From contig JARWMV010000013.1 in assembly GCA_030998015.1 (NCBI GenBank), positions 124,001 to 188,000 on the forward strand: a stretch of 64,000 nt of DNA, given 5' to 3'. The position numbers and the translations under genes were made by a program. Positions 1 through 64,000 of the stretch are shown here, one piece after another. The DNA is from Ceratorhiza oryzae-sativae. Its lineage: Eukaryota > Basidiomycota > Agaricomycetes > Cantharellales > Ceratobasidiaceae. How positions within the stretch are numbered: the first letter of the stretch is position 1; every line of letters begins with the position of its first letter. The notes beneath the pieces were generated by a model. It was not told the origin of the DNA and made no database searches. It was given only the letters and a program-made list of their open reading frames with translations.

Positions 1-1248
1 AAGGGAACATGTTCTGCAGAATAGACACTCATTGTAACCCAACCCCCCCCAAAAAAACATGCATATCACATACCTGGATTGTGTTTGGGGAGTAGCCCAA
101 CCTGGATATGTGTGTTGTTTCAGAAGGAGCACTGGAAGTCTAAGCTAGGACTTACGCAATGTAACATGCCAGCCAGGGCACGGGCCGTGAACGCTCCTCT
201 CGAAAATCCGAATATTGAGATACGGTCACCGTCTGTAAACAATAATCGATTAGTGGATTGAGACAGGAGAAGCAAGGCACTCACCTCGATACGTTTCCAT
301 TAGAAACTTGTAGCCGTCAATGACCTGGATTGAGATCAGTCTTCGGTGACACGGGATAGAAGATGAATATCGTACATGCTGGTAGAGGAACCTAGGGGCA
401 AACGAAAAGTTGAACACCACTTGGCGAAACAATAGAGGGAAACTTACGATGCAAACCCTTTATCGACCGTCTTGGCGAGTTCGAGTCCCGCGCTGGTTAC
501 CAACCCGGGTGGCCCATAGGTCCCAACGCCAGTCTGATAATATACCTGACGCAAAACCACTGTCAAACCGGACCGCGATATAGTGTGAATCCTCATACCA
601 GCTGACGATCAGGATCATTTTTCTTCAACAGCTCCATCAGCTTGACCACATTCGTATTCTAGAGATTGATTCAAAAACTGCGTAAATGTAAGAAACGATA
701 GGCTTACCTGGTTACTGAAGTGGTTGGATGTTCCGTCGAAGGATAGAACCAGCGACCTCTATAAAGAAATTCTTTAGTCTCAATACGGAAGGGCTGATCA
801 AAACCAAACGTGCCGCTGGACGAGCAGAGTCTTTCCTCCCAAGGCGGTAGTAGGTCTCGTTCCGAGTAGGATGCACGTACTCGATAAAGTCGAAGTGCTG
901 GTCCAAATTAATTTCGGCGGGGCGGAAGTCTCCAAACGAGTCCTGCAACTCCATCACAAGCGACCGCTCCCCTGCATTCCTCTGAACAATCTCGACTTTC
1001 CTGGCTTTATGATGAAAGCCAGACAATCCTAATTTGAGGGTATCGTTTTCGACCCCGAGACAGGCGGAGAGATTGAGGGTGTTGTCGCCAGTCTCTTCGT
1101 CGAACTGAATTTGTTTGGATTTGCCTTGTTCTGTTAAGGTCGCGGTGAGGATGACACCTTCAGAATAGGTCGAGGGTGTATTCTTCGGCAGGCAGAGGTG
1201 GTATAGACGATGACTTGGAACTTCGAGACTGGTAGATGCGCTAAGCAT
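1..1248 (-). CDS. DUF2235 alpha/beta-hydrolase-like protein, 5' part; 3' end beyond window
   Basis: Minus-strand multi-exon gene running off the left edge. Exons with GT/AG borders and continuous frame: 758-708, 658-599, 545-448, 391-376 (a 16-nt exon), 324-285, 232-156, 101-74 and 13 to the edge. They read SLVLSFDGTSNHF, then NTNVVKL, TGVGTYGPPG, DGYKFLMETYR, GFSRGAFTARALAGMLH and VGLLPKHNPEHVP. This is the DUF2235 signature with a G-F-S-R-G nucleophile elbow; the family is related to the catalytic domain of Tle1-type phospholipase effectors, but its substrate in fungi is unknown. Upstream in the same direction, 1248 to about 785 encodes an open segment whose pattern (VILTATLTE, then LVMELQDSFGDFRPAEINLD) weakly resembles a CVNH lectin domain. 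The joint between it and the exon at 758 is not clear (a 46-nt intron starting GTTTTG or a 28-nt one would fit), so the start codon at 1248 is tentative. The hydrolase call is firm; the fusion is not. Confidence 0.8.
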
Positions 1249-3892
1249 CGTGGGAGTAGACGGGGCGATGGAAGGGACAAGTGTGAGTGATGTTGGCCGA
1301 AGCGGATATGCTCGTTTAATTTATACTGCCGGCTGATGCGTAGCATGCTGTTCAGCCATTTTTTGATGAGCAAAATTTCAGTGGGGTTTCCATGAAACGG
1401 ACGATGAAATGACCGATTTCGGCACAAAGTGGAGACGTAGGTTAATCAGTAACACGGGGATTCCGCGTGAGGGTGCACCGCTGAGCGGCGCTCATCCCGC
1501 TGCGACAAGTCAAGGAAGCATCACAAGTGTGGAAACTGTCGATAGAGTGTTGCAAATGTTTGAACAGAGAGCCAGTACTAGAATAACAATGTTCGACCAG
1601 AGTTACATAGTAGCCAGCATAAAGCACCTGCTATAAAACCGACCACTGATAGAGGCAATTCGGTTTGATGTCCCCAGTAATTGTCGTGGACCTCGGTCTT
1701 GCCACGATCCCCGAGAAGTGCCTATGGGTTGGTCGAACAGGACAGGCGCTGCCAGCTGTACGCATCGACATCGGGCGCAAAGACGCCTTGGAACACATGA
1801 CTCGAATTTCCGACGGTGGTCATCAGTAGGGTCTAGGCTTGAGCAATAGGACACCGGATACCGCAGCGACTCGAGGTGACTGGTCCGGCTCATCAGTGTC
1901 CAGCCAATCATTGGTTGCAGAGGCACGGGTTGAAATATGATGCTTGCGACTCCCGAGGATACTGGGCTCATCGAGATACTAGGTATTGTGGGTATAGTCT
2001 CCGGGAAGCCTGCCCGGTAAGTTCTAGAACGCACTCGTTTGATCGACGCATGTCGAATAGACTTCAATAGTGACAACGGGGATGAGCCTCGCGCTCAAAG
2101 TACACAGCTGGTTGCCAAGCTATTGTTATGGATAGAGTTTGGCTTGCAAAGCTCTGCTTGGCTGCTTATGCCTGCCGAATAGCGAGTGCGCTAAAAGCCG
2201 AACACAGGTTTCGAAGGCGAAAGCGTCCTGGGTTCCGATAAGCATAGAGTGTATCATTCCGAGAGTCGTTCCACAGCTTTGCAATTACGTATTTATACTC
2301 TCCTCGTTGTGTAGCTGCATCCACCGAGCAAAATTGAACTAGCAGTGTTGCAAGCTAAGAGTGACACGGGAGTGGGTCACTGCACCAATGAGATGTACGG
2401 AAACCCCTACAAACAGTCCTGCTAATTTGGTCGGAAAGTTACCAGAGATTCGAAAGTGTCATCCCAGGTCCCGCAGCTTCCCCAAGTGGGCAATCAGGAT
2501 CCTACTAAAAACGGTGTATCTAGTCATTCAGGTCAAAAAGGTTCCGGACGCGTATATGGGCCATTTTATGTACGTTTTGGTGGTAAGGCCATTTCCTGCG
2601 GAATTTGGGTATGTTTACAGCTTCAGGTGGGTGAGCTAAATGACTAGGATAGCCTCCAAATCGTACGATCGGGATTTCGTTTTCATTTTCGGTTGGCGGC
2701 TTTACCCGCGTTGTTGTAAATGTGCCGATGCTTGCGGAACCGTTGTCTGAGCCCTCGAGGAGTTCTTTCAATACCCCTCCAAAGATGCCCCTTCAGCCAA
2801 ACCCCGGATATCTAGTTCGCGTGAACTAGCCCCACAGGTCCAACGATGCTTTTGAGCGCTCGTGAGACCCGAAGTAGCATGCGCTACCAGCGCTACCGGG
2901 ATCTAGTAAGCGCGCAAAAGCTTGTGGCGTTACTACCGCTGGCCAGATATTCGGGTTTTGGCCGAGCCGCACCTAGAAAGGAGTTCCTCATTTTCGGGAG
3001 GTTCTGGCTGTTAGGGGAATTCCACCGGGATGCAGGACCCCACCCCCCCAGACACGCTCATCATTTGGCCAGCCTTCCTTAGCTTGAACAGTGGCGGGTC
3101 GGGTTGGGGTATTTGTGTTGGATTGAGCAAACTCTCGCTCCAAAGCGCCATTACGCCTGAAATTATGTAAATTAGATAGACGTGAGTGATATAAGGAGTT
3201 GCTGGTACTGAAGACTTTCATATCAATACGCCCAACATTCCACCTGCTGCAGGGTGAATCAATCGTGGTATCTCCAATATTTCCTATATATCCAGCCCGA
3301 AGGTCATGAAACACACGCAACCACGAAACAGACCCATAGCGGTATTGAAGTTTCGCTCAAAGTCAGAAACCGAATACTGGAAGTGATTGGCCATGGCTAG
3401 TGAATGATACGACTCTCATACTTGCCCTGCGCACAGCCGTCGTTTTGGTCGTCATCCATGGTGGTTGGAGTGAGTCCACCAGCGGGGAAGGTTAACGTAT
3501 GGTAGATCAAAACACAAAGGAGGTCGATGATCACTTGAGGTGTTTGTCTTATTTTGTCAGATCCGATCGAAGTGTTTCTGACAGGAATGACGTCATAAAC
3601 ACATGCCGCGAAGATTTCAGCCCAGTCACCCGGCGTTTGGCATAAGCTTAAAGTCTGCAAGAATCAAATTCATAATCTTTACACCAATATCTTGTGCAAG
3701 GACAATCTTGAGAGAAGCAAGGCGAATACACAAAGTAAATTCCAATATCAATTACTACAAAACATCGAGGTCATCGTACACACATGCTCAGTTCTATCCA
3801 GTAAGAAATACTAATCCAATCTCAAAGCACAAGCAAATACCGAAAGAAACGAATCAAGAACGAATATTAAGTTTGGGTAAGGTTAGGAACGC
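1249..3892. other. No recognisable gene
   Basis: Only short open frames on both strands, none with a motif or a convincing exon chain that I recognise. The last 100-150 bp before 3892 are the 3' flank of the pheromone gene and resemble the 3' flank of the copy at 21994 (shared words such as CAATCTCAAAG/CAGTCTCAAAG and CAAGAACGAAT). Confidence 0.4.
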
Positions 3893-4003
3893 CTAGGCGA
3901 TGACGCAGTACATGCTGCCCTTGTTGCTGTCGCCCCTGTCTTCATTGACTGGCTGCTCGACCTCCGGAGAGGAAGTGTAGATGTATGCAGCGGTGGAATC
4001 CAT
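3893..4003 (-). CDS. Lipopeptide mating pheromone precursor, copy 1
   Basis: A 36-codon reading frame ending Y-C-V-I-A-stop, a canonical CaaX farnesylation motif. Basidiomycete B-locus pheromone precursors are short peptides of this kind, cleaved near the C-terminus, farnesylated and carboxymethylated on the cysteine, exported, and sensed by STE3-type receptors. The start at 4001-4003 is preferred because a TATA-like element (4091-4100) lies about 90 nt upstream; a longer in-frame start exists but lies beyond that TATA. The N-terminal part is MDSTAAYIYTSS and the C-terminal part is DRGDSNKGSMYCVIA. Cleavage after the E-D-R run would leave a mature peptide of about ten residues ending in farnesyl-cysteine; this is inferred by analogy. 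Two paralogues lie at 4901-5008 (dead) and 21994-22104 (intact). Confidence 0.85.
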   Translation of the reverse strand: MDSTAAYIYTSSPEVEQPVNEDRGDSNKGSMYCVIA

Positions 4004-4088
4004 GAGTGACAACAAGTATGAGCCAGGGGAGTTTGTGAGGAGTATGAAAAGGCCGCACTGTACTGAAGAATAAGCCGTGGATGGCACA

Positions 4089-4100
4089 CCTCTTATATAC
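4089..4100 (-). promoter_or_regulatory. TATA box of pheromone copy 1
   Basis: Minus-strand GTATATAAGAGG, about 90 nt upstream of the pheromone ATG. The same position in copy 3 holds CATATAAG (22190-22198); in the dead copy it is degraded to CATAAG (about 6165-6171). Confidence 0.6.
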
Positions 4101-4900
4101 GCTCGACGCATACTATGGCCGTATTGTTGGTGGCCCACAATGAAGTGTCGCAGTCTCATCTTGAAAGTACAAAGGGTGGCAAATAACATGCCAGATTCCG
4201 GCTGTGACCGAATCAGGCCCCGAGCACTCAGGGACAACCGCGTTGTGAACGTGGATTCGACAAACGATCGCCTCGAGGAGTGAACATCTCAATTGACTCG
4301 AACCGAGACTTATTCCGGCGACCTACCAGCCGGTAATTGCAAACTGGATCGTTGAGTCCGCAGGGACGAGGTCGACCTAGCGGGGTCTCGGTTGGAACTT
4401 GGCGAGTCCCGCACGAGTTTTATTACCGTTAGTGGAACTGATCAAAAAGCATATTCGTGTGGAATAACTAGGATTCCGCCCAGCGAGTGGAGCTTAGCCA
4501 CATTCGATCCTGTCACTTGCCAGCTTTTCTGATTTCTCGATTTATGGCACGACAAACTGTTGTCCCGCAGGCCCAATCGCCCTACGCTCCAGGCATAGTA
4601 TCCTAAAAGTTGGTTGTTCTTTTAGATATTCAACCACTGTATAAATAGTTCAACCCAATGCTATTCTGGAAAATGGTCGTAAGCGTCGGACCATTCTTGG
4701 CATTTCAACTGGGGATGGGACGTTCAAAAATAACACCAAATTCCAAAAGGATCTTAACATTGGACGCAAATAGGGGTACAGACGCCACGGTTATAGATTT
4801 CAATCCAGTATCAATCGTCATATTAACCTCAACAGTTAAATGAGTCACACGCGAAACGGCAAAAAAAATCATGAACGAAAATGGCGGTTGGGTGATACAT

Positions 4901-5008
4901 CTACGCAATGACGGAGTACATGCTGCCCTTGTTGCTATCGCCTGTGTCCTTGTTGACTGGGTGCTCCACCTCGGGGGAGGTGTAAATATATGCGACGGTG
5001 AAGTCCAC
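4901..5008 (-). pseudogene. Pheromone precursor pseudogene, copy 2
   Basis: Collinear with copies 1 and 3 over its whole length (shared core AYIYTS.PEVE and DSNKGSMY), with no internal stop. Two changes should abolish function: the initiator ATG is GTG, and the CaaX cysteine is serine (YSVIA), so no farnesylation could occur. It is also one codon shorter. A LINE fragment (5071-6130) sits in its 5' leader and pushes the TATA region about 1.06 kb away. The rest of the reading frame is preserved, so inactivation is probably fairly recent. Confidence 0.8.
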
Positions 5009-5058
5009 GGCAAACGAGTGGGAATAAGATGCGTACGTTTTGAGTGCGGAGAGGCTGA

Positions 5059-5070
5059 ACTGTACTGGAT
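5059..5070. repeat. Left target-site duplication of LINE fragment
   Basis: ACTGTACTGGAT, identical to 6131-6142. The same word occurs uninterrupted in the leader of pheromone copy 3 (about 22154-22164), showing the original unoccupied site. Confidence 0.85.
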
Positions 5071-6130
5071 TTTTTATTTATTTTAAATCAAGTATATTAT
5101 AGTCGTTTCAAGGCCAGGCCTTATGGTGCGACTTTCTAGCTACGGTTACAGTACGGAACGGAGAAGAGAGAGAACAAAGGGACTCCTGTCACTGGACGAC
5201 AAACTGTACAGCGGAGGTGTATGCTAAACTAGAGTACTGTGCGATAGAACTGCGGTGCGAGCGAGAGAAAGAACTACAAGTTAGCGTAAGTAAATATCGA
5301 GACGACGTGTGCGCCGGACATATTCCAGAAGCGCGTTAAGTCCAGAGCGAGAAGAAAAAAGAAACGAAAGCGAGAGGTGCTGCCCCCCCTTAGTGGTCAA
5401 GACGTGCTGCCGAATCGCCATGTACTTTGGGCAATGCAGAACGAAGTGCGAGACCGATTCCTTAGCTTCGCCGCAGGCCTCACAGGTAGGTGAATCGACG
5501 AGGCGGAGGACGTGGAGGTGTTTTTGAAGCTGAACGTGTTGAACGATTCCGTGCATATATCGAGCATATATCGATATTTTACCTTTCCTTTGTCTCGCGT
5601 CCGACATTATGTGTTTTATCTCCGTTTGTACTTTCTTTCTCTCGTATACACGCCGATGTACCGCCTGGATTTATCCGTTGTATTCTATATAAACGAATGT
5701 ACAAGTCGCTCGATCGACAGCGACGTTCTCCCCACTCATCTCTAGCGGGCTCAATCCGCTTCGTCTCACTGCGCTAAGTCATACATTGGAGCGCATTTAC
5801 TCACTGCGCTTCAACAGAACGTGGCCGGTTAGTGGTCGGAAGAGGAGTGTGACTTGCCCCCTCTTTAGGTGCGTTGTGTTCTTTATGAAGAGGCTTGGGT
5901 CGACCGAGGGGTACCTGCCTAACAGCTTGGTTCCCGCTGGCGAGCTTGTCCAGTTTTTGAGGGCATACGCTCGGTTCTCCTCTTTAGTTCGAGCCTTAAC
6001 CAGGTGTCTTGTAATGATTCTGGGGTATTGAGGAGGGGTGAGATCGTGGGCGTACTGTTCGCCTTTCGCAGCTAGTTTCGCTTCTTTATCCGCCAGAATG
6101 CTCCCTACGTCGCCATGGTGTGACGGGCAC
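5071..6130 (-). mobile_element. 5'-truncated non-LTR retrotransposon (RNase H tail plus zf-RVT)
   Basis: The right part (6130-5797, minus) encodes the end of an RNase H domain (HHGDVGSILADKEAKLA). The left part (5607-5281) encodes the C2HC zinc-binding tail found after many LINE reverse transcriptases (CEACGEAKESVSHFVLHCPK). An A-rich 3' end (T-rich on the plus strand at 5071-5085) abuts the left duplication, as expected for target-primed reverse transcription in minus orientation. RNase H and zinc-finger parts are separated by about 200 bp of unrelated sequence and a stop at 5797, so the copy is dead. It carries no reverse transcriptase domain, meaning it was truncated at insertion. Confidence 0.8.
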
Positions 6131-6142
6131 ACTGTACTGGAT
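6131..6142. repeat. Right target-site duplication of LINE fragment
   Basis: ACTGTACTGGAT, matching 5059-5070. The pheromone-type promoter resumes immediately after it (AAGGTCTTAT at 6161-6170). Confidence 0.85.
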
Positions 6143-7674
6143 GATACGCATGGGCCAGTGAAGGTCTTATGTCGGCTCGAGGCATACCATAGTCATGGTT
6201 GACAAATCTGTAACTTACATGTGCTGTAACTGTCCTACGTAACCCAATGGGTTGAGTGAACAGAATACACCCGAATTTTAAAAGATTATGTTTGAAATGA
6301 TAGCGGGGTCCACCCACATAATACAAGTCTCGCAAGATATTGAAGTGCAGCAACCGAGTCGAGAGCATGGGGGAACAAGGAGCCGTACACGATTGAGGAG
6401 TGTTCTGAGTCCTGGAACGAGGTTTACGTCATGCTGCTACATACATGCTGAGGGTGTGTCACAGTCGTATTCCAGGAGCCCATAATGGAGCTACAAGGAC
6501 TCATGCCAAAGACAACGAATGAAGAAAGTAAACCTGTCGATCTCTCTGCACCAAGAGCCCAACACTCAGAGACAATAGAGGCCAAGGCCGTGCGACGTTA
6601 AAGCAGATTTGAATATTCATCGATCGAGCTTGGGAATAGGCAAGGTGTCTTAATATGCTTCAGTTTGTCTGCCAGATTGCCAAGTGACCCAGCGGCCGTA
6701 TCTATTGACCCAATACGACCGTCAGGGTTGCGTCACGGAGAATTGCTTTCTGGATCACTTCAAATCCTGCCAGGATGTTTTCAGGGTGAGGATTGAGAAA
6801 CGATTCCGCCTTGGTCCCAAGAGAAAAACGAAACCTGAGTGGATGGGTCAGGTCCCGCTTAGCCGTCTTCAACAACGAGGTTTCGCACTCCCGCCTCGAG
6901 CTAGGTGGCAGACTTGAGTGCAACCGTTGTCGTTGGAAGCAATTGAGACCTTACATGCACGCAGAGCGACAGATCAAAAGCCGGCGTGGTTTAATTTAAG
7001 GGACCCGGTACACTTGCGCTAGCAGCATTGATCTCTGACTTTCATCATGGAGAGGGTAGCAGGCTTGACGTAGATTATAAGGTAGTATAATGGTCACCTG
7101 ACCAAACAGATTAACCAGGCGTGCATATTTATTGTAAGGTCCTACAATTCACCGGCTTAATCGGTCAGCCAGTCGGCTATTCTAAATCACATGTCCGGCT
7201 TACCTGTGGGGCCAGACCTACGAATGATGCCAGGTGGGCGCTGCACATTATAAGGTCTTACAATTCACCGGCCGAATCGGTTGGGTGTGCGGCTCTTCTA
7301 AATGTTACCGGCATCTCGCCCGATTGAGCCGGGAATGCATAAGCTGCCTGGTGTAACACAGATTATCTTCCCGTATAATCTTTGTGTCCTGCTTGTATTG
7401 GGTGAAAGCATTACATACACAGCAAACCTTGAAAATTAGTGGCTGGATGTCGCAAATGAGCACGGCTTATTGCGTGCCATCAAGCTTACAATCGCTCGGC
7501 ATCCAGCCGTCAATACAGCTGGCCTGGGTGTGCTCGTATTGGGAATCCCTCGGGAATCTTGCAACAGTGTATATGCGATAAAAGAATCAATTAATATGTA
7601 TCTAAACTAATACATGGGGCGGCCTCTGACTAATGGTAAACGAGGTACACAATCAAAAATTTGGGGGAGCTCAG
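6143..7674. other. Displaced pheromone promoter, then unassigned DNA
   Basis: The first 100-150 bp continue the upstream region of pheromone copy 2. The remainder has only short frames that I cannot assign, apart from the imperfect repeat at 7134-7303. Confidence 0.4.
7134..7303. repeat. Imperfect direct repeat, two 54-bp units
   Basis: Units at about 7134-7187 and 7250-7303 share TAAGGTC(C/T)TACAATTCACCGG, a diverged middle, and CTAAAT at the end. Function unknown. Confidence 0.6.
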
Positions 7675-8202
7675 TCAAGCCGATGAAGAATCATCACCTA
7701 TGTCGTCATCGCCTTCGACTTCTGCTTCGAGAAGCGCCAGCGTTCCACCAGCACTATCATCGTCATATCCATTTGTATCTCCTTGGATAGCATCTGGAAA
7801 GAGTGTTCTACAAGGACTTCAGCGTGCTGGTTCTACGATTCAAGCTCAGCTGAACTCACTTGTTCCACCAGTCGATGAGTACCTTTGCACGCCTCTGAAA
7901 CTTTGGAGCTTCGAGATACTCACGAATCCTATCATAGAACTCGACATAGCTGAATGTCTCACTATCCTCGTCAAAGGACATCTCCGAGGTGAGCGCATAG
8001 CGGGTCTAGCAAGATCATGTGAGATAGGGAGTGGCAGTGCAATCAATCGAAAACTTACCATCACAGCCACGTATGCGAGGAATGCTGTGGTGATCTTTGT
8101 TAGCTTGTACTTCGCCGCGATACCCTTTCGCCCTCTTCGCACTGTATTAGGTAGTACTCTTGCATTTGGGATGACAGAGGAGGGGGATCTAAGGATCACA
8201 TT
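7675..8202 (-). pseudogene. DUF6698-like gene, 3' part (split by gypsy element)
   Basis: Three minus-strand exons: 8202-8059 (ILRSPSSVIPNARVLP, GRKGIAAKYKLTKITTAFL), 8005-7860 (TRYALTSEMSFDED, FYDRIREYLE, WWNK) and 7807-7675 (LFPDAIQGDTNGYDDDSAG and an acidic tail to TGA). Introns are GTAAGT..TAG and GTGAGT..TAG. The pattern (KGIA.KY.LT.IT, then Y..FYDRIR and WW) fits the Agaricomycete DUF6698 family, often found near transposons and of unknown function. The 5' exons are at 15123-16115, with a complete LTR retrotransposon in between, so the locus cannot give its original protein. A 195-codon plus-strand frame here is a shadow. Confidence 0.7.
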
Positions 8203-8577
8203 TGTCGACGACAACAAGTCAGGCGACAAGGAAATAGTAAGAGAATAAAAGAACTTGTATTCGACGAGAGGTCAAGTTCTTGAGGAGTCCTCTGCGAACT
8301 TGACCTGGTTTATATACATAGTATGAGCCACATCATAACAAACAAGTCTGTACAGTGAGTCACAACAGATAAGAGATAGAAGCAGTAGAAGTGACTGCGG
8401 AACTGCGGAATTTCACATCAGAGTTGAAATACATCTCGGTTACTGGTCCGGAACATTCCCTGAGTCATGTGACACAGATATACCATAAAAGGCAAGTATG
8501 TTTTGAAGATGATCTCATAAAATGTAGTAAATCGAGAAAATATTGTAGAGTGGATGTATGCGTGTCAGTTCGTGACA
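8203..8577 (-). repeat. 3' LTR of family 1 element
   Basis: 375 bp, TGTC..GACA. It is preceded on the sense strand by the purine tract AAGGGGGGAAG. The pol stop codon (8565-8567) lies inside this LTR. Confidence 0.92.
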
Positions 8578-11500
8578 CTTCCCCCCTTCAAGGCACGGGG
8601 GTCCTGGGGTGCCTTTGGGTGCGACTTGACATAGTCAGCAATGAGTTCTGGTGCGTTCACCAGGTCGTCATAGGTTAACCATTGTCGCTTGTCATAGCCG
8701 AGCCACTTGACATAGTATTCGAAGACGTTAGATCTTTTGTTGTATCGTGACTTTATGATCTGTTCCACTTCGAACTCTTCTTCCCCTTCAGGAGTTACCA
8801 CAGGTAGTGGTGGGGGAACCTGACGGCCATAGGGGTCGTCTTTATATTTGGTCAGGAGTGAGACATGAAACACTGGGTGTATTTTCATGGTTATCGGTAG
8901 GTCCAATTTGTAGGCATGTGTGCCATGTTGTGCTACCACCTTGAATGGTCCAACTCTTTTATGGGCCAGTTTCCTGGAGGCCTGCTGTGTCCGTATGTTT
9001 TTGGTATCAAGCCAAACTTTGTCTCCAACTTTAATAGCTTCAGGGGTTCGATGCTTCTGGTCGTAGTATTCCTTGATCCTCTGGTTTGCTATTTCCAGGG
9101 CTGCCTTGAGTTCGTCATGACCCTTTTGGAGCCATTCTGCATGGTTGTCTGCTAAAGGGAGTTCTGGTTCCTCCCTGTCCCCGACTGCTAGCCTTGGGTG
9201 GAAACCGTAGTTTGCAAAGAATGGTGATTTGCCAGTTGAGGTGTTGACACCATTATTGTAAGCAAATTCAGCTAATGGTAAGAGCGCGACCCAGTCATCT
9301 TGTCTGTCTGATACATAGTGTCTGATGTACCCTTCCACTACTTGGTTGGCTCGTTCGGACTGGCCATCTGTCTGAGGGTGGTATGCTGTGGAGTAGGAGG
9401 GTTTTATATCCAGTCGTTTGTATAAGTGCCTTAAGAATTTGGATGCGAAGTTGGGGCCACGGTCTGAGATTGTTTTCCGTGGTAACCCATGGAGTTTCCA
9501 TACATATGTTAGGAACAGGTTGGCGCAATCCATAGCACTGGCTTCCGATTGACATGGAATAAAGTGGACCATTTTTGTCAGGCGGTCGACAACTGTAAAT
9601 ATGGCATCAAATCCCTCTGACAGGGGTAGCCCGGTGATCAGATCGTAGGTAATTTCTTCCCAAGGTTTTTCTGGTGCAGGTATTGGGTTTAAGAGCCCTG
9701 GGGGAACTTGGTTGCTGTGCTTGTTCCTGATGCATGACTCGCAGTGTGTGACATATTCGTTGACTGATTTTTTCATTGATAACCACGTGTATTTGCGATT
9801 TAACAACTCATATGTTCTGAACTGTCCTGGGTGTCCTGCTGCTGGACTATCGTGACGGCTTTCAATGACCAGTTTGCGAAGTTCTTTGTTATTTGGGACG
9901 TAGATTCTGCCCTTGTGTCGTAAGAGTCCTTCATCCCATTCCCAATCTTTGACCTTCTCATTGTCATCTAGGGCTTTTAGCACTTTTGACAGGTGCTCAT
10001 CCCCTGGGATAGCGTCCCTAATGAGTTGTTCCAGGTCATGGTCTGGTGTGATTGCTTGTAACCACAGAGATTTTAATTCCAAAAATTGGTTTTGTGCAAG
10101 CAGAGCTTGGCTCTCACCCCCCTCTTTAGGGATGTGTCTTGACAGCCTAGAGAGTATGTCTGCCCAGCCGTTCTTTGCCCCTTCAATATATAAAATCTTG
10201 AATTCGAACCTGGATAAGAACTCATGCCACCGTGTGACCCGACCGTTCAGTGGCCGATTTGTCTTCCAATACTCCAAATTCTTGTGGTCACAAACAATGT
10301 TTACTGGGTGTTTGGCCCCTTCTAGCAAATGACGCCAGTGTTTAAGGGCCTTGATAATTGCCAGCATTTCTTTGTTGTAGATATCGTAGTTTCTTTCTGC
10401 TGGGACCATTGCCTTGGAGTAATAGGAAATTGGGTGGAGCATTCCGTCCTCTCCGTATTGTAATAATACAGCGCCTGTGGCATAGCCTGAGGCGTCGGTT
10501 TCCAAAATGAATGGTTTGTTGGGCTCTGGCTGAATTAGGAGGGGGGCTTCTTTTAATTTTTGCTTCAGCAGATTCCATGCTTGATCCCTTTCTTCTGTCC
10601 ATTCCCATTTTACATCCTTCTTGACAAGTTCATAAAGACATCTTGTGATTTTTGAAAAGTCTTTTATGAAGTGCCTCAACCAATTTGCAAACCCCAACCC
10701 TTCCAGGACTTCGGTTGGGTTGGTAGGGGTTGGCCATTCAACAGCCTTTTCAACCTTGGCTGGGTCTACTTTAATTCCCTGGGGAGTTACTACTATCCCC
10801 AGGTAGTCCACTTCAGTGACGTCAAAAACGCATTTCTCCAGGGCGCAGTATAGACCAGCCTTTTGAAGCGGCGCAAGGACTTCTCTGACATGTTCATTGT
10901 GTTCTTCCTGGTTTTTGAGAATACTAATATGTCGTCCATGTAAATTACAACGTAAATGCCTTCGATGTCCTGGAATTCTTCTCGGATCATGGCCATGAAG
11001 GTTCCTGGTGCATTCTTTTGACCAAATTGCATGACTAGGGCTCATACAGCCCGTATTTGGTCTTGAAAGCGGCCTTCCATTCGTCTCCTTCCCGAATTCG
11101 TATGAGGTTGAAACCCCACTTTAGGTCAATTGGTGAATATCTTTGCCCCCGCAAGTTTCCACAATATCATTGATGCGTGGGAGGGGTACACATTGGAGAC
11201 AGTCATTTCGTTTAGCCGCGGTAGTCGATGCACATGCGCAGCTTCCCATTCTTCTTTTTGACGAATATGACTGGATGCCATTGGTGACCTTGAGGGTCTG
11301 ATATGCCCTGCTTTCAGTTGGCGATCCAAGGTTTTGCGCAATTCTGCATCTTCCTTGACACCCACGCTATATATGGGACCATGCCTTGGCTTGGCATCTG
11401 GTTTTAAATCTATTTCCATATCCCACTTTATGGGGTGGTAGTGGTTGGACGTCGTCTTCTTCAGCGAATATTTTCTGGAATTCTTTATATTTTGTTGGGA

Positions 11501-12081
11501 GGGAGTCTAGGAGTCCAGCTGAAGCTCCTTAGGTTCATTTGCACGCACGTGCAAGGGTTTTGTGATGCAATGCTTCAGGCATATTGGGAGTTGAACTTCA
11601 TGTCCTTTCCATCCCAATCAATGTTGGGGTTATGGAATTTGAGTCATGACATGCCCAGGACTAAATCATTTTTGCCAACGTTCACAACATAGGCACTGAG
11701 GATTTCTTGGTGCTCTTGAATGCACAGCTCAAAGGTGCAGTAGTGGGTCACAGACCCAGAGTCTATCTCCCTTCCATCGATTACCCTCAGTTTCTTGGGT
11801 GTTTTTAGGGCAACGGTAGGAATACGGTATTGTTTAACCAAATCTTCATGTATAAATACTGACGTGGCCCCTGAGTCGATCATGGCCCATCCATTGAATT
11901 TTTTCATGTTATATGCAGACTTTTGTTCGGGGGTTATGCGCAGAGGGAATGCATGAAAGAAAAACTGTAGTTGTGATTGGTTTCCTAACGACATACATTC
12001 CATTTCCATAATTTTATTTTCATTATGCGCATTTTGTAACATAGCGCCCAAGACCACCCCCCTGGCACGGTTTGAGCTCAT
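8565..12081 (-). pseudogene. Family 1 pol: protease, RT, RNase H, integrase, chromodomain
   Basis: Sense order: protease at 12081-11644 (active site AMIDSGATSVFI); reverse transcriptase from about 11420 to 10790, with the catalytic YVVIYMDDILVF near 10960; RNase H (FILETDASGYATGAV) about 10510-10100; integrase with an HHCC zinc site (SRHDSPAAGHPGQ, CESCIRNK) and the catalytic DLITG, SDRGPNF and HPQTDGQSERAN blocks; chromodomain (EVEQIIKSRYN, YYVKWLGYD) about 8775-8665. Breaks: a TGA after the protease at 11644, frameshifts between 11644 and 11045 and around the YMDD box. The ATG of pol overlaps the gag stop as ATGA, which suggests reinitiation. The frame ends 13 nt inside the 3' LTR. The chromodomain places it among chromoviruses, which direct integration to particular chromatin. 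Confidence 0.9.
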
Positions 12082-13461
12082 TCTTTTACCGACTCATCGT
12101 CGGTTGTTTCTACATCCTCAACCACTGCCTCGTATCCTGACATCTTGGCTGAGGGACATTTGGCTGCGATATGGCCCCGTCCTCCACAGTTATAGCAGGT
12201 GTTTGTCCCTTCCTTTCCTGCGCTATCCAGATCCATTGCGTCTGGATCCTTTGCCTTGGGGCCGCCGGTGGTTATCCTTCTTTATGTCCTTGAAGGATTC
12301 TTGTATGTTGGCATTACTGCCATCGTAACGGACGGTTGGAACCGTGAAGCCCTTTGCATTGGGGCCAATGGCTACAATTTGACCTTTTACAGCCCTGCCA
12401 TCTTTGATCTTGTAAATGTGTTCCCCATTCTTGAATTTCTCCTTTTGGGAGACGCTTTGGGGGTTATTTGTGGGCCTGCTAGTCGAAGCGTTGTTGCTAT
12501 TGGACTTATTACCCCCATGAGATGTCCTCTTGCTACCAAAGGAAATGAGGTGGCGGTCAATTTCCAGGGCCCGCTGTGTGAGCTGGGCGAATGTCTTTGT
12601 GCGGGGATCATAGTTTTGGGCCACCATGCTATCTGTTACGTCTGACGACAGACCATCATAGAACTGATCACGCATGGCGGCATCGTTGTAGTTGAGGCCT
12701 GTGGAATATAAGTTGAATAGGGTGAGGTAGTCCTGAACCGTCTTGGATTGTTTCAACTTCCGCCACTTGTCGCGGTTATTTTCAGTGTGGTTCAGATCCC
12801 CATATCGGGTAGTAAACTCTTGCCAGAATAAATTGGCATCGTGAAGCCAGGGGATCGCAGTTCCAGGGTTGAGAATTTCAAATTCTTCATACGAGTTAAC
12901 CCATTCAGCTGCTGACCCTTCGAGATAAGAGGTGATGAAGGCAACCACTTGGTCAGCCGAGTGCCCACTCATGTTTGTATTGATGTATCGGGCACATGCA
13001 ATTCTGAATGAGATGGCGTCTTCCCGTTTTGTGCCATCAAATTTTTGAGGGGCGGCCATCTTAACCTTTGCAGTCGACCCTCCAGAGGGAGCAGGTGCTG
13101 TTGGTTGTGGTTGGACTGTACCAGTGGGAGCTAGTACTTGAGCAGCGCCTGAGCCACCCATGGAGGTGTTGATTTGCGCTTCAATGCGCGTGATAGTAGT
13201 TTGGAGAATGGCTAACATTCCCACTAGGTTGTTGACATTGGTGGCTAGTCCGGCCACATCCGCATCTATTTTTGTCTGATTTGTGGTAAGTTTGGCCTCG
13301 AGTGAATCTGTGTAGGTTTTATTATTGTGTTCGACGTCCCCAATATCATTTTGGAGATTATTGGTTCGCTCTCGCAGTTCGTCCATTGATCGAAGCATAT
13401 AGATGACCTTATCTTCATCAGACATATTCGCCCAAGCAGGGGCAGGGGTTGGCGATGCCAT
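12078..13461 (-). pseudogene. Family 1 gag with CCHC knuckle, one frameshift
   Basis: Codons from 13461 give a coiled-coil-rich N-terminus (MDELRERTNNLQND, then VNNLVGMLAILQTTITRIEA), a retrotransposon gag core (MAAPQKFDGTKRED, WLHDANLFWQEFTTRYGD, LTLFNLYSTGLNY) and a basic tail. The zinc knuckle C-YN-C-GGRG-H-IAAK-C is in a different frame (about 12200-12155), so a single frameshift near 12260 separates it from the 412-codon upper frame. The frame ends at TGA 12078-12080, overlapping the pol ATG. Gag forms the virus-like particle and the knuckle binds element RNA. Confidence 0.88.
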
Positions 13462-14730
13462 TTCAGAGAAGGTTTGATAAAACTTTTAAAGGCGACGGAG
13501 ACGGTAAGGAAGTACAGGGAATTGAGAGTTGTTTTGATAATAAAGAATTTCCGTTCCCCTCACAAGTCTATAGATTTCAAAGTTCCCGATTCCCGTGAAC
13601 CTCAACCAAGTATCGTCCAAGTCCCAGCTTTTGGTGTCCTGGCAACGATATGGGCACTCCACCCTCTTTAGTTTAATTTGGTCCCGAAGGAGTGCTTCCT
13701 TGGGAAGGATTGATTTGGGCTGCCGGAAGGGGTGCTTCTTCCTGAATTGGCGAGCCCGTGCCACTTAGAAAGGTGGGGTGAGGGAGGTCTGACGGTGTTG
13801 AGAAGACGGGGAAGGCGTACTCATGGGGTTCAATTGTTTCTCAGACTATCGCTTCTAGTCTGAGATGGTCTTGGAGGAGGGATAGGTAGTCCTCCTGGTG
13901 TTCGCGCAAACGCTCGGTTAAGTATGCGCAACGGGCCTCGGCTTCGTGAAGTTTTTCACGGGTTTCTTCGTACTTATTCCGGTAGTAACAGTACCTGTCT
14001 TGGAAGTTCTCGATAGTGTTTAGCAGGTGATGAAGAAGCTGTTGGCCAAGGTTCTCCAGCTTATAGCTGGTTGCGGGGGATGGTGTAGTAATAAAGGAAT
14101 TTGTCCTTCTTAGGACAATAGGGGCAGCGCGCTGGGAAGGTGGCTCCGTTCGCCCGACAGCAGATTTTGCACTCAGGGGCACCTGGCTCGGTGACGAAGG
14201 CTTGTTGGGCACGTCCGACTCTCTGGGGGCGGACTTTGATAATTACTACTCGGTTAAAATCGATGTGCCCTGCTTCTTCAAGGATACTTTCGACTGAGTT
14301 GAGGGTGAAGCAGTGGATCGATAGGTGTCCGAACCACCCACACAGACGGCAGCGCTGATCTTCTGTAAAAGGTTGTGCCACTTGAGGGCCGTGCGTTCCG
14401 TCAGAGACGTACTCGAGCAAGAGCAAGATAAAAGGAAAAATAGACCCTTTCCCGAGTCTATGGGAATAGGAAGGTGACCTCCGTTGCTCAGCTACTTAAG
14501 GGCAATGAGCGACCCCACCTCTTGTTGACGAAAGAGATTAGAGAACCGAAGCTTGTTACGACGTGTGAGGGACCTGGCTATGCAAGGTTTCACAGAGGCG
14601 CGTATAGGGCAACGATATCTCGTGACTGTGGATAGGTGGAGTGGGATTGGGGAAGGCAACGAGGAGTTATCTCGAGACGACGCCGACGGCGTTCCAAACG
14701 TATCCCAGACGACACTGAGACTTACGATTG

Positions 14731-14745
14731 TCAAGAACTTGACCT
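14731..14745 (-). promoter_or_regulatory. Self-priming primer-binding site, family 1
   Basis: Directly inside the 5' LTR the sense strand reads AGGTCAAGTTCTTGA. This is exactly complementary to 15 nt of the element's own LTR (14814-14828), which lies about 30 nt downstream of the LTR TATA box (about 14855-14862). This is the arrangement of Tf1/sushi elements, where the mRNA 5' end folds back to prime reverse transcription instead of a tRNA. Confidence 0.75.
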
Positions 14746-14747
14746 GA

Positions 14748-15122
14748 TGTCGACGACAACAAGTCAGGCGACGAGGAAATAGTAAGAGAATAAAAGAACT
14801 TGTATTCGACGAGAGGTCAAGTTCTTGAGGAGTCCTCTGCGAACTTGACCTGGTTTATATACATAGTACAAGCCACATCATAACAAACAAGTCTGTACAG
14901 TGAGTCACGACAGATAAGAGATAGAAGCAGTAGAAGCGACTGCGGAACTGCGGAATTTCACATCAGAGTTGAAATACATCTCGGTTACCGGTCCGGAACA
15001 TTCCCTGAGTCACATGACACAGATATACCATAAAAGGCAAGTATGTTTTGAAGATGATCTCATAAAATGTAGTAAATCGAGAAAATATTGTAGAGTGGAT
15101 GTATGCGTGTCAGTTTGTGACA
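14748..15122 (-). repeat. 5' LTR of family 1 element
   Basis: 375 bp with a TATATAAACC promoter on the sense strand, followed about 30 nt later by the self-complementary sequence matching the primer site. Confidence 0.92.
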
Positions 15123-16115
15123 ACGTTGGCCATCTGAAGATATGTGAGTAACCCATCTGCTAACTGGGCGCTGCTAATGCTTACATCAACAAGCAGCTTG
15201 TTCTTGAGCATCCCCACAGAGGGATGGTCTGGGTTGAATTTACAGTCCACCCAGAGGAATCGGCCCCAGTTCTTGGGGGTCATAGGCGGGTTTGAGCATT
15301 CAATAAACTGCCACTGTTGTCTAGGCGTAATCAAAGTGAGTGGCTATCTTGTCTTGCGATTTGAAGCACTTACTCTTCGTTATCCCAGTCAACTGTGGTA
15401 GGCGACAACATGAATGCGCATTCAGGATGCACTAACCCTTGACTACTTTTGGGCTCGTCTACTAGTGATGGCGCCCAACTTCGCAGATGAGGAAGGGCGT
15501 GCTTTGCCTTGTGGTTGTCTTCTGCCTTTGCCCCATTTCGGCTGTTGGTCAGCTGGTGTATCAAGTTAGGCGGTAAGCATTTGTATACTCAAACTTAGGC
15601 TCAATGATAACTTTTGACGAACGTTCTGCATGAAAAGCCCATCTCGTTCAGCAAGAAGATCAAACAAATCTGGTTGCAAGTTGTCTAGTTCATTGTAAAG
15701 ACTGATGTATTGTTTCTCACTAAGATATAGAATTGTGAGCAAACGTGGCTATCCAAAGTTCATCTTTCACTCACAGTTTTGGAGCTCTGTCTCGAACTGT
15801 CTGCTCCAAACCATCTGTGATAGCCTGTCAGAGTTTGGTGGAGGTGTTCGTGAGTGAATGAGGAGCCCAACTCATTGCTACCATGCGAGTAAGCTGGCGT
15901 GCATCAGTTGGAAGAGGGCTCCTCTCTGCATCCAAATCATGGGTCTCTCCCATGGGGGTTGGGTCCCAAGGAGGGGTTGGTGATGGTCGGTCAGCCTCAG
16001 GTGGCGTGCTGAGGTACATAATGGTAAGTAATGCAGCTGTCATGTCACATATGATTGAAGCATTTTCACTTACAGACTCCTCTGGTGCTGTCATGGCTGA
16101 TGTCAAGTAGAACAT
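15123..16115 (-). pseudogene. DUF6698-like gene, 5' part
   Basis: Minus-strand exons with good borders: about 16115-16074 (MFYLTSAMTAPEES), about 16010-15882 (SPTPPWDPTPMGETHD, LPTDARQLTRM), 15824-15775 (AITDGLEQTVRDRAPK), 15719-15623 (YISLYNELDNLQPDLFDLL), 15552-15374 (LPHLRSWAPSLVDEP, CAFMLSPTTVDWDNE), 15320-15185 (FIECSNPPMTPKNWG, FLWVDCKFNPDHPSV) and 15133-15123 (MAN). The last exon stops at the LTR retrotransposon and resumes at 8202. Before the insertion this was a gene of about ten exons. Its start faces the Plavaka transposase that begins at 16575, so it may be that element's companion gene. Protein function unknown. Confidence 0.7.
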
Positions 16116-16574
16116 TGCAGTGGCATATTAGATTCAACCTGTGGATCTGGCTGAAGGGGACAGATGAGTTGAAGGGAAAGAAGAAGGGAGAACGAGAGCA
16201 AAGGTACACCTTAGAGCCACAACCCCCCCGTTTATGTATTGCTACATTGAATTTTCTAGCACTTTCTCAGCAAGACTTTTGTGCACGCCGGAGCAACTCT
16301 TACACTGGACAATTTCCAATAAATAAAGTAAGTTTCCTTATCAGGCATACATTCACCTAAATCTGGTTGAAACCCAACTCCACCACTTATGTGTTGTCCT
16401 CTTGTCGCCAATTTGTCACTTGTGCAGCAGAAAAGTGCTGACTGTTGCTCCCCCTCAGATGTATTACCAAGTAGAAAATTCATAATGTGTTGTTTCAAGT
16501 TGTTGCGCCTCCTTGCTTTCAACACTAGCCACTCAACCTTGCCTTCCCACCTGGACAACCATACTTGCTCTATC

Positions 16575-19500
16575 ATGGCACCAAGCCAGCCCTATGTTTG
16601 CATCTGTCTTAAGTGTCAATTTGACTCTCAAAAAGGGCTCACTGTTCATGAGAATGTTTGCCCAGTTGTGGCAGAGCATGAACGTCACCACTACCACCCT
16701 TACCAAAAAAAAGGCCAGAAACAGCAAGTTCAGCAGCATACTGAATCCCCCCCATATTATCCATCAACAGAACAGGGTTTTACTCACCCAATTCATAACC
16801 CAGTGTGTTCATATCTTTTTCTGATCATTGTGCCTCTAATTTATTGTCTGTACAATTCTTATTATAAGATCTCAACTAACAATAGTATCAGAGCTGGTCC
16901 TAGCCTTGTTCCTATCTTTACAACACAACTGACAGCTAACATCCACCCAACCACTCGCTCCTGTACCCGAAACATGCTCAGCACCTATTGTGACACCTTT
17001 GACATACTCCCGGAAGCACCACCTGCTCCTCTAGAGGCACTTGCTCCTAGCCGAACTACTACTCATACATGCATGTGATTTATTCCATTTGAAACCCCTC
17101 CTGATTCCTTCAGCTGGTTCCATGTCTACACATCAAAGCCAATTACAATACCAGATTGTAATACAGCGCTAGAGGACTTCACCAACCAGGATCACACTCT
17201 TGACATATCATCTGTGCCCAATATTCTGGCCTCTCTGAACAACACAATATGGCCTTGCCCTAATTTGTCAACGTTCTATCTCTTACAATGGTTCTGGAAA
17301 CAATCCAATAACTTGCTTGACAATCAGAAGGAGCTCTTGGACAAAGTTCTTCTTCAGCTGGATTTCAATCCCGCTGACTTGTCTGGGCTTGATTTACAGG
17401 CAATAGACAAAAAGCTTGCAGCCGCATCAAACTTCGATAGCAATTCGACATACCAAAAAACTCAAGGATGGAGAACGAAATCTGTTCCAGTTCAAGTCCT
17501 GTTATCCCACCAGGGGTCAACTAGGAGCTCATGTCATCAGATCATGGTTCAAGGTTAGTACAGTAGATTTGGCAAGCTATCAAATATTGACTTGAAATTC
17601 AGGTCTACACTCGTGCACAATACTGGATGGTATACACAGGGGTTTTAGGCGAAACAACCCACATCATTTTCAGTACGAACCGTTTAAGCTACTTTGGATT
17701 CCACCTGGCAAGCCCAGATCCGAGGCCCAGGAGCTGATGGGTGAGATTTACAACTCTCCGGCAATGCTTGAAGCACACAAGGAGATCCAAAAGCTCAAGA
17801 TTTCAGATGAATCTTGCACACTCCCTCGAGTGCTAGCAGCGGTCATGTTTGGCTCCAATGCAATGCAGCTGGGACCCTTTGGCACACAGAAGGCATGGAT
17901 GCTGTACATGTGGTTAGGAAACCTGAGCAAGTACGAGCGCTGCAAACCCAATTCAGGCTCATGCTACGAGCTGGCGCATATACCATCTGTAAGCGCTGTT
18001 TCCTTTGCAATTTGCAGCAGCAGCTTATAACTGTTTTTGCAGCTTCCCGATAGTGTGAAGGATGAAATTGCTGAATTAAACAGGCGTCCACCATCGGCCA
18101 GCTTGTTGACCCACCTGTGACGTGAACTTATGCACGCTGTTATGCAGGAACTTCTGGATGCTGATTTCATCCAAGCTTGGCAACATGGAATTGTTGTTGA
18201 CTGTGCAGACGGAATACGGCGTTGTGTATTTCCACACATATTCACATACTCAGCCGATTACCCAGAGAGGTCAGTATACGCCAAAGATCTATTTTCACCT
18301 TGATCGTAAATGATTCACAGCTCCTCATCTGACAATAATATATGTAGGGTCTTGCTCGCAACAATCCAGGACAATGGCTATTGTCCTTGCCCTTGATGTT
18401 TGGTTCCACTGGAGCTTGCACATAAAATGGGTAGTTGGTCCAACATGCAAATGAGGAAGCACAATCCTTGGCGTGATAACTTATCACGGCAAAAACTTGT
18501 CCAACGTGCTCGGGACGTCATATACAAGGAACACCGAGCTGTTGATAATGCTGAGGTAAAACGCTTGTTGCAGCCACAGTTGCTTGTTCCAACTGAGGTA
18601 TGCCTACATATATGCTACTTCAATGTTGGATTCATCTAATCCATTCAACAGAACGCATTTTCAAAACGCCTTCTTCCGTTCAAATTCGATTTCTTCAAGA
18701 TGTTTGTTGTTGACCTTCTTCATGAAATCGAACTGGGGGTGTGGAAATCTCTTTTGATGCACCTTATACGCATCATCCATGGCTGCGGGAGCGATATCGT
18801 AGCTGAGTTCAATCGAAGGTATATTTTGTATAACCCTCTTTGGAATGGAGAACTCACTAACAGTGTGTGCAGGTTTCGTCAAGTTCCAACCTTTTCTGGT
18901 TCAACAATCCGTAAATTTAATGAAGATGTTGCGAGTCTAAAGCATCTGGCTGCAAGAGATCTTGAGGACATTTTGCAGGTAGATTTCCTATTCTTTAATA
19001 ACAAATCATTCATGTATCTAATTCACAATTGATTAAAAGTGCTGCATGCCCGTCTTTAATGGCCTTCTCCCCTCTAGCATCGACATTCAAGTCCAACGAC
19101 TCCTTTTTACGCTGACGTTTTGGCACGGTCTAGCGAAACTTCGCCAGCACACAACGGCAACACTGAAACGGCTTTCCACAGTTACAACCCAACTTGGAAA
19201 CGACCTACGAGCCTTTCAGGAAGCACAAACAACATGGAAGTATTCGAAACCCCTCGGGAATTCAATGCACGGCAGCGACAAGCAGCGGCAAGAGCTCAGC
19301 ATCGTCAAACTTCAACTGAATCACACACTCAAACAACCGAAAGCTATGTAGGCTTAACCTAGATACACCGAAATTCCACATGGTTGGGCATTACGTGGCC
19401 GTTATTGCTCAGTTCGGGACGACTGATTCATTCTCAACCCAGACAGTAAGTCTAGTTCTATTTTCCTTTCTCAAACACTCACGTAAATGCGCATTTAGAC

Positions 19501-20808
19501 CGAGCTCCAGCATCGCAAGATCAAGGCGCAATGGTTTCGAACTAATATGCGCGATGCTATATTTCAGATGACGCAGATTGGCGATATTGGCGACGCGCTC
19601 GAGACTATCCAACGCCGCATCGACCAGTTCAAACATGCAAGTACTCATATCGTAACTCAACCAACTGACCACGAAGAGGGCAGCAACAATCAGCCATACG
19701 GAATCGGGCAAAGCGATCGTACAAAGGATGCAGTCAATATACCACTTTGGGTGCAAGCACATTGGAACGAACCACCCGTAAAGGTATGTCTATTTGCGCT
19801 ACTATTATCCTTCAATTTCTAAAAATCGACTTAGTTCTTTATACGCTCCTTGAAGCAGCACCTGCTTGCACGAATTACCGGCGAACCAGAGGCATCTGAG
19901 CTAGGCAAAATAACTTTTTGGGATGACCGCATGTATGCGCACACCACACTCCGCATCAACTATACATCGTATGACGTGCGTCGCCAGCATGACGTTATCA
20001 ACACCAAGACGCCCTGTCGATTCATCCTCCTCCCTAACGATACCAAACACAACCCATCCGCCCATCCATTTCTCTACGCGAAAGTACTCGGCATATATCA
20101 TGCTAAGGTTAAATACTCTGATCGCCCACCTAAACGAATGGATTTTGTTTGGGTGAGGTGGTTGGATTATGACTACAATAAACCGGGTGGGTGGGAGCAC
20201 GGACGGCTCGATCATGTTCGATACGGTCAATACAGAAACGACGCCGAGCTCCTTGATGCGTTCGATTTCATTGATCCTCGTCACATAGTTCGGGCCTGCC
20301 ATATGATACCAGATTTTCGCTCTGGCCATACCAATGGGTCTTTGTCGTTTGGATGCGATGACGATCAAGGTGACTGGTTGTACCACACTGTCAACCGGTA
20401 AGCATTTTTAAAGTAATTTTATTCTAAACCGATGTTTACTCTGACCCGGCCTATAGATTTGTTGACCGAGATATGCTGATGAGGTATGTTGGTGGGGGTG
20501 TTGGTCACTTCAATCATTACGCTCCGAATGAGGAGCAATCAACATATGGTATGTACAATATACGAGCATGGACTTCAAGTTTTGGGCTGACATGTTCTTT
20601 GTATTTAGATATCGATGAAACGGAGCTCAATGAGATTGAAGTCGAGCGCGATGATGATCAGGGTGGACTCGACGCTTTTATGCGTAGGAACAGCGTGGCG
20701 GATGAACCAAGACAAGGAGTTATTAGAGACGACGAAAGCGTGGGAAGTGACGATGACTATTTAAATGTAGATGAGGAAGAGTTCGAGGACGAATTGTACG
20801 ACTTATAG
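16575..20808 (+). pseudogene. Plavaka-type DNA transposase (copy 1), with nonsense mutations
   Basis: Begins with a C2H2-like finger (MAPSQPYVCICLKCQFDS.. H....C). Plavaka landmarks follow across many short introns: MGEIYNSPAMLEAHKEIQ, LPRVLAAVMF, YMWLGNLSKYERCKPN, HIFTYSADYPER, CPCP.CLVPLELAHK, FFKMFVVDLLHEIELGVWK, LLFTLTFWHGLAKLRQHT, PKFHMVGHYVAVI, and a long C-terminal exon (19850-20401, FVWVRWLDYDYNKPGGW) ending in an acidic tail at TAG 20806-20808. Plavaka is a CACTA-related DDE superfamily of Agaricomycetes. In-frame TGA codons occur at 18118-18120 and 18394-18396, the latter where CPCP(R)CL would be expected, consistent with CGA to TGA. From 18660 onward the exons look intact. Terminal inverted repeats were not found by eye. 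Confidence 0.85.
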
Positions 20809-21993
20809 TATTCTACTTATGCACTCTCTTGGACCAAACATGCTGGGTTCAATTTTCGCTCACAGTCTAACAGTTGAGATACCTTACTATGTATTACTGG
20901 AACAAGGGTGATAGCACGTTCAAAGGTTTCTATTACTTATTATAATGTACTGGCAGATATATCGAAATACCCCATGACGTTGTGAGCTTAGAATCTTCTA
21001 GAAAGCGGCTGTATAGTCGCTGAGCTTATAAATTGAAATATCAACCTGCTATATTCTGCTCCACCTGCTATTGGCTTATATGAGCCGATAATCTCCCAGA
21101 ACCCTTCTATATGATACAATACTTGTAATACACACGCAGCCTGCTACCTTCTCCGTGATGTTGCTATCTTCTTACAGATTAGAATCCCAGATTCCGGCTT
21201 CTTTGTCCCGTATTTCGTGTGGCCGTCCGATATTTGGGGCTGAGTTGTAGTGGATGGAGAAAACAGATGGGGCATGGGGAGATCGATGCTTCGCCATTAG
21301 CCACAACATCGAGCTGTGATCATGCGGGCTGAACCGATTGGAATGTAGCCTAGTAAATCAATCGGAAATTCATTCGGACTCTACACATGGTAGCTCAGGA
21401 TGCTACCGCGACTGGCAATACATGAGGGCATGCATGTGAGAGACAGATATGCGAAACTTATGCGATTGTGTACGAGACCCTGCGCTAGATCTCGGGTCCA
21501 CTTCTTACGTCCGGTTCATTGTATAGCGTCACTGTTCAATGTTGCACATAGCTCAGTCCTCCCCTCTTCCCCTCCTCTCCGTGTACATGCCTTGGTACAA
21601 GTGGCGGCCTCGAAGTGCCTATGACAATACAAAATTTCTGTTTTTTTTTAAACAAAAAAACTGGGGTCCAAAAGTCGACATTTCATTTACATTATCGCCT
21701 GGAGTGCAGATAGCAGAGGATCATAGCGTCTGAAATTGGATGTGGCAGTCAAGTCTTAAAATTTACAATCAGTCTATTTCGTCGGGCAGAGCTTATCGTT
21801 CAATTCAGCCAACAAGGACCAGTGCTCAAAACAATCGAACCTCCTAATCACAGTATTACATGTCAAATGGGTGTTTATACACATAGGGTGATAGCACAAA
21901 TCTATCCAGTAATAAATACCATATCAGTCTCAAAGTGCAAATGAAGCCCGAATGAAACGATTCAAGAACGAATTTGGGTAACGTGGAGTGCGC
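20809..21993. other. No gene seen; 3' flank of pheromone copy 3 at the end
   Basis: AT-rich sequence without a recognisable frame. The segment about 21840-21990 resembles the 3' flank of pheromone copy 1 (CTATCCAGTAA, AGTCTCAAAG, TTCAAGAACGAATT). Confidence 0.4.
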
Positions 21994-22104
21994 CTAGGCA
22001 ATGACGCAGTACATGCTGCCCTTGTTGCTGTCGCCCCTGTCCTCGTTGATCGGCTGCTCGACATCCGAAGCGGAGGTGTAGATGTATGCGGCGGTAGAAT
22101 CCAT
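21994..22104 (-). CDS. Lipopeptide mating pheromone precursor, copy 3
   Basis: 36 codons, same length as copy 1 and nearly identical (differences include S-A-S-D-V-E for S-S-P-E-V-E, and I for V before N-E-D-R). The C-terminal 15 residues DRGDSNKGSMYCVIA are identical to copy 1, so both would give the same mature farnesylated peptide and presumably address the same receptor. A TATA-like element is present at about 22190-22198, about 90 nt upstream. The flanks on both sides are related to those of copy 1, indicating duplication of the whole gene. It lies about 18 kb from copy 1, with the split gene, gypsy element and Plavaka copy 1 between them. Confidence 0.85.
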   Translation of the reverse strand: MDSTAAYIYTSASDVEQPINEDRGDSNKGSMYCVIA

Positions 22105-22464
22105 GAGTATGAATAAGTGCGAGTGAGGGGCGTGTTAAGAGTATGGAGAGGCTGTACTGTACTGGAGAATGTATCAAGACCTGCGAAGGTCTTATATGCG
22201 CTCTCATGAGCATTGTGACCGTGGTGTTGTTGGTTAACAATACTGCGTCAAGGTCTCATTGTCAAACCGGACAAAAGGTGGCCACATTCCTGACACGAAC
22301 AAATCAGGCACCATCCGCAACAATTAAAGCCTACGCCACCCACGTAAAAGGCAATCAATCGAGCTCGGCCGCCGGAAAATATTGTGCATCGGCGCGGGTG
22401 GCGGGTTATTTCGCCCTCATGACAGGTGGAACGCCATCTCCGGTTGAGTGATGACCCGGCCTTT

Positions 22465-22717
22465 TGTACCAGAGTATAGAAATCAAATGTATATATTTAT
22501 TATATAGAAACGGTTTACAAAAGAATGTGTGAGTGTAAGTGAAGAGATGGATTATGGGGGGCTCGTAGAGTCCTTATTTATACCCAACGTATTCACATGA
22601 GTCATATGCTCTGCTGCTGCGCATATACTGCGCATACATGACGTATTCACACTTGACTCGATTACTGACTCATACGCATTCTAGATCATTCGAGTATGTA
22701 CATGAATGTTCTACACA
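22465..22717 (-). repeat. Possible solo LTR
   Basis: TGTACC..CTACACA ends. Read on the minus strand it contains GGGTATAAATAAGG followed by a transcript-start-like and A/T-rich tail, typical of a small LTR. No matching target-site duplication is visible, so the boundaries are uncertain. Confidence 0.35.
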
Positions 22718-24890
22718 GAGGATCGATCGGAATGGAGCGCGTGGCAGAAACTGATCTGGTTGGTTGGATGTCAGCAATCATATTTCGAGGGCGAGGTCAT
22801 GGGCTCCATTCTTTCTAACCTGTACCAAAATAGATCGTCGGCGCCATACTTGAGCACGATCACATGCGTAATTATACGTATGATTAGATTATCATCCTGT
22901 TAGTCTATTAGGGAAATAGAATTCAGAAACAAACTTCGAGCGTCTTAGACGAACGGGATAAGAGCGACCGCGTCAGCTTGAAGCATATAGCATCCCGCTT
23001 GCTTCTTAGCCACATCAAGAACTTTCCCTTCCAGAGCGCGACCGTTGTGCGTGTATCTGAGGCTAGGTTATTTACACCACATTTAACGTTGAGATGCAAT
23101 TGAATTTCTCGGGTCGTCTACACGGCCAGAGCTATCGATATAGGTAGGTTGCTAAAATTTAATCTCGACCAACAATAATCACAACATTCACTTTGCGCAA
23201 TCGTGGCCAAATAGATAGTGTGCTAAACCCGGGGGCTGTTCACCAATGGAGGACAAATTCGCGGTATAGCAATATGGTCCCTCGGCTTAACTGCGAGAGG
23301 TCTATAGAAGAGTAGCCACCCCCTCCCTCGCTCAATTAGTTCCAGGCACAATACCGCTATAACGGTTTCCCATGAGCTATTGGCCCGTTGTACTCACACC
23401 TACGTCTCTGTCGCCGAGTGAATTCGTGACCCCTCATCGCCTTCTGGATCCACAACCTGCACTTTCATTGATCGTGGGAGGATTAGAGGATCGAAAGGGG
23501 CACAATTGGCAGCCAATGTGCCAACAGAATCTGGTACTGGCGCTTTGTCTTCCTAGGGAACGGAGTAGACTATGGGTGGATCCATCCAGAACTTGGGTTT
23601 GGGTCGCACGGGGACACGAGAGTCATTCGCTTGGACTTTCGAACGACATTGTCGTCCGCCAGAGGGCCATCGCATTCGTATTCGGATAAAATACCCTGAG
23701 ATGGGGAACCCACAAGCATGGCGGACTCCATTCCTGGGTCAGAAAGTTTGATATCCTTGACGTGGTCTTAGGTTCGATGCAAATCCAAGGCATTGTCTTA
23801 AGCAGCCTCGCGCATCTGAACGTATTATTCGCTCGAAATCAAGTGGGTCTTAAACCTCCCGGCCGGCTGAGGATGTACTCACGTATTTTATCCCCTGTAT
23901 TGCTGCCCTATTTCTGAACTTCTGCTGGATCGGAAGGGTAGAAACATGCCTAGGAACCAAGGCCGGTACGTCTGTCGACCTCGGGTTTCGTCGAGCTGTT
24001 TATCATCCGAGCCTGCGACTTCAGCAACATCTTATTCTGCGTCAGCTTGCTCGGTCTCGACTCGACTCGGGCTTCCTCGTGTTCTTCTAACCCTTCTACC
24101 TCTCGATCTCTTCGACTCTGGAAAATTGAGGGCTTTCCACAGGAACAGGAATCTCCTTCAAGCACTTCGTCAACGCTCCAGCCATCGTCCATACGCCTGC
24201 CTGTCGGCGGGAAGGCCTAGGCTGTTCGAGGATACGATAGCTCGGAGGTACGGTAACGCTTAGCGACTCAAGGGAGCCGAAATGTGACGCGAGGGTTATT
24301 AAGCTGCCGATGTTTTACACTCCGGTAAGCCTCGTTCTGCCCAGGAGGGGCGTTGTGCGAGAGCCGTTGGACGAGTTGAACACACGTTTTGAGGATATCT
24401 ATAGTAAAATTCAAGAGATTAGAGAAAGTGGGCCACATGAAGCATGATTCCCGTACGATGGATTGCCACATCGAGGCTTCGGCCAGACCCCGTCCCCGCC
24501 AAGCATAGGAAAAATTCCGAGCACCTAACTCCAGTTGTCTACAGGGTTCGCACCGAATAATCCTCAGGCTGGAATGAGTTACTGAGAACTCCTGCTTGTG
24601 ATCCGTGACATGGGACTAGATGGGGATGGCAAAGTGCCAATAATTACTAATCCGCGAAGTGCTCATTTCGTACTTAACCCGGATAAATTTGCAACCGATG
24701 CAATCTTAGTGTCTTACACAGAGGCAGTAGATGCACTGGACAATCTCTCGCACAATGCGAAACCGTTAAGCGACGAGCGGATCTGAGCCGACAGACATAT
24801 AGCTTTCGGGGCAAGTTGCAATCTATTATTATCAGCACAACTATTCTACCACCGAGAGTTAAACCACAATACGCAAACTCGTGTACGCAC
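22718..24890. other. No assignable gene
   Basis: Contains open frames of up to 105 codons (for example 23372-23689 plus and 23946-24263 plus). None has a motif I can name or a supporting exon chain, and none looks like a seven-helix receptor. Confidence 0.35.
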
Positions 24891-26746
24891 TCAAGCAACA
24901 ACCTTCCAACCCTCGATTTCTCCAGCCGCAACAAGTCTGCTTTCTCCGGTTTCCTCATCTTCGGCCCCTTCCTCGTCCGCGTAGCCCCCGCTGAACCGTC
25001 CACCAAACCCGAAGCCCACATCTGAGGCGCCAGGTCGATCGATAAAGAAGCACTGGACCTGATTCGAGCCGAGGTCGGGTGCAGCGATGACACGAGCCAA
25101 GTGGATCTTCATGGCAGGGGTAAAGGTTGCCGGGTCTATCATTAGATCCTGGTCCGAGTCCTCACGTTAGCTCATAGAACAGGCAGGAGAGAAGCTGCAC
25201 GCACCTTCCATCCAAGAACAGCTCCAACCTTCAAGCCCTGCCAGCTACCTGCCCCAACGAATGGGAGAGAGTCCCACCGTTTCTCCCATTCTCCATCGAC
25301 GACACCCCAGTCTATCTTTTGCGTCGTCCCAGGCTGGGCATCTTGCATCGGCTGATCGGCGTCTGCCGCCCTCACTCCAGCCTCTCCGTCGAACCAGTCT
25401 CCAACCCCGTCCATCCCGTCAACCCCCTCCACATCCACACTCGTCACGACCACGTTTGCGGGCAAACTCGGCAACTGGGATGGTGGTACCAGGTGGTAGT
25501 GGGTGTATCGCGACCGAGCCTGGGCGGCGGGAACCAAGGGGTCAGGTACTGCAGGAGCCGAAGTCGTAGACTCTTCGAAGATAGTGCGAGTAGCGGTTTG
25601 AGTAGCCATATCTTGATCAAATCCGCGACGTTTATTTTTATTCGCGCTTTTCGCTGGTGCGATGGGTGGCGCGGGGGTGCTGCGGGTGATGGCCTTGCTC
25701 GTGCTTTCCGAAACAGTGGTCACGACGGCAGGTGTCGCGGACTGGGAACGATAAGGAACGGTGGCTGTCCCAGCCGCTCGGTGTTTTTGTAGTTTTCGAC
25801 GCCTGGCGTTTCGATCCTTTGTGGATCGCTTTCCTTGGCCCGGAGGAACGAGTGGCTGGGAAGGACTTTTAGATTTTGAGTTTTGGGACGTCACAAGGTT
25901 GGGTTTCGGGCTACCGAGAAATGAACATCGTCATTTGTGTCTTAAATCAAGGTATGAACGATACGCACGGTGTTGGCACCGAGACGACCGGCCTTCGTTT
26001 GATGGGTTGGGGTTTGGGTGGTGCATCCGAGTCCGAGTCCGAGCTCGAGTTTGAACTGGAATCCGAACTGGAGTCCGAATCCGAGCTATCCGAAACCGAA
26101 TTCGGATCGTCTTCAGAGCTCGAATCGGAATCGGTTGATTCACTCGAATCAGAAGATGTCGCGTCAGGATTAAGTAGTGGCCTAGGCTTCCCCCCTTGAG
26201 CAGAAGGTGCTGATTTTGCAGGGAGGTTCTTGGAAGGATTAGGTGGAAGTGGTTTGGAGGGTCTAGTATGTAATGCGGACGATCCAACTGGAGACGGGGA
26301 ACGCGTTTTCTGTCTCTTCTGGGTCTGAAAATCTGGACCGAGCTCTGATTGAGAACCTGATTGTTCTTTTATTAAAGAGAAAGTAACATTCCAGCCAGCA
26401 CAAGTACAAACCTTCTACCGCCTTGCGCTTCTCCAACTGGATTCGATAATGCAGTCTGTCAGGGGGAGGTTTAGACAGATCGGGTATTAGGGATAACTTC
26501 AACACACGTTATGAGATCCCCATCTCGCACGACTCCAACAGGGCTAGTCGGCAATAGGGCGAATCCATCGAGTTCAAGCGACAGGTGTCGAGCATCGACG
26601 CCGAGCCCAAGGGCAAGCGCGATGTCGGCAACCAGATCACCAACGCGGCTAATGTCGGAGGCGAGGTCAACCGAATGCCAAGCTTTCCAAGGTTCAAGAG
26701 GCGGTGCAGTCTGCACTCGAAATCTCAGCACACTGGTCGAAATCAT
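24891..26746 (-). CDS. Coilin-like nuclear protein
   Basis: Five minus-strand exons in continuous frame: 26746-26508, 26455-26412, 26356-25969, 25910-25205 and 25148-24891 (TGA), about 544 residues. Introns are 50-60 nt with good branch sites (CCTAATAC, GCTAACG). The N-terminal 80 residues (LRFRVQTAPPLEPWKAW, VGDLVADIALALGL, LELDGFALLP, VVRDGDLIT) match the ubiquitin-like coilin N-terminal domain, which self-associates in Cajal bodies. The middle is a basic patch (QLEKRKAVEG), then an acidic serine run (residues about 150-210, dense S-D-S-S-E) and KRRP/NKNKRRGF nuclear-signal-like stretches. The C-terminal part (DWGVVDGEWEKRWDSLP, PATFTPAMKIHLARVI) fits the Tudor-like coilin tail. The likely role is a scaffold for snRNP and snoRNP maturation. 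An SR-like nuclear protein is the alternative. Confidence 0.72.
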
Positions 26747-26782
26747 GTTTGGCCGGCGAGCCTCACATAATCATGACCAACC

Positions 26783-26792
26783 GATCACGTGA
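26783..26792. repeat. Left target-site duplication of LINE fragment 2
   Basis: GATCACGTGA, repeated at 27452-27461. It contains the E-box palindrome CACGTG, 37 bp upstream of the coilin-like start codon. Confidence 0.75.
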
Positions 26793-27451
26793 AGGCCAAG
26801 GCTAAATCCAGAGCCACCACCCGTTGGGGACAAAAGTGGAAGTCAGAACGCCACTCCAACCACGTCCACATAACACTCAACCGTGCACCAACATGGAAGC
26901 TCCACGAATTCCATACTAGCTTTGCGGGCGATAGGGCCACACACTGCCGCCTCATCCAGATCATTCTCGGTCATGGGTTTTTCGGCGAGTACTACGAGCG
27001 TTTCAACCTTACGTCTCTGCCAACGGGGAGCAACATGGTAGAATGCCAATGGGATTTTCAGACTAGGCAAACGGTCTCGCACGTGCTCAGGGAGTGCGCG
27101 TTGTGGGACACGCGTCGTCACATCTTACTCAAGGCCTCAAAGCCTCTGCTTCTTACTGACCTGTTCGGCACCATCTTGGGCCTTCGGGTTATGGCCACTT
27201 TCTTGAAATTTACCTCTGCGTTCCGTAAAATTAACTATACCGACTGTGTTACTATTTAGTTCGTCGTGTCCGTGTTGCCTTCGGGCCCTACTTTTTACCC
27301 CCCCCCCCGCTTACGCCCCTGTTATTTCTTCTCTCTCGTTGATGCCCCCTGCCCTTACAGCGCCACTTCTGGTTCCCGGACTGTGTCCCGAGCGGTTTGA
27401 CCGTCGTGTTCATGTAGCTCGTTAAAATTGAATGCAAAAAAAAACCCCCCG
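26793..27451 (+). mobile_element. LINE 3' fragment (zf-RVT tail)
   Basis: A 659-bp, strongly 5'-truncated non-LTR element in plus orientation. Its single frame (to TAG/TTAG near 27259) carries the zinc-binding tail CQWDFQTRQTVSHVLREC of LINE ORF2. It ends in an A-run followed by C-run (about 27436-27450), flanked by perfect 10-bp duplications. It lies just upstream of the coilin-like gene, in the opposite orientation. Confidence 0.78.
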
Positions 27452-27461
27452 GATCACGTGA
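27452..27461. repeat. Right target-site duplication of LINE fragment 2
   Basis: GATCACGTGA, matching 26783-26792. Confidence 0.75.
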
Positions 27462-28519
27462 GACCAGCCCTTCCAGTCTCAATGCACGATTGTCCACCTA
27501 TAGCACCTATCACATTTAATCAAAACGTGTTGCTCAACGTGCCAGTGAAGTTGTAGGATATAAGATGGTCACCAGGGGAGTGAAACAGAGTTAAAACAGC
27601 CCAAAAGCCCCTACCACAGACAGAAAACGCCAACTGTAACTGCAGGTTGTGTTTTATTACCACATTACATTTTTTATGGAATTTATGGGATGAGATACTG
27701 CAGCAAAAACTATCTGGGGGTGTGTATGGATAGTTTTTTGCATTTATAAGTGTGCATGCCATTAAACATGATATATGAGCTGCTGAATCTTTTAGTTGTA
27801 TGCATTGCATCAGCACAAGCAGATCATGCACTAACATGCCAAAATCAGTTGATTGGTACAGAAGATATTGGCCAATTAGTTTAAGGAGGAGAATGTAACT
27901 TTTGGGTGAATGCATATGTCATTTTCTGGGCTGCATCTTACCACTGAGTGATCCAATTTTGATACATGAGGGTGCATTTGAACCATGCTAATAGCATGCA
28001 TTGAATGTGTATACTCACAAATCCAGCCTGTCACACTATCATATTACAATTGCAACTAGAAAATTCAACACTGTTGGCATCATGATGGGCTCATTGCCAT
28101 GACACTGCATCCTTTAAAATTTACCAGTATTGTTATGACCTGTCAAATGGACATATGTCAGGAAAAGATGGATTATTGATTAATGTAACTCAGACTGGTT
28201 ATTGCAGATTTTTTGGAATAAATTGGAGTTAATGTGATTGACGTATATTAACATGATTCATCAGCATACGTGAGTGTATAAACTGCTGTACATCTACTGG
28301 GAGGCAAGGTAACAAAAATGTATCCCAGTTGCTAGTATAATGGAAAATAGCATTTATAAACTAAGAGTGTTCAGGCAAAATAGAAGAAAGAAACATTTTA
28401 ATTAAGCAAATGTAGTTAAGGTGCAGATAAGACAAAGACGTAGAACAGAATGAAGCAATCGTTTAAGACTGGACAGAATCTTTTGACTTACCCTTGGAAC
28501 ACCTAGACCAAGACCGCTT
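27462..28519. other. AT-rich non-coding stretch
   Basis: Low-complexity, AT-rich DNA with many TG/CA words and no convincing frame; probably decayed transposon sequence and the 3' flank of the dioxygenase pseudogene. Confidence 0.4.
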
Positions 28520-29890
28520 TCACTTTCGCTTGCCAAGGACTGATGCAGCAGAAGAGGAGGTAGCAGAGGGAGGAGGAACAGGCGGAGTAGCCACATGAGA
28601 GGCAGGCAGTTGCCCACCAGGTCCATTCAGCACAAATTGACCAATCCATTCTTGTAAATCTGACAGATACAGGTCCTCCAGCTGCATTGGAACACCCAGC
28701 TCATCCAACACAGAGCAGTGGATGAAGTACACATGAGAGATCCGGAGTTTGCCCCTGAAGGGCCGGATTTCGTGCCTTTGGGAAGTGCCATCAAAGGCAA
28801 CCATATCCCCAGGCAAAAATGGAATGTGGATATCAGAATCAACCAGATACAGCTCCCCTCCTTCGAACTCTCCTGCAGCAATAAGCACATCCCAAGCCTG
28901 GCGCACACCTTGAGTGTCTCAGTGCTCCCCACTTTGCTGGTTGACCAATAGGGCCTTCCCCGGGAAGGAAGAGTGCCACACCTGGTCGAATGGGAAGAAC
29001 CCTGGGTTCTGGTGATAGAGGGGGCATGCTGCATGTAGTGCTTCGTACAGCTCAGGTCGAGTCAGCCACATGAAGTAGTCGACCCATTTGTCCACAGGGT
29101 GCGTCCCATCCAAGTACTGGATCTGGGAGGCCCACTGGTCGTTGGTGAGGTACCGGGTGGTATCTCGGGTGGGAGCAAGGGTATCTGAATGCTAGAGCAT
29201 GTATGAGTATCATAGTAAACCTATCCATTGAAATAACATACCGAGTGTCCAGTGGCATGCCATAGGCCGTAGTGATCTGAGAGCCAGATGCCCATATCAT
29301 ACCGTTTGATGTCAGTGCTATGACGGGTTTTGACAGCTCGCCCCGCACTGGATGATGACGGCGGGCAGGCTTTGAGTAGAGCATGATCATAAGAGGCCTT
29401 GCTGAAATTCACCTATAACATTTCAATATTGGGTAGAAACAGTTGATTGTAGTACTTACCAGTGAGGAGCCGTTGATAAGCCTGGGTAAATAGGAAGCAA
29501 TCACAGACTCGTCATACCCCGCGATCACGCAAGGCTGATCCCGACAGATACATATGCCCCCCCCCATGCGTGATGGCGGATCCCCCAGCTTTGGGAAACC
29601 AAAAGTGTCCATGTAATGCTGATGGATAGCTAACGACCAGTCTTCTAGGATAACTAGAGATATTCTGTGAGTTTATCGGACGCTGCTATCATTAAGACAG
29701 AATAAGACACTTACAAGCGTTGTCGACGCCGTGTCAGACCCTTCTCTGAATTTCCGTCTCCCATCCCTCTGTGTTGGAACTGCGAATATCGAATATTCTC
29801 ACGTACTTTCGATTGTTGGGATCTGGGGAAAGTCGATCACCGTAGAAGTACTCAGGTAGATAGCGGGGCGCAGTGTAGTCGAACATGATG
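28520..29890 (-). pseudogene. TET/JBP-type 2OG-Fe(II) dioxygenase, nonsense mutated
   Basis: Minus-strand exons: about 29652-29461 (HQHYMDTFGFPKLGDPPSR, VIASYLPRLINGSSL), 29411-29248 (IKRYDMGIWLSDHYGLWHA) and 29194-28520. The last exon holds the double-stranded beta-helix core: LLVNQQSGEH, then a TGA (28919-28921), then DTQGVRQAWDVL, EGGELYLVD, FLPGDMVAFDG, RHEIRPFRGKLRISHVYFIH. The H-x-D iron-binding pair straddles the TGA, which replaces the middle residue; the distal histidine and the 2-oxoglutarate-binding arginine are present. A further upstream exon may lie at about 29894-29805 (MFDYTAPRYLPEYFYGD), but the joint is unclear. Fungal TET/JBP enzymes oxidise 5-methylcytosine and are expanded alongside transposons. 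Assignment rests on the motif order; the stop makes this copy inactive unless read through. Confidence 0.62.
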
Positions 29891-29894
29891 TGGC

Positions 29895-31700
29895 CTGCAA
29901 CAAGAAATCAGGTATGAGTGACGTTCGACCAGGTATAAAAATTAAACATGAAATTACGATCGTTGGGAGGAAGAGTCAACAAGTACCGTATGACTAGAGG
30001 CCACAACTCCACGTCTAAGCTGGAGCGAATCAGCCCGAGTGGGTACGAATGAGGAAAGAGAAGGAACAAACCGACGCGCAGGCTGCACGGCCAAAATCAG
30101 ACTACGAATAAAAAAAAAAACATAAAAACAATTAGTACAAGCGACAACACAATCCCTCACTATGGTTGGCTTACCTAGGACCGGACAGGTTTGCCGAACA
30201 AGCAGAGAACAGCACCCTATGTACTTGTGTGACAGGCTACGATAGGCATAAGCTATGGGTATAATGGAATGATAAGCAGACATACCTGGATGTAGGATCC
30301 GACCAGCAAAACGAAACGGAAAAAGAAAAATAACAAGGGCCGACTCGACCTGAAGAGCCCAATTGCGTTCTGGCTATTGGTCCACAGTGGATGGGCTCAG
30401 CACCTAGGCGGCTATTGCTTCGGCGGGGAATCGGCGTGATGTCCAGACGTGTAGCACTGGTTTTATATGTTGGCAAGCAAAGGTTGGTGAAGTGCGGGCG
30501 GAACTTACCGATGTCAAGTGTTTGACAGTGGCCCAGGTACCAGCATTGCGGTCCAAGCCAACGCCCGCCTTGCAAGACATAGCGCCAGGGTCGATGTCTG
30601 AAGGAGAAGCATCAGCGCCCGCCGCTTGTCGTGATACGACAGCAGAGATGAAACCAACATACTGAGCCAGACAGCCAAGTGGCGTCGAATGAATCGAGTG
30701 CCAGGCTAAGCAGGTACAACAAGAACGACGGTGTGCATATCTGCCCCCACCATATAACCAAGAGGGGCGATGAGGTCTAGCGCAAGATATTTAGCATAAT
30801 GGGTATAGAGCAGGTAAAAGGACTCGACATACCGAAGATCAATGCGAATCAGACCAACCCGAGTCAATTAGTGCCAAGTCGAGTGATGGCGGGTCGGCAA
30901 AGATGTTAGACGTGGGTGAGGGCAACCGTCGGTTCCATCAGCGTCAGCCTGGAGGTTGAGGCGACCAAAAGAGAAGACTGATAAGTAGAAGTGAGTCCAG
31001 AGCCCGATTCTGGTCATGACAAACATACCGACATGAGTTTCGTGCGATGTCAAACTCGGTAAAGGGCGATCTCCAAACCACAGCCAGCGGTTGAGACCAG
31101 ACGTCGATTGGGCGGGGGAGGGGTGATGCGGCCTGATAATAGACTTTTAGCACAGGGCTGAACGAACGACATGAATTAAATTAACTCACGCTCAACAAAT
31201 GTCCGCGACCAAGGACATGTCAACTAGCCCAGCAACGCCAGAGGCAGCCATAAGCCAAGGCGGTTTGCCGAAAAGCAGGGCCAAGTGTCAGTGGTGGCGC
31301 CCGTTCGGTGCACGATGGGAGCGAGAGGATGCATCGAACGCGACGTAGGGACGGAGAGGGGATTAGTGGCGGGAACCAACGAGACCGCCTGACCCCCAAC
31401 ACACGGCCGAGTGGCGCTCGGGCTGTTCCTGCACACGGACCACAGCAGCTTTTCTTGCTGCTCATCCAGGGCTCCAGACCCTGCATGGTTCCGCTCTTCG
31501 GTTCTCTTTGGTTCTCGACACTTGACTTGTTCGCGTTCGACTTTACCGACCCCTCTGGAGCCCGGAACATGTGCCCCGACCCTAAAGACATGCCTGGCGA
31601 CTTCCCCCCTCATACATCGGCTCCTAAGCTACCCCTCCACTACGCCTCGAGACAGTTTATGACGGCGGCTGTACTCAGATAGATGAACACCCCAGGTCAT
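29895..31700. other. Exon-like series without long frame (minus)
   Basis: Minus-strand donor-like sites GTATG/GTAAG occur at about 30176, 30285, 30508, 30661, 30831 and 31027. They are spaced 110-220 bp apart and separated by short open stretches. This may be the 5' region of the dioxygenase transcription unit or an unrelated decayed gene. I cannot assign a product. Confidence 0.3.
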
Positions 31701-32520
31701 CCATACATACAGTGTTTGCCCCGCCCTGCTTCCCCGAGCATGACAGTTCGTGAGTAGTCGACAAGTCGTGTCTGTAGGATGCTCAAACGACAATACAGCT
31801 CGCCTTCGTGATTCAGTGAACTGTGGCCTCGGGGACCCAGTGGCTGTTTGGTTTTGCGGCTGCAGTTCCGTGCTCAGTCTCTACTCCGTTCAAAACTGCT
31901 AGGTCACCACAGCCGTACGTACTATACGGCTCGGCTTTCTTAAATCGCTTCCTTACTGTCGATTTTTGTTTAGCCCAACCACTCGAGCGTCGCTCCACCA
32001 GTCAGGAACGACGCAGGCGTTGATTACTCACAGTTGGTGGGTCGTTCTTCGAACGTCTCCTCGATTCATCTGCTAACGGATATTGATTGCAGCGACAACA
32101 CACTGGGCTTTTCTACAAGTGCTTGGTTTGCTACTGGCCACTTGCTGCAATGCCTCTCAGACCACCCACGAAGCAGTTCAGTTTCGCAGTCTCAAGTCTG
32201 ATGCTCGGTTGCGACTTCGTCACTTCTACCATGCAATTGTCGTAAGTACCTGGTCACTTGGCGTTATTAGCCCGCCCGCTCACCATCGGCCTATGTATAG
32301 CGCGGTACCTTTACTACCCCCAACTGATTGACCGACACCTCTCCACTGGTTAGAAAAAACACAGGTGTTGATCACCTGGAGTCGGTGAGTCTGCCCGGAT
32401 TGCATCTTTTTCATGTGCTAATATATCTTACTCACAGCGACAATGCTCTTGGCGTCCCCGGGTGCTTGATTCACCATTAGATGCCCTCTCAAGACTGCCT
32501 ACAAGAGGCTGGTGTGTCTC
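31700..32520. other. No assignable gene; possible upstream exons of the EF-3 pseudogene
   Basis: Contains an intron-like GTGAGT..CTAATATATCTTACTCACAG (about 32383-32439) directly before the EF-3-like sequence. No long frame. Confidence 0.3.
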
Positions 32521-32529
32521 TTGCGGCCT

Positions 32530-33897
32530 AGGTCAACGCTGATGGCCCCAACGTCCTTGTCAGCGTTGGCTTTGTCCCAGCTGTCGTTGCTGCGCTCAAT
32601 GACAGAAAGTCGCCCGCCGCCCACGAGGGTGCCTGCACGGCCTTCTCGGTCCTGTGCGAAAAGGGTGCTGGCAAGTGCATCGAACCGTTTATCATTGACT
32701 CAACCGATATCGGTGTCTTCCACGCCCTTCTTGAGACGCTTGCCGACAAGACGCCCGCCGTCCGAACTGCCACTCTTGACGCTGTCCGCGAACTCATGGA
32801 CCGTCGTGCTCATCCTCCCTGCGCTCATCCTCCCCACGCTTTTGCATCAGATCAAGATGGCCAGCAAGTGGCAGGTCAAGACTGGCTCTATCGCGGTCTC
32901 GAACAAGCTCATCGTCCCTGCACCTGATCAGATGGCCAAGCTCTCCCCTGACATCATCCCCATCCTTGTGGAGGTGATCTGGGACACCAAGGCTGACGTC
33001 AAGAAGGCCACCCGCGAGTCGCTCACCAAGGCCACCGCTCTAGTGTCGAACAAGGATATCGTGAAGTTTATCACCATGTTAATTAATGCTCTAATCAAGC
33101 CGGTCGAGGAGGTCCCCAAGACTATCCAGCTCCTTTCAGCCACCACCATTCGTTTCTGAAGTAGATGCCCCCACCCTCTTGCTCATGGTCCCACTCTTGT
33201 CCAGTGGTCTCACCGAGCGTTTGACAGCCACCAAGCACAAGGTCACTGTGATCACCAACAACATATCCAAGCTCGTCAATGGTGAGTTCACTGTTCGGCC
33301 GTTCATCCCCAAGTTATTCCCCAGCTTAATCAAGATTGCCAAGCAAGTCGCTGACCCCGAGGTGTGCGGTGTCATCCAAAAGGCGATTGCCACCATTCCC
33401 CAAGTTGGCAAGCTCACCGAGACCAACGACGGTTCGAACCTCCCGCCTGTCAAGGCTGCTGATCCAACTGCCATTGCTGTGTCAATCGCTGTCCTCTACA
33501 AGAAGGCTGGCGGCAACGTCAAGGCCATTCACCCATTGATCCAGTACGCTGCTCACTTGACCACCAACCTCCTGGCCACCCACAACTTCGAGATCACTTC
33601 CTGAGAGGCTGCGCTTGCTCCCTAATTTGGGATTGCCGACGCTTCACCCAACACCACTTCGCTCACCCGCAACCTCTTGCTCCACTCTGCCAACAAGGCC
33701 AATAGTGAGGATGGTGACAACAGGGACAAGGAGGAAGGCGAGGACCTGTGCAACTCCCAGTTTTCACTCACCTACGGTGCCAAGATCTTGCTCAACTCTG
33801 CGACATTCCGTCTCAAGCGTGGCCTCCACTATGCCCTCTGCAGTCGCAATGGTATCAGCAAATCAATGCTCCTGCGTGCCATCACCAACCGGTACGT
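32530..33897 (+). pseudogene. Translation elongation factor 3 pseudogene, N-terminal part
   Basis: Similarity to fungal EF-3 runs through three frames: VLVSVGFVPAVVAALNDRKS and VFHALLETLADKTPAVRTA (about 32540-32800); IIPILVEVIWDTKADVKKA, NKDIVKFITMLINALIKP and EEVPKTIQLLSATT (about 32950-33150); then MVPLLSSGLTERLTATKHKV, IPKLFPSLIKIAKQVADPE (33183-33370) and, after another break, [21 protein letters not shown] with a degraded Walker A ([15 protein letters not shown]) near 33840-33885. This covers the HEAT repeats, four-helix region and start of the first ABC cassette. Stops at about 33157 and 33602 and several frame changes kill it, and the sequence ends shortly after the first ATP site. 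EF-3 is an essential fungal ribosome-associated ATPase, so a functional copy must exist elsewhere. Confidence 0.75.
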
Positions 33898-34001
33898 TTC
33901 ATTTTTGTCTTATTTGATATTTCAGTTATTTGTGCATTTCATAACTGTACCTATCATTTCGAATCACAGTGCGTAGAATATATACAAGAGCTATAAGGGT
34001 G

Positions 34002-37000
34002 TTACAATGAAACCTCTTCTAAGTGACGCCAGTACCACACTAGCTGAAAGGTATAGTGATTAAAATAATGGTTGAAAAAGAAATTACGAGTTTGCTGAAA
34101 TATGTCCACATGGGAATCCAGAGTTACTCCTTGAGGTACTTGACAGAAATGGGGAGCCAAATGACATGCCAACATGACATCTTCGATCGGAACCACTCAA
34201 CCCATATAGTTCCCATTGATCCCTCGTGTTCGTGCTGTAGTGTGAAGCCCATGAACCTGGGAAGGCTGGGAGTCGAATGATGTAAATGGTTCTAGGTATA
34301 CGAGTTCACCACTGAACATATACCTCAGACACTCTGGAAGATGGAAAATAGCCCAGACTCGACCAGCACAATAACCTGTAATTGTCAAAACACCCAACTG
34401 GTCAGTTAATTATAGCTTTAATTTAAAAGGTGACTTACAGAGTAAACCAGACTCTTCAGGATCATGAACATATAGAGCGGTGTTGAAGGCTGGATCTAGG
34501 CGATGGAGCAGACACCCTTGAGTGTCCTGGACAGGAGGCCAAGCTCAAATGACATTGCATTGTGAGGGTTCGTCAGGAGCAAATGAGAGAGGGTGATGAT
34601 ACAATGTGAGTTTATGCCATACGTCAAACATGTCCGTCTGAAGTATCCAATAGCATCCACAGGTGTAAGGGCATAGGAAAAAGCTAAGGGATTGTTCAAA
34701 CGTGACTGCTCCATAATCCTGTATCAGAGTTTGCATAGACGCCTTATGGGTTGGCTTTATGGCAATTGCAAATTCCGGAGCAGGATGTTCAACTGAGTCT
34801 GCATCCGTTGAAGGCACTGCTGGTCTTCTACCCACCTCACTAGTATCAACACCATCCACATCCTCATCTACATCCTCCCAAGGCTCAGCATTTCCTTCTG
34901 GAAGGTCACCATTGTACTCACTATCGTCCCCATCAACAAATATTGCTGTTGTTGGTTGTTTGGATTCGTTAGCCCCTTCCCCCAGGTACTCTTGGAGGTG
35001 AGCATGGTGTATCCAAAGAGCCTCCAACCACTGACAATAGGTGATGATTTGGGGAATAGCGTCTCACTTGTTTGATGCTGCCCACCCTCGCTTGACATAG
35101 ACAATATGAAGATATTTGGGAGTCTCAGTGTTGTACCCATCCATCATGCCCAGCTCCCAGATTGAGTCCATATAGTGCGATATCATATGCCATTTTGGTA
35201 TGTGATCTAGATGCTTCACCTTGGAGTAGATTTGAGATCTGACAAGCACATGTTTTAACTGGTGCATTGTCTTATGAGCATCCAACATTTCTTCGAGTTC
35301 AGCCTCTGTAAGATGCAAGGCATGGGCCAGGTACAAGAAATCAAGGAGGGCACGAATCAATTGGGTGAGGTCGTCAGGGATAGAACAGTTGTCAGCTAGC
35401 AGAGGTAAGAAAACCTTCTCCATCTCTTTTGTCTTGCAGCCTGTCCATTGTTGCACAACACTAATTCCTTTCTTGAAGTGCCGAAGTCCAGCAGCACAGG
35501 GCATAGCCTTGAACCAATTGTCAAGCTCCTCTTTTCCTAATTTACATTGTGCCCACTTCATTGCATGGTCCTTGAACATCCCCTTGTGCAGTTGATGGAG
35601 GAGGTCTGGAGTGATGCAGTTTGCGAATTTGCACCCTGGTAAGTTTGCCCACCAGGGCCACCAAGGTTTCAATTTTAACACCTTCAATGCTTTCACCCTC
35701 CCAGATTCCAGATAACAAGCTAGGGCAAGCAAGGAGCTTAGCCGTGTTCGAGGAGCTGCTCGCCTCTCATCACCACGACCATGACAGCGTTTAAGGCATT
35801 TAGGACACCCTCCTCAACTGGTGCATGCCATTTCTGACTGCTCTGGAAAGTCCCCAACAAATGCTGCTAGAAGGGGATATACTTGACAAAGGCAACCATT
35901 GGCACACCACATGTCAACTCCACACCACCCCGCCTGCTCCAGGGGTCTCATGAGTGAAGACATGGAGTAATGTAGGAGCTCCCCTTTCAGGCAAGTTTGG
36001 AGTGTTTTGTTGGGGACATCGCAAAAGTCGTCTGTTGGTAAGTAGCCTATGATCACCATGGTGTGGGTGGATGCTTTTTGGCAAACAGCTTTGCTGATAT
36101 TTCCAATGGATAGGTAGACTGGATAGGCAGACTGGTTACTGGCAAGCTTCGTCATGTTGGTCTTGTCTGAGGCTATGATCAGAGGGGCAATAGTTCCCCA
36201 ACAGTCAGGGAGGAATTTCTTGGGATTTATCAGTGAGTGTAATTCCAACCAGGTGAGTGTCTCAAACTAACCTGTCTGCACCACCACCAGTTCCCTGTCC
36301 ACATTTCACCATAGACTTGGGAACTCTGCCTGGCAGAGGTCCAATGACGCTCTGGCGCATATCGCATTGCATTGGCAAATGCAGGATTACCAATCAACTC
36401 TTGGACGACTTCCACCACTGGCCTTTTATACAGGATGTGGGACCGTTCATAGCATCCTTCTCCAGCCACAACCTCTTCAGCCTGCCATTCTGGTCCATGA
36501 GGAAGACAATTGACATCCAATAACATCTGATAGTCATTCCCCCAGGCTGGAGTTTTGCCTTTGTACTGAGTGTACCATGAGTACACAGTGTGTTTGTTGA
36601 GATGCGTAGTGGTTACTCACAAATGAGCTTTGGAGATGCTGAGTTCGTGCTTTGCCAGACAAGCCAGTGGTAAGCAACAATTCCGCCACCTCCATGTATT
36701 CTGGCTGAGACATTCTTCCACAGGACTTCAAGTACTCTTCAAGATTATAAGGATAGGACTGATCATGACTGATGGGAGCGCCTGCTGTACTGGTTGGGAA
36801 TGGTTGGATACAAGGATGTTTGCAGGTTCGTCCTTTATCAGACCAATGCCTAGGTTGTTCGGCTGGTGGTGCAACCTTGTTTGCATTTCTGGAGGACGAT
36901 GAACTGGATGGTGGTAATCCAGGATGGGGGCAGCTGGATGGGCTGGCAATCTTGAATGATCGCTCTCTTGGAGAGAGCCATCCCTTTTGGACAGAATGTA

Positions 37001-37121
37001 GATGCTGCTCTTGACATTCAGGCTTAGCCATGATATGTTGGTGCTGGTCTTCGGCTTGAGTTGATTTGTGCCTGCAGTATGGGCAGGCCAGACTAGCACC
37101 ATGGTTGTCTAACTTGTCCAC
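34002..37121 (-). pseudogene. Plavaka-type DNA transposase (copy 2), decayed
   Basis: Minus-strand blocks in order: C2H2-like N-terminus (CPYCRHKSTQAEDQHQHI) at 37121-36600; WYTQYKGKTPAWGNDYQM, ELIGNPAFANAMRYAPE and YGEMWTGNWWW (36586-36290); ATIAPLIIASDKTNMTK type block, VYLSIGNISKAV, LLAAFVGDFPEQSEMAC (36248-35814); NCITPDLLHQLHKGMFKDH, LRHFKKGISVVQQWTG, IPKWHMISHYMDSI, DGYNTETPKYLHIVYVKRG (35732-35064); C-terminal blocks to about 34002 (DVMLACHLAPHF). The second and third blocks are separated by a TGA at 35814-35816 and other frame changes. It belongs to a Plavaka subgroup distinct from copy 1. A DUF6532-like gene is transcribed divergently from just upstream. Confidence 0.8.
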
Positions 37122-37979
37122 AAGGTGGAACTGACCATTTTGAATAACCAGGGACTGTCATCTTTTTCAGGCAACATTGGAGATTCAAGGCACAGTTGGT
37201 GGCAGTTGTTTGAAGGGGGAAATATGGCTTTGGGCTGTGAGTATTTCCTATATGCTGCCATCATATGGTTCTCATTTCTCCACTGCTCCAAAGATTCTTG
37301 TCTGTCAGCACAGGACCCCAGCTTTTGATCCTCGTGTTACAGCCCCTGACGCTTTTGTCTGGCACTTCTTGCTGCTCTTGGACTAAAAAGGTAAAAATCT
37401 GTTTTTTGCACCACTTTTTCTTCTGTTTTTCTTCCAGGTTTGGAGAAAGTCACTTGCCCAAGGCAGATACGCATCATTGGTGCACTTGGGGTCTGTGTGT
37501 ATGCTGCTGAGTTTTTCAGTGGTTTTTTGGGTCCAGTGTCTGCGTTGTATCATGCGACCTCAGTGTTGCAAGCTCCACAACTGGATTGTCTCTTATATAT
37601 ACCTGACCTCTTGCTTGAACTGATCCCTCCAAAATTCCCCCTCAGTCTCCCTGAATGACAAAAAAGCCTAACTGCCCATCTCAAACTGTGCCAAGCTCCA
37701 GTCCAGCTCCTGTTTGAGAAACCCAGCCTCAAGTGAACAGTCCGACAACAACGGAGAAGGTCAGTCAAGACTGCTTTGATACAACTAATTTGAGGCTAAC
37801 TATTCCCAGGGCACACAACGCAACCAAGGTCTCTTAGACACCCCTCCCCCCAGCACCCAACCTCCAGTGTTGAATCACTCTGAGCAAACCTGAACTCGAT
37901 CTGCCAAAGGCCATGATGCCAGTTACTTACATTCCTAGTATCTGTTTGTCGGCAGTTCTAACGCTTGTTTAGATACCTA

Positions 37980-40830
37980 CAAAAAGGAAACAGCAAGACC
38001 TCAGCAGTCCCAGTCTGCCACCTCTAAGTGGAAGCGCCCAGTACTCCGATTTGACAGCAAGTCCTCAGAGGGAGATGGTGTTGATGGAGGACCTTGGCCA
38101 AAGAAACTGCCAAAGCTGGCGGCTGGTGAGTACTTGTTGCATTGTATATGGACTGTATTAATACTTTTTACTCCAATTCAGGAGGCACTTCCAAGTCAAA
38201 ATCCTCAGGAAAGGGTACTTCTATGGCTCTGGGGGGCTCGACAAATGACACCTGTGGATCTGAACCAGGCAGGACCATTGAACATGAACCCAGTCCAGCA
38301 CCATGAGCACCTGGCCATGGCATTGTCCTCAAGTCTGGCGCCATCTGTGAGCTTGGTGACCTCCTTGGAATCAATCCCACCACAGCCACAAGTCAGACAT
38401 ACAGTGACACCATCTGGTTGTTGTCCGACAATCATACACTACCCTTGGGATCTTCGGAACAGTATACTCAGGTTTGAGCAGTTGTTGTATTTTTACCAGT
38501 ATACTCTAACAACTAAGCAGGTCTGAGGTGAAACCACCACCACATTATCCTCACTGAAGAAGAAAGGAGGTGGCTATCACTGAGATAAGCTTCTGGTGTT
38601 AGGTATGTGCTATGTCCGAACCTGTTTGATTTTATCTTTCTCAACTTGTTGCTCTAGCTCAGCTGCCAACATTGTCTATGAATGAACCACAATTGCAATC
38701 TCAACCCACCCAACCAGCTCCTCAGCCTTTACAGTTTATGCCCAAGCCAAACAACCCTCCGCCTCCCAGTTTTAACAATAACCAAGATGGCAACCAGACC
38801 TCTCTGAGCCCTCCACCATTGCCTGCGCTTCTGCAATACCCACCCGACCCAGCATCAATTTCCTCAATGCAACAGGCCATAGTCAACACATTCGCTTCTC
38901 AGCCTGCCAAGGGAGACGCTCCTGAGGAGCCACAACCACATCGTAGCTGGGCCCCCACTCCTATCCCTGAGCCATGCAATCGCTATAATTCAAACACACA
39001 AACACAAGCCCTGCCTCCTGGACGTTCTGACATTTACTCTCGGCCTAATCCCTTCCTTGCTCCAAAGCCAACAAACCCCAAACCAAAGCCACCACAACCC
39101 AAACCAACTCCAACAATTACCAAACCAGCACCCCATCGCGCTTCACCAGGACCCCATCCTCGACGTCCACCTCTGACTCCAGCCCCTGATCCAAACACTG
39201 CTACTGAGGAGGAGACAGAGTCCAAGCCAGAGCTCAAAGCTAAGAAGAGTGCGTATCTATATCATGTATCCTATTTCATATTTTAACAAACAAATACAGC
39301 CCAACCTCCTGCTACGTCATCTCAATCTCATCAGCACCCCTTATTAGTCCAGCCGCATGTCCTGGGGGTTGCACCTGAAGCAGATTTTGAGTCTTACCTG
39401 AACTGCCTGGCCAATATCCTCAATGGTGGTGGTGATGGGCTAGGTGACAAAGATGCTGACATGTTGGATTGGACCTTTCAAGTACTCTTATGCCACAATC
39501 AACAGCGCCAGGCTCAAGCTGAAGACCACCCTCCTGAACCATCAACACAACCTGGTTCATCCTCCATATGTCCCCCCTGTGAGCACCATAACACTTCCCA
39601 CTCCAACCAGCACTCAGACCCTCCAGAGGATGAAAATATCAGCCAGGAGCACCAGCCTGGTGGGGGAACTCATGATGATGACCTGGTATGTAACTACACA
39701 AACTCTTTTGAGCACTGATTAACTTCTTGGCATTAGCCAACCAATTACTCCAAGACAGGACTTGGCTGGTACCCAGGGATTCATGGCCAAGCTGCGTCTC
39801 ATGCCATCCCCTTGCTGCTTGCTATAGCTTTGAGCCATGGGACATATCAAGATCCAGAGATACTGATGAAGTGGGCAAGGAATGCCTATAGGCGCATTTG
39901 GAAGAAACATTATTGCCATGTTCCATATATTGATCCTCCTGAAGGATTATTGAAAACAGTGAGTACTTGAATGTACATTGCTGCTTGAACTAACACTCTG
40001 TTAGATGGTTCTTTGTATCTTGTAGCTCTGCACAAAGATGAAGGAAAGGGTCAATCAGGTGGTTGAATTCACCATGGGTTTTGAGAATCCAGGACACAAT
40101 GAGGATATCATGGAGTCAAACCATCAACACTTTGCCAAGATTTTCCCTAACGCATTCCATTGTCATGTAAGTGACCTCTATTCTATAGTAATTTCTGTTC
40201 TAATTTGGAGTTCAGGACCAGGTGGTAGATCAGGACCAGTACAAACATCCTGCCCTCCAGCAGGCCATCAACCAGGCCTTTTTCTGGAATAACAACACCT
40301 TCGTTATATGAAATGCAGGGTGTTTTCGTCCACTGCCACTACCTTCAGTGGCCATAGTTCTGACCATGGTAAGCCATTGAATATTTTATTTTGGTGTATC
40401 TCAATTTCTCTGTCAGATGCAAGAGTGTATTGAGCAATGGAAGGATGGGTACCCTCAACCTCATGAGCTCAACCTTGAGACCCAGAGTGGGATATTTGAT
40501 GCTCACTTATGGGGTCTAATAGAGCATCGCACCCCAGCTCCCAACTGTCTTCTCTGAATGCAGAACAAGTGGTTCAAACAGGGAATGTAAGTATTGTTTT
40601 CATACTGTGTCTAGGTCTGAATACTTAATTGGGACAGGTCATATGCAGGGATTCAGGTCTGCAAGGAGGATGAAGAGTCAGATCCTCAGTACTGTCAACC
40701 AATCACCTGAGCTGCCAACGTCTGACCAGACACTCCTGAGCCAGAGCCTGAGTACAATGATGCTGGCATATTGACTGCTCAATCAAAAGGAAAAGGACGG
40801 TGCCACAAGGAGTCTGATGATGAGTTTTAG
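37980..40830 (+). pseudogene. DUF6532-like companion gene of Plavaka copy 2
   Basis: Plus-strand exon series with 50-60-nt introns. An N-terminal Lys/Ser-rich part (VLRFDSKSSEGDGVDGG, SKSKSSGKGTS) leads to a proline-rich segment (38660-39250, runs such as PNPFLAPKPTNPKPKPPQP), then an acidic linker (39301-39690) and a folded C-terminal domain: WYPGIHGQAASHAIPLLLA, LMKWARNAYRRIWKKHYCH, MKERVNQVVEFTMGF, YKHPALQQAINQAFFW, IEQWKDGYPQPHELNLET, DAHLWGL. The last part fits the DUF6532 pattern of Agaricomycetes (function unknown). In-frame TGA codons at 38304, 40309, 40555, 40708 and 40723 show decay; no in-frame TAA or TAG was met before the terminal TAG. The true first exon (37189-37980) is uncertain. 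Confidence 0.6.
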
Positions 40831-41352
40831 TCCATGCCTAAGTTCGTACAGGTAGGTCAGTAAGTTCTTGATTCTGAGTTGAATTGTACTTGAAATCTGT
40901 TTGAGTGTTGCGATTGTAGCAGTATACATGTCTGCATATAGTTTGTGTTGTGGTATACACGTCCTTGTATAGTTTGATTGTTGTGTTGTATCCAATGATG
41001 CCTGTAGTTGACTGAACATGAAACCAATGAAGAATAGTCTGTATCTGCATCCATGCATACCTCCCATAGGGTATTATTCAGATTGAAGCACAAGTGTGAC
41101 CAATGAGTTCTGGTCCATGTTTGTCAATTAATGAAATTTATGGGATTTATGAAATTTATGAGATTTATGGAATTAATGTTATGGTTTTCAGTTATAGTAA
41201 ATAACATTTACACCTGTTTTATATCATTTATAAAAGTTCCTATGGTGTTTATCACTGTGTATAAAAGGAGGGGGGTCATAAATCCTCACAACCTGTTTAT
41301 ACACTGAAATCCACTGTTATTCAGAGTAATAATTCCAGGGGGTTTTCTCTGA
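40831..41352. other. AT-rich spacer with short tandem TTTATG words
   Basis: Non-coding, with a GAAATTTATGGGATTTAT type run near 41140-41180 and a TATAAAAG box near 41258. No gene seen. Confidence 0.4.
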
Positions 41353-42000
41353 TGTAACAGAGTAACTGAATATCTTTATGGATTTATGGCATTTTTCCTA
41401 AGCAGAATAAGCCATAAACAAGGTCACGTGACCTTGGTGCTTAACCAGTGCTTATGGTGGTTACCCTGAACTCGCTCCAGCATTTCTCTCCATTGTTACT
41501 TGGAGCGAGGAGTGAGTTGTCACATGATCTTGGTGCTTACAGCAGGATCACGTGATCTCAGTGCTTATGGTGGTTACCCTGAACTCACTCCAGCATTTCT
41601 CTCCATTGTTACTTGGAGTGAGGAGTGAGTTGTCATGAGATCTCAGCACTTACAGCAGGATCACATGATCTCAGTGCTTACCCCTCAGACCTCACATGGC
41701 TCTATAAGATTCGGAGCTGCACAAACTTAAGATAAACAATTACCTAAACCATAGTACTGTATATAACCTGCACCTACTGTGGATTGTGCTTAGATAATAC
41801 ATCCACAGCCACTGCAGCCACAGGCGTATATAAGAAGGATAAAGTAAGACTGGATGCCTCAGCTTGCTTTATCTCATCAACCACCATAGACCATAGCAAA
41901 AACTGTAACTAGAACACTCAATACATACTGCATAGCACCAAATCGTCAACACAGCCACTACTTAAGTGCTTCACAAGGAAGCATCCAGAGGGTCACGACA
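41353..42000 (+). repeat. LTR of gypsy family 2, 5'-truncated by about 20 bp
   Basis: Aligns with the LTRs at 42275-42831 (reversed) and 56179-56961. It contains two units of the roughly 113-bp internal repeat (starting 41456 and 41579), a TATATAAG box and the GGGTCACGACA end. It is followed by the family's ATAAAGCAAGCT primer site (42003-42014). Confidence 0.85.
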
Positions 42001-42120
42001 TTATAAAGCAAGCTCTTAACTTAACTAGTGGTGAACATAAGTATACTACACAGATACTAAGGGCTGAGTACACAAGAAACCAGCTAACTCCTGTGATACA
42101 TAAGAGAACACAAAGAAACT

Positions 42121-42274
42121 ATGTCACAGAGACCACAAACTCGATCTCAAAGCAGAGTGGCGAATAGTAGACCACAATCACCCAAACCCATTACCCCCCC
42201 AGAGGCTGAAGATAACCCAGATGAGACCCTCCAAGGAATGCTGGGGGGGTTGCCACAAAACCCACGACCAGTGG
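42121..42274 (+). pseudogene. Start of family 2 gag, cut by a second element
   Basis: Codons from ATG 42121 (MSQRPQTRSQSRVANSR) match the gag start at 57083. The frame is interrupted at 42275 by the LTR of an oppositely oriented family 2 element. Confidence 0.8.
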
Positions 42275-42831
42275 TGTTGTGACCCTCTGGATGCTTCCTT
42301 GCAAAGCACTTAAGTAGTGGCTGCATTGACAGTTTGGTGCTATGAGGTATGTATTGAGTGTTCTAGTTACAGTGTTTGCTATGGTCTATGGTGGTTGATG
42401 AGATAAAGCAAGCTGAGGTGTCCAGTCTTGCTTTATCCTTCTTATATATGCCTGTGGCTGTGGTGGCTGCAGATGTATTATCTAAGCACAATCCACAGTA
42501 GGTGCAGGTTATATACAGTACTATGGTTTAGGTAATTGTTTATCTTAAGTTTGTGCAGCTCCAAATCTTATAGAGCTGTGTGAGGTCCAAGGGGTAGGCA
42601 CTGAGGTCACGTGATCCTGCCATAAGCACCAAGATCACGTGACAACTCGCTCCTCACTCCAAGTACCAAGGGAGAGAAATGCTGGAGCGAGTTCAGGGTA
42701 ACCACTGTAAGTGCCAGATAAGTGCCAAGGTCACATGACCTTTGTTTATGGCTTATTCTGCTTAGGAAAAATGCCATAAATCTGTAAAAATATTTGGTTA
42801 CTCTGTTATGTCTGTTTGATGGGTCATAACA
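42275..42831 (-). repeat. 3' LTR (557 bp) of the minus-oriented family 2 element
   Basis: On the minus strand it runs TGTTATGACC to GGTCACAACA, preceded by the polypurine tract AAAGGGGGGGATAA (42832-42845). It contains one unit of the 113-bp repeat, against three in the 783-bp LTR at 56179. The difference of 226 bp is exactly two units. Confidence 0.9.
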
Positions 42832-42897
42832 TTATCCCCCCCTTTGGACATGTCTTGGGGGACCTCGAGACATGGATTAGATCCTTATGCAAAAGGA

Positions 42898-43023
42898 ATC
42901 TCATGCACCAAGGAGGTTAAGGGTGCTGGACTTGAACCAACAACCTTTTGGCTGATTCAGTATCTTTTGATGAGGTCAGGCTGAGTCAGGCTAGACCCCT
43001 TAACCTCTTTGTTACATGAGATT
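42898..43023. repeat. Large imperfect hairpin with internal B-box-like sequence
   Basis: GAGGTTAAGGG (42913-42923) pairs with CCCTTAACCTC (42997-43007), and AATCTCATG (42898-42906) pairs with CATGAGATT (43015-43023). On the minus strand the loop contains GGTTCAAGTCC, the RNA polymerase III B-box consensus, with a tRNA-like T arm. No convincing A box or complete cloverleaf was found. It lies between the Rep stop and the 3' LTR. Confidence 0.5.
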
Positions 43024-43140
43024 GTTTTTCTTTTCTTTGTTGTGGAGGTTATTTAGGGGTGAGGATTCATCTGCTTCTTCTCAGAATGCCCCAACTGTTT
43101 GGATGGGCATAGCAGAAGTTGTACAATACAGTAGATTATT

Positions 43141-44496
43141 CTAAGGGAATACAAAGAATGGTTTTCCTCCTGCATACACCCATTCTACATTTCTTGATAC
43201 CCATAAGTCCCCTTCTTCCCCCTCTATGTCCAACCAACACTTCATGATTGCCAACTGGCTATTTCCCAGAATAACTGTTGGCTGTACCTTCATCAATTTC
43301 ATGTGCACGTACCTGCCTGTGAAGTCCACCTTGTACTGGCTCAGGGCCTTGAGCAAGTACTTCCTGTTTGACTGGACCATGTCATCCAGGATCCAAATGT
43401 TGGCCTCTTCTGACAAGTTGCCCACATTCCACACATTGCACATCTGGCTGTGGCAGCCCTTGGATCGTGCATACACTGTTTTCCCTGTTCCAGTTTCTCC
43501 TTCTATCACCAGGATGCAATGGCACACCCCTCTTCCCCTCTTCTTGACTTCCTCAGCAAACCATCTGTCTGCTCAGTTGATGTGCTCCCAGTCTTCCAGG
43601 ACCTCTAACTCCACAGGGATTGCAGGCATGCAACCCTGGTCTTCCTTGTATGTGTACTCAGCATATGCTCGTACCAAGTTCCATGTTGTCACCATCTGGA
43701 GGGGGCAGAGCTGCTTGAACGCCTGGTAGTACTCCTGTTTCGTTGCTGAGGCAACAATCTCCGTCCCATCCTCCAAGTCTGCCTCCATCCTTGACTGTTT
43801 TCCACCCTTTCCCTTCACCAAGATCTCCTCCAACCTTTCCAAGGTCAGGTCCCCTGCCATCAAATCCTCTATCTCCTTGCCATTAGCTCTGACATCCTTC
43901 CAGAGATAGTTGAAGGCATCCCTTGCTGGGTTGCCTCCTGGGCCATCCTTGAGGTCTTTGGGCTGTATGTTGGGGTGTTGCCCCTTGAAGTCCCAGAACC
44001 CCACATTCTTGGTGTTCCACCCACCCTTCCGTTCCTGACTGATGGAAAGGGTGTGGATGTGCAGGGGCCAGGTTGGGTTGTAGTTCGGCTCCTCCAGGTT
44101 GTGCCATTCAACCACAGCCAAAGTTGCCCAGTGATTGGGCTGGTGGTGGCAGAACGCCTTGTATTGGGTGGTGAGCCCACTTAAGGGCTGATCACATAGC
44201 TTCGACCAGGTCAGCAGCACCACCCTGGTCTGGACATGGAATCGGGGGGCCCGTGTGGTTTCGGTCAGCTCTTTGGACCTGCGATCTGTCAGTGTAAGCC
44301 GCATAGAAGCAGGTGAGGGGGCTCGGCTTGATTCCGAGGGCACCAGTGATGGCGATGGCAACCTCCGCCCTGCACTTGATTTGTTTGGCTGGGGTGTTCC
44401 CATGTTCAAGCCATCTTCACTTAGCATCGTTGGTATTTTTAGAAGTAGATGCATCTTGTGGGGAGGGCATGAGATGATAGCCCCTTTTACCCCCAA
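43141..44496 (-). pseudogene. CRESS-DNA-virus-like Rep (HUH endonuclease plus SF3 helicase), one internal stop
   Basis: Geminivirus/genomovirus-type replication initiator homologue of about 450 codons in a single frame, interrupted once by TGA at 43573-43575. After an N-terminal extension of about 85 residues comes the endonuclease domain: motif I-like RVVLLTWSKL, the HUH metal motif PLHIHTL, a block resembling the geminiviral GRS region (FWDFKGQHPNIQ), and the tyrosine motif YLWKD (Y-x-x-K). Beyond the stop is the helicase: Walker A GETGTGKT, Walker B IWILDDM and motif C VILGNSQ. In viruses such proteins nick the origin and drive rolling-circle replication. All catalytic motifs are still visible, but the stop separates nuclease from helicase. 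It has the same sense as pol and lies inside the retrotransposon next to the 3' LTR. Source and role in the element are unknown. Confidence 0.82.
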
Positions 44497-44889
44497 AGGT
44501 GTCCCCTAGATATACCCTCTCTGGTTGTTGTGGTCACGTGGTTTCCTGATGTAGGCTTGTGCTGGTTATGACACATCTCCAAGGGGTGCCCTTCCTGTGT
44601 TCCCCCGCATTGGCCTTATTCCTTGCTACGCTCGGGGCCTCTGCTCCTCCACTTTGGTCACTGCCCCCTCTCCAACCCCTCTGGTAGTTAGGGGATAGTG
44701 TATATTCATGTGACTAGGCTAGGTCATGTGATTCCCATACTTTGTTGTTTGTTTTCTGGCAGATGGTCATGTGTCTGTTGGTGTCACCTGACCAGACTTT
44801 GTTTTGATGTTTGTGCAAGTTATTGTGTTGCACCGTGATTTTTTAATGTTTGTGGTTTTGTTGTTTCCCTTCCTCATCCCCTCTTTACT
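44497..44889. promoter_or_regulatory. Divergent intergenic region between Rep and the Cys-rich gene
   Basis: A 393-bp region from which Rep (minus) and the Cys-rich gene (plus) diverge. It contains direct repeats of TCATGTGA (about 44714-44721 and 44731-44738), a CACGTG at about 44535 and T-rich tracts near 44840-44880. The last 30 bases of the window (63971-64000) match its right part in reverse, so it is shared by both element copies. I do not see a canonical TAATATTAC nonanucleotide. Confidence 0.45.
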
Positions 44890-45422
44890 ATGTGCATCAT
44901 TTCCCTTAACTACAATCCCCTTGACTGCACCTGCTGGTCTATCCCTGAGGGGGAGTACTGTGCCTACTGTGATGCTGTGTGTGACGCCTCCCTTGAAGAC
45001 TTCTATGGAGGTGTCGGGGATTGGTTCTTCTGTGGGGTGCCAGGTATGTGTGCTCGTTCTTCGTTGTTCACACGTTGCTAACTTGCTCTGTAGAAGAGCG
45101 CATACTCCTCGATGGTCGGGCCCATGAGGCCACCCTTGAGCGTGTCTGGGCGCTTGTTGATCAGGACTACATGTCCTTTGAGGAGCAGTCTCACCAGGCT
45201 GCTCTTGCTGAATTCTTTGAGGAGGGCTCTGCTCCCTTGTTAGATGAGGCTTCGCCCTTCGCAGCGTCTGGTTCTGGGTGTTTCCAGAACTACATGGCTG
45301 ACTTCCCAGGGGGGGAGGCCCCTTGGCTGCAGCCCACTACCCAGTCAGTTGTTCAGACCAATAAGAAGGATAAAAAAGGCAAGAAGCCCTATAGCCAGCC
45401 CCTCAAGGGCAAACGTAAATAG
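44890..45422 (+). CDS. Cys-rich accessory protein, antisense within gypsy family 2 (copy A)
   Basis: Two exons, 44890-45043 and 45094-45422, with a 50-nt intron (GTATGTG, branch TTGCTAAC, TGTAG) and an in-frame join (G-V-P then EERILLDGRAHEA). About 160 residues. The N-terminus carries a cluster of cysteines (LDCTCW, EYCAYCDAVCDA, WFFCGVP) that could bind zinc or form disulphides; the C-terminus is acidic, then a very basic tail (KKDKKGKKPYSQPLKGKRK). It has no domain I recognise. It is transcribed against gag-pol and runs tail to tail with the extra ORF. A spliced gene antisense to an LTR element cannot lose its intron during retrotransposition, because its intron is not spliced from the sense genomic RNA. 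Confidence 0.65.
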
Positions 45423-45465
45423 AGAGTAAAAAATGTATTAAGTTTGATGTGTAAAAATAAAACTC

Positions 45466-46356
45466 TTATACATTTGAGAAAAATCCATGGGAGGCAAAGT
45501 GGTCATATGGGGGCTGGTTCCAATAGTGGCACCTCCTCCAGAGCTTCAACAAGCTCATTTCCCACCGGTCCCAGTCCTGTTTGGCTTCCTCCACAGCAGG
45601 GTCCAGGGTGGGTTCCTTTATCACTGGCTTTGCTTCTTCCTCAGTCACGACCAGTGATTCTAGGCTTGATGTAAGGCTCATCATATCCATGTCGTAATTG
45701 GTGTTTTTGTTTGGGTGCACCTTCACCCAATTTTGGAAGTCGCTCATGTTTGCCTGCTTTGTCCTGATAGCAGTAAACATCTCATCAGTGGTAGTTGCTT
45801 TGAGCAGTCCCACATATGGTGTGGCTGGTGTCAACTTCCACTCTTCCAACAATGCCTTGGCCTGGCGCTCCACCTCCCAGTCCCCCCCATCTGCCATTTG
45901 GCCTGCGGCCCTCCCCTGTTGTCTCGCTGCCTTGGCCACCATGTTGACTGTTGGTCCCATGATATTGTCAATGACATACATCAGTGTTCTTAGCAAGGTG
46001 TTTCTTGTTGTTGGCGTCCAGCTTCCATGCCATGTTAGGACCCCTAACCTGGGATCCAGGTACTTGTCATCATCGATCCAGTTCCTTTCATCCCTTAACT
46101 TCTTTGGGATGTACACTAGGTTAGACCCTGGCAACAGTTGCTCAGCATACCTCTGGGCGTCTTCCATGCTGGAGCAGTACATCCCTAGTTTAGGATGATT
46201 GTCCCTGCCAGGGTAGGGTGCTCGCTGCCTAGTGGTGGGTGGCTGCCAAAGTGGGGCCACCTGACTTTCAGCAAGTGGTATGTAATGGTTGGGATGTGCG
46301 ACTGGGTGAGTGATGAAAGGCATGTTTTGGGGTTTCGCAGGTGTATTGTGGTGCAA
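45466..46356 (-). CDS. Extra ORF downstream of pol in gypsy family 2 (copy A)
   Basis: A 296-codon frame following pol. The N-terminal part is Pro/His-rich (MHHNTPAKPQNMPFITHP); the body contains YPGRDNHPKLGMYCSS, NLVYIPKKLRDERNWIDDDK, DPRLGVLTWHGSW, VERQAKALLEEWKL, GLLKATTTDEMFTAI and DFQNWVKVHPNKNTNYD, with an acidic tail. The copy at 62393-63372 is close over the whole length. I do not recognise a known domain. Position and conservation in two copies argue for a real element protein, perhaps an additional structural or regulatory factor; it is not a recognisable envelope, as no signal peptide or membrane helix is seen. Confidence 0.6.
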   Translation of the reverse strand: MHHNTPAKPQNMPFITHPVAHPNHYIPLAESQVAPLWQPPTTRQRAPYPGRDNHPKLGMYCSSMEDAQRYAEQLLPGSNLVYIPKKLRDERNWIDDDKYLDPRLGVLTWHGSWTPTTRNTLLRTLMYVIDNIMGPTVNMVAKAARQQGRAAGQMADGGDWEVERQAKALLEEWKLTPATPYVGLLKATTTDEMFTAIRTKQANMSDFQNWVKVHPNKNTNYDMDMMSLTSSLESLVVTEEEAKPVIKEPTLDPAVEEAKQDWDRWEMSLLKLWRRCHYWNQPPYDHFASHGFFSNV

Positions 46357-46409
46357 GTGAGGTGGTAGAGTGGGCTCTGGCCTTTCTTAGGTATCCTGGA
46401 TGGCTCTTT

Positions 46410-46789
46410 TTAAAGCTTTCCAGGTCCTCGTTTGGTTCTCTTTGGCCTGCCTTTCAAGTCACCTGAGTGCTGACTTGTCTTGACTGGCATTGGTGCATCT
46501 GGTAAGCACCTTTGCAAGTCATTTAGAACCTCTTTCATGTCAGCAAACTTGCTGGCACGTTCAATGGTGTCTTCTATTGGGTCATAGCCCTTCCATCTAA
46601 TTTGGTAAAACAGCTCACCATTCTGCCATTCATAATTTGCAATGTGGTCCACCTCATACTCCTCCTCTCCTTCTTCTGTTATGATTGGTGGTGGTTTGGC
46701 CTGCCTTCTTTGGAAGTCTTTATCTTCTGTGAATGGCGAGAGGAGATTTACATGGAATACATTGTGTACACATATGGTTTTAGGTAGGT
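46410..46789 (-). pseudogene. Family 2 pol C-terminus with chromodomain, truncated
   Basis: Sense codons up to 46789 match 61963 onward: VHNVFHVNLLSPF type integrase tail, then chromodomain VDHIANYEWQNGELFYQI RWKGYDP, ending in a basic tail. The upstream part of pol is absent. Similarity to the other copy stops at GGTAGG 46783-46788. Confidence 0.8.
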
Positions 46790-48096
46790 TGTTACAGGTC
46801 AGGGTACACTTGGATATCTAGAGCTTAAGCAAATGTAGATATGTTAGTATACACTAATCGTACTCAATACTTCTTAGTCTAGAGTAAGAAGGCTCAAAGT
46901 AGTTGCAATGCAATCAAGTAACACTCAAGGTAGTCTTAATCTTTCACAGTGTAAACTGACTAATTTATAGGTATAAAGAGCAAGACTACTAAGGTCAGGT
47001 TCCCTTTGATATCTTAAATGTAGTTCAGCCCTAGTTGCTTGGACTAACTGATACTAATCTTAATACTAGACTTAAGCAATAGCTTATAGGATAGATGGTG
47101 GGCTGCCTAATGCGTGCACTTCCTCAGCTACAGGTACTTAGATTTCCTCTAATAGCTGGTACTTAATGTCACGCTCAATCAGGCAATATTGTATCCTTAT
47201 ATATCTCTGTATATAAGATACAATGACTCAGACAGTATATAACTAATATGGTACTTTATTCCTCAGTACTAGTTATATAAGAAATCACACACAGACAAGA
47301 GAAATAGAAAGAGAAAAGAAACCAATAACTGGTCTGGGTTGAGTAGAGGGAGGAAGTGGTCTGGAAGGGCCTCAGAGGAGGTCCTTTTATACCCTGAGGA
47401 GGGCATTCCAGAGCCAAATAGATACATGCATGCCAGTGCGATCACCAAAAGAGGGTACTGCTATACTTGGGGTACACCCTAGCCCAGTATAGGATAAAAG
47501 AGTAAAGACAGGGTGTGGATCGAAGGCATTGATGCATCTGGGACCTGTTATTGGCTTGTAGATCATATTATCATAGTATATACATGTAATGAACGGAGGC
47601 TACATCTCAGTGAGTCATAAAGTGAGTCAGAGAAGCTTCTGGATCAATTTGGGAAGCTCTCCTGACTCACTGGAGTCATTAGATCTTGATTGATGGTCCA
47701 GTAAGATTCTAATGATCTTCGGGCTATTCCGGCGCGAGGATCCGGTGGATCGCGACGATCTTCGGGCAGCAGATACTGCCGAAGATTAGCTATCGATAGA
47801 GCATAAGATCGCTTTGATAGCGTAAGCGGTTGCCGAGATATGATCGGTGCGATGTTGTAATCAATATCTCCTGATAAGAGGAAATATCGCAACCTCTATA
47901 TCTCTCTGAGTTCTTAAGATAAAATCACGATAAAATATGCGTTGGAAAGAGGAGATTTTGTACTATTTAATGGAACACAAATAGTACAATTTCAGACACA
48001 TACAAATTCATTTAATTTCAAGAAAAATTACAGAGGCATTGCTTGAGGTTGGCAGAGCAGACTAAAATAATAGAAAAATGTTAGTGATCCATAACA
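46790..48096 (-). repeat. Possible long LTR of another element
   Basis: 1,307 bp with TGTTA..TAACA ends. On the minus strand there is a GGGTATAAAAGGACC promoter-like box (about 47380-47395) and a purine-rich tract just before the presumed 5' end (48100-48127). Flanking 5-mers TAGGT and TGGCT do not match, so it is either a truncated element or wrongly bounded. No long frame inside. Confidence 0.4.
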
Positions 48097-48127
48097 TGGC
48101 TAACCATCATTTTTCTCTTCCTTCTTA

Positions 48128-48543
48128 CCTTGGCACTTACAGTGGTTACCCTGAACTCACTCCAGCATTTCTCTCCCATGTTACTTGGAGTGAGGAGCAA
48201 GTTGTCACATGACCTCAGCACTTATCCCTTGGACCTTGCACAGCTCTATAAGATTCAGAGCTGCACAAACTTAAGATACACAATTAACTAACCCATAGGA
48301 CTGTATATAACCTGTACCTACTGCAGACTGTGCTTAGATAAGACATCTGCAGCCACTGCAGCCACAGGTATATAAAGGAGGATAAAGCAAGACTGAACAC
48401 CTCAGCTTGCTTTATCTCATCAACCACTGTAGACCATAGTGAACACTGTAACTAGAACACTCAATACATACCACATAACACCAAACTGTCAATGCAGCCA
48501 CTACTTAAGTGTTCCACAAGGGAGCATCCAAAGGGTCACAACA
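48128..48543 (+). repeat. Partial LTR of gypsy family 2
   Basis: Matches the 3' two thirds of the 56179 LTR: one repeat unit (GGTTACCCTGAACTCACTCC), TATATAAAGG, AGCTTGCTTTAT and the GGGTCACAACA end. The 5' part is missing. It lies between copia gag sequence and the LTR-like segment. Confidence 0.8.
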
Positions 48544-48639
48544 GTTTTTCTATGGGCCATACAGGCCATTTCAATGGCAGCGTTTGCTTCGTCACTCTTG
48601 CCATTCCCTTGTCCTCCATGCTTCCAACATCCACCTCCA

Positions 48640-49446
48640 GGTTTGTAAGCTCCTCCCCCTTCAGCCTAACAATCCTTTATGACATGCCCTTTTTTCTTGC
48701 AGTTATGGCACTCAACATTAGACTTGTTTGACTTAGAGCAATTGGGGGTTGATTTGGCAAATAGGGCAATGTCAGATCTGTTCATAGCACCTTGATGGCA
48801 ATGTTCTTCATCCATTAGTCTAGCCAGTAAGTCTGACACATATTTGTTGTGTTTATCAGGCTTAGTTCAGTCTACATGCCAGGATAATGTCCTATAAAAG
48901 TTTGCCAAGCAACAGGCAATGATCCAACAACCTGTAGAGCATAATCAAGCTTGGTCAAGGTCTCTCTTAGCACAGTAAGTTTGTCTGTGGCAATTTGTAA
49001 ATTGCGCATATGTCCTTCAAGTGACTGATTGTCCTGCATAAAGGTGTGGTAGAAGCAATTTTGTGCAGAAATTAATCCAAGTAGAGATGAAGACTTGTAT
49101 AACGAATCTAGGTGGTTCCAGCATTCTTTCAAGGACTTGATCAGATGAGTTGGACAGATATAGCATTGTAGCAGTGTAATCATATCACACTAAGTGCTTT
49201 CCTGTCATTCAAAATCCATTTCATACTGTCAGTGGCCTTATTAGGGCCTGGATCCTTGAGTGTTCCATCAACATAATCATATAAGCTGCAGTCAACTAGA
49301 ATATCAACCATTTGCATGCACCAGACAACATAGTTGTCTTGACCAGTAAGTTTGTCTATCTTGTGCATACCCAAACCAATTGATCCCAAAACTTCAGCAT
49401 TACTTGACATAGAGGGATTGGGTGTAGAGGCACCAGGCAAGGCCAT
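48640..49446 (-). pseudogene. Ty1/copia gag fragment
   Basis: Minus-strand codons from 49446: MALPGASTPNPSMSSN, KLTGQDNYVVWCMQMVDILV, then across a frame change near 49183 ECWNHLDSLYKSS, FYHTFMQDNQSLEGHM and a zinc knuckle C-HN-C-KKKG-H-VIKD-C (about 48725-48670). This is the UBN2/gag-polypeptide architecture of copia elements. A stop directly after the knuckle and loss of the rest of pol show that it is dead. A copia-type LTR follows on its 5' side. Confidence 0.8.
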
Positions 49447-49530
49447 AGTGAGGCATTGTATGCAATAAAATATAGAGGTTGGTAGTTGGTATTGCAGCTA
49501 GTAGGTTATAGTCCGCCAGGGCTCATAACA

Positions 49531-49996
49531 TGTTGAATAAATGTGCAGTTGACTATATAGATTGAGCAGAGGAATATTCTGGTACAGTATAAGCATATGT
49601 ACATAGGCATATATATACTATGTAGCATTTGTAAAGCTATACTACTGTAGATATGATACAAGGCAATACATCAAGTATGAACTGCTAAGTGGTACATGAT
49701 CAGGGCAGCATGTAAGCACCATCATCACAGCTGCACTGTGGCTAGGTATCAATCAGCAAGTCTTATTGTGTGTACACTCAACAGTTCCAGCTGTCTTGGT
49801 AATCAGGTTTTGCACCAGGTCTAACACTTCCAATTTGGATATCTAATAAGTCCAATCAGGACCAAATCAAAGTCCATCAAGGGTTTTTAGTGAAGTCTGT
49901 GCCTTGGACTATGGTTCAATCCACTAGGTCATCACAGTGGCTTCATCACTCAACTTGGGGTCAGGTGTTTATATTGTATTGATGGCTGTCTCAACA
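49531..49996 (-). repeat. 5' LTR of the copia fragment
   Basis: 466 bp with TGTTGA..TCAACA ends. It is located 84 bp upstream of the gag start; TGTTATGAGCCCTGG, next to the LTR on the sense strand, is a plausible primer site. The matching 3' LTR was not found. Confidence 0.6.
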
Positions 49997-49999
49997 CAG

Positions 50000-50670
50000 C
50001 AAAATACATTGAAATTTTATCACAGGCATATACACAGTCACTCTGTGACATGTTTGGACCACACCATTCCAACCTAATCTTCCAGCACAACAATGATCCA
50101 AAACAGACATCCTGAGGCACCAAAAGATGGTTATATGAATACCATATCTGAGTTCTCCCCTGGCCATCTGGCAGCCCCGATATGAGCCTAATTGAACATG
50201 TTTGGGCTTATCTGGGTTGTCAGGTTTGCTTGCACCCAGTTCTCCCTTGCAATTGTGATGAGTTGTGGGCTGCATTGGAGGAGGAATTGTATCAGATTCC
50301 CCCAGCTTTTATTTCCACCCTTTACAACTCCATGCCCAACTGAGTAGCTGAGCTTGTTAAGGTGAAGGGCAAGCACACATTCTATTAGTTCAAACCCCAA
50401 TTGATTATAGCATCACATGGTAAGTGGGAGTATTGACTGGCCAGCAGCAAAAGTGGCTGATATCATGCAAAAAGAATACCCCAGCCTGGGACCTTGTTTT
50501 TGAAGCTGCTCTCAATCCCACTTATCAATTTTTGTGCTAATTTTTGCGTCTTGTATTTGATAACTGGGCACATATTTTCGACATGTTAATTTGACTCTAA
50601 TACATACTTTTTATCACAACCCAGTGGATGTCATGGAGAAAGTCACATGGGGGGGTATTCTTTTTGCATG
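50000..50670 (+). pseudogene. Tc1/mariner transposase C-terminal fragment with terminal repeat
   Basis: Plus-strand codons around 50080-50345 read FQHNNDPKQTS, then PWPSGSPDMSLIEHVWAYL, the D..E end of a Tc1-type DDE transposase, with internal stops. Two 19-bp inverted repeats, 50464-50482 and 50652-50670, share GGGGTATTCTTTTTGCATG and lie beyond the frame; they are probably the terminal repeats of the element or a small derivative. Confidence 0.7.
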
Positions 50671-51317
50671 GTACTGTAGATTCCAAATCTGAATTATATA
50701 TATTTTTACAGCCTCTAGCGGTGAAGATATGGCTGCCAACTCAAGCAAGGCGTGTTCTGACAATCAATTTTATGTCCTATATTTCATGCTCCAAAACTTA
50801 GCCTTGCATCTGCATGCTGCAAATGCAATTTGGACAGTACATTACACAGGTCTGTACAACTCAAACTGAGGGAGATACAACTGAAAAGTGTTTCAGCCTC
50901 ACAAGCTTGAAAAAATTTGGCTCTTACTTCATAATGCTTTTTCCAAATGATGATAATGTTTACTTCTACAGTTAGCAACAAAACTGTACACATGTAACAC
51001 ACCTGAAATTTGTATGAGTCAGTCCTCCTGAATCATGCCTTATGAAGTTGCATGCATATATGCAAATGGTAGAGAATCCCACAGGCTATGTGACTTGAAA
51101 TTTTTGAACACAGTCAGGCAATAAATGGCAGAGTTATTGTTAGAATGTAATAGGAGGTTTATTTGTATGGTTTTGTAACTTGTCATAGCCACTTGCAACT
51201 CCAATACCACATACACTCAGCTACCTCATGAATTTGCTACATGCAGCATTAAACATTATTTATATATGATATAATGCTGCTTTCCCATCAATTACAACTC
51301 CATACCCCCATTCTCTC

Positions 51318-52020
51318 ATGCCTAAGGCCATTTCTCAAGCTAAAATCAATTCAGTCATTGCACAGCTTGATGCTGGGCAGTCTGTCACTTGTATCAGAGC
51401 TGATTGTCATGTAGCATGTGCCACTGTCACCAAAATATGTGCCCTGTACTGTCCTGACCTTGCTAAATCCTCTGGTGGGCAACCTTGGAAACTTTCACAG
51501 CTGCAGTCTGCTATGCAGTGTGCCTTGTCATCCATGGCAACTGCATATCCACAAGGCAGGCAACCCAAACCCTTGCTGATCTCAGTGGCAAGTCCATACA
51601 CCCTCAAACTGTCTGTGGGCCTTGAAGGAGGCAGGTTTATGACCTGTGAAGAAGGTCAAAAAACCAAAGCTGAATTGAAAGGCTAAATCTGAATGTGTGG
51701 CCTTTGCTTGGGCACACAAGTACTGGACAATGGAGGATTGGAAACATATTCTCTGGTCAGATGAGACCAAGATTAATTGCATGGGGTCAGATGGTGTCAA
51801 ATGGGGATGGGTAATGGCAAAAAAACTTACAGAAGCAGCTGGTGGTTAGGACAGCCAACTTCAGTGGAGGTTCCATTATGTTCTGGGGCTGCATGGGCTA
51901 TGCTGGGGCAGGCTATGGGTGTAAGCTGGATGGAACATTGAATGTGGAAGGATATTTGGCTATTTTGGGTGACAAGCTAGGTTGTAGTCTGGAGCATTTA
52001 GGCTTAGAGCCAGTGTCATG
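51318..52020 (+). pseudogene. Tc1/mariner transposase N-terminal fragment
   Basis: Opens with an HTH-like region (MPKAISQAKINSVIAQLDAG, CHVACATVTKICALYCPDL) and, after frame breaks, reaches the first catalytic aspartate block (YWTMEDWKHILWSDETKIN) and MFWGCMGYAG-type sequence. The C-terminal part is missing. The C-terminal fragment lies upstream at 50000-50670, so these are either two different truncated copies or one rearranged copy. Confidence 0.7.
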
Positions 52021-52166
52021 AGCCATGATCAACAGTCTCATGGCTTGACCACCTCCACTTCATGAGTAAGCACCTCTACCTGCTTACTGATCCTTGTTCT
52101 AGTATTAGTCACTCACATAATGATCACTGCCTTTTACCTTACTCATGCTACTAGTATTACACTTAG

Positions 52167-52541
52167 TGTCGATGGCGACAAGTCAGGCGACTAAGAAAAT
52201 AGTAAGAAAAGAAAAGAACTTGTATTTGATGAGAGGTCAAGTTCTTGAGGAGTCCTCTGCGAACTTGACCTGATTTATATACATGATATGAGCCACATCA
52301 TAACAAACAAGTCTGTACAGTGAGTCACAACTGATAAGAGATAGAAGCGACAGAAGCAACTCTGGAACTGCGGAATTGCACATCAGAGTTGAAATACATC
52401 TTGGTTATCAGTCTGGAACATCCCCTGAATCACATGACACAGATATACCATAAAAGGCAAGTATGTTTTGAAAGGATCTCATAAAATGTAATAAATCAAG
52501 AAAATATTATAGAGTGGATGTATGCATGACAGTTCATGACA
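52167..52541 (-). repeat. 3' LTR of family 1, second copy
   Basis: 375 bp, same length and ends as the LTRs of the complete copy. Numerous G-to-A and C-to-T differences from that copy suggest it is older or mutated. Confidence 0.88.
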
Positions 52542-54958
52542 CTTCACCCCTTCAAGGCACAGGGGTCATGGGGTGCCTTTGGGTGTGACTTGACATAGGC
52601 AGCCATGAGTTCTGGTGTGTTTACCAGGTCATCGTAAGTTAGCCATTGTCACTCATCATATCCAAGCCATTTGACATAGTATTCAAAGACATTAGACCTT
52701 TTGTTGTATCGCAACTTTATGATCTGTTCTACTTCGAATTCTTCTTCCCCTTCTGGAGTTACCACAGGTGGTGGTGGGGGAACCTGACATCCATAGGGAT
52801 CATCTTTATGTTTGGTCAGGAGTGAAACATGAAATACTGGGTGTATTTTCATGGTTATTGGCAAGTCCAGTTTGAAGGCGTGAGTGCCAGGTTGTGCTAC
52901 CACCTTGAATGGTCCAACTCTCTTGTGGGCCAGTTTCCTGGAGGCCTGTTGTGTGCATATGTTCTTGGTGTCAAGCCAGACTTTGTCTCCCACCTTGATG
53001 GCTTCTGGGGTCCAATGCTTCTGATCATAATATTCTTTGATCCTCTGGTTTGATAATTCCAGAGCAGCCTTGAGTTGATCATGGCCCTTTTGAAGCCATT
53101 CTGCATGATTGTCTGCTAAGGGAAATTCTTGTCCCTCCTTGTCCCCAACTGCCAACCTTGGATGGAAACTGTAGTTTGCAAAGAATGGTGATTTGCTGGT
53201 TGAGGCATTGACACCATTGTTGTAGGCAAATTCAGCCAAGGGTAAGAGTGAGACCCAGTTGTCCTGCCGATCTGATATGTAGTGTCTCAGGTACCCTTCT
53301 ACTACTTGGTTAGCCCTTTCAGACTGGCCATCTGTTTGGGGGTGATATGCTGTGGAGTAGGATGGTTTTACATCCAGCCATTTATACAGGTGCCTTATGA
53401 ATTTGGATGCAAAGTTGGGGCCATGGTCTGAGATGGTTTTTCATGGTAACCCATGAAGTTTCCATACATAAGTTAGGAAAAGGTTTGCACAGTCTGTTGC
53501 ACTGGCTTCTGATTGGCATGGAATAAAGTGGACCATTTTCGTCAGGCAATCAACAACTGTAAATATAGCATCAAACCCTTCTGACAAGGGTAGCCCAGTA
53601 ATTAGGTCATAGGTGATTTCCTCCCAAGGTTTTTCCAGTGCTGGTATTGGGTTTAGGCGCCCTGGGGGAACTTGGTTGCTGTGCTTATTCCTGATACAGG
53701 ATTCACAATGTGTGACATACTTGTTGACCAATTTTTTCATTGCTGACCACATATATTTGTGGTTTAACAACTCGTATGTTTGGAATTGCCCTGGATGTCC
53801 TGCTGCTGGGTTATCATGCTGACCTTCGATGACCAGTTTGCAAAGTTCTTTGATATTTGGGACATAGATCTGGCCCTTGTGTTGTAAAAGTCCTTCATCC
53901 CATTCCCAATTTTTGACCTTCTCATTATCATCTAAGGCTTTCAGCACTTTTGATAGGCATTCATCCCCTGGGATTGCATCCCAAATGAGTTGTTGCAGGT
54001 CGTGGTCCAGTGTGATTGCTTGTAACCACAGAGATTTTAACTCCAAAAATTGGTTTTGTGCAAGCAGAGCTTGGCTCTCACCCCCCTCTTTAGGGATGTG
54101 CCTTGACAGCCTAGAGAGTATGTCTGCCTGGCCATTCTTTGCCCCTTCAATGTATAGAATCTTGAATTTGAACCTGGACAGGAACTCATGCCATTGTGTG
54201 ACTCAGCCATTCAGTGGCCAATTTGTCTTCCAATACTCCAAGTTTTTGTGGTCACAAACAATGTTTACTGGGTGTTCAGCCCCTTCTAGTAAGTGATGCC
54301 AGTGTTTGAGGGCCTTTATGATTGCCAGCAGTTCCTTGTTGTAGATATCATAGTTTCTTTCTGCCAGGACCATTGCTTTGGAGTAGTAGGAGATTGGGTG
54401 AAGCATTCCATCTTCTCCATATTGCAATAATACAGCACCTGTGGCATAGCCTGAGGTGTCTGTTTCCAAGATAAATGGTTTATTGGGCTCTGGCTGGATG
54501 AGAAGGGGGGCTTCCTTTAGTTTCTGCTTCAGCAAGTTCCATGCCTGATCTCTTTCTTCTGTCCATTCCCATTTTACGTCCTTCTTGACTAATTCATAAA
54601 GGCATTTTGTGATTTTTGAGAAGTCCTTTATGAAGTGCCTTAACCAATTTGCAAATCCCAACCCTTCCAGGACTTCAGTTGGGTTGGTAGGGGTTGGCCA
54701 TTCAACAGCCTTTTCGACCTTGGCTGGGTCTACTTTAATTCCCTGGGGGGTCACTACTATTCCCAGGTAATCAACTTCGGTGACATCAAAGACACATTTC
54801 TCCAGAGCACAGTACAAGCCAGCCTTTTGAAGCCGACATAAGACTTCTTGGACATGTTTGTCATGTTCTTCTTGGGTTTTGGAGAATACCAGTATATCAT
54901 CCATGTAAATTACAACATAGATGCCTTCAATGTCTTGGAATTCTTCTCAGATCATAGC
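52167..54958 (-). mobile_element. Gypsy family 1, second copy, 5'-truncated
   Basis: A 375-bp 3' LTR (52167-52541) and pol reading upstream to 54958: chromodomain (52690-52650), integrase (53239-53441), RNase H and part of reverse transcriptase (54904-54203, starting at MDDILVFSKTQEEHDKHV). It is closely related to 8203-15122 but broken by stops near 53240 and 54200. It ends abruptly within the reverse transcriptase at a solo LTR. Confidence 0.88.
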
Positions 54959-55486
54959 TGTCAGAGCTACGACCAGGAAGGATGACCCAAACGTCTAAGA
55001 GGACAATGGGAGACCTATAGGCAACAATGCCAGAGGTCTAAGTCACAATGTGAAGGGGCAATGTGTGACAAGGAGTAGGAGTGCAATAAGACACAGGGAG
55101 GTAGAAGTATGTGCACTTGTCCTTAAGAGGACTGGGCAGGGACTATGGACTAAGAGTCACACAGGTAGTAGAAGGGATACGACAGGAGGTCAAGTTCTGA
55201 GGCTTAAGGCTCTCAGACTCTCCCTTTATATATTCATATGACAAGCTATATCAAATACACAAATGATACAAGACAACTATTGTACAATGTAGAAATGGTG
55301 CCACGTAACAGAACATTCCAGAATATACAAACATGTCATAAACAACAACAAGGTCACATGATCATGTAAGTAATAATCTATGCATATATCCGATTAAATG
55401 GGACTTGTCCAAAAAGCAAGAAAAATAGAAATATAGAAAATATAGAAAATTATAATTAAATCTGCATCATGGTCTAGGCCATGACA
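54959..55486 (-). repeat. Solo LTR, third family
   Basis: 528 bp, TGTCAG..ATGACA. The minus strand has a TATATAAAGGG promoter box (about 55218-55230). The left flank is minus-strand family 1 pol and the right flank is plus-strand family 1 gag, with no target-site duplication, so it sits at a rearrangement junction. Confidence 0.55.
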
Positions 55487-56178
55487 TGGGGACTTGAATC
55501 ACACAGAAAATAACCATGATAAATGGCAGAAATTGAAACAATCCAAGACGGTCCAAGACTATCTCACCCTGTTTAACTTATACTCAACTGGGCTCAGTTA
55601 CAATGATTCAGCCATGTGTGACCAATTCTATGATGGCTTATCATCCAATGTGACAGACAGCATGGTAGCCCAAAATTACGATCCCTGCACTAAGACCTTT
55701 GCCCAACTCACTAAGGATGTGATGCTGATATTCTGGCATTCTGGCATCAAGGGTAACTGAATTGCATCAGCTTATAAATCAGTGCTTCTACAATTGAGTT
55801 ACCCTTGATGCCAGAATGCCAGAATATCAGCATCACATCCTTACAACTCACTCAGCGGGCCCTGGAAATTGACTGCCACCTTATCTCGTTTGGTAGCAAA
55901 AGGATGTCCCATGGAGGCAACAAGTCTAGCAGTAATAATGCCTCATCCAGTAAGCCAAAAACTACCTCCCAAAGCAATTCCCCAAAGGAAAAGTTCAGGA
56001 ATGGGGAGTGGGTATACAAGATTAAGGACAGAAAGGTGGTAAAGGGCCAAATTGTGGCCATTGGGCCCAACACCAAGGGTTTCACAGTTCCTACTGTTTG
56101 TTATGATGGTAGCAACTCCAATGTCCAAGAATCTTTTAAGGACATAAAGAAGGATAATCATCTGCCGGCAGCCCCCAA
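55487..56178 (+). pseudogene. Family 1 gag fragment, interrupted by a MITE
   Basis: Plus-strand codons from about 55494 (NHTENNHDKWQKLKQSKTVQ) match codons of the gag at 12078-13461, continuing after the MITE (LTQRALEIDCHLISFGSKR) to KKDNH at 56160. It is cut off at 56179 by the LTR of the family 2 element. Confidence 0.85.
55712..55843. mobile_element. 132-bp MITE with 47-bp terminal inverted repeats
   Basis: Starts TAAGGATGTGATGC and ends with its exact inverse; the first 47 bp of each end are perfectly complementary. It is flanked by the 8-bp duplication CAACTCAC (55704-55711 and 55844-55851), and removing the element restores the uninterrupted gag codons. An 8-bp duplication fits the hAT superfamily. 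No coding capacity. Confidence 0.88.
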
Positions 56179-56961
56179 TGTTATGACCTGTCAAAAGGAC
56201 ATAACAAAACAACCAAATATTTCTACAGATTTATGGCATTTTTCCTAAGTGGAACAAGCCATAAACAAAGGTCACGTGACCTCGGCGCTTAGCCGGCGCT
56301 TACGGTGGTTACCCTGAACTCACTCCAGCATTTCTCTCCATTGTTACTTGGAGCGAGGAGCGAGTTGTCACGTGATCTCAGTGCTTACAGCAGGATCACG
56401 TGACCTCAGCGCCTACGGTGGTTACCCTGAACTCACTCCAGCATTTCTCTCCCTTGTTACTTGGAGCGAGGAGCGAGTTATCACGTGATCTTGGCGCTTA
56501 CAGAAGGGTCATGTGACCTCAGTGCTTATGGTTGTTACCCTGAACTCGCTCCAGCATTTCTCTCCATTGTTACTTGGAGCGAGGAGCGAGTTGTCATGTG
56601 ATCTCGGCGCTTACAGCAGGATCACGTGACCTCAGCGCCTACCCCTCATACCTCATGCAGCTCTATAAGATTCGGAGCCGCACAAACTTAAGACAAACAA
56701 TTACCTAACCTATAGTACTGTACATAACCTACACCTACTGCGGAGTGTGCTTAGATAATACGTCCGCAGCCACCGCAGCCACAGGTATATATAAGGAGGA
56801 TAAAGCAAGACTGGACGCCTCAGCTTGCTTTATCTCGTCAACCACCATAGACCATAGCAAACACTGTAACTAGAACGCTCAATACATACTGCATAGCACC
56901 AAACCGTCAATGCAGCCACTACTTAAGTGCTCCACAAGGGAGCCTCCAGAGGGTCACAACA
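56179..56961 (+). repeat. 5' LTR of family 2, 783 bp, with three 113-bp tandem units
   Basis: TGTTATGACC to GGTCACAACA. Tandem units begin at 56304, 56417 and 56530. Each unit contains CACGTG-type palindromes and the arm pair AACTC(A/G)CTCC / GGAGCGAGTT, with GGAGCGAGGAGCGAG as a direct repeat. A TATATATAA box lies at 56786-56794. Confidence 0.9.
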
Positions 56962-56963
56962 TT

Positions 56964-56975
56964 ATAAAGCAAGCT
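56964..56975 (+). promoter_or_regulatory. Self-priming primer-binding site, family 2
   Basis: ATAAAGCAAGCT next to the LTR is exactly complementary to AGCTTGCTTTAT at 56822-56833 in the same LTR, 28-36 nt downstream of its TATA box, i.e. at the predicted mRNA 5' end. Confidence 0.7.
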
Positions 56976-57082
56976 GTTAACTTAACTAGTGGCGAACATA
57001 AGTATACTACACAGATACTAAGGGCTGAGTACACGAGAAAACCAGCTAACTCCTGTGATACATAAGAGAACACAAAGAAACT

Positions 57083-58916
57083 ATGTCACAGAGACCACAA
57101 ACTCGATCTCAAAGCAGAGTGGCGAATAGTAGGCCACAATCACCCAAACCCACTGCTTCCCCAGAGGCTGAAGGTAACCCAGATGAGACCCTCCAAGGAA
57201 TGCCAGGGGGGTTGCCACAAAACCCACGACCAGTGGCTCAACCCAACCCCACTCGGGCCCCCATCCTGGGAGGGGAAATAGGGGGAATACCACTCCGCAG
57301 CCCTCAACTGCCAATTCACCTGATAAATCCAGACCCAGAAGATATCTCAAATCCAGAGAGGGATGAGGTAGAAGATATGACCCGAACCATATACGAACAA
57401 GGCACGGCCTTGGCGGAAGAGGCAAGGACACAACCCCAGCCAGGTCCCGGAACCATAGCCACTGCCAACCCTATTCACACCATTGCCACAGCCATCAGGG
57501 CGGGGCTCAAGGAACTTAGAGACAATAATCATAGGGAACTAGAAAAGGCAATCACAGGTATAAATCAGTGTCAAATATCACTGACCCGACAAGAAGGAAA
57601 TGTGGACTGGATGGTAAGGTCAATGGAAACATCCAACAAAAATGTCCTCTATGTGGCAAAGAACCAGGATGACCTAAAAGCAGAAATGGGGAACCTGATA
57701 AAAGAATTAAAGGACATCTCCATGGAAATAAACCGAGTACTGGGAATGCAAGAGTGAAAGCTCGAAAGCTTAGAGAAGAAAACTGAAAACACAGGGGAGA
57801 TCCTAATCGCACTAGAACAATGGGTAACCGATCTAGGAAATGAGCTCCGGAAAACAACTGAAGCAGGAAGGCCAAGGGAAAGGACAGAAGAAACCAGGGG
57901 AAGAACTAGGGTGGTCATAGGAAGCCCCTCACAATCCCCCTCAGCCTCCCCAGTATGAACACCCTTTCTGGGAAGAACCTTCCAGGCTGAGTCCACAATA
58001 AGACCCCGAACAGAACCTCCATCCCAAGCAAACCAACCTACCCTTGCTGCAAACCACACTCCTAAGGAGGCGAGACTAGGGAGACCCAGCAAATTTAATG
58101 GGAAAAAGGGGAAGGAAGCAGAGAACTTCATAATCAGCATGGAACTTTTCTTTGCTGACTATGATGAATCAGCCTTTGATGACCGAAAAAAGATATCTGC
58201 TGTGCTAATGAACATGGAGGATGGGGAAGCAGCAAACTGGGCACAACCTTACGCCGGAAACTACTAGCAGGCGAACACACAGGTATTCTTGCATCCTGGA
58301 AGGATTTCAGGAAGGGATTCCTGGATGCTTTTAATGACCCAGTCATAAAGGAAAAGACCATCCGGAAACTAAGGAAATTAACACAGACCAAGAGTGCATT
58401 GGATTATGCTACCCAATTCCGGATCCTGATCCAAGAGGTAGACTGGAACCAGGAAGCCCTCAAGGACCAATTCAGGGAAGGGTTAAAACCCGAAGTACGA
58501 CAAGAGATCTTAAGGATTGAAGTACTGGCAAATGAGGCTGAAGGTCCATCATATACCTTAGATCAATTAATCGACTTTGCCTGCAAAATGGATGACATGC
58601 AGTTTGCAAACCAGAAAATGAATACAAGGACCAGCAACTCATCAAATTCAACCTGGGCACCAGCGAAATACAAACAAGGGGGGAACAAGCCTTTAGGGAC
58701 CAGCGGCAAACAGGGGAATACCCAAACCAACAACATGGTAAGGATACCAAACAGTGAAAAGGACAGGCGAAGGAAAGAAGGACTCTGTATCAAATGGGTA
58801 AATCAGGGCATGTCCTGAAGGAGTGCCGAGGCCAGTGGACCTACGACAAAGCTAAGATACAAGGGAAGGCCAGCAGACAAGTTGAGGAAGAAAGCAGCTC
58901 TGAGTCGGAAAACTAA
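57083..58916 (+). pseudogene. Family 2 gag, with two TGA codons and frameshifts
   Basis: MSQRPQTRSQSRVANSR start, then a proline-rich segment, a coiled coil (about 57500-57900) and the gag core: FNGKKGKEAENFIISMEL, ASWKDFRKGFLDAFNDP, LDYATQFRILIQEVDW, QFREGLKPEVRQEILR. The final CCHC knuckle is broken: GLCIK at about 58785 continues in another frame as GKSGHVLKEC. In-frame TGA at 57755-57757 and 57956-57958 and a frame change near 58265 also disrupt it. The original frame ends at TAA 58914-58916. Confidence 0.85.
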
Positions 58917-58933
58917 TTGGTCCTACCACTTCC

Positions 58934-61900
58934 ATGTTGGAGGACCCCAATATAACCCCTACCGCAGATGTATGTTACCTCAAGAAGTCTAGTAATCAAT
59001 CAATAATATACACTACGGTAGAGGGAATCATGGAACCAGCTAAGACGCTGATTGACTCAGGATCTTCAACCAACTTCATCGATAAGGCCTATTCAAGGGA
59101 AAAAGGGATTCCAACCACTCCCCTCAAACACAAGAAATCAATTGTGGCCATTGATGGAAATGAAATCAAGGATGCCATAGAAGAAAGGGCAGAACTAAAC
59201 ATCGAAGTGGAAGGGAAGACACTAAAATGCTCCCTTTATGTAATGACCCTAGGTGACACAGACATAGTCCTAGGGAAAGAATGGCTTGAAGAAGCAGAAC
59301 CTATCATAGATTGGAAAGACCTTACCATCTCATACCCAGACGAAATCAAGGCAAGGGCAGCAAGTGAAAGCCTACAAATCCCAGAAGAATTTAGGGATTT
59401 TGAAGACCTATTTGGGGAAGAAGGTTTCCGAGAACTTCCACCCCACCAAGGTAACCTAGACTTCAAAATGGACCTGATCGAGGGAGGGAGCTGCCAAAGC
59501 CTGCAAAGAGGTACAGTATGTCGCCAGCAGAAACAAAGGCGCTCAGGGAGTACCTAGAGGAGGAACTAAGAAACGGGAAAATAAGGCCCAGCCAGTCAGT
59601 TGTAGCTGCACCCTGTTTCTATGTGAACAAAGCAGATGGAGGGCTTAGGTTGGTAGTCGACTACCGTAAGATGAATGACATCACCAAGCCAGACAGGTTT
59701 CCACTTCCAATCCAAATAGAATTGATTGAGAGACTGAAGGATGCAACCATCTATTCAAAAATGGATGTTCGATGGGGGTTCAACAACATCAGGGTAAAAG
59801 AGGGAGACGAATGGAAAACAGCTTTCAGGACAGGAGAAGGCCAGTTTGAATGCTTGGTCATGCCATTCGGAGTAAAAGAAGGACCAAGAACCTTTACCAG
59901 GTTCATGATGGAAAAGTTCCGTGATATAATAGACGATTATGTGGTAATCTACATGGACGATGTACTAGTGTTTTCCAGAAACAGGGAAGAACACGTACAA
60001 CATGTCAGGGAAGTGTTAAGAAGAATGAGGGAAAACCACCTCTTCCTCAAACCACACAAGTGTCAGTTCTTTGTGAAGGAGGTAAGCTTCATTGGAATTG
60101 TCATATCCCCAGAAGGGATATCGATGGAAAAGGAAAAGGTAAAGGCAGTTCTAGAATGGCCAGAACCTAACACAGTAAAAGAAGTCCAAGCCTTCCTAGG
60201 CTTCGTGGGGTTCTATAGAAGGTGGATAGAGAAGTTTAGTACCTTAGCCAAACCCCTCACAGATCTCACCCAAAAAGATGTCAAATTCCTGTGGGAAAGA
60301 AAACAACAGGAAGCATTTGAAGCTATCAAAGAAGCAGTAGCAAGAGAACCGGTCCTGATCCACCCAAACCCAAACAGGCCATACATACTGGAAACAGACG
60401 CCTCAGGAGTGGCCATGGGGGGGTACTAAGCCAAAAGGGTGATGACAACCGATTGCATCCAATTGCCTTCCTATCGAAGAGCTTCACCCCACCAGAGAAA
60501 AATTATGACACCTACAAGGAGTTGCTTGCAATTGTTAGGTCCTTAGAGCACTGGAGGTTATACTTAGAAGGGACAGAGGAACCTATTGTGATATACACTG
60601 ACCATAGGAACCTCCAGTACTGGCAAAATGCCCAGATGTGGAATAGAAGGCATGCCAGATGGTATCTCACTCTGGCACCCTTCAATTTTCAGATTGTGTA
60701 TAGACCAGGGAAACTCTCACAGAAGCCAGATGCCCTTTCCAGAAGGAGCGACCATGGGGATACCCCTATGGAACCACAGATCATGATTCCAGAAGAAAGG
60801 TTCATAGGTTTCATGGCAGAAGTACAGGGGAATTTCTGGGAAGAGCTTAAAGAAGCTCAGGAAGAAGACGAATCTATCAGATCCTTAAGGCTGAGTGGCA
60901 AATAAAGAACAACTACCGCCCTCAGTACAGAAGGAATTTAGACGGTATGAAATGAAGGAGGGCCTATTAAGGTATGACGATAGGCTCTACATCCCAGATG
61001 ACAAGGACTTGAGGTTGAGTCTCCTTGAGGAGTGCCATGACGCCCCAGTGGCAGGTCATCAGGGACAAGCCCGAACACTAGAATTACTATCAAGGGATTA
61101 CTATTGGCCAGGAATGAAGGCCCAAGTAAACCGATACGTGGAATCTTGTGAAACATGTGTCAAAGAAGCAAAGGACACAAACAAGGCACTCCCCTGAAGT
61201 CCTTACCAATCCCATGGAAACCATGGGCAGATGTCGCATATGATTTCATGTCAAATTACCTGTCTCAAAGGGGTACGACAGTATCTTGACAGTTGTAGAT
61301 CGCTTCTCCTGGCAGGCCCATTTTGTACCATGTCTGGAGAGCACCAATGCAGAAGAACTGGCAGAAATATTCATAAGGGAAGTATGGAGACATCACGGGA
61401 CCCCAGAAACCACTGTCTCAGACCGAGGGCCAACCTTTAACAGCCAATTCCTAAAGCCCTATACAAAGGAATTGGGACAAAGCCCAGATTCTCCACTGCT
61501 TTCCATCCAGAAACAGATGGTCTGTCGGAAAGGACAAATCAATGGGTAGAAGGGTTCTTAAGAACCTTCTGCAATTATAGACAAGATGATTGGGTAAAAT
61601 GGTTACCCATTGCCGAATTCTGCCATAACAACCACGTAAATGCTACAACAGGACAAACCCCATTTGAAACAGTATATGGAAAAAACCCAAGATGGGTTGT
61701 CCGAGAGGGAGAAGAACCATCTGAGGCACCCGCTGCAGACAACATGCGTAATCAAATGGAAAAGGTATGGGATGAGGCAAGAGCCTCAATGGAATTACAC
61801 CAACAAATGGAAAAGAAAGGGAGGGAATTCAAGGTAGGAGACAAGGTTTGGCTGCTCCTAACAAACCTCTCGTCCAAGAGACCCTCCAAGAAACTGGACA

Positions 61901-62350
61901 ACCGAAAAGGGGGGCCCTTTGAAATCACAGAAAAGATCTCATCCCATGCATATCGCCTGGACCTACCTAAAACCATACGTGTACACAATGTATTCCATGT
62001 AAATCTCCTCTCGCCATTCACAGAAGATAAAGACTTCCAAAGAAGGCAGGCCAAGCCACCACCAATCATAACGGAAAAAGGAGAGGAGGAATACGAGGTG
62101 GACCACATTGCAAATTATGAATGGCGGAATGGCGAGCTGTTTTACCAAATCAGATGGAAGGGCTACGACCCAATAGAAGACACAATGGAACGTGCCAGCA
62201 AGTTTGCTGACATGAAAGAGGTTCTAAATGACTTGCAAAGGCGCTTACCAACGCACCAATGCCAGTCAAGACAAGTCAGCACTCAGGTGACTCGAAAGGC
62301 AGGCCAAAGAGAACCAAACGAGGATCTGGAAAGCTTTAAAAAGAGCCATC
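58934..62350 (+). pseudogene. Family 2 pol: protease, RT, RNase H, integrase, chromodomain
   Basis: Protease TLIDSGSSTNFIDK (about 59043); reverse transcriptase with LRLVVDYRKMND and the catalytic YVVIYMDDVLVF (about 59938); RNase H (YILETDASGVAMG, VIYTDHRNLQYW); integrase zinc site (CHDAPVAGHQGQ, CETCVKEA), catalytic TVVDRFSWQAHF and VSDRGPTFNSQF; chromodomain VDHIANYEWRNGELFYQI with RWKGYDP (62100-62170). Frame changes near 59510, 60425, 60895, 61197 and 61500 fragment it. It is a second, clearly distinct chromovirus lineage compared with 8203-15122. Confidence 0.88.
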
Positions 62351-62392
62351 CAGGATACCCAAGAAAGGCCAGAGCCTGCTCTACCACCTCAC

Positions 62393-63372
62393 TTGCACCA
62401 CAACACACCTGCGAAACCCCAAAACATGCCTTTCGTCACTCACCCAGTCGCACATCCCAACCGTTACACCCCACTTGCTGAAAATCAGGTGGCCCCACTT
62501 CGGCAGCCACCCACCACCAGGCGGCCAGCACCCTACCCTGGCAGGGAAAATCGTCCTAAACCAGGGATGTACTGCTCCAGTGTGGAAGACGCCCAGAGGT
62601 ACCTGAACGACTGTTGCCAGGGGCTAACCTAGTATACATCCCAAAGAAGTTAAGGGATGAAAGGAACTGGATTGACGATGACAAGTACCTGGATCCCAGG
62701 TTAGGGGTCCTGACATGGCATGGAAGCCGGAAGCCAACAACAAGAAACGCCTTGTTAAGAACACCGATGTATGTCGTCGACAATATCGTGGGACCAACAG
62801 TCGACGTGGTGACCAAGGCAGCAAGACAACAGAGGAGGGCCACAGGCCAAATGGCAGACGGAGGGGACTGGGAGGTGGAGCGCCGGGCAAAGGCATTGCT
62901 GGAAGAATGGAAGTTGACACCAGCTGCACCGTATGTGGGACTGCTCGAAGCAACTACCACTGATGAGATGTTTACTGCTATCAGGACAAAGCAGGCAAAC
63001 ATGAATGACTTCCGAAATTGGGTGAAGGTGCACCCAAACAAAAACACCAATTACGACACTGATATGACAAGCCTTACATCAAGCCTAGAATCACTGGTCG
63101 TGGCTGAGGAAGAAGCCAAGCCAGAAATAAAGGAACCCACCCTGGACCCAGCTGCGGAGGAAGCCAAACAGGACTGGGACCAGTGGGGGAAAACGAGCTT
63201 GTCGAAGCTCTGGAGGAGGTGCCACTGTTGGAACCAACCCCCATATGACCACTTTGCCTCCCACAAATTGTCTCCCGAATGTATAAGAGTTTTATTTTTC
63301 TTTTACACACCAAACTTAATACATTTCTTTTACTCTCTATTTTTACGTTTGCCCTTGAGGGGCCGGGTATAG
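62393..63372 (+). pseudogene. Extra ORF downstream of pol in family 2 (copy B)
   Basis: Matches 46356-45466 throughout: MHHNTPAKPQNMPFVTHP, then after a one-base frame change near 62605 NLVYIPKKLRDERNWIDDDK, DPRLGVLTWHGS, VERRAKALLEEWKL, DFRNWVKVHPNKNTNYD. The two copies differ mostly by conservative changes, which supports past selection on the protein. Function unknown. Confidence 0.6.
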
Positions 63373-63395
63373 GGCTTCTTGCCCCTTTATCCTTC

Positions 63396-63868
63396 TTATT
63401 GGTCTGAACAACTGAGGGTAGTGGGCTGCAGCCAAGGAGCCTCCCCCCCTGGGAAGTCGGCCATGTAGTTCTGGAAACACCCAGAACCAGACGCTGCAAA
63501 GGGCGAAGCCTCATCAAACAAGGGAGCAGAGCCCTCCTCGAAGAATTCGGCAAGAGCAGCCTGGTGAGACTGCTCCTCAAAGGACTTGTACTCCTGATCA
63601 ACGAGCGCCCAGACACGCTCAAGGGTGGCCTCATGGGCCCGACCATCAAGGAGGATGCGCTCTTCTACAGAACAAGTTAGCTACGTGAGAATGACAAAGA
63701 ACGAACACACATACCTGGCACCCCACAGAAGAACCAGTCCCCAACACCTTGATAGAAGTCTTCAAGGGAGGCGTCGCACACAGCATCACAGTAGGCGCAG
63801 TACTCCCCCTCAGGGAGAGACCAGCAGGTGCAGTCAAGGGGATTGTAGTTAAGGGAAATAACACGCAT
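63396..63868 (-). pseudogene. Cys-rich accessory gene, antisense (copy B)
   Basis: Same structure as 44890-45422: exon 1 63868-63715, a 50-nt intron, exon 2 from 63664. The cysteine pattern is identical (LDCTCW, EYCAYCDAVCDA, WFFCGVP). A 2-base loss in the C-terminal part shifts the frame and leads to TAA at 63396-63398, removing the basic tail. The intron is retained in both copies at the same place and length. Confidence 0.6.
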
Positions 63869-64000
63869 AGTAAAGAACGGGATGAGGAAGGAAAACAACA
63901 AAACCACAAACATTAAAAAATCACGGTGCAACACAATAACTTGCACAAACATCAAAACAAGGTCTGGTCAGGTGACACCAACAGACATGTGACCATCTGC

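Follow-up and report, generated by a model that had tools for sequence, protein, structure and literature searches.

A Ty3/gypsy chromodomain retrotransposon family of Ceratorhiza oryzae-sativae with a predicted Rep gene between pol and the 3′ LTR

A 64,000-nt stretch of the Ceratorhiza oryzae-sativae genome (hereafter the window) holds a gene resembling the rolling-circle initiators (Reps) of CRESS viruses close to the LTR of a gypsy-type retrotransposon, which raises the questions of whether the gene belongs to the retrotransposon and what it might do there. The explanation that we favor, with a probability of roughly 0.7, is that of a gypsy family carrying a module of three genes, acc1, acc2 and Rep, in which Rep was kept by selection on its protein and may act on the DNA of the element.

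A Rep-containing module between the chromodomain and the polypurine tract

Two copies of the element lie in the window. Copy 1 comprises the following features:

42275..42831, minus strand: 3′ LTR, 557 nt, starting TGTTATGACC; 89–90% to the LTR of copy 2
42832..42845, minus strand: polypurine tract (PPT) and ATAA adjoining the LTR, AAAGGGGGGGATAA; PPT proper, AAAGGGGGGG, at 42836–42845
43141..44454, minus strand: predicted Rep with HUH nuclease and SF3-type helicase motifs; frame 43141–44496, first in-frame ATG at 44454
44455..44889, no strand: Rep/acc2 intergenic region with TCAYRTGA palindromes, a candidate bidirectional promoter with divergent genes on either side
44890..45043, plus strand: acc2 exon 1, Cys-rich, antisense to pol; open in 9/13 copies
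45044..45093, plus strand: acc2 intron, GT..AG, 50 nt, predicted splicing; present in both window copies
45094..45422, plus strand: acc2 exon 2 with a basic tail at its end; open in 11/13 copies and partly in one more
45466..46356, minus strand: acc1, open reading frame of 296 aa
46500..46789, minus strand: chromodomain end of pol, 96% to copy 2; the element is truncated here

Copy 2 comprises these features:

56179..56961, plus strand: 5′ LTR, 783 nt, with 113-nt tandem repeats
57083..57757, plus strand: gag region, assigned by position and common to several copies; no Pfam gag match
58934..59557, plus strand: protease (RVP_2, E 2e-10)
59518..60429, plus strand: reverse transcriptase (RVT_1, E 2e-34)
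60453..60905, plus strand: RNase H (RT_RNaseH, E 7e-22)
61744..62481, plus strand: integrase C-terminus with chromodomain (SH3_Tf2-1 and Chromo)
62614..63372, plus strand: acc1, 91% to copy 1
63416..63919, minus strand: acc2 region, antisense; Rep follows past 64000
L009, 1342–2697: Rep of copy 2, with an LTR match at L009 3007–3788

The initial annotation had placed Rep between the accessory genes and the PPT and 3′ LTR, in pol orientation, and this arrangement is confirmed in copy 1 (42275–44454). It had also read the same gene order in the second copy, and the DNA to the right of position 64000 does contain a Rep, a PPT and a 3′ LTR of that copy's own. The Cys-rich gene is in place as an accessory gene, its orientation being corrected: acc2 runs antisense to pol in two exons, and its upstream region is shared with Rep. 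The single relative found for acc1 (P0059, 43% identity) comes from Ceratobasidium sp. AG-Ba.

The element is 10.6 kb long. Its pol shows the Pfam order RVP_2, RVT_1, RT_RNaseH and SH3_Tf2-1, the integrase being seen by its C-terminus, where a chromodomain (PF00385) scores 26.4 bits against a cut-off of 25.1. Six full-length copies have two LTRs and a PPT, and four of these six are flanked, outside the LTRs, by perfect 5-bp target-site duplications (TSDs). Some 3.5 kb of additional sequence fills the gap between chromodomain and PPT, forming a module of acc1 (sense), acc2 (antisense, predicted to be spliced) and Rep (sense). By contrast, another gypsy element of the window, related to this one, has a PPT that, as judged by eye, is no more than about 100 nt away from its chromodomain, and acc1, acc2 and Rep found no match in it.

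Rep sequence was found at 116 places in the C. oryzae-sativae genome. All 40 scored genome copies (from 184 candidates) match at least 1,300 of the 1,356 nt of Rep. Wherever downstream DNA is available (21/21 copies), Rep, spacer and LTR follow one another at the same place, in the same orientation and with the same spacing; wherever upstream DNA is available (18/18), chromodomain, acc1, acc2 and Rep form one order in a single orientation. When copies were sampled by their chromodomain, without regard to Rep, Rep sequence was in place in 36 of the best 40 (from 161 candidates), two of the 36 having pieces only and the other four being unscorable. In one probed copy, L062, a deletion has removed most of Rep. 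These counts bear on whether Rep, read by the initial annotation as cargo of the family, might instead be an endogenous virus that inserted later and by chance within some copies. Scattered Rep-like insertions are known in fungal genomes (PMC3198968), but here the fixed place, orientation and spacing, the presence of Rep in copies chosen without it and the position of the TSDs around the LTRs, with which a separate later insertion does not fit, make such an origin extremely improbable. The TSDs together with the fixed order indicate that the module travels with the element through reverse transcription and integration, and we conclude that Rep is almost certainly a standing part of a multicopy Ty3/gypsy chromodomain retrotransposon family with the architecture described above.

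The product is very probably an HUH/SF3 Rep

All the motifs that had been assigned to the frame at 43141–44496 could be located. In copy 1 they comprise motif I (LLTW, within 44200–44223), HUH (HIH, within 44047–44067), YLWK (within 43897–43917), Walker A (GETGTGKT, 43477–43500), Walker B (ILDDM, within 43378–43398) and motif C (ILGNS, within 43258–43275). Predicted full-length relatives of 427–429 aa with 67–73% identity are found in other Ceratobasidium strains; one cluster has 38 members.

Profile searches give a fainter picture. No Rep profile reaches its curated Pfam cut-off in any Rep member searched, and Gemini_AL1_M, the sole Rep profile seen in more than one member (8/38), peaks at 19.5 bits against a cut-off of 24 (in P0011, E 0.001, directly before the helicase). 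The commonest Pfam trace is nSTAND3 (19/38 members, best E 0.043), and AAA_22 occurs in 9/38; an hhalign comparison with the p4M plasmid Rep aligns the stretch from Walker A to Walker B alone, at a probability of 3.6. These traces would fit an unrelated P-loop protein bearing HUH-like and YxxK-like words by chance rather than a CRESS-type Rep. Against this reading, the six motifs occur in full and in order in 6/6 full-length relatives tested and in 0/20,000 shuffles of each, HUH and YLWK are each present in 20/20 genome copies, with a listed P-loop form in 19/20, and the Gemini_AL1_M match in P0011, though below cut-off, lies just ahead of the helicase; we regard a chance assembly as highly improbable. 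On the strength of its motifs, the product is thus very probably an HUH/SF3 Rep. The geminivirus/genomovirus type named in the initial annotation holds for the motif set, while descent from such viruses would go beyond what the motifs say: Gemini_AL1_M stays below cut-off, and the searches for relatives returned no viral one, all organism-named relatives being from Ceratobasidium. Predicted structure models have mean pLDDT values of 36 and 46, too low for the fold to be read.

Decay, selection and exchange of Rep

The Rep genes of the window were correctly recognized as present, but their frames are not intact. Copy 1 has an in-frame stop at 43573–43575 and copy 2 has four stops before its end, the first of them perhaps ahead of the true start; in-frame stops were found in 19 of the 20 copies examined, these two included. 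Such decay, like the deletion in L062, is what one would see if Rep were a passenger, captured once, of no use or of occasional use, and copied for lying between the LTRs. Its codons speak against this. Between two subfamilies, transversions in the Rep core fall 3/1/14 by codon position (p = 1.4e-4), the third position taking 14 of 18, whereas copy-private (singleton) transversions are evenly spread (31/32/31), a difference that points to selection at the protein level; the predicted relatives in other Ceratobasidium strains likewise speak against a passenger, which we hold to be unlikely. Columns shared on each side by at least two copies give 2/6/7, with no clear third-position excess, and an older Rep fragment yields p values of 0.04–0.07 only. 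Most of the transversions that carry the signal sit in a single exchanged block, and some of the selection may thus have been exerted elsewhere. We nevertheless think that Rep probably has a selected function and was kept by protein-level selection while copies spread. The promoter and the nuclease half of Rep exist as two sharply different exchanged cassettes.

What Rep may do for the element

In the mechanism that we propose, Rep would be expressed from its own promoter and would nick and unwind extrachromosomal element DNA, yielding more element DNA copies ready for integration. The DNA acted on would be that of LTR circles or of linear cDNA, and the target site would lie in the Rep promoter region or in the LTR. 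That Rep replicates the element's own DNA in this way is a tentative proposal, somewhat short of even odds. Copy 2 has seven TCAYRTGA palindromes in its 783-nt LTR and six in the 422-nt Rep/acc2 intergenic region, whereas the 6,958 nt that extend from the leader to acc2 and the 1,356-nt Rep are free of them. The PPT/LTR junction varies by single bases at most across 19 other copies, and TAATGTTAT, which lies at this junction, is the same nonanucleotide that has been published both for a genomovirus and for a circular molecule of genomovirus-like type. Folding of the junction gave no hairpin excess (z −0.33 and +0.90), and the Rep/acc2 intergenic region of either window copy has no CRESS nonanucleotide. 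It is doubtful that the element also runs rolling-circle replication, with Rep nicking circles either in the region of its promoter or perhaps at the conserved GGGGGGGATAATGTTATGACC PPT/LTR junction. Promoter and nuclease half of Rep are exchanged between element lineages as one cassette, as expected if a cis site and nuclease specificity change jointly. Of the idea that a reverse-transcribing element had captured a rolling-circle initiator, the standing Rep cargo is supported, and a hybrid kit for RNA and DNA replication would be a further step.

The cassettes could also reflect recognition specificity under changing pressure, as expected if Rep served the element or its host by interfering with, or excluding, incoming viruses with circular DNA or related elements, or took part in target-site choice, with no copying of the element. 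Judging by its motifs, the enzyme would be catalytically complete, which weighs against such a role, and we judge it rather improbable. If Rep instead acts on element DNA as proposed, RNA-templated and rolling-circle DNA strategies would be joined in one selfish element: with Rep fixed in a copy-and-paste element, two very different modes of copying DNA may be combined. LTR circles are usually held to be dead ends; were Rep to act on them, they would gain a use and offer a route for the trade of replication genes between retroelements and ssDNA viruses. Even with another role, a selected Rep would be an unusual cargo for a gypsy element, a well-studied class. Natural replicates are at hand in the dozens of copies, the two Rep cassettes and the relatives from other species.

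Comparison with known systems

The initial annotation knew of no gypsy element with this cargo, and no LTR element with Rep is among the matches listed in our search of open-licence papers. The family resembles Ty3/gypsy chromoviruses in its LTRs, its protease–reverse transcriptase–RNase H–integrase order, its Tf2-1-like SH3 and chromodomain, its PPT and its 5-bp TSDs, and differs from them by the module of acc1, antisense acc2 and Rep. It shares with geminivirus/genomovirus-type CRESS Reps the order of motif I (UUTU), HUH, YxxK, Walker A/B and motif C and a weak Gemini_AL1_M match; unlike them, its Rep is encoded in a retroelement, shows no origin hairpin in our analysis and is too diverged for the searches used to reach a viral Rep.

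Rep genes in mobile elements have precedents in rotifer Terminons and in a truffle transposon whose Rep is geminivirus-like. Terminons of bdelloid rotifers (PMC6431247) are endonuclease-deficient Penelope-like, telomere-associated retroelements of up to 40 kb that also have rolling-circle initiator genes as accessory ORFs, whereas the present element is a 10.6-kb, integrase-bearing LTR element of a fungus; its LTRs, gypsy-type protease and integrase C-terminus rule out a Terminon. Bdelloid LTR families, too, have captured ORFs downstream of pol, an extra gene in the env position, and "Rep" as a whole word has no match in the main text of that report (PMC5408684). The Tuber melanosporum transposon (Liu et al., 2011; PMC3198968) likewise brings a Rep-like gene into a fungal genome in many copies, within a mobile element, but it carries transposase ORFs, has 37-bp terminal inverted repeats and shows no obvious TSD; the unit described here has LTRs at its ends, TSDs around them and a reverse transcriptase gene, and is not an element of that type. 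A Helitron, with its large RepHel and rolling-circle ends without TSD, is ruled out as well: the Rep relatives are of about 430 aa, and Rep lies inside an LTR unit with TSDs.

Rep is part of a chromodomain LTR retrotransposon

A CRESS-DNA-virus-like Rep gene belongs to a family of Ty3/gypsy LTR retrotransposons with a chromodomain. Two copies lie in the window: copy 1, a truncated element on the minus strand (42275-46789), and copy 2, which starts at 56179 on the plus strand. Copy 1 runs from the chromodomain through acc1, the acc2 region, Rep, a spacer and the polypurine tract (PPT) to the 3' LTR, where acc1 and acc2 are accessory genes, sense and antisense to pol, between chromodomain and Rep.

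Features of copy 1
Outer end at 46789, minus strand: truncated chromodomain
45466-46356, minus strand: acc1
44890 (ATG) to 45422, antisense to pol: acc2, with a predicted GT-AG intron at 45044-45093 and exon 2 extending to 45422
43141-44454, minus strand: Rep, followed by the spacer and PPT
42275-42831, minus strand: 3' LTR, 557 nt

Copy 2 comprises a 5' LTR, gag, PR, RT, RNase H, an integrase end with chromodomain, acc1 and acc2. The initial annotation proposed reading on past position 64000, and the adjoining DNA (L009) does hold the Rep, spacer, PPT and 3' LTR of copy 2, giving a total length of 10.6 kb, about 3.5 kb of it from the end of the chromodomain frame to the PPT. The Rep frame has a single in-frame stop in copy 1 (43573-43575, separating the nuclease and helicase halves) and four in copy 2.

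Other elements lie nearby. A family remnant (41355-42274, plus strand), an LTR with the start of gag, abuts the copy 1 3' LTR, and a partial LTR of the same family occupies 48136-48543 (plus strand). LTR length, 545 to 783 nt, varies with how many 113-nt tandem repeats are present (e.g., at 56290-56640) and can differ even within the LTR pair of one element. A related gypsy element at 8203-15122 (minus strand) is without the extra module, its chromodomain lying less than about 100 nt from the PPT.

Rep has a fixed place in element copies across the genome

In the 48.8-Mb genome (253 contigs), the copy 1 Rep query returned 184 candidates, and in each of the best 40 the match, 89-100% identical, spans 1,300 nt or more of the 1,356; the copy 2 query returned 195, with the best 40 scored. 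Merging search matches with probed loci gives at least 116 distinct places with Rep sequence on 69 contigs, including one with just 28 nt of Rep and another with just a 3' part. Surrounding DNA was examined for 21 copies, both window copies included, and in all 21 the same spacer (295 nt, complete or mostly so), the PPT and the LTR come after Rep, with about 1.4 kb extra near the Rep end in one copy and a partial LTR in some. All 18 copies with upstream DNA keep chromodomain, acc1, acc2 and Rep in one order and orientation; some of them carry later insertions.

A Rep-independent sample, the best 40 of 161 chromodomain candidates, consists of close kin of copy 2 and is not random. In 14 of the 40, a Rep match from the copy 2 query lies 1,787-1,911 nt downstream; in the remaining 26, up to 501 nt was inspected where Rep was expected. 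Twenty of these carry a normal Rep start, one switches to other DNA after the first 28 nt of Rep, another joins the intergenic region to the 3' part of Rep, most of the gene having been deleted, one reaches its contig end within the intergenic region, and three show DNA unlike this element. The initial annotation's view of Rep as cargo of the element is thus borne out in 36 of the 40 best chromodomain copies (161 candidates), where Rep sequence is in place, and a clean Rep-less version appeared in none of the 40. If Rep were a separate later insertion, as that annotation allowed, target-site duplications might mark it; perfect 5-bp duplications instead flank the outside of the LTRs in four of the six copies with both LTRs, and are absent from copy 2 and one other. 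These results support movement as an LTR unit carrying a fixed module.

Captured genes in LTR elements are already known. Rep has been described in retroelements, the rotifer Terminons (PMC6431247), and in a fungal DNA transposon of truffle (PMC3198968). The initial annotation knew of no gypsy element with this cargo, and none is described among the literature matches listed from open-licence papers.

Identity of the Rep protein

The helicase patterns in the motif test are Walker A, Walker B and motif C of the SF3 type. With motifs I to III defined as in PMC6668415, each of the six full-length relatives tested contains the ordered series UUTU, HUH, YxxK, GxxGxGK[ST], hydrophobic-D[DE] and hydrophobic..N, which 20,000 shuffles per protein never reproduced. 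Genome copies retain HUH (20/20), YLWK (20/20) and one of the P-loop forms tested (19/20). Protein database searches found 49 relatives by single query and 58 by alignment; among those listed, all with an organism label are from Ceratobasidium, the others carrying no label. Relatives from Ceratobasidium sp. AG-Ba are 429 aa long and 69-73% identical, and one cluster has 38 members. Gemini_AL1_M, the sole Rep profile in Pfam to match more than one member, did so below cut-off (8/38 members, best E 0.001), and Gemini_AL1 matched 1/21 members (E 0.23). An older Rep subfamily is represented in the same genome by a 70%-identical fragment adjoining another copy (L024, 7-342, minus strand).

Selection and exchanged cassettes

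Between copies 1 and 2, the Rep core (nt 265-1356) shows 3/1/14 transversions at codon positions 1/2/3 (p = 1.4e-4), and the first 264 nt show 8/7/7. As a neutral control, columns with a transversion in one of 20 copies gave 31/32/31. The older 70%-identical fragment gave 10/5/14 against copy 1 (p 0.07) and 8/4/13 against copy 2 (p 0.04), and RT has the same lean, in small numbers. Columns with at least two copies per side among the 20 Rep copies (2/6/7) show no clear excess, and numbers for acc1 (1/2/4) and acc2 (likewise few) are too small to judge selection. On these sequence comparisons, selection on the Rep protein is supported.

The transversions are unevenly placed. From acc1 to the PPT, copies 1 and 2 differ by 88, of which 61 fall within Rep -122 to +555 (678 aligned nt); 27 are spread over the other 2,619 nt, including three in the part of Rep outside that stretch.

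Diverged block
Window about 44619-43942 versus L009: promoter-proximal DNA, N-terminus and nuclease, ending before motif III (+580 to +600)

Transversion divergence in this block is about nine times that of the rest, and the block recurs in the comparison of two other copy-1-like elements with copy 2, which indicates that the promoter and nuclease half exist as two exchanged cassettes and hence that the selection signal mainly reflects cassette history.

The intergenic region and acc2

Rep and acc2 diverge from one intergenic region, a layout reminiscent of geminiviruses. The palindrome TCAYRTGA occurs 26 times in the window against 6.3 expected. Copy 2 has seven in its 783-nt LTR and six in the 422-nt Rep/acc2 intergenic region, with none in its leader-to-acc2 stretch (6,958 nt) and none in Rep; copy 1 has three in the LTR and two in the intergenic region.

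TCAYRTGA clusters
Window 56272-56629
Window 44706-44731
L009 920-1341

A simple reading is that LTR and intergenic region may share regulation or a protein-binding site.

The predicted acc2 product has a Cys-rich start and a basic tail, and matches no Pfam family. Among 13 copies, judged from the three longest antisense frames per copy, exon 1 reads open in at least nine and exon 2 in at least 11. Nothing in this analysis supports acc2 as a capsid gene. In Ceratobasidium sp. AG-Ba, a tail resembling acc2 is joined onto Rep in one gene model (P0029; BLASTP E 6e-6, a single comparison over 46 residues), and the one relative of acc1 comes from the same fungus, so the extra module may be present there too.

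A possible role for Rep and the PPT/LTR junction

Rep would act on DNA. LTR elements produce linear cDNA and LTR circles, on which a nicking initiator that also has a helicase could naturally act. Across the PPT/3' LTR junction, TAATGTTAT occurs in copy 1 (42826-42834, minus strand) and in 18 of 19 other copies compared, with a second occurrence elsewhere in the window. It equals the nonanucleotide published for one genomovirus (PMC6723397) and for a circular molecule placed in Genomoviridae (PMC6186406). The related gypsy element in the window has no TAATGTTAT at its own PPT/LTR junction. At the junction of the Rep-carrying element, no hairpin excess was seen. The match was noticed post hoc, and a gypsy LTR start alone can yield these nine bases; we regard TAATGTTAT as a candidate test site for Rep, not as evidence.

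Age and decay

LTR pairs of six copies are 94.2-96.7% identical across their last 430 nt, differing mainly by transitions (0-5 transversions). Near the Rep start of 20 probed copies, 97% of pairwise differences are transitions and CpG changes make up two thirds of all (2,574 CpG transitions, 1,138 other transitions and 113 transversions over 189 pairs); four copies (L046, L059, L060 and L070) show 9-25 transversions from copy 2 because they carry a different intergenic-region variant. Rhizoctonia solani AG8 is a published case of similar CpG-biased decay (PMC4014442).

Of 20 Rep frames examined, one is open to the end and 19 have at least one earlier stop, three of which retain a longest open stretch covering all six motifs. 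The same stop, at Rep nt 922 between the nuclease half and the helicase half, is present in 9/20 copies, drawn from both subfamilies; repeated CpG decay would produce it, and shared descent is also possible. Young copies have chromodomains 99-100% identical to that of copy 2 and Reps mostly 3-9% different (14% in one), nearly all by transitions. Rep is richer in CpG, and its divergence relative to the chromodomain looks greater than CpG content alone predicts.
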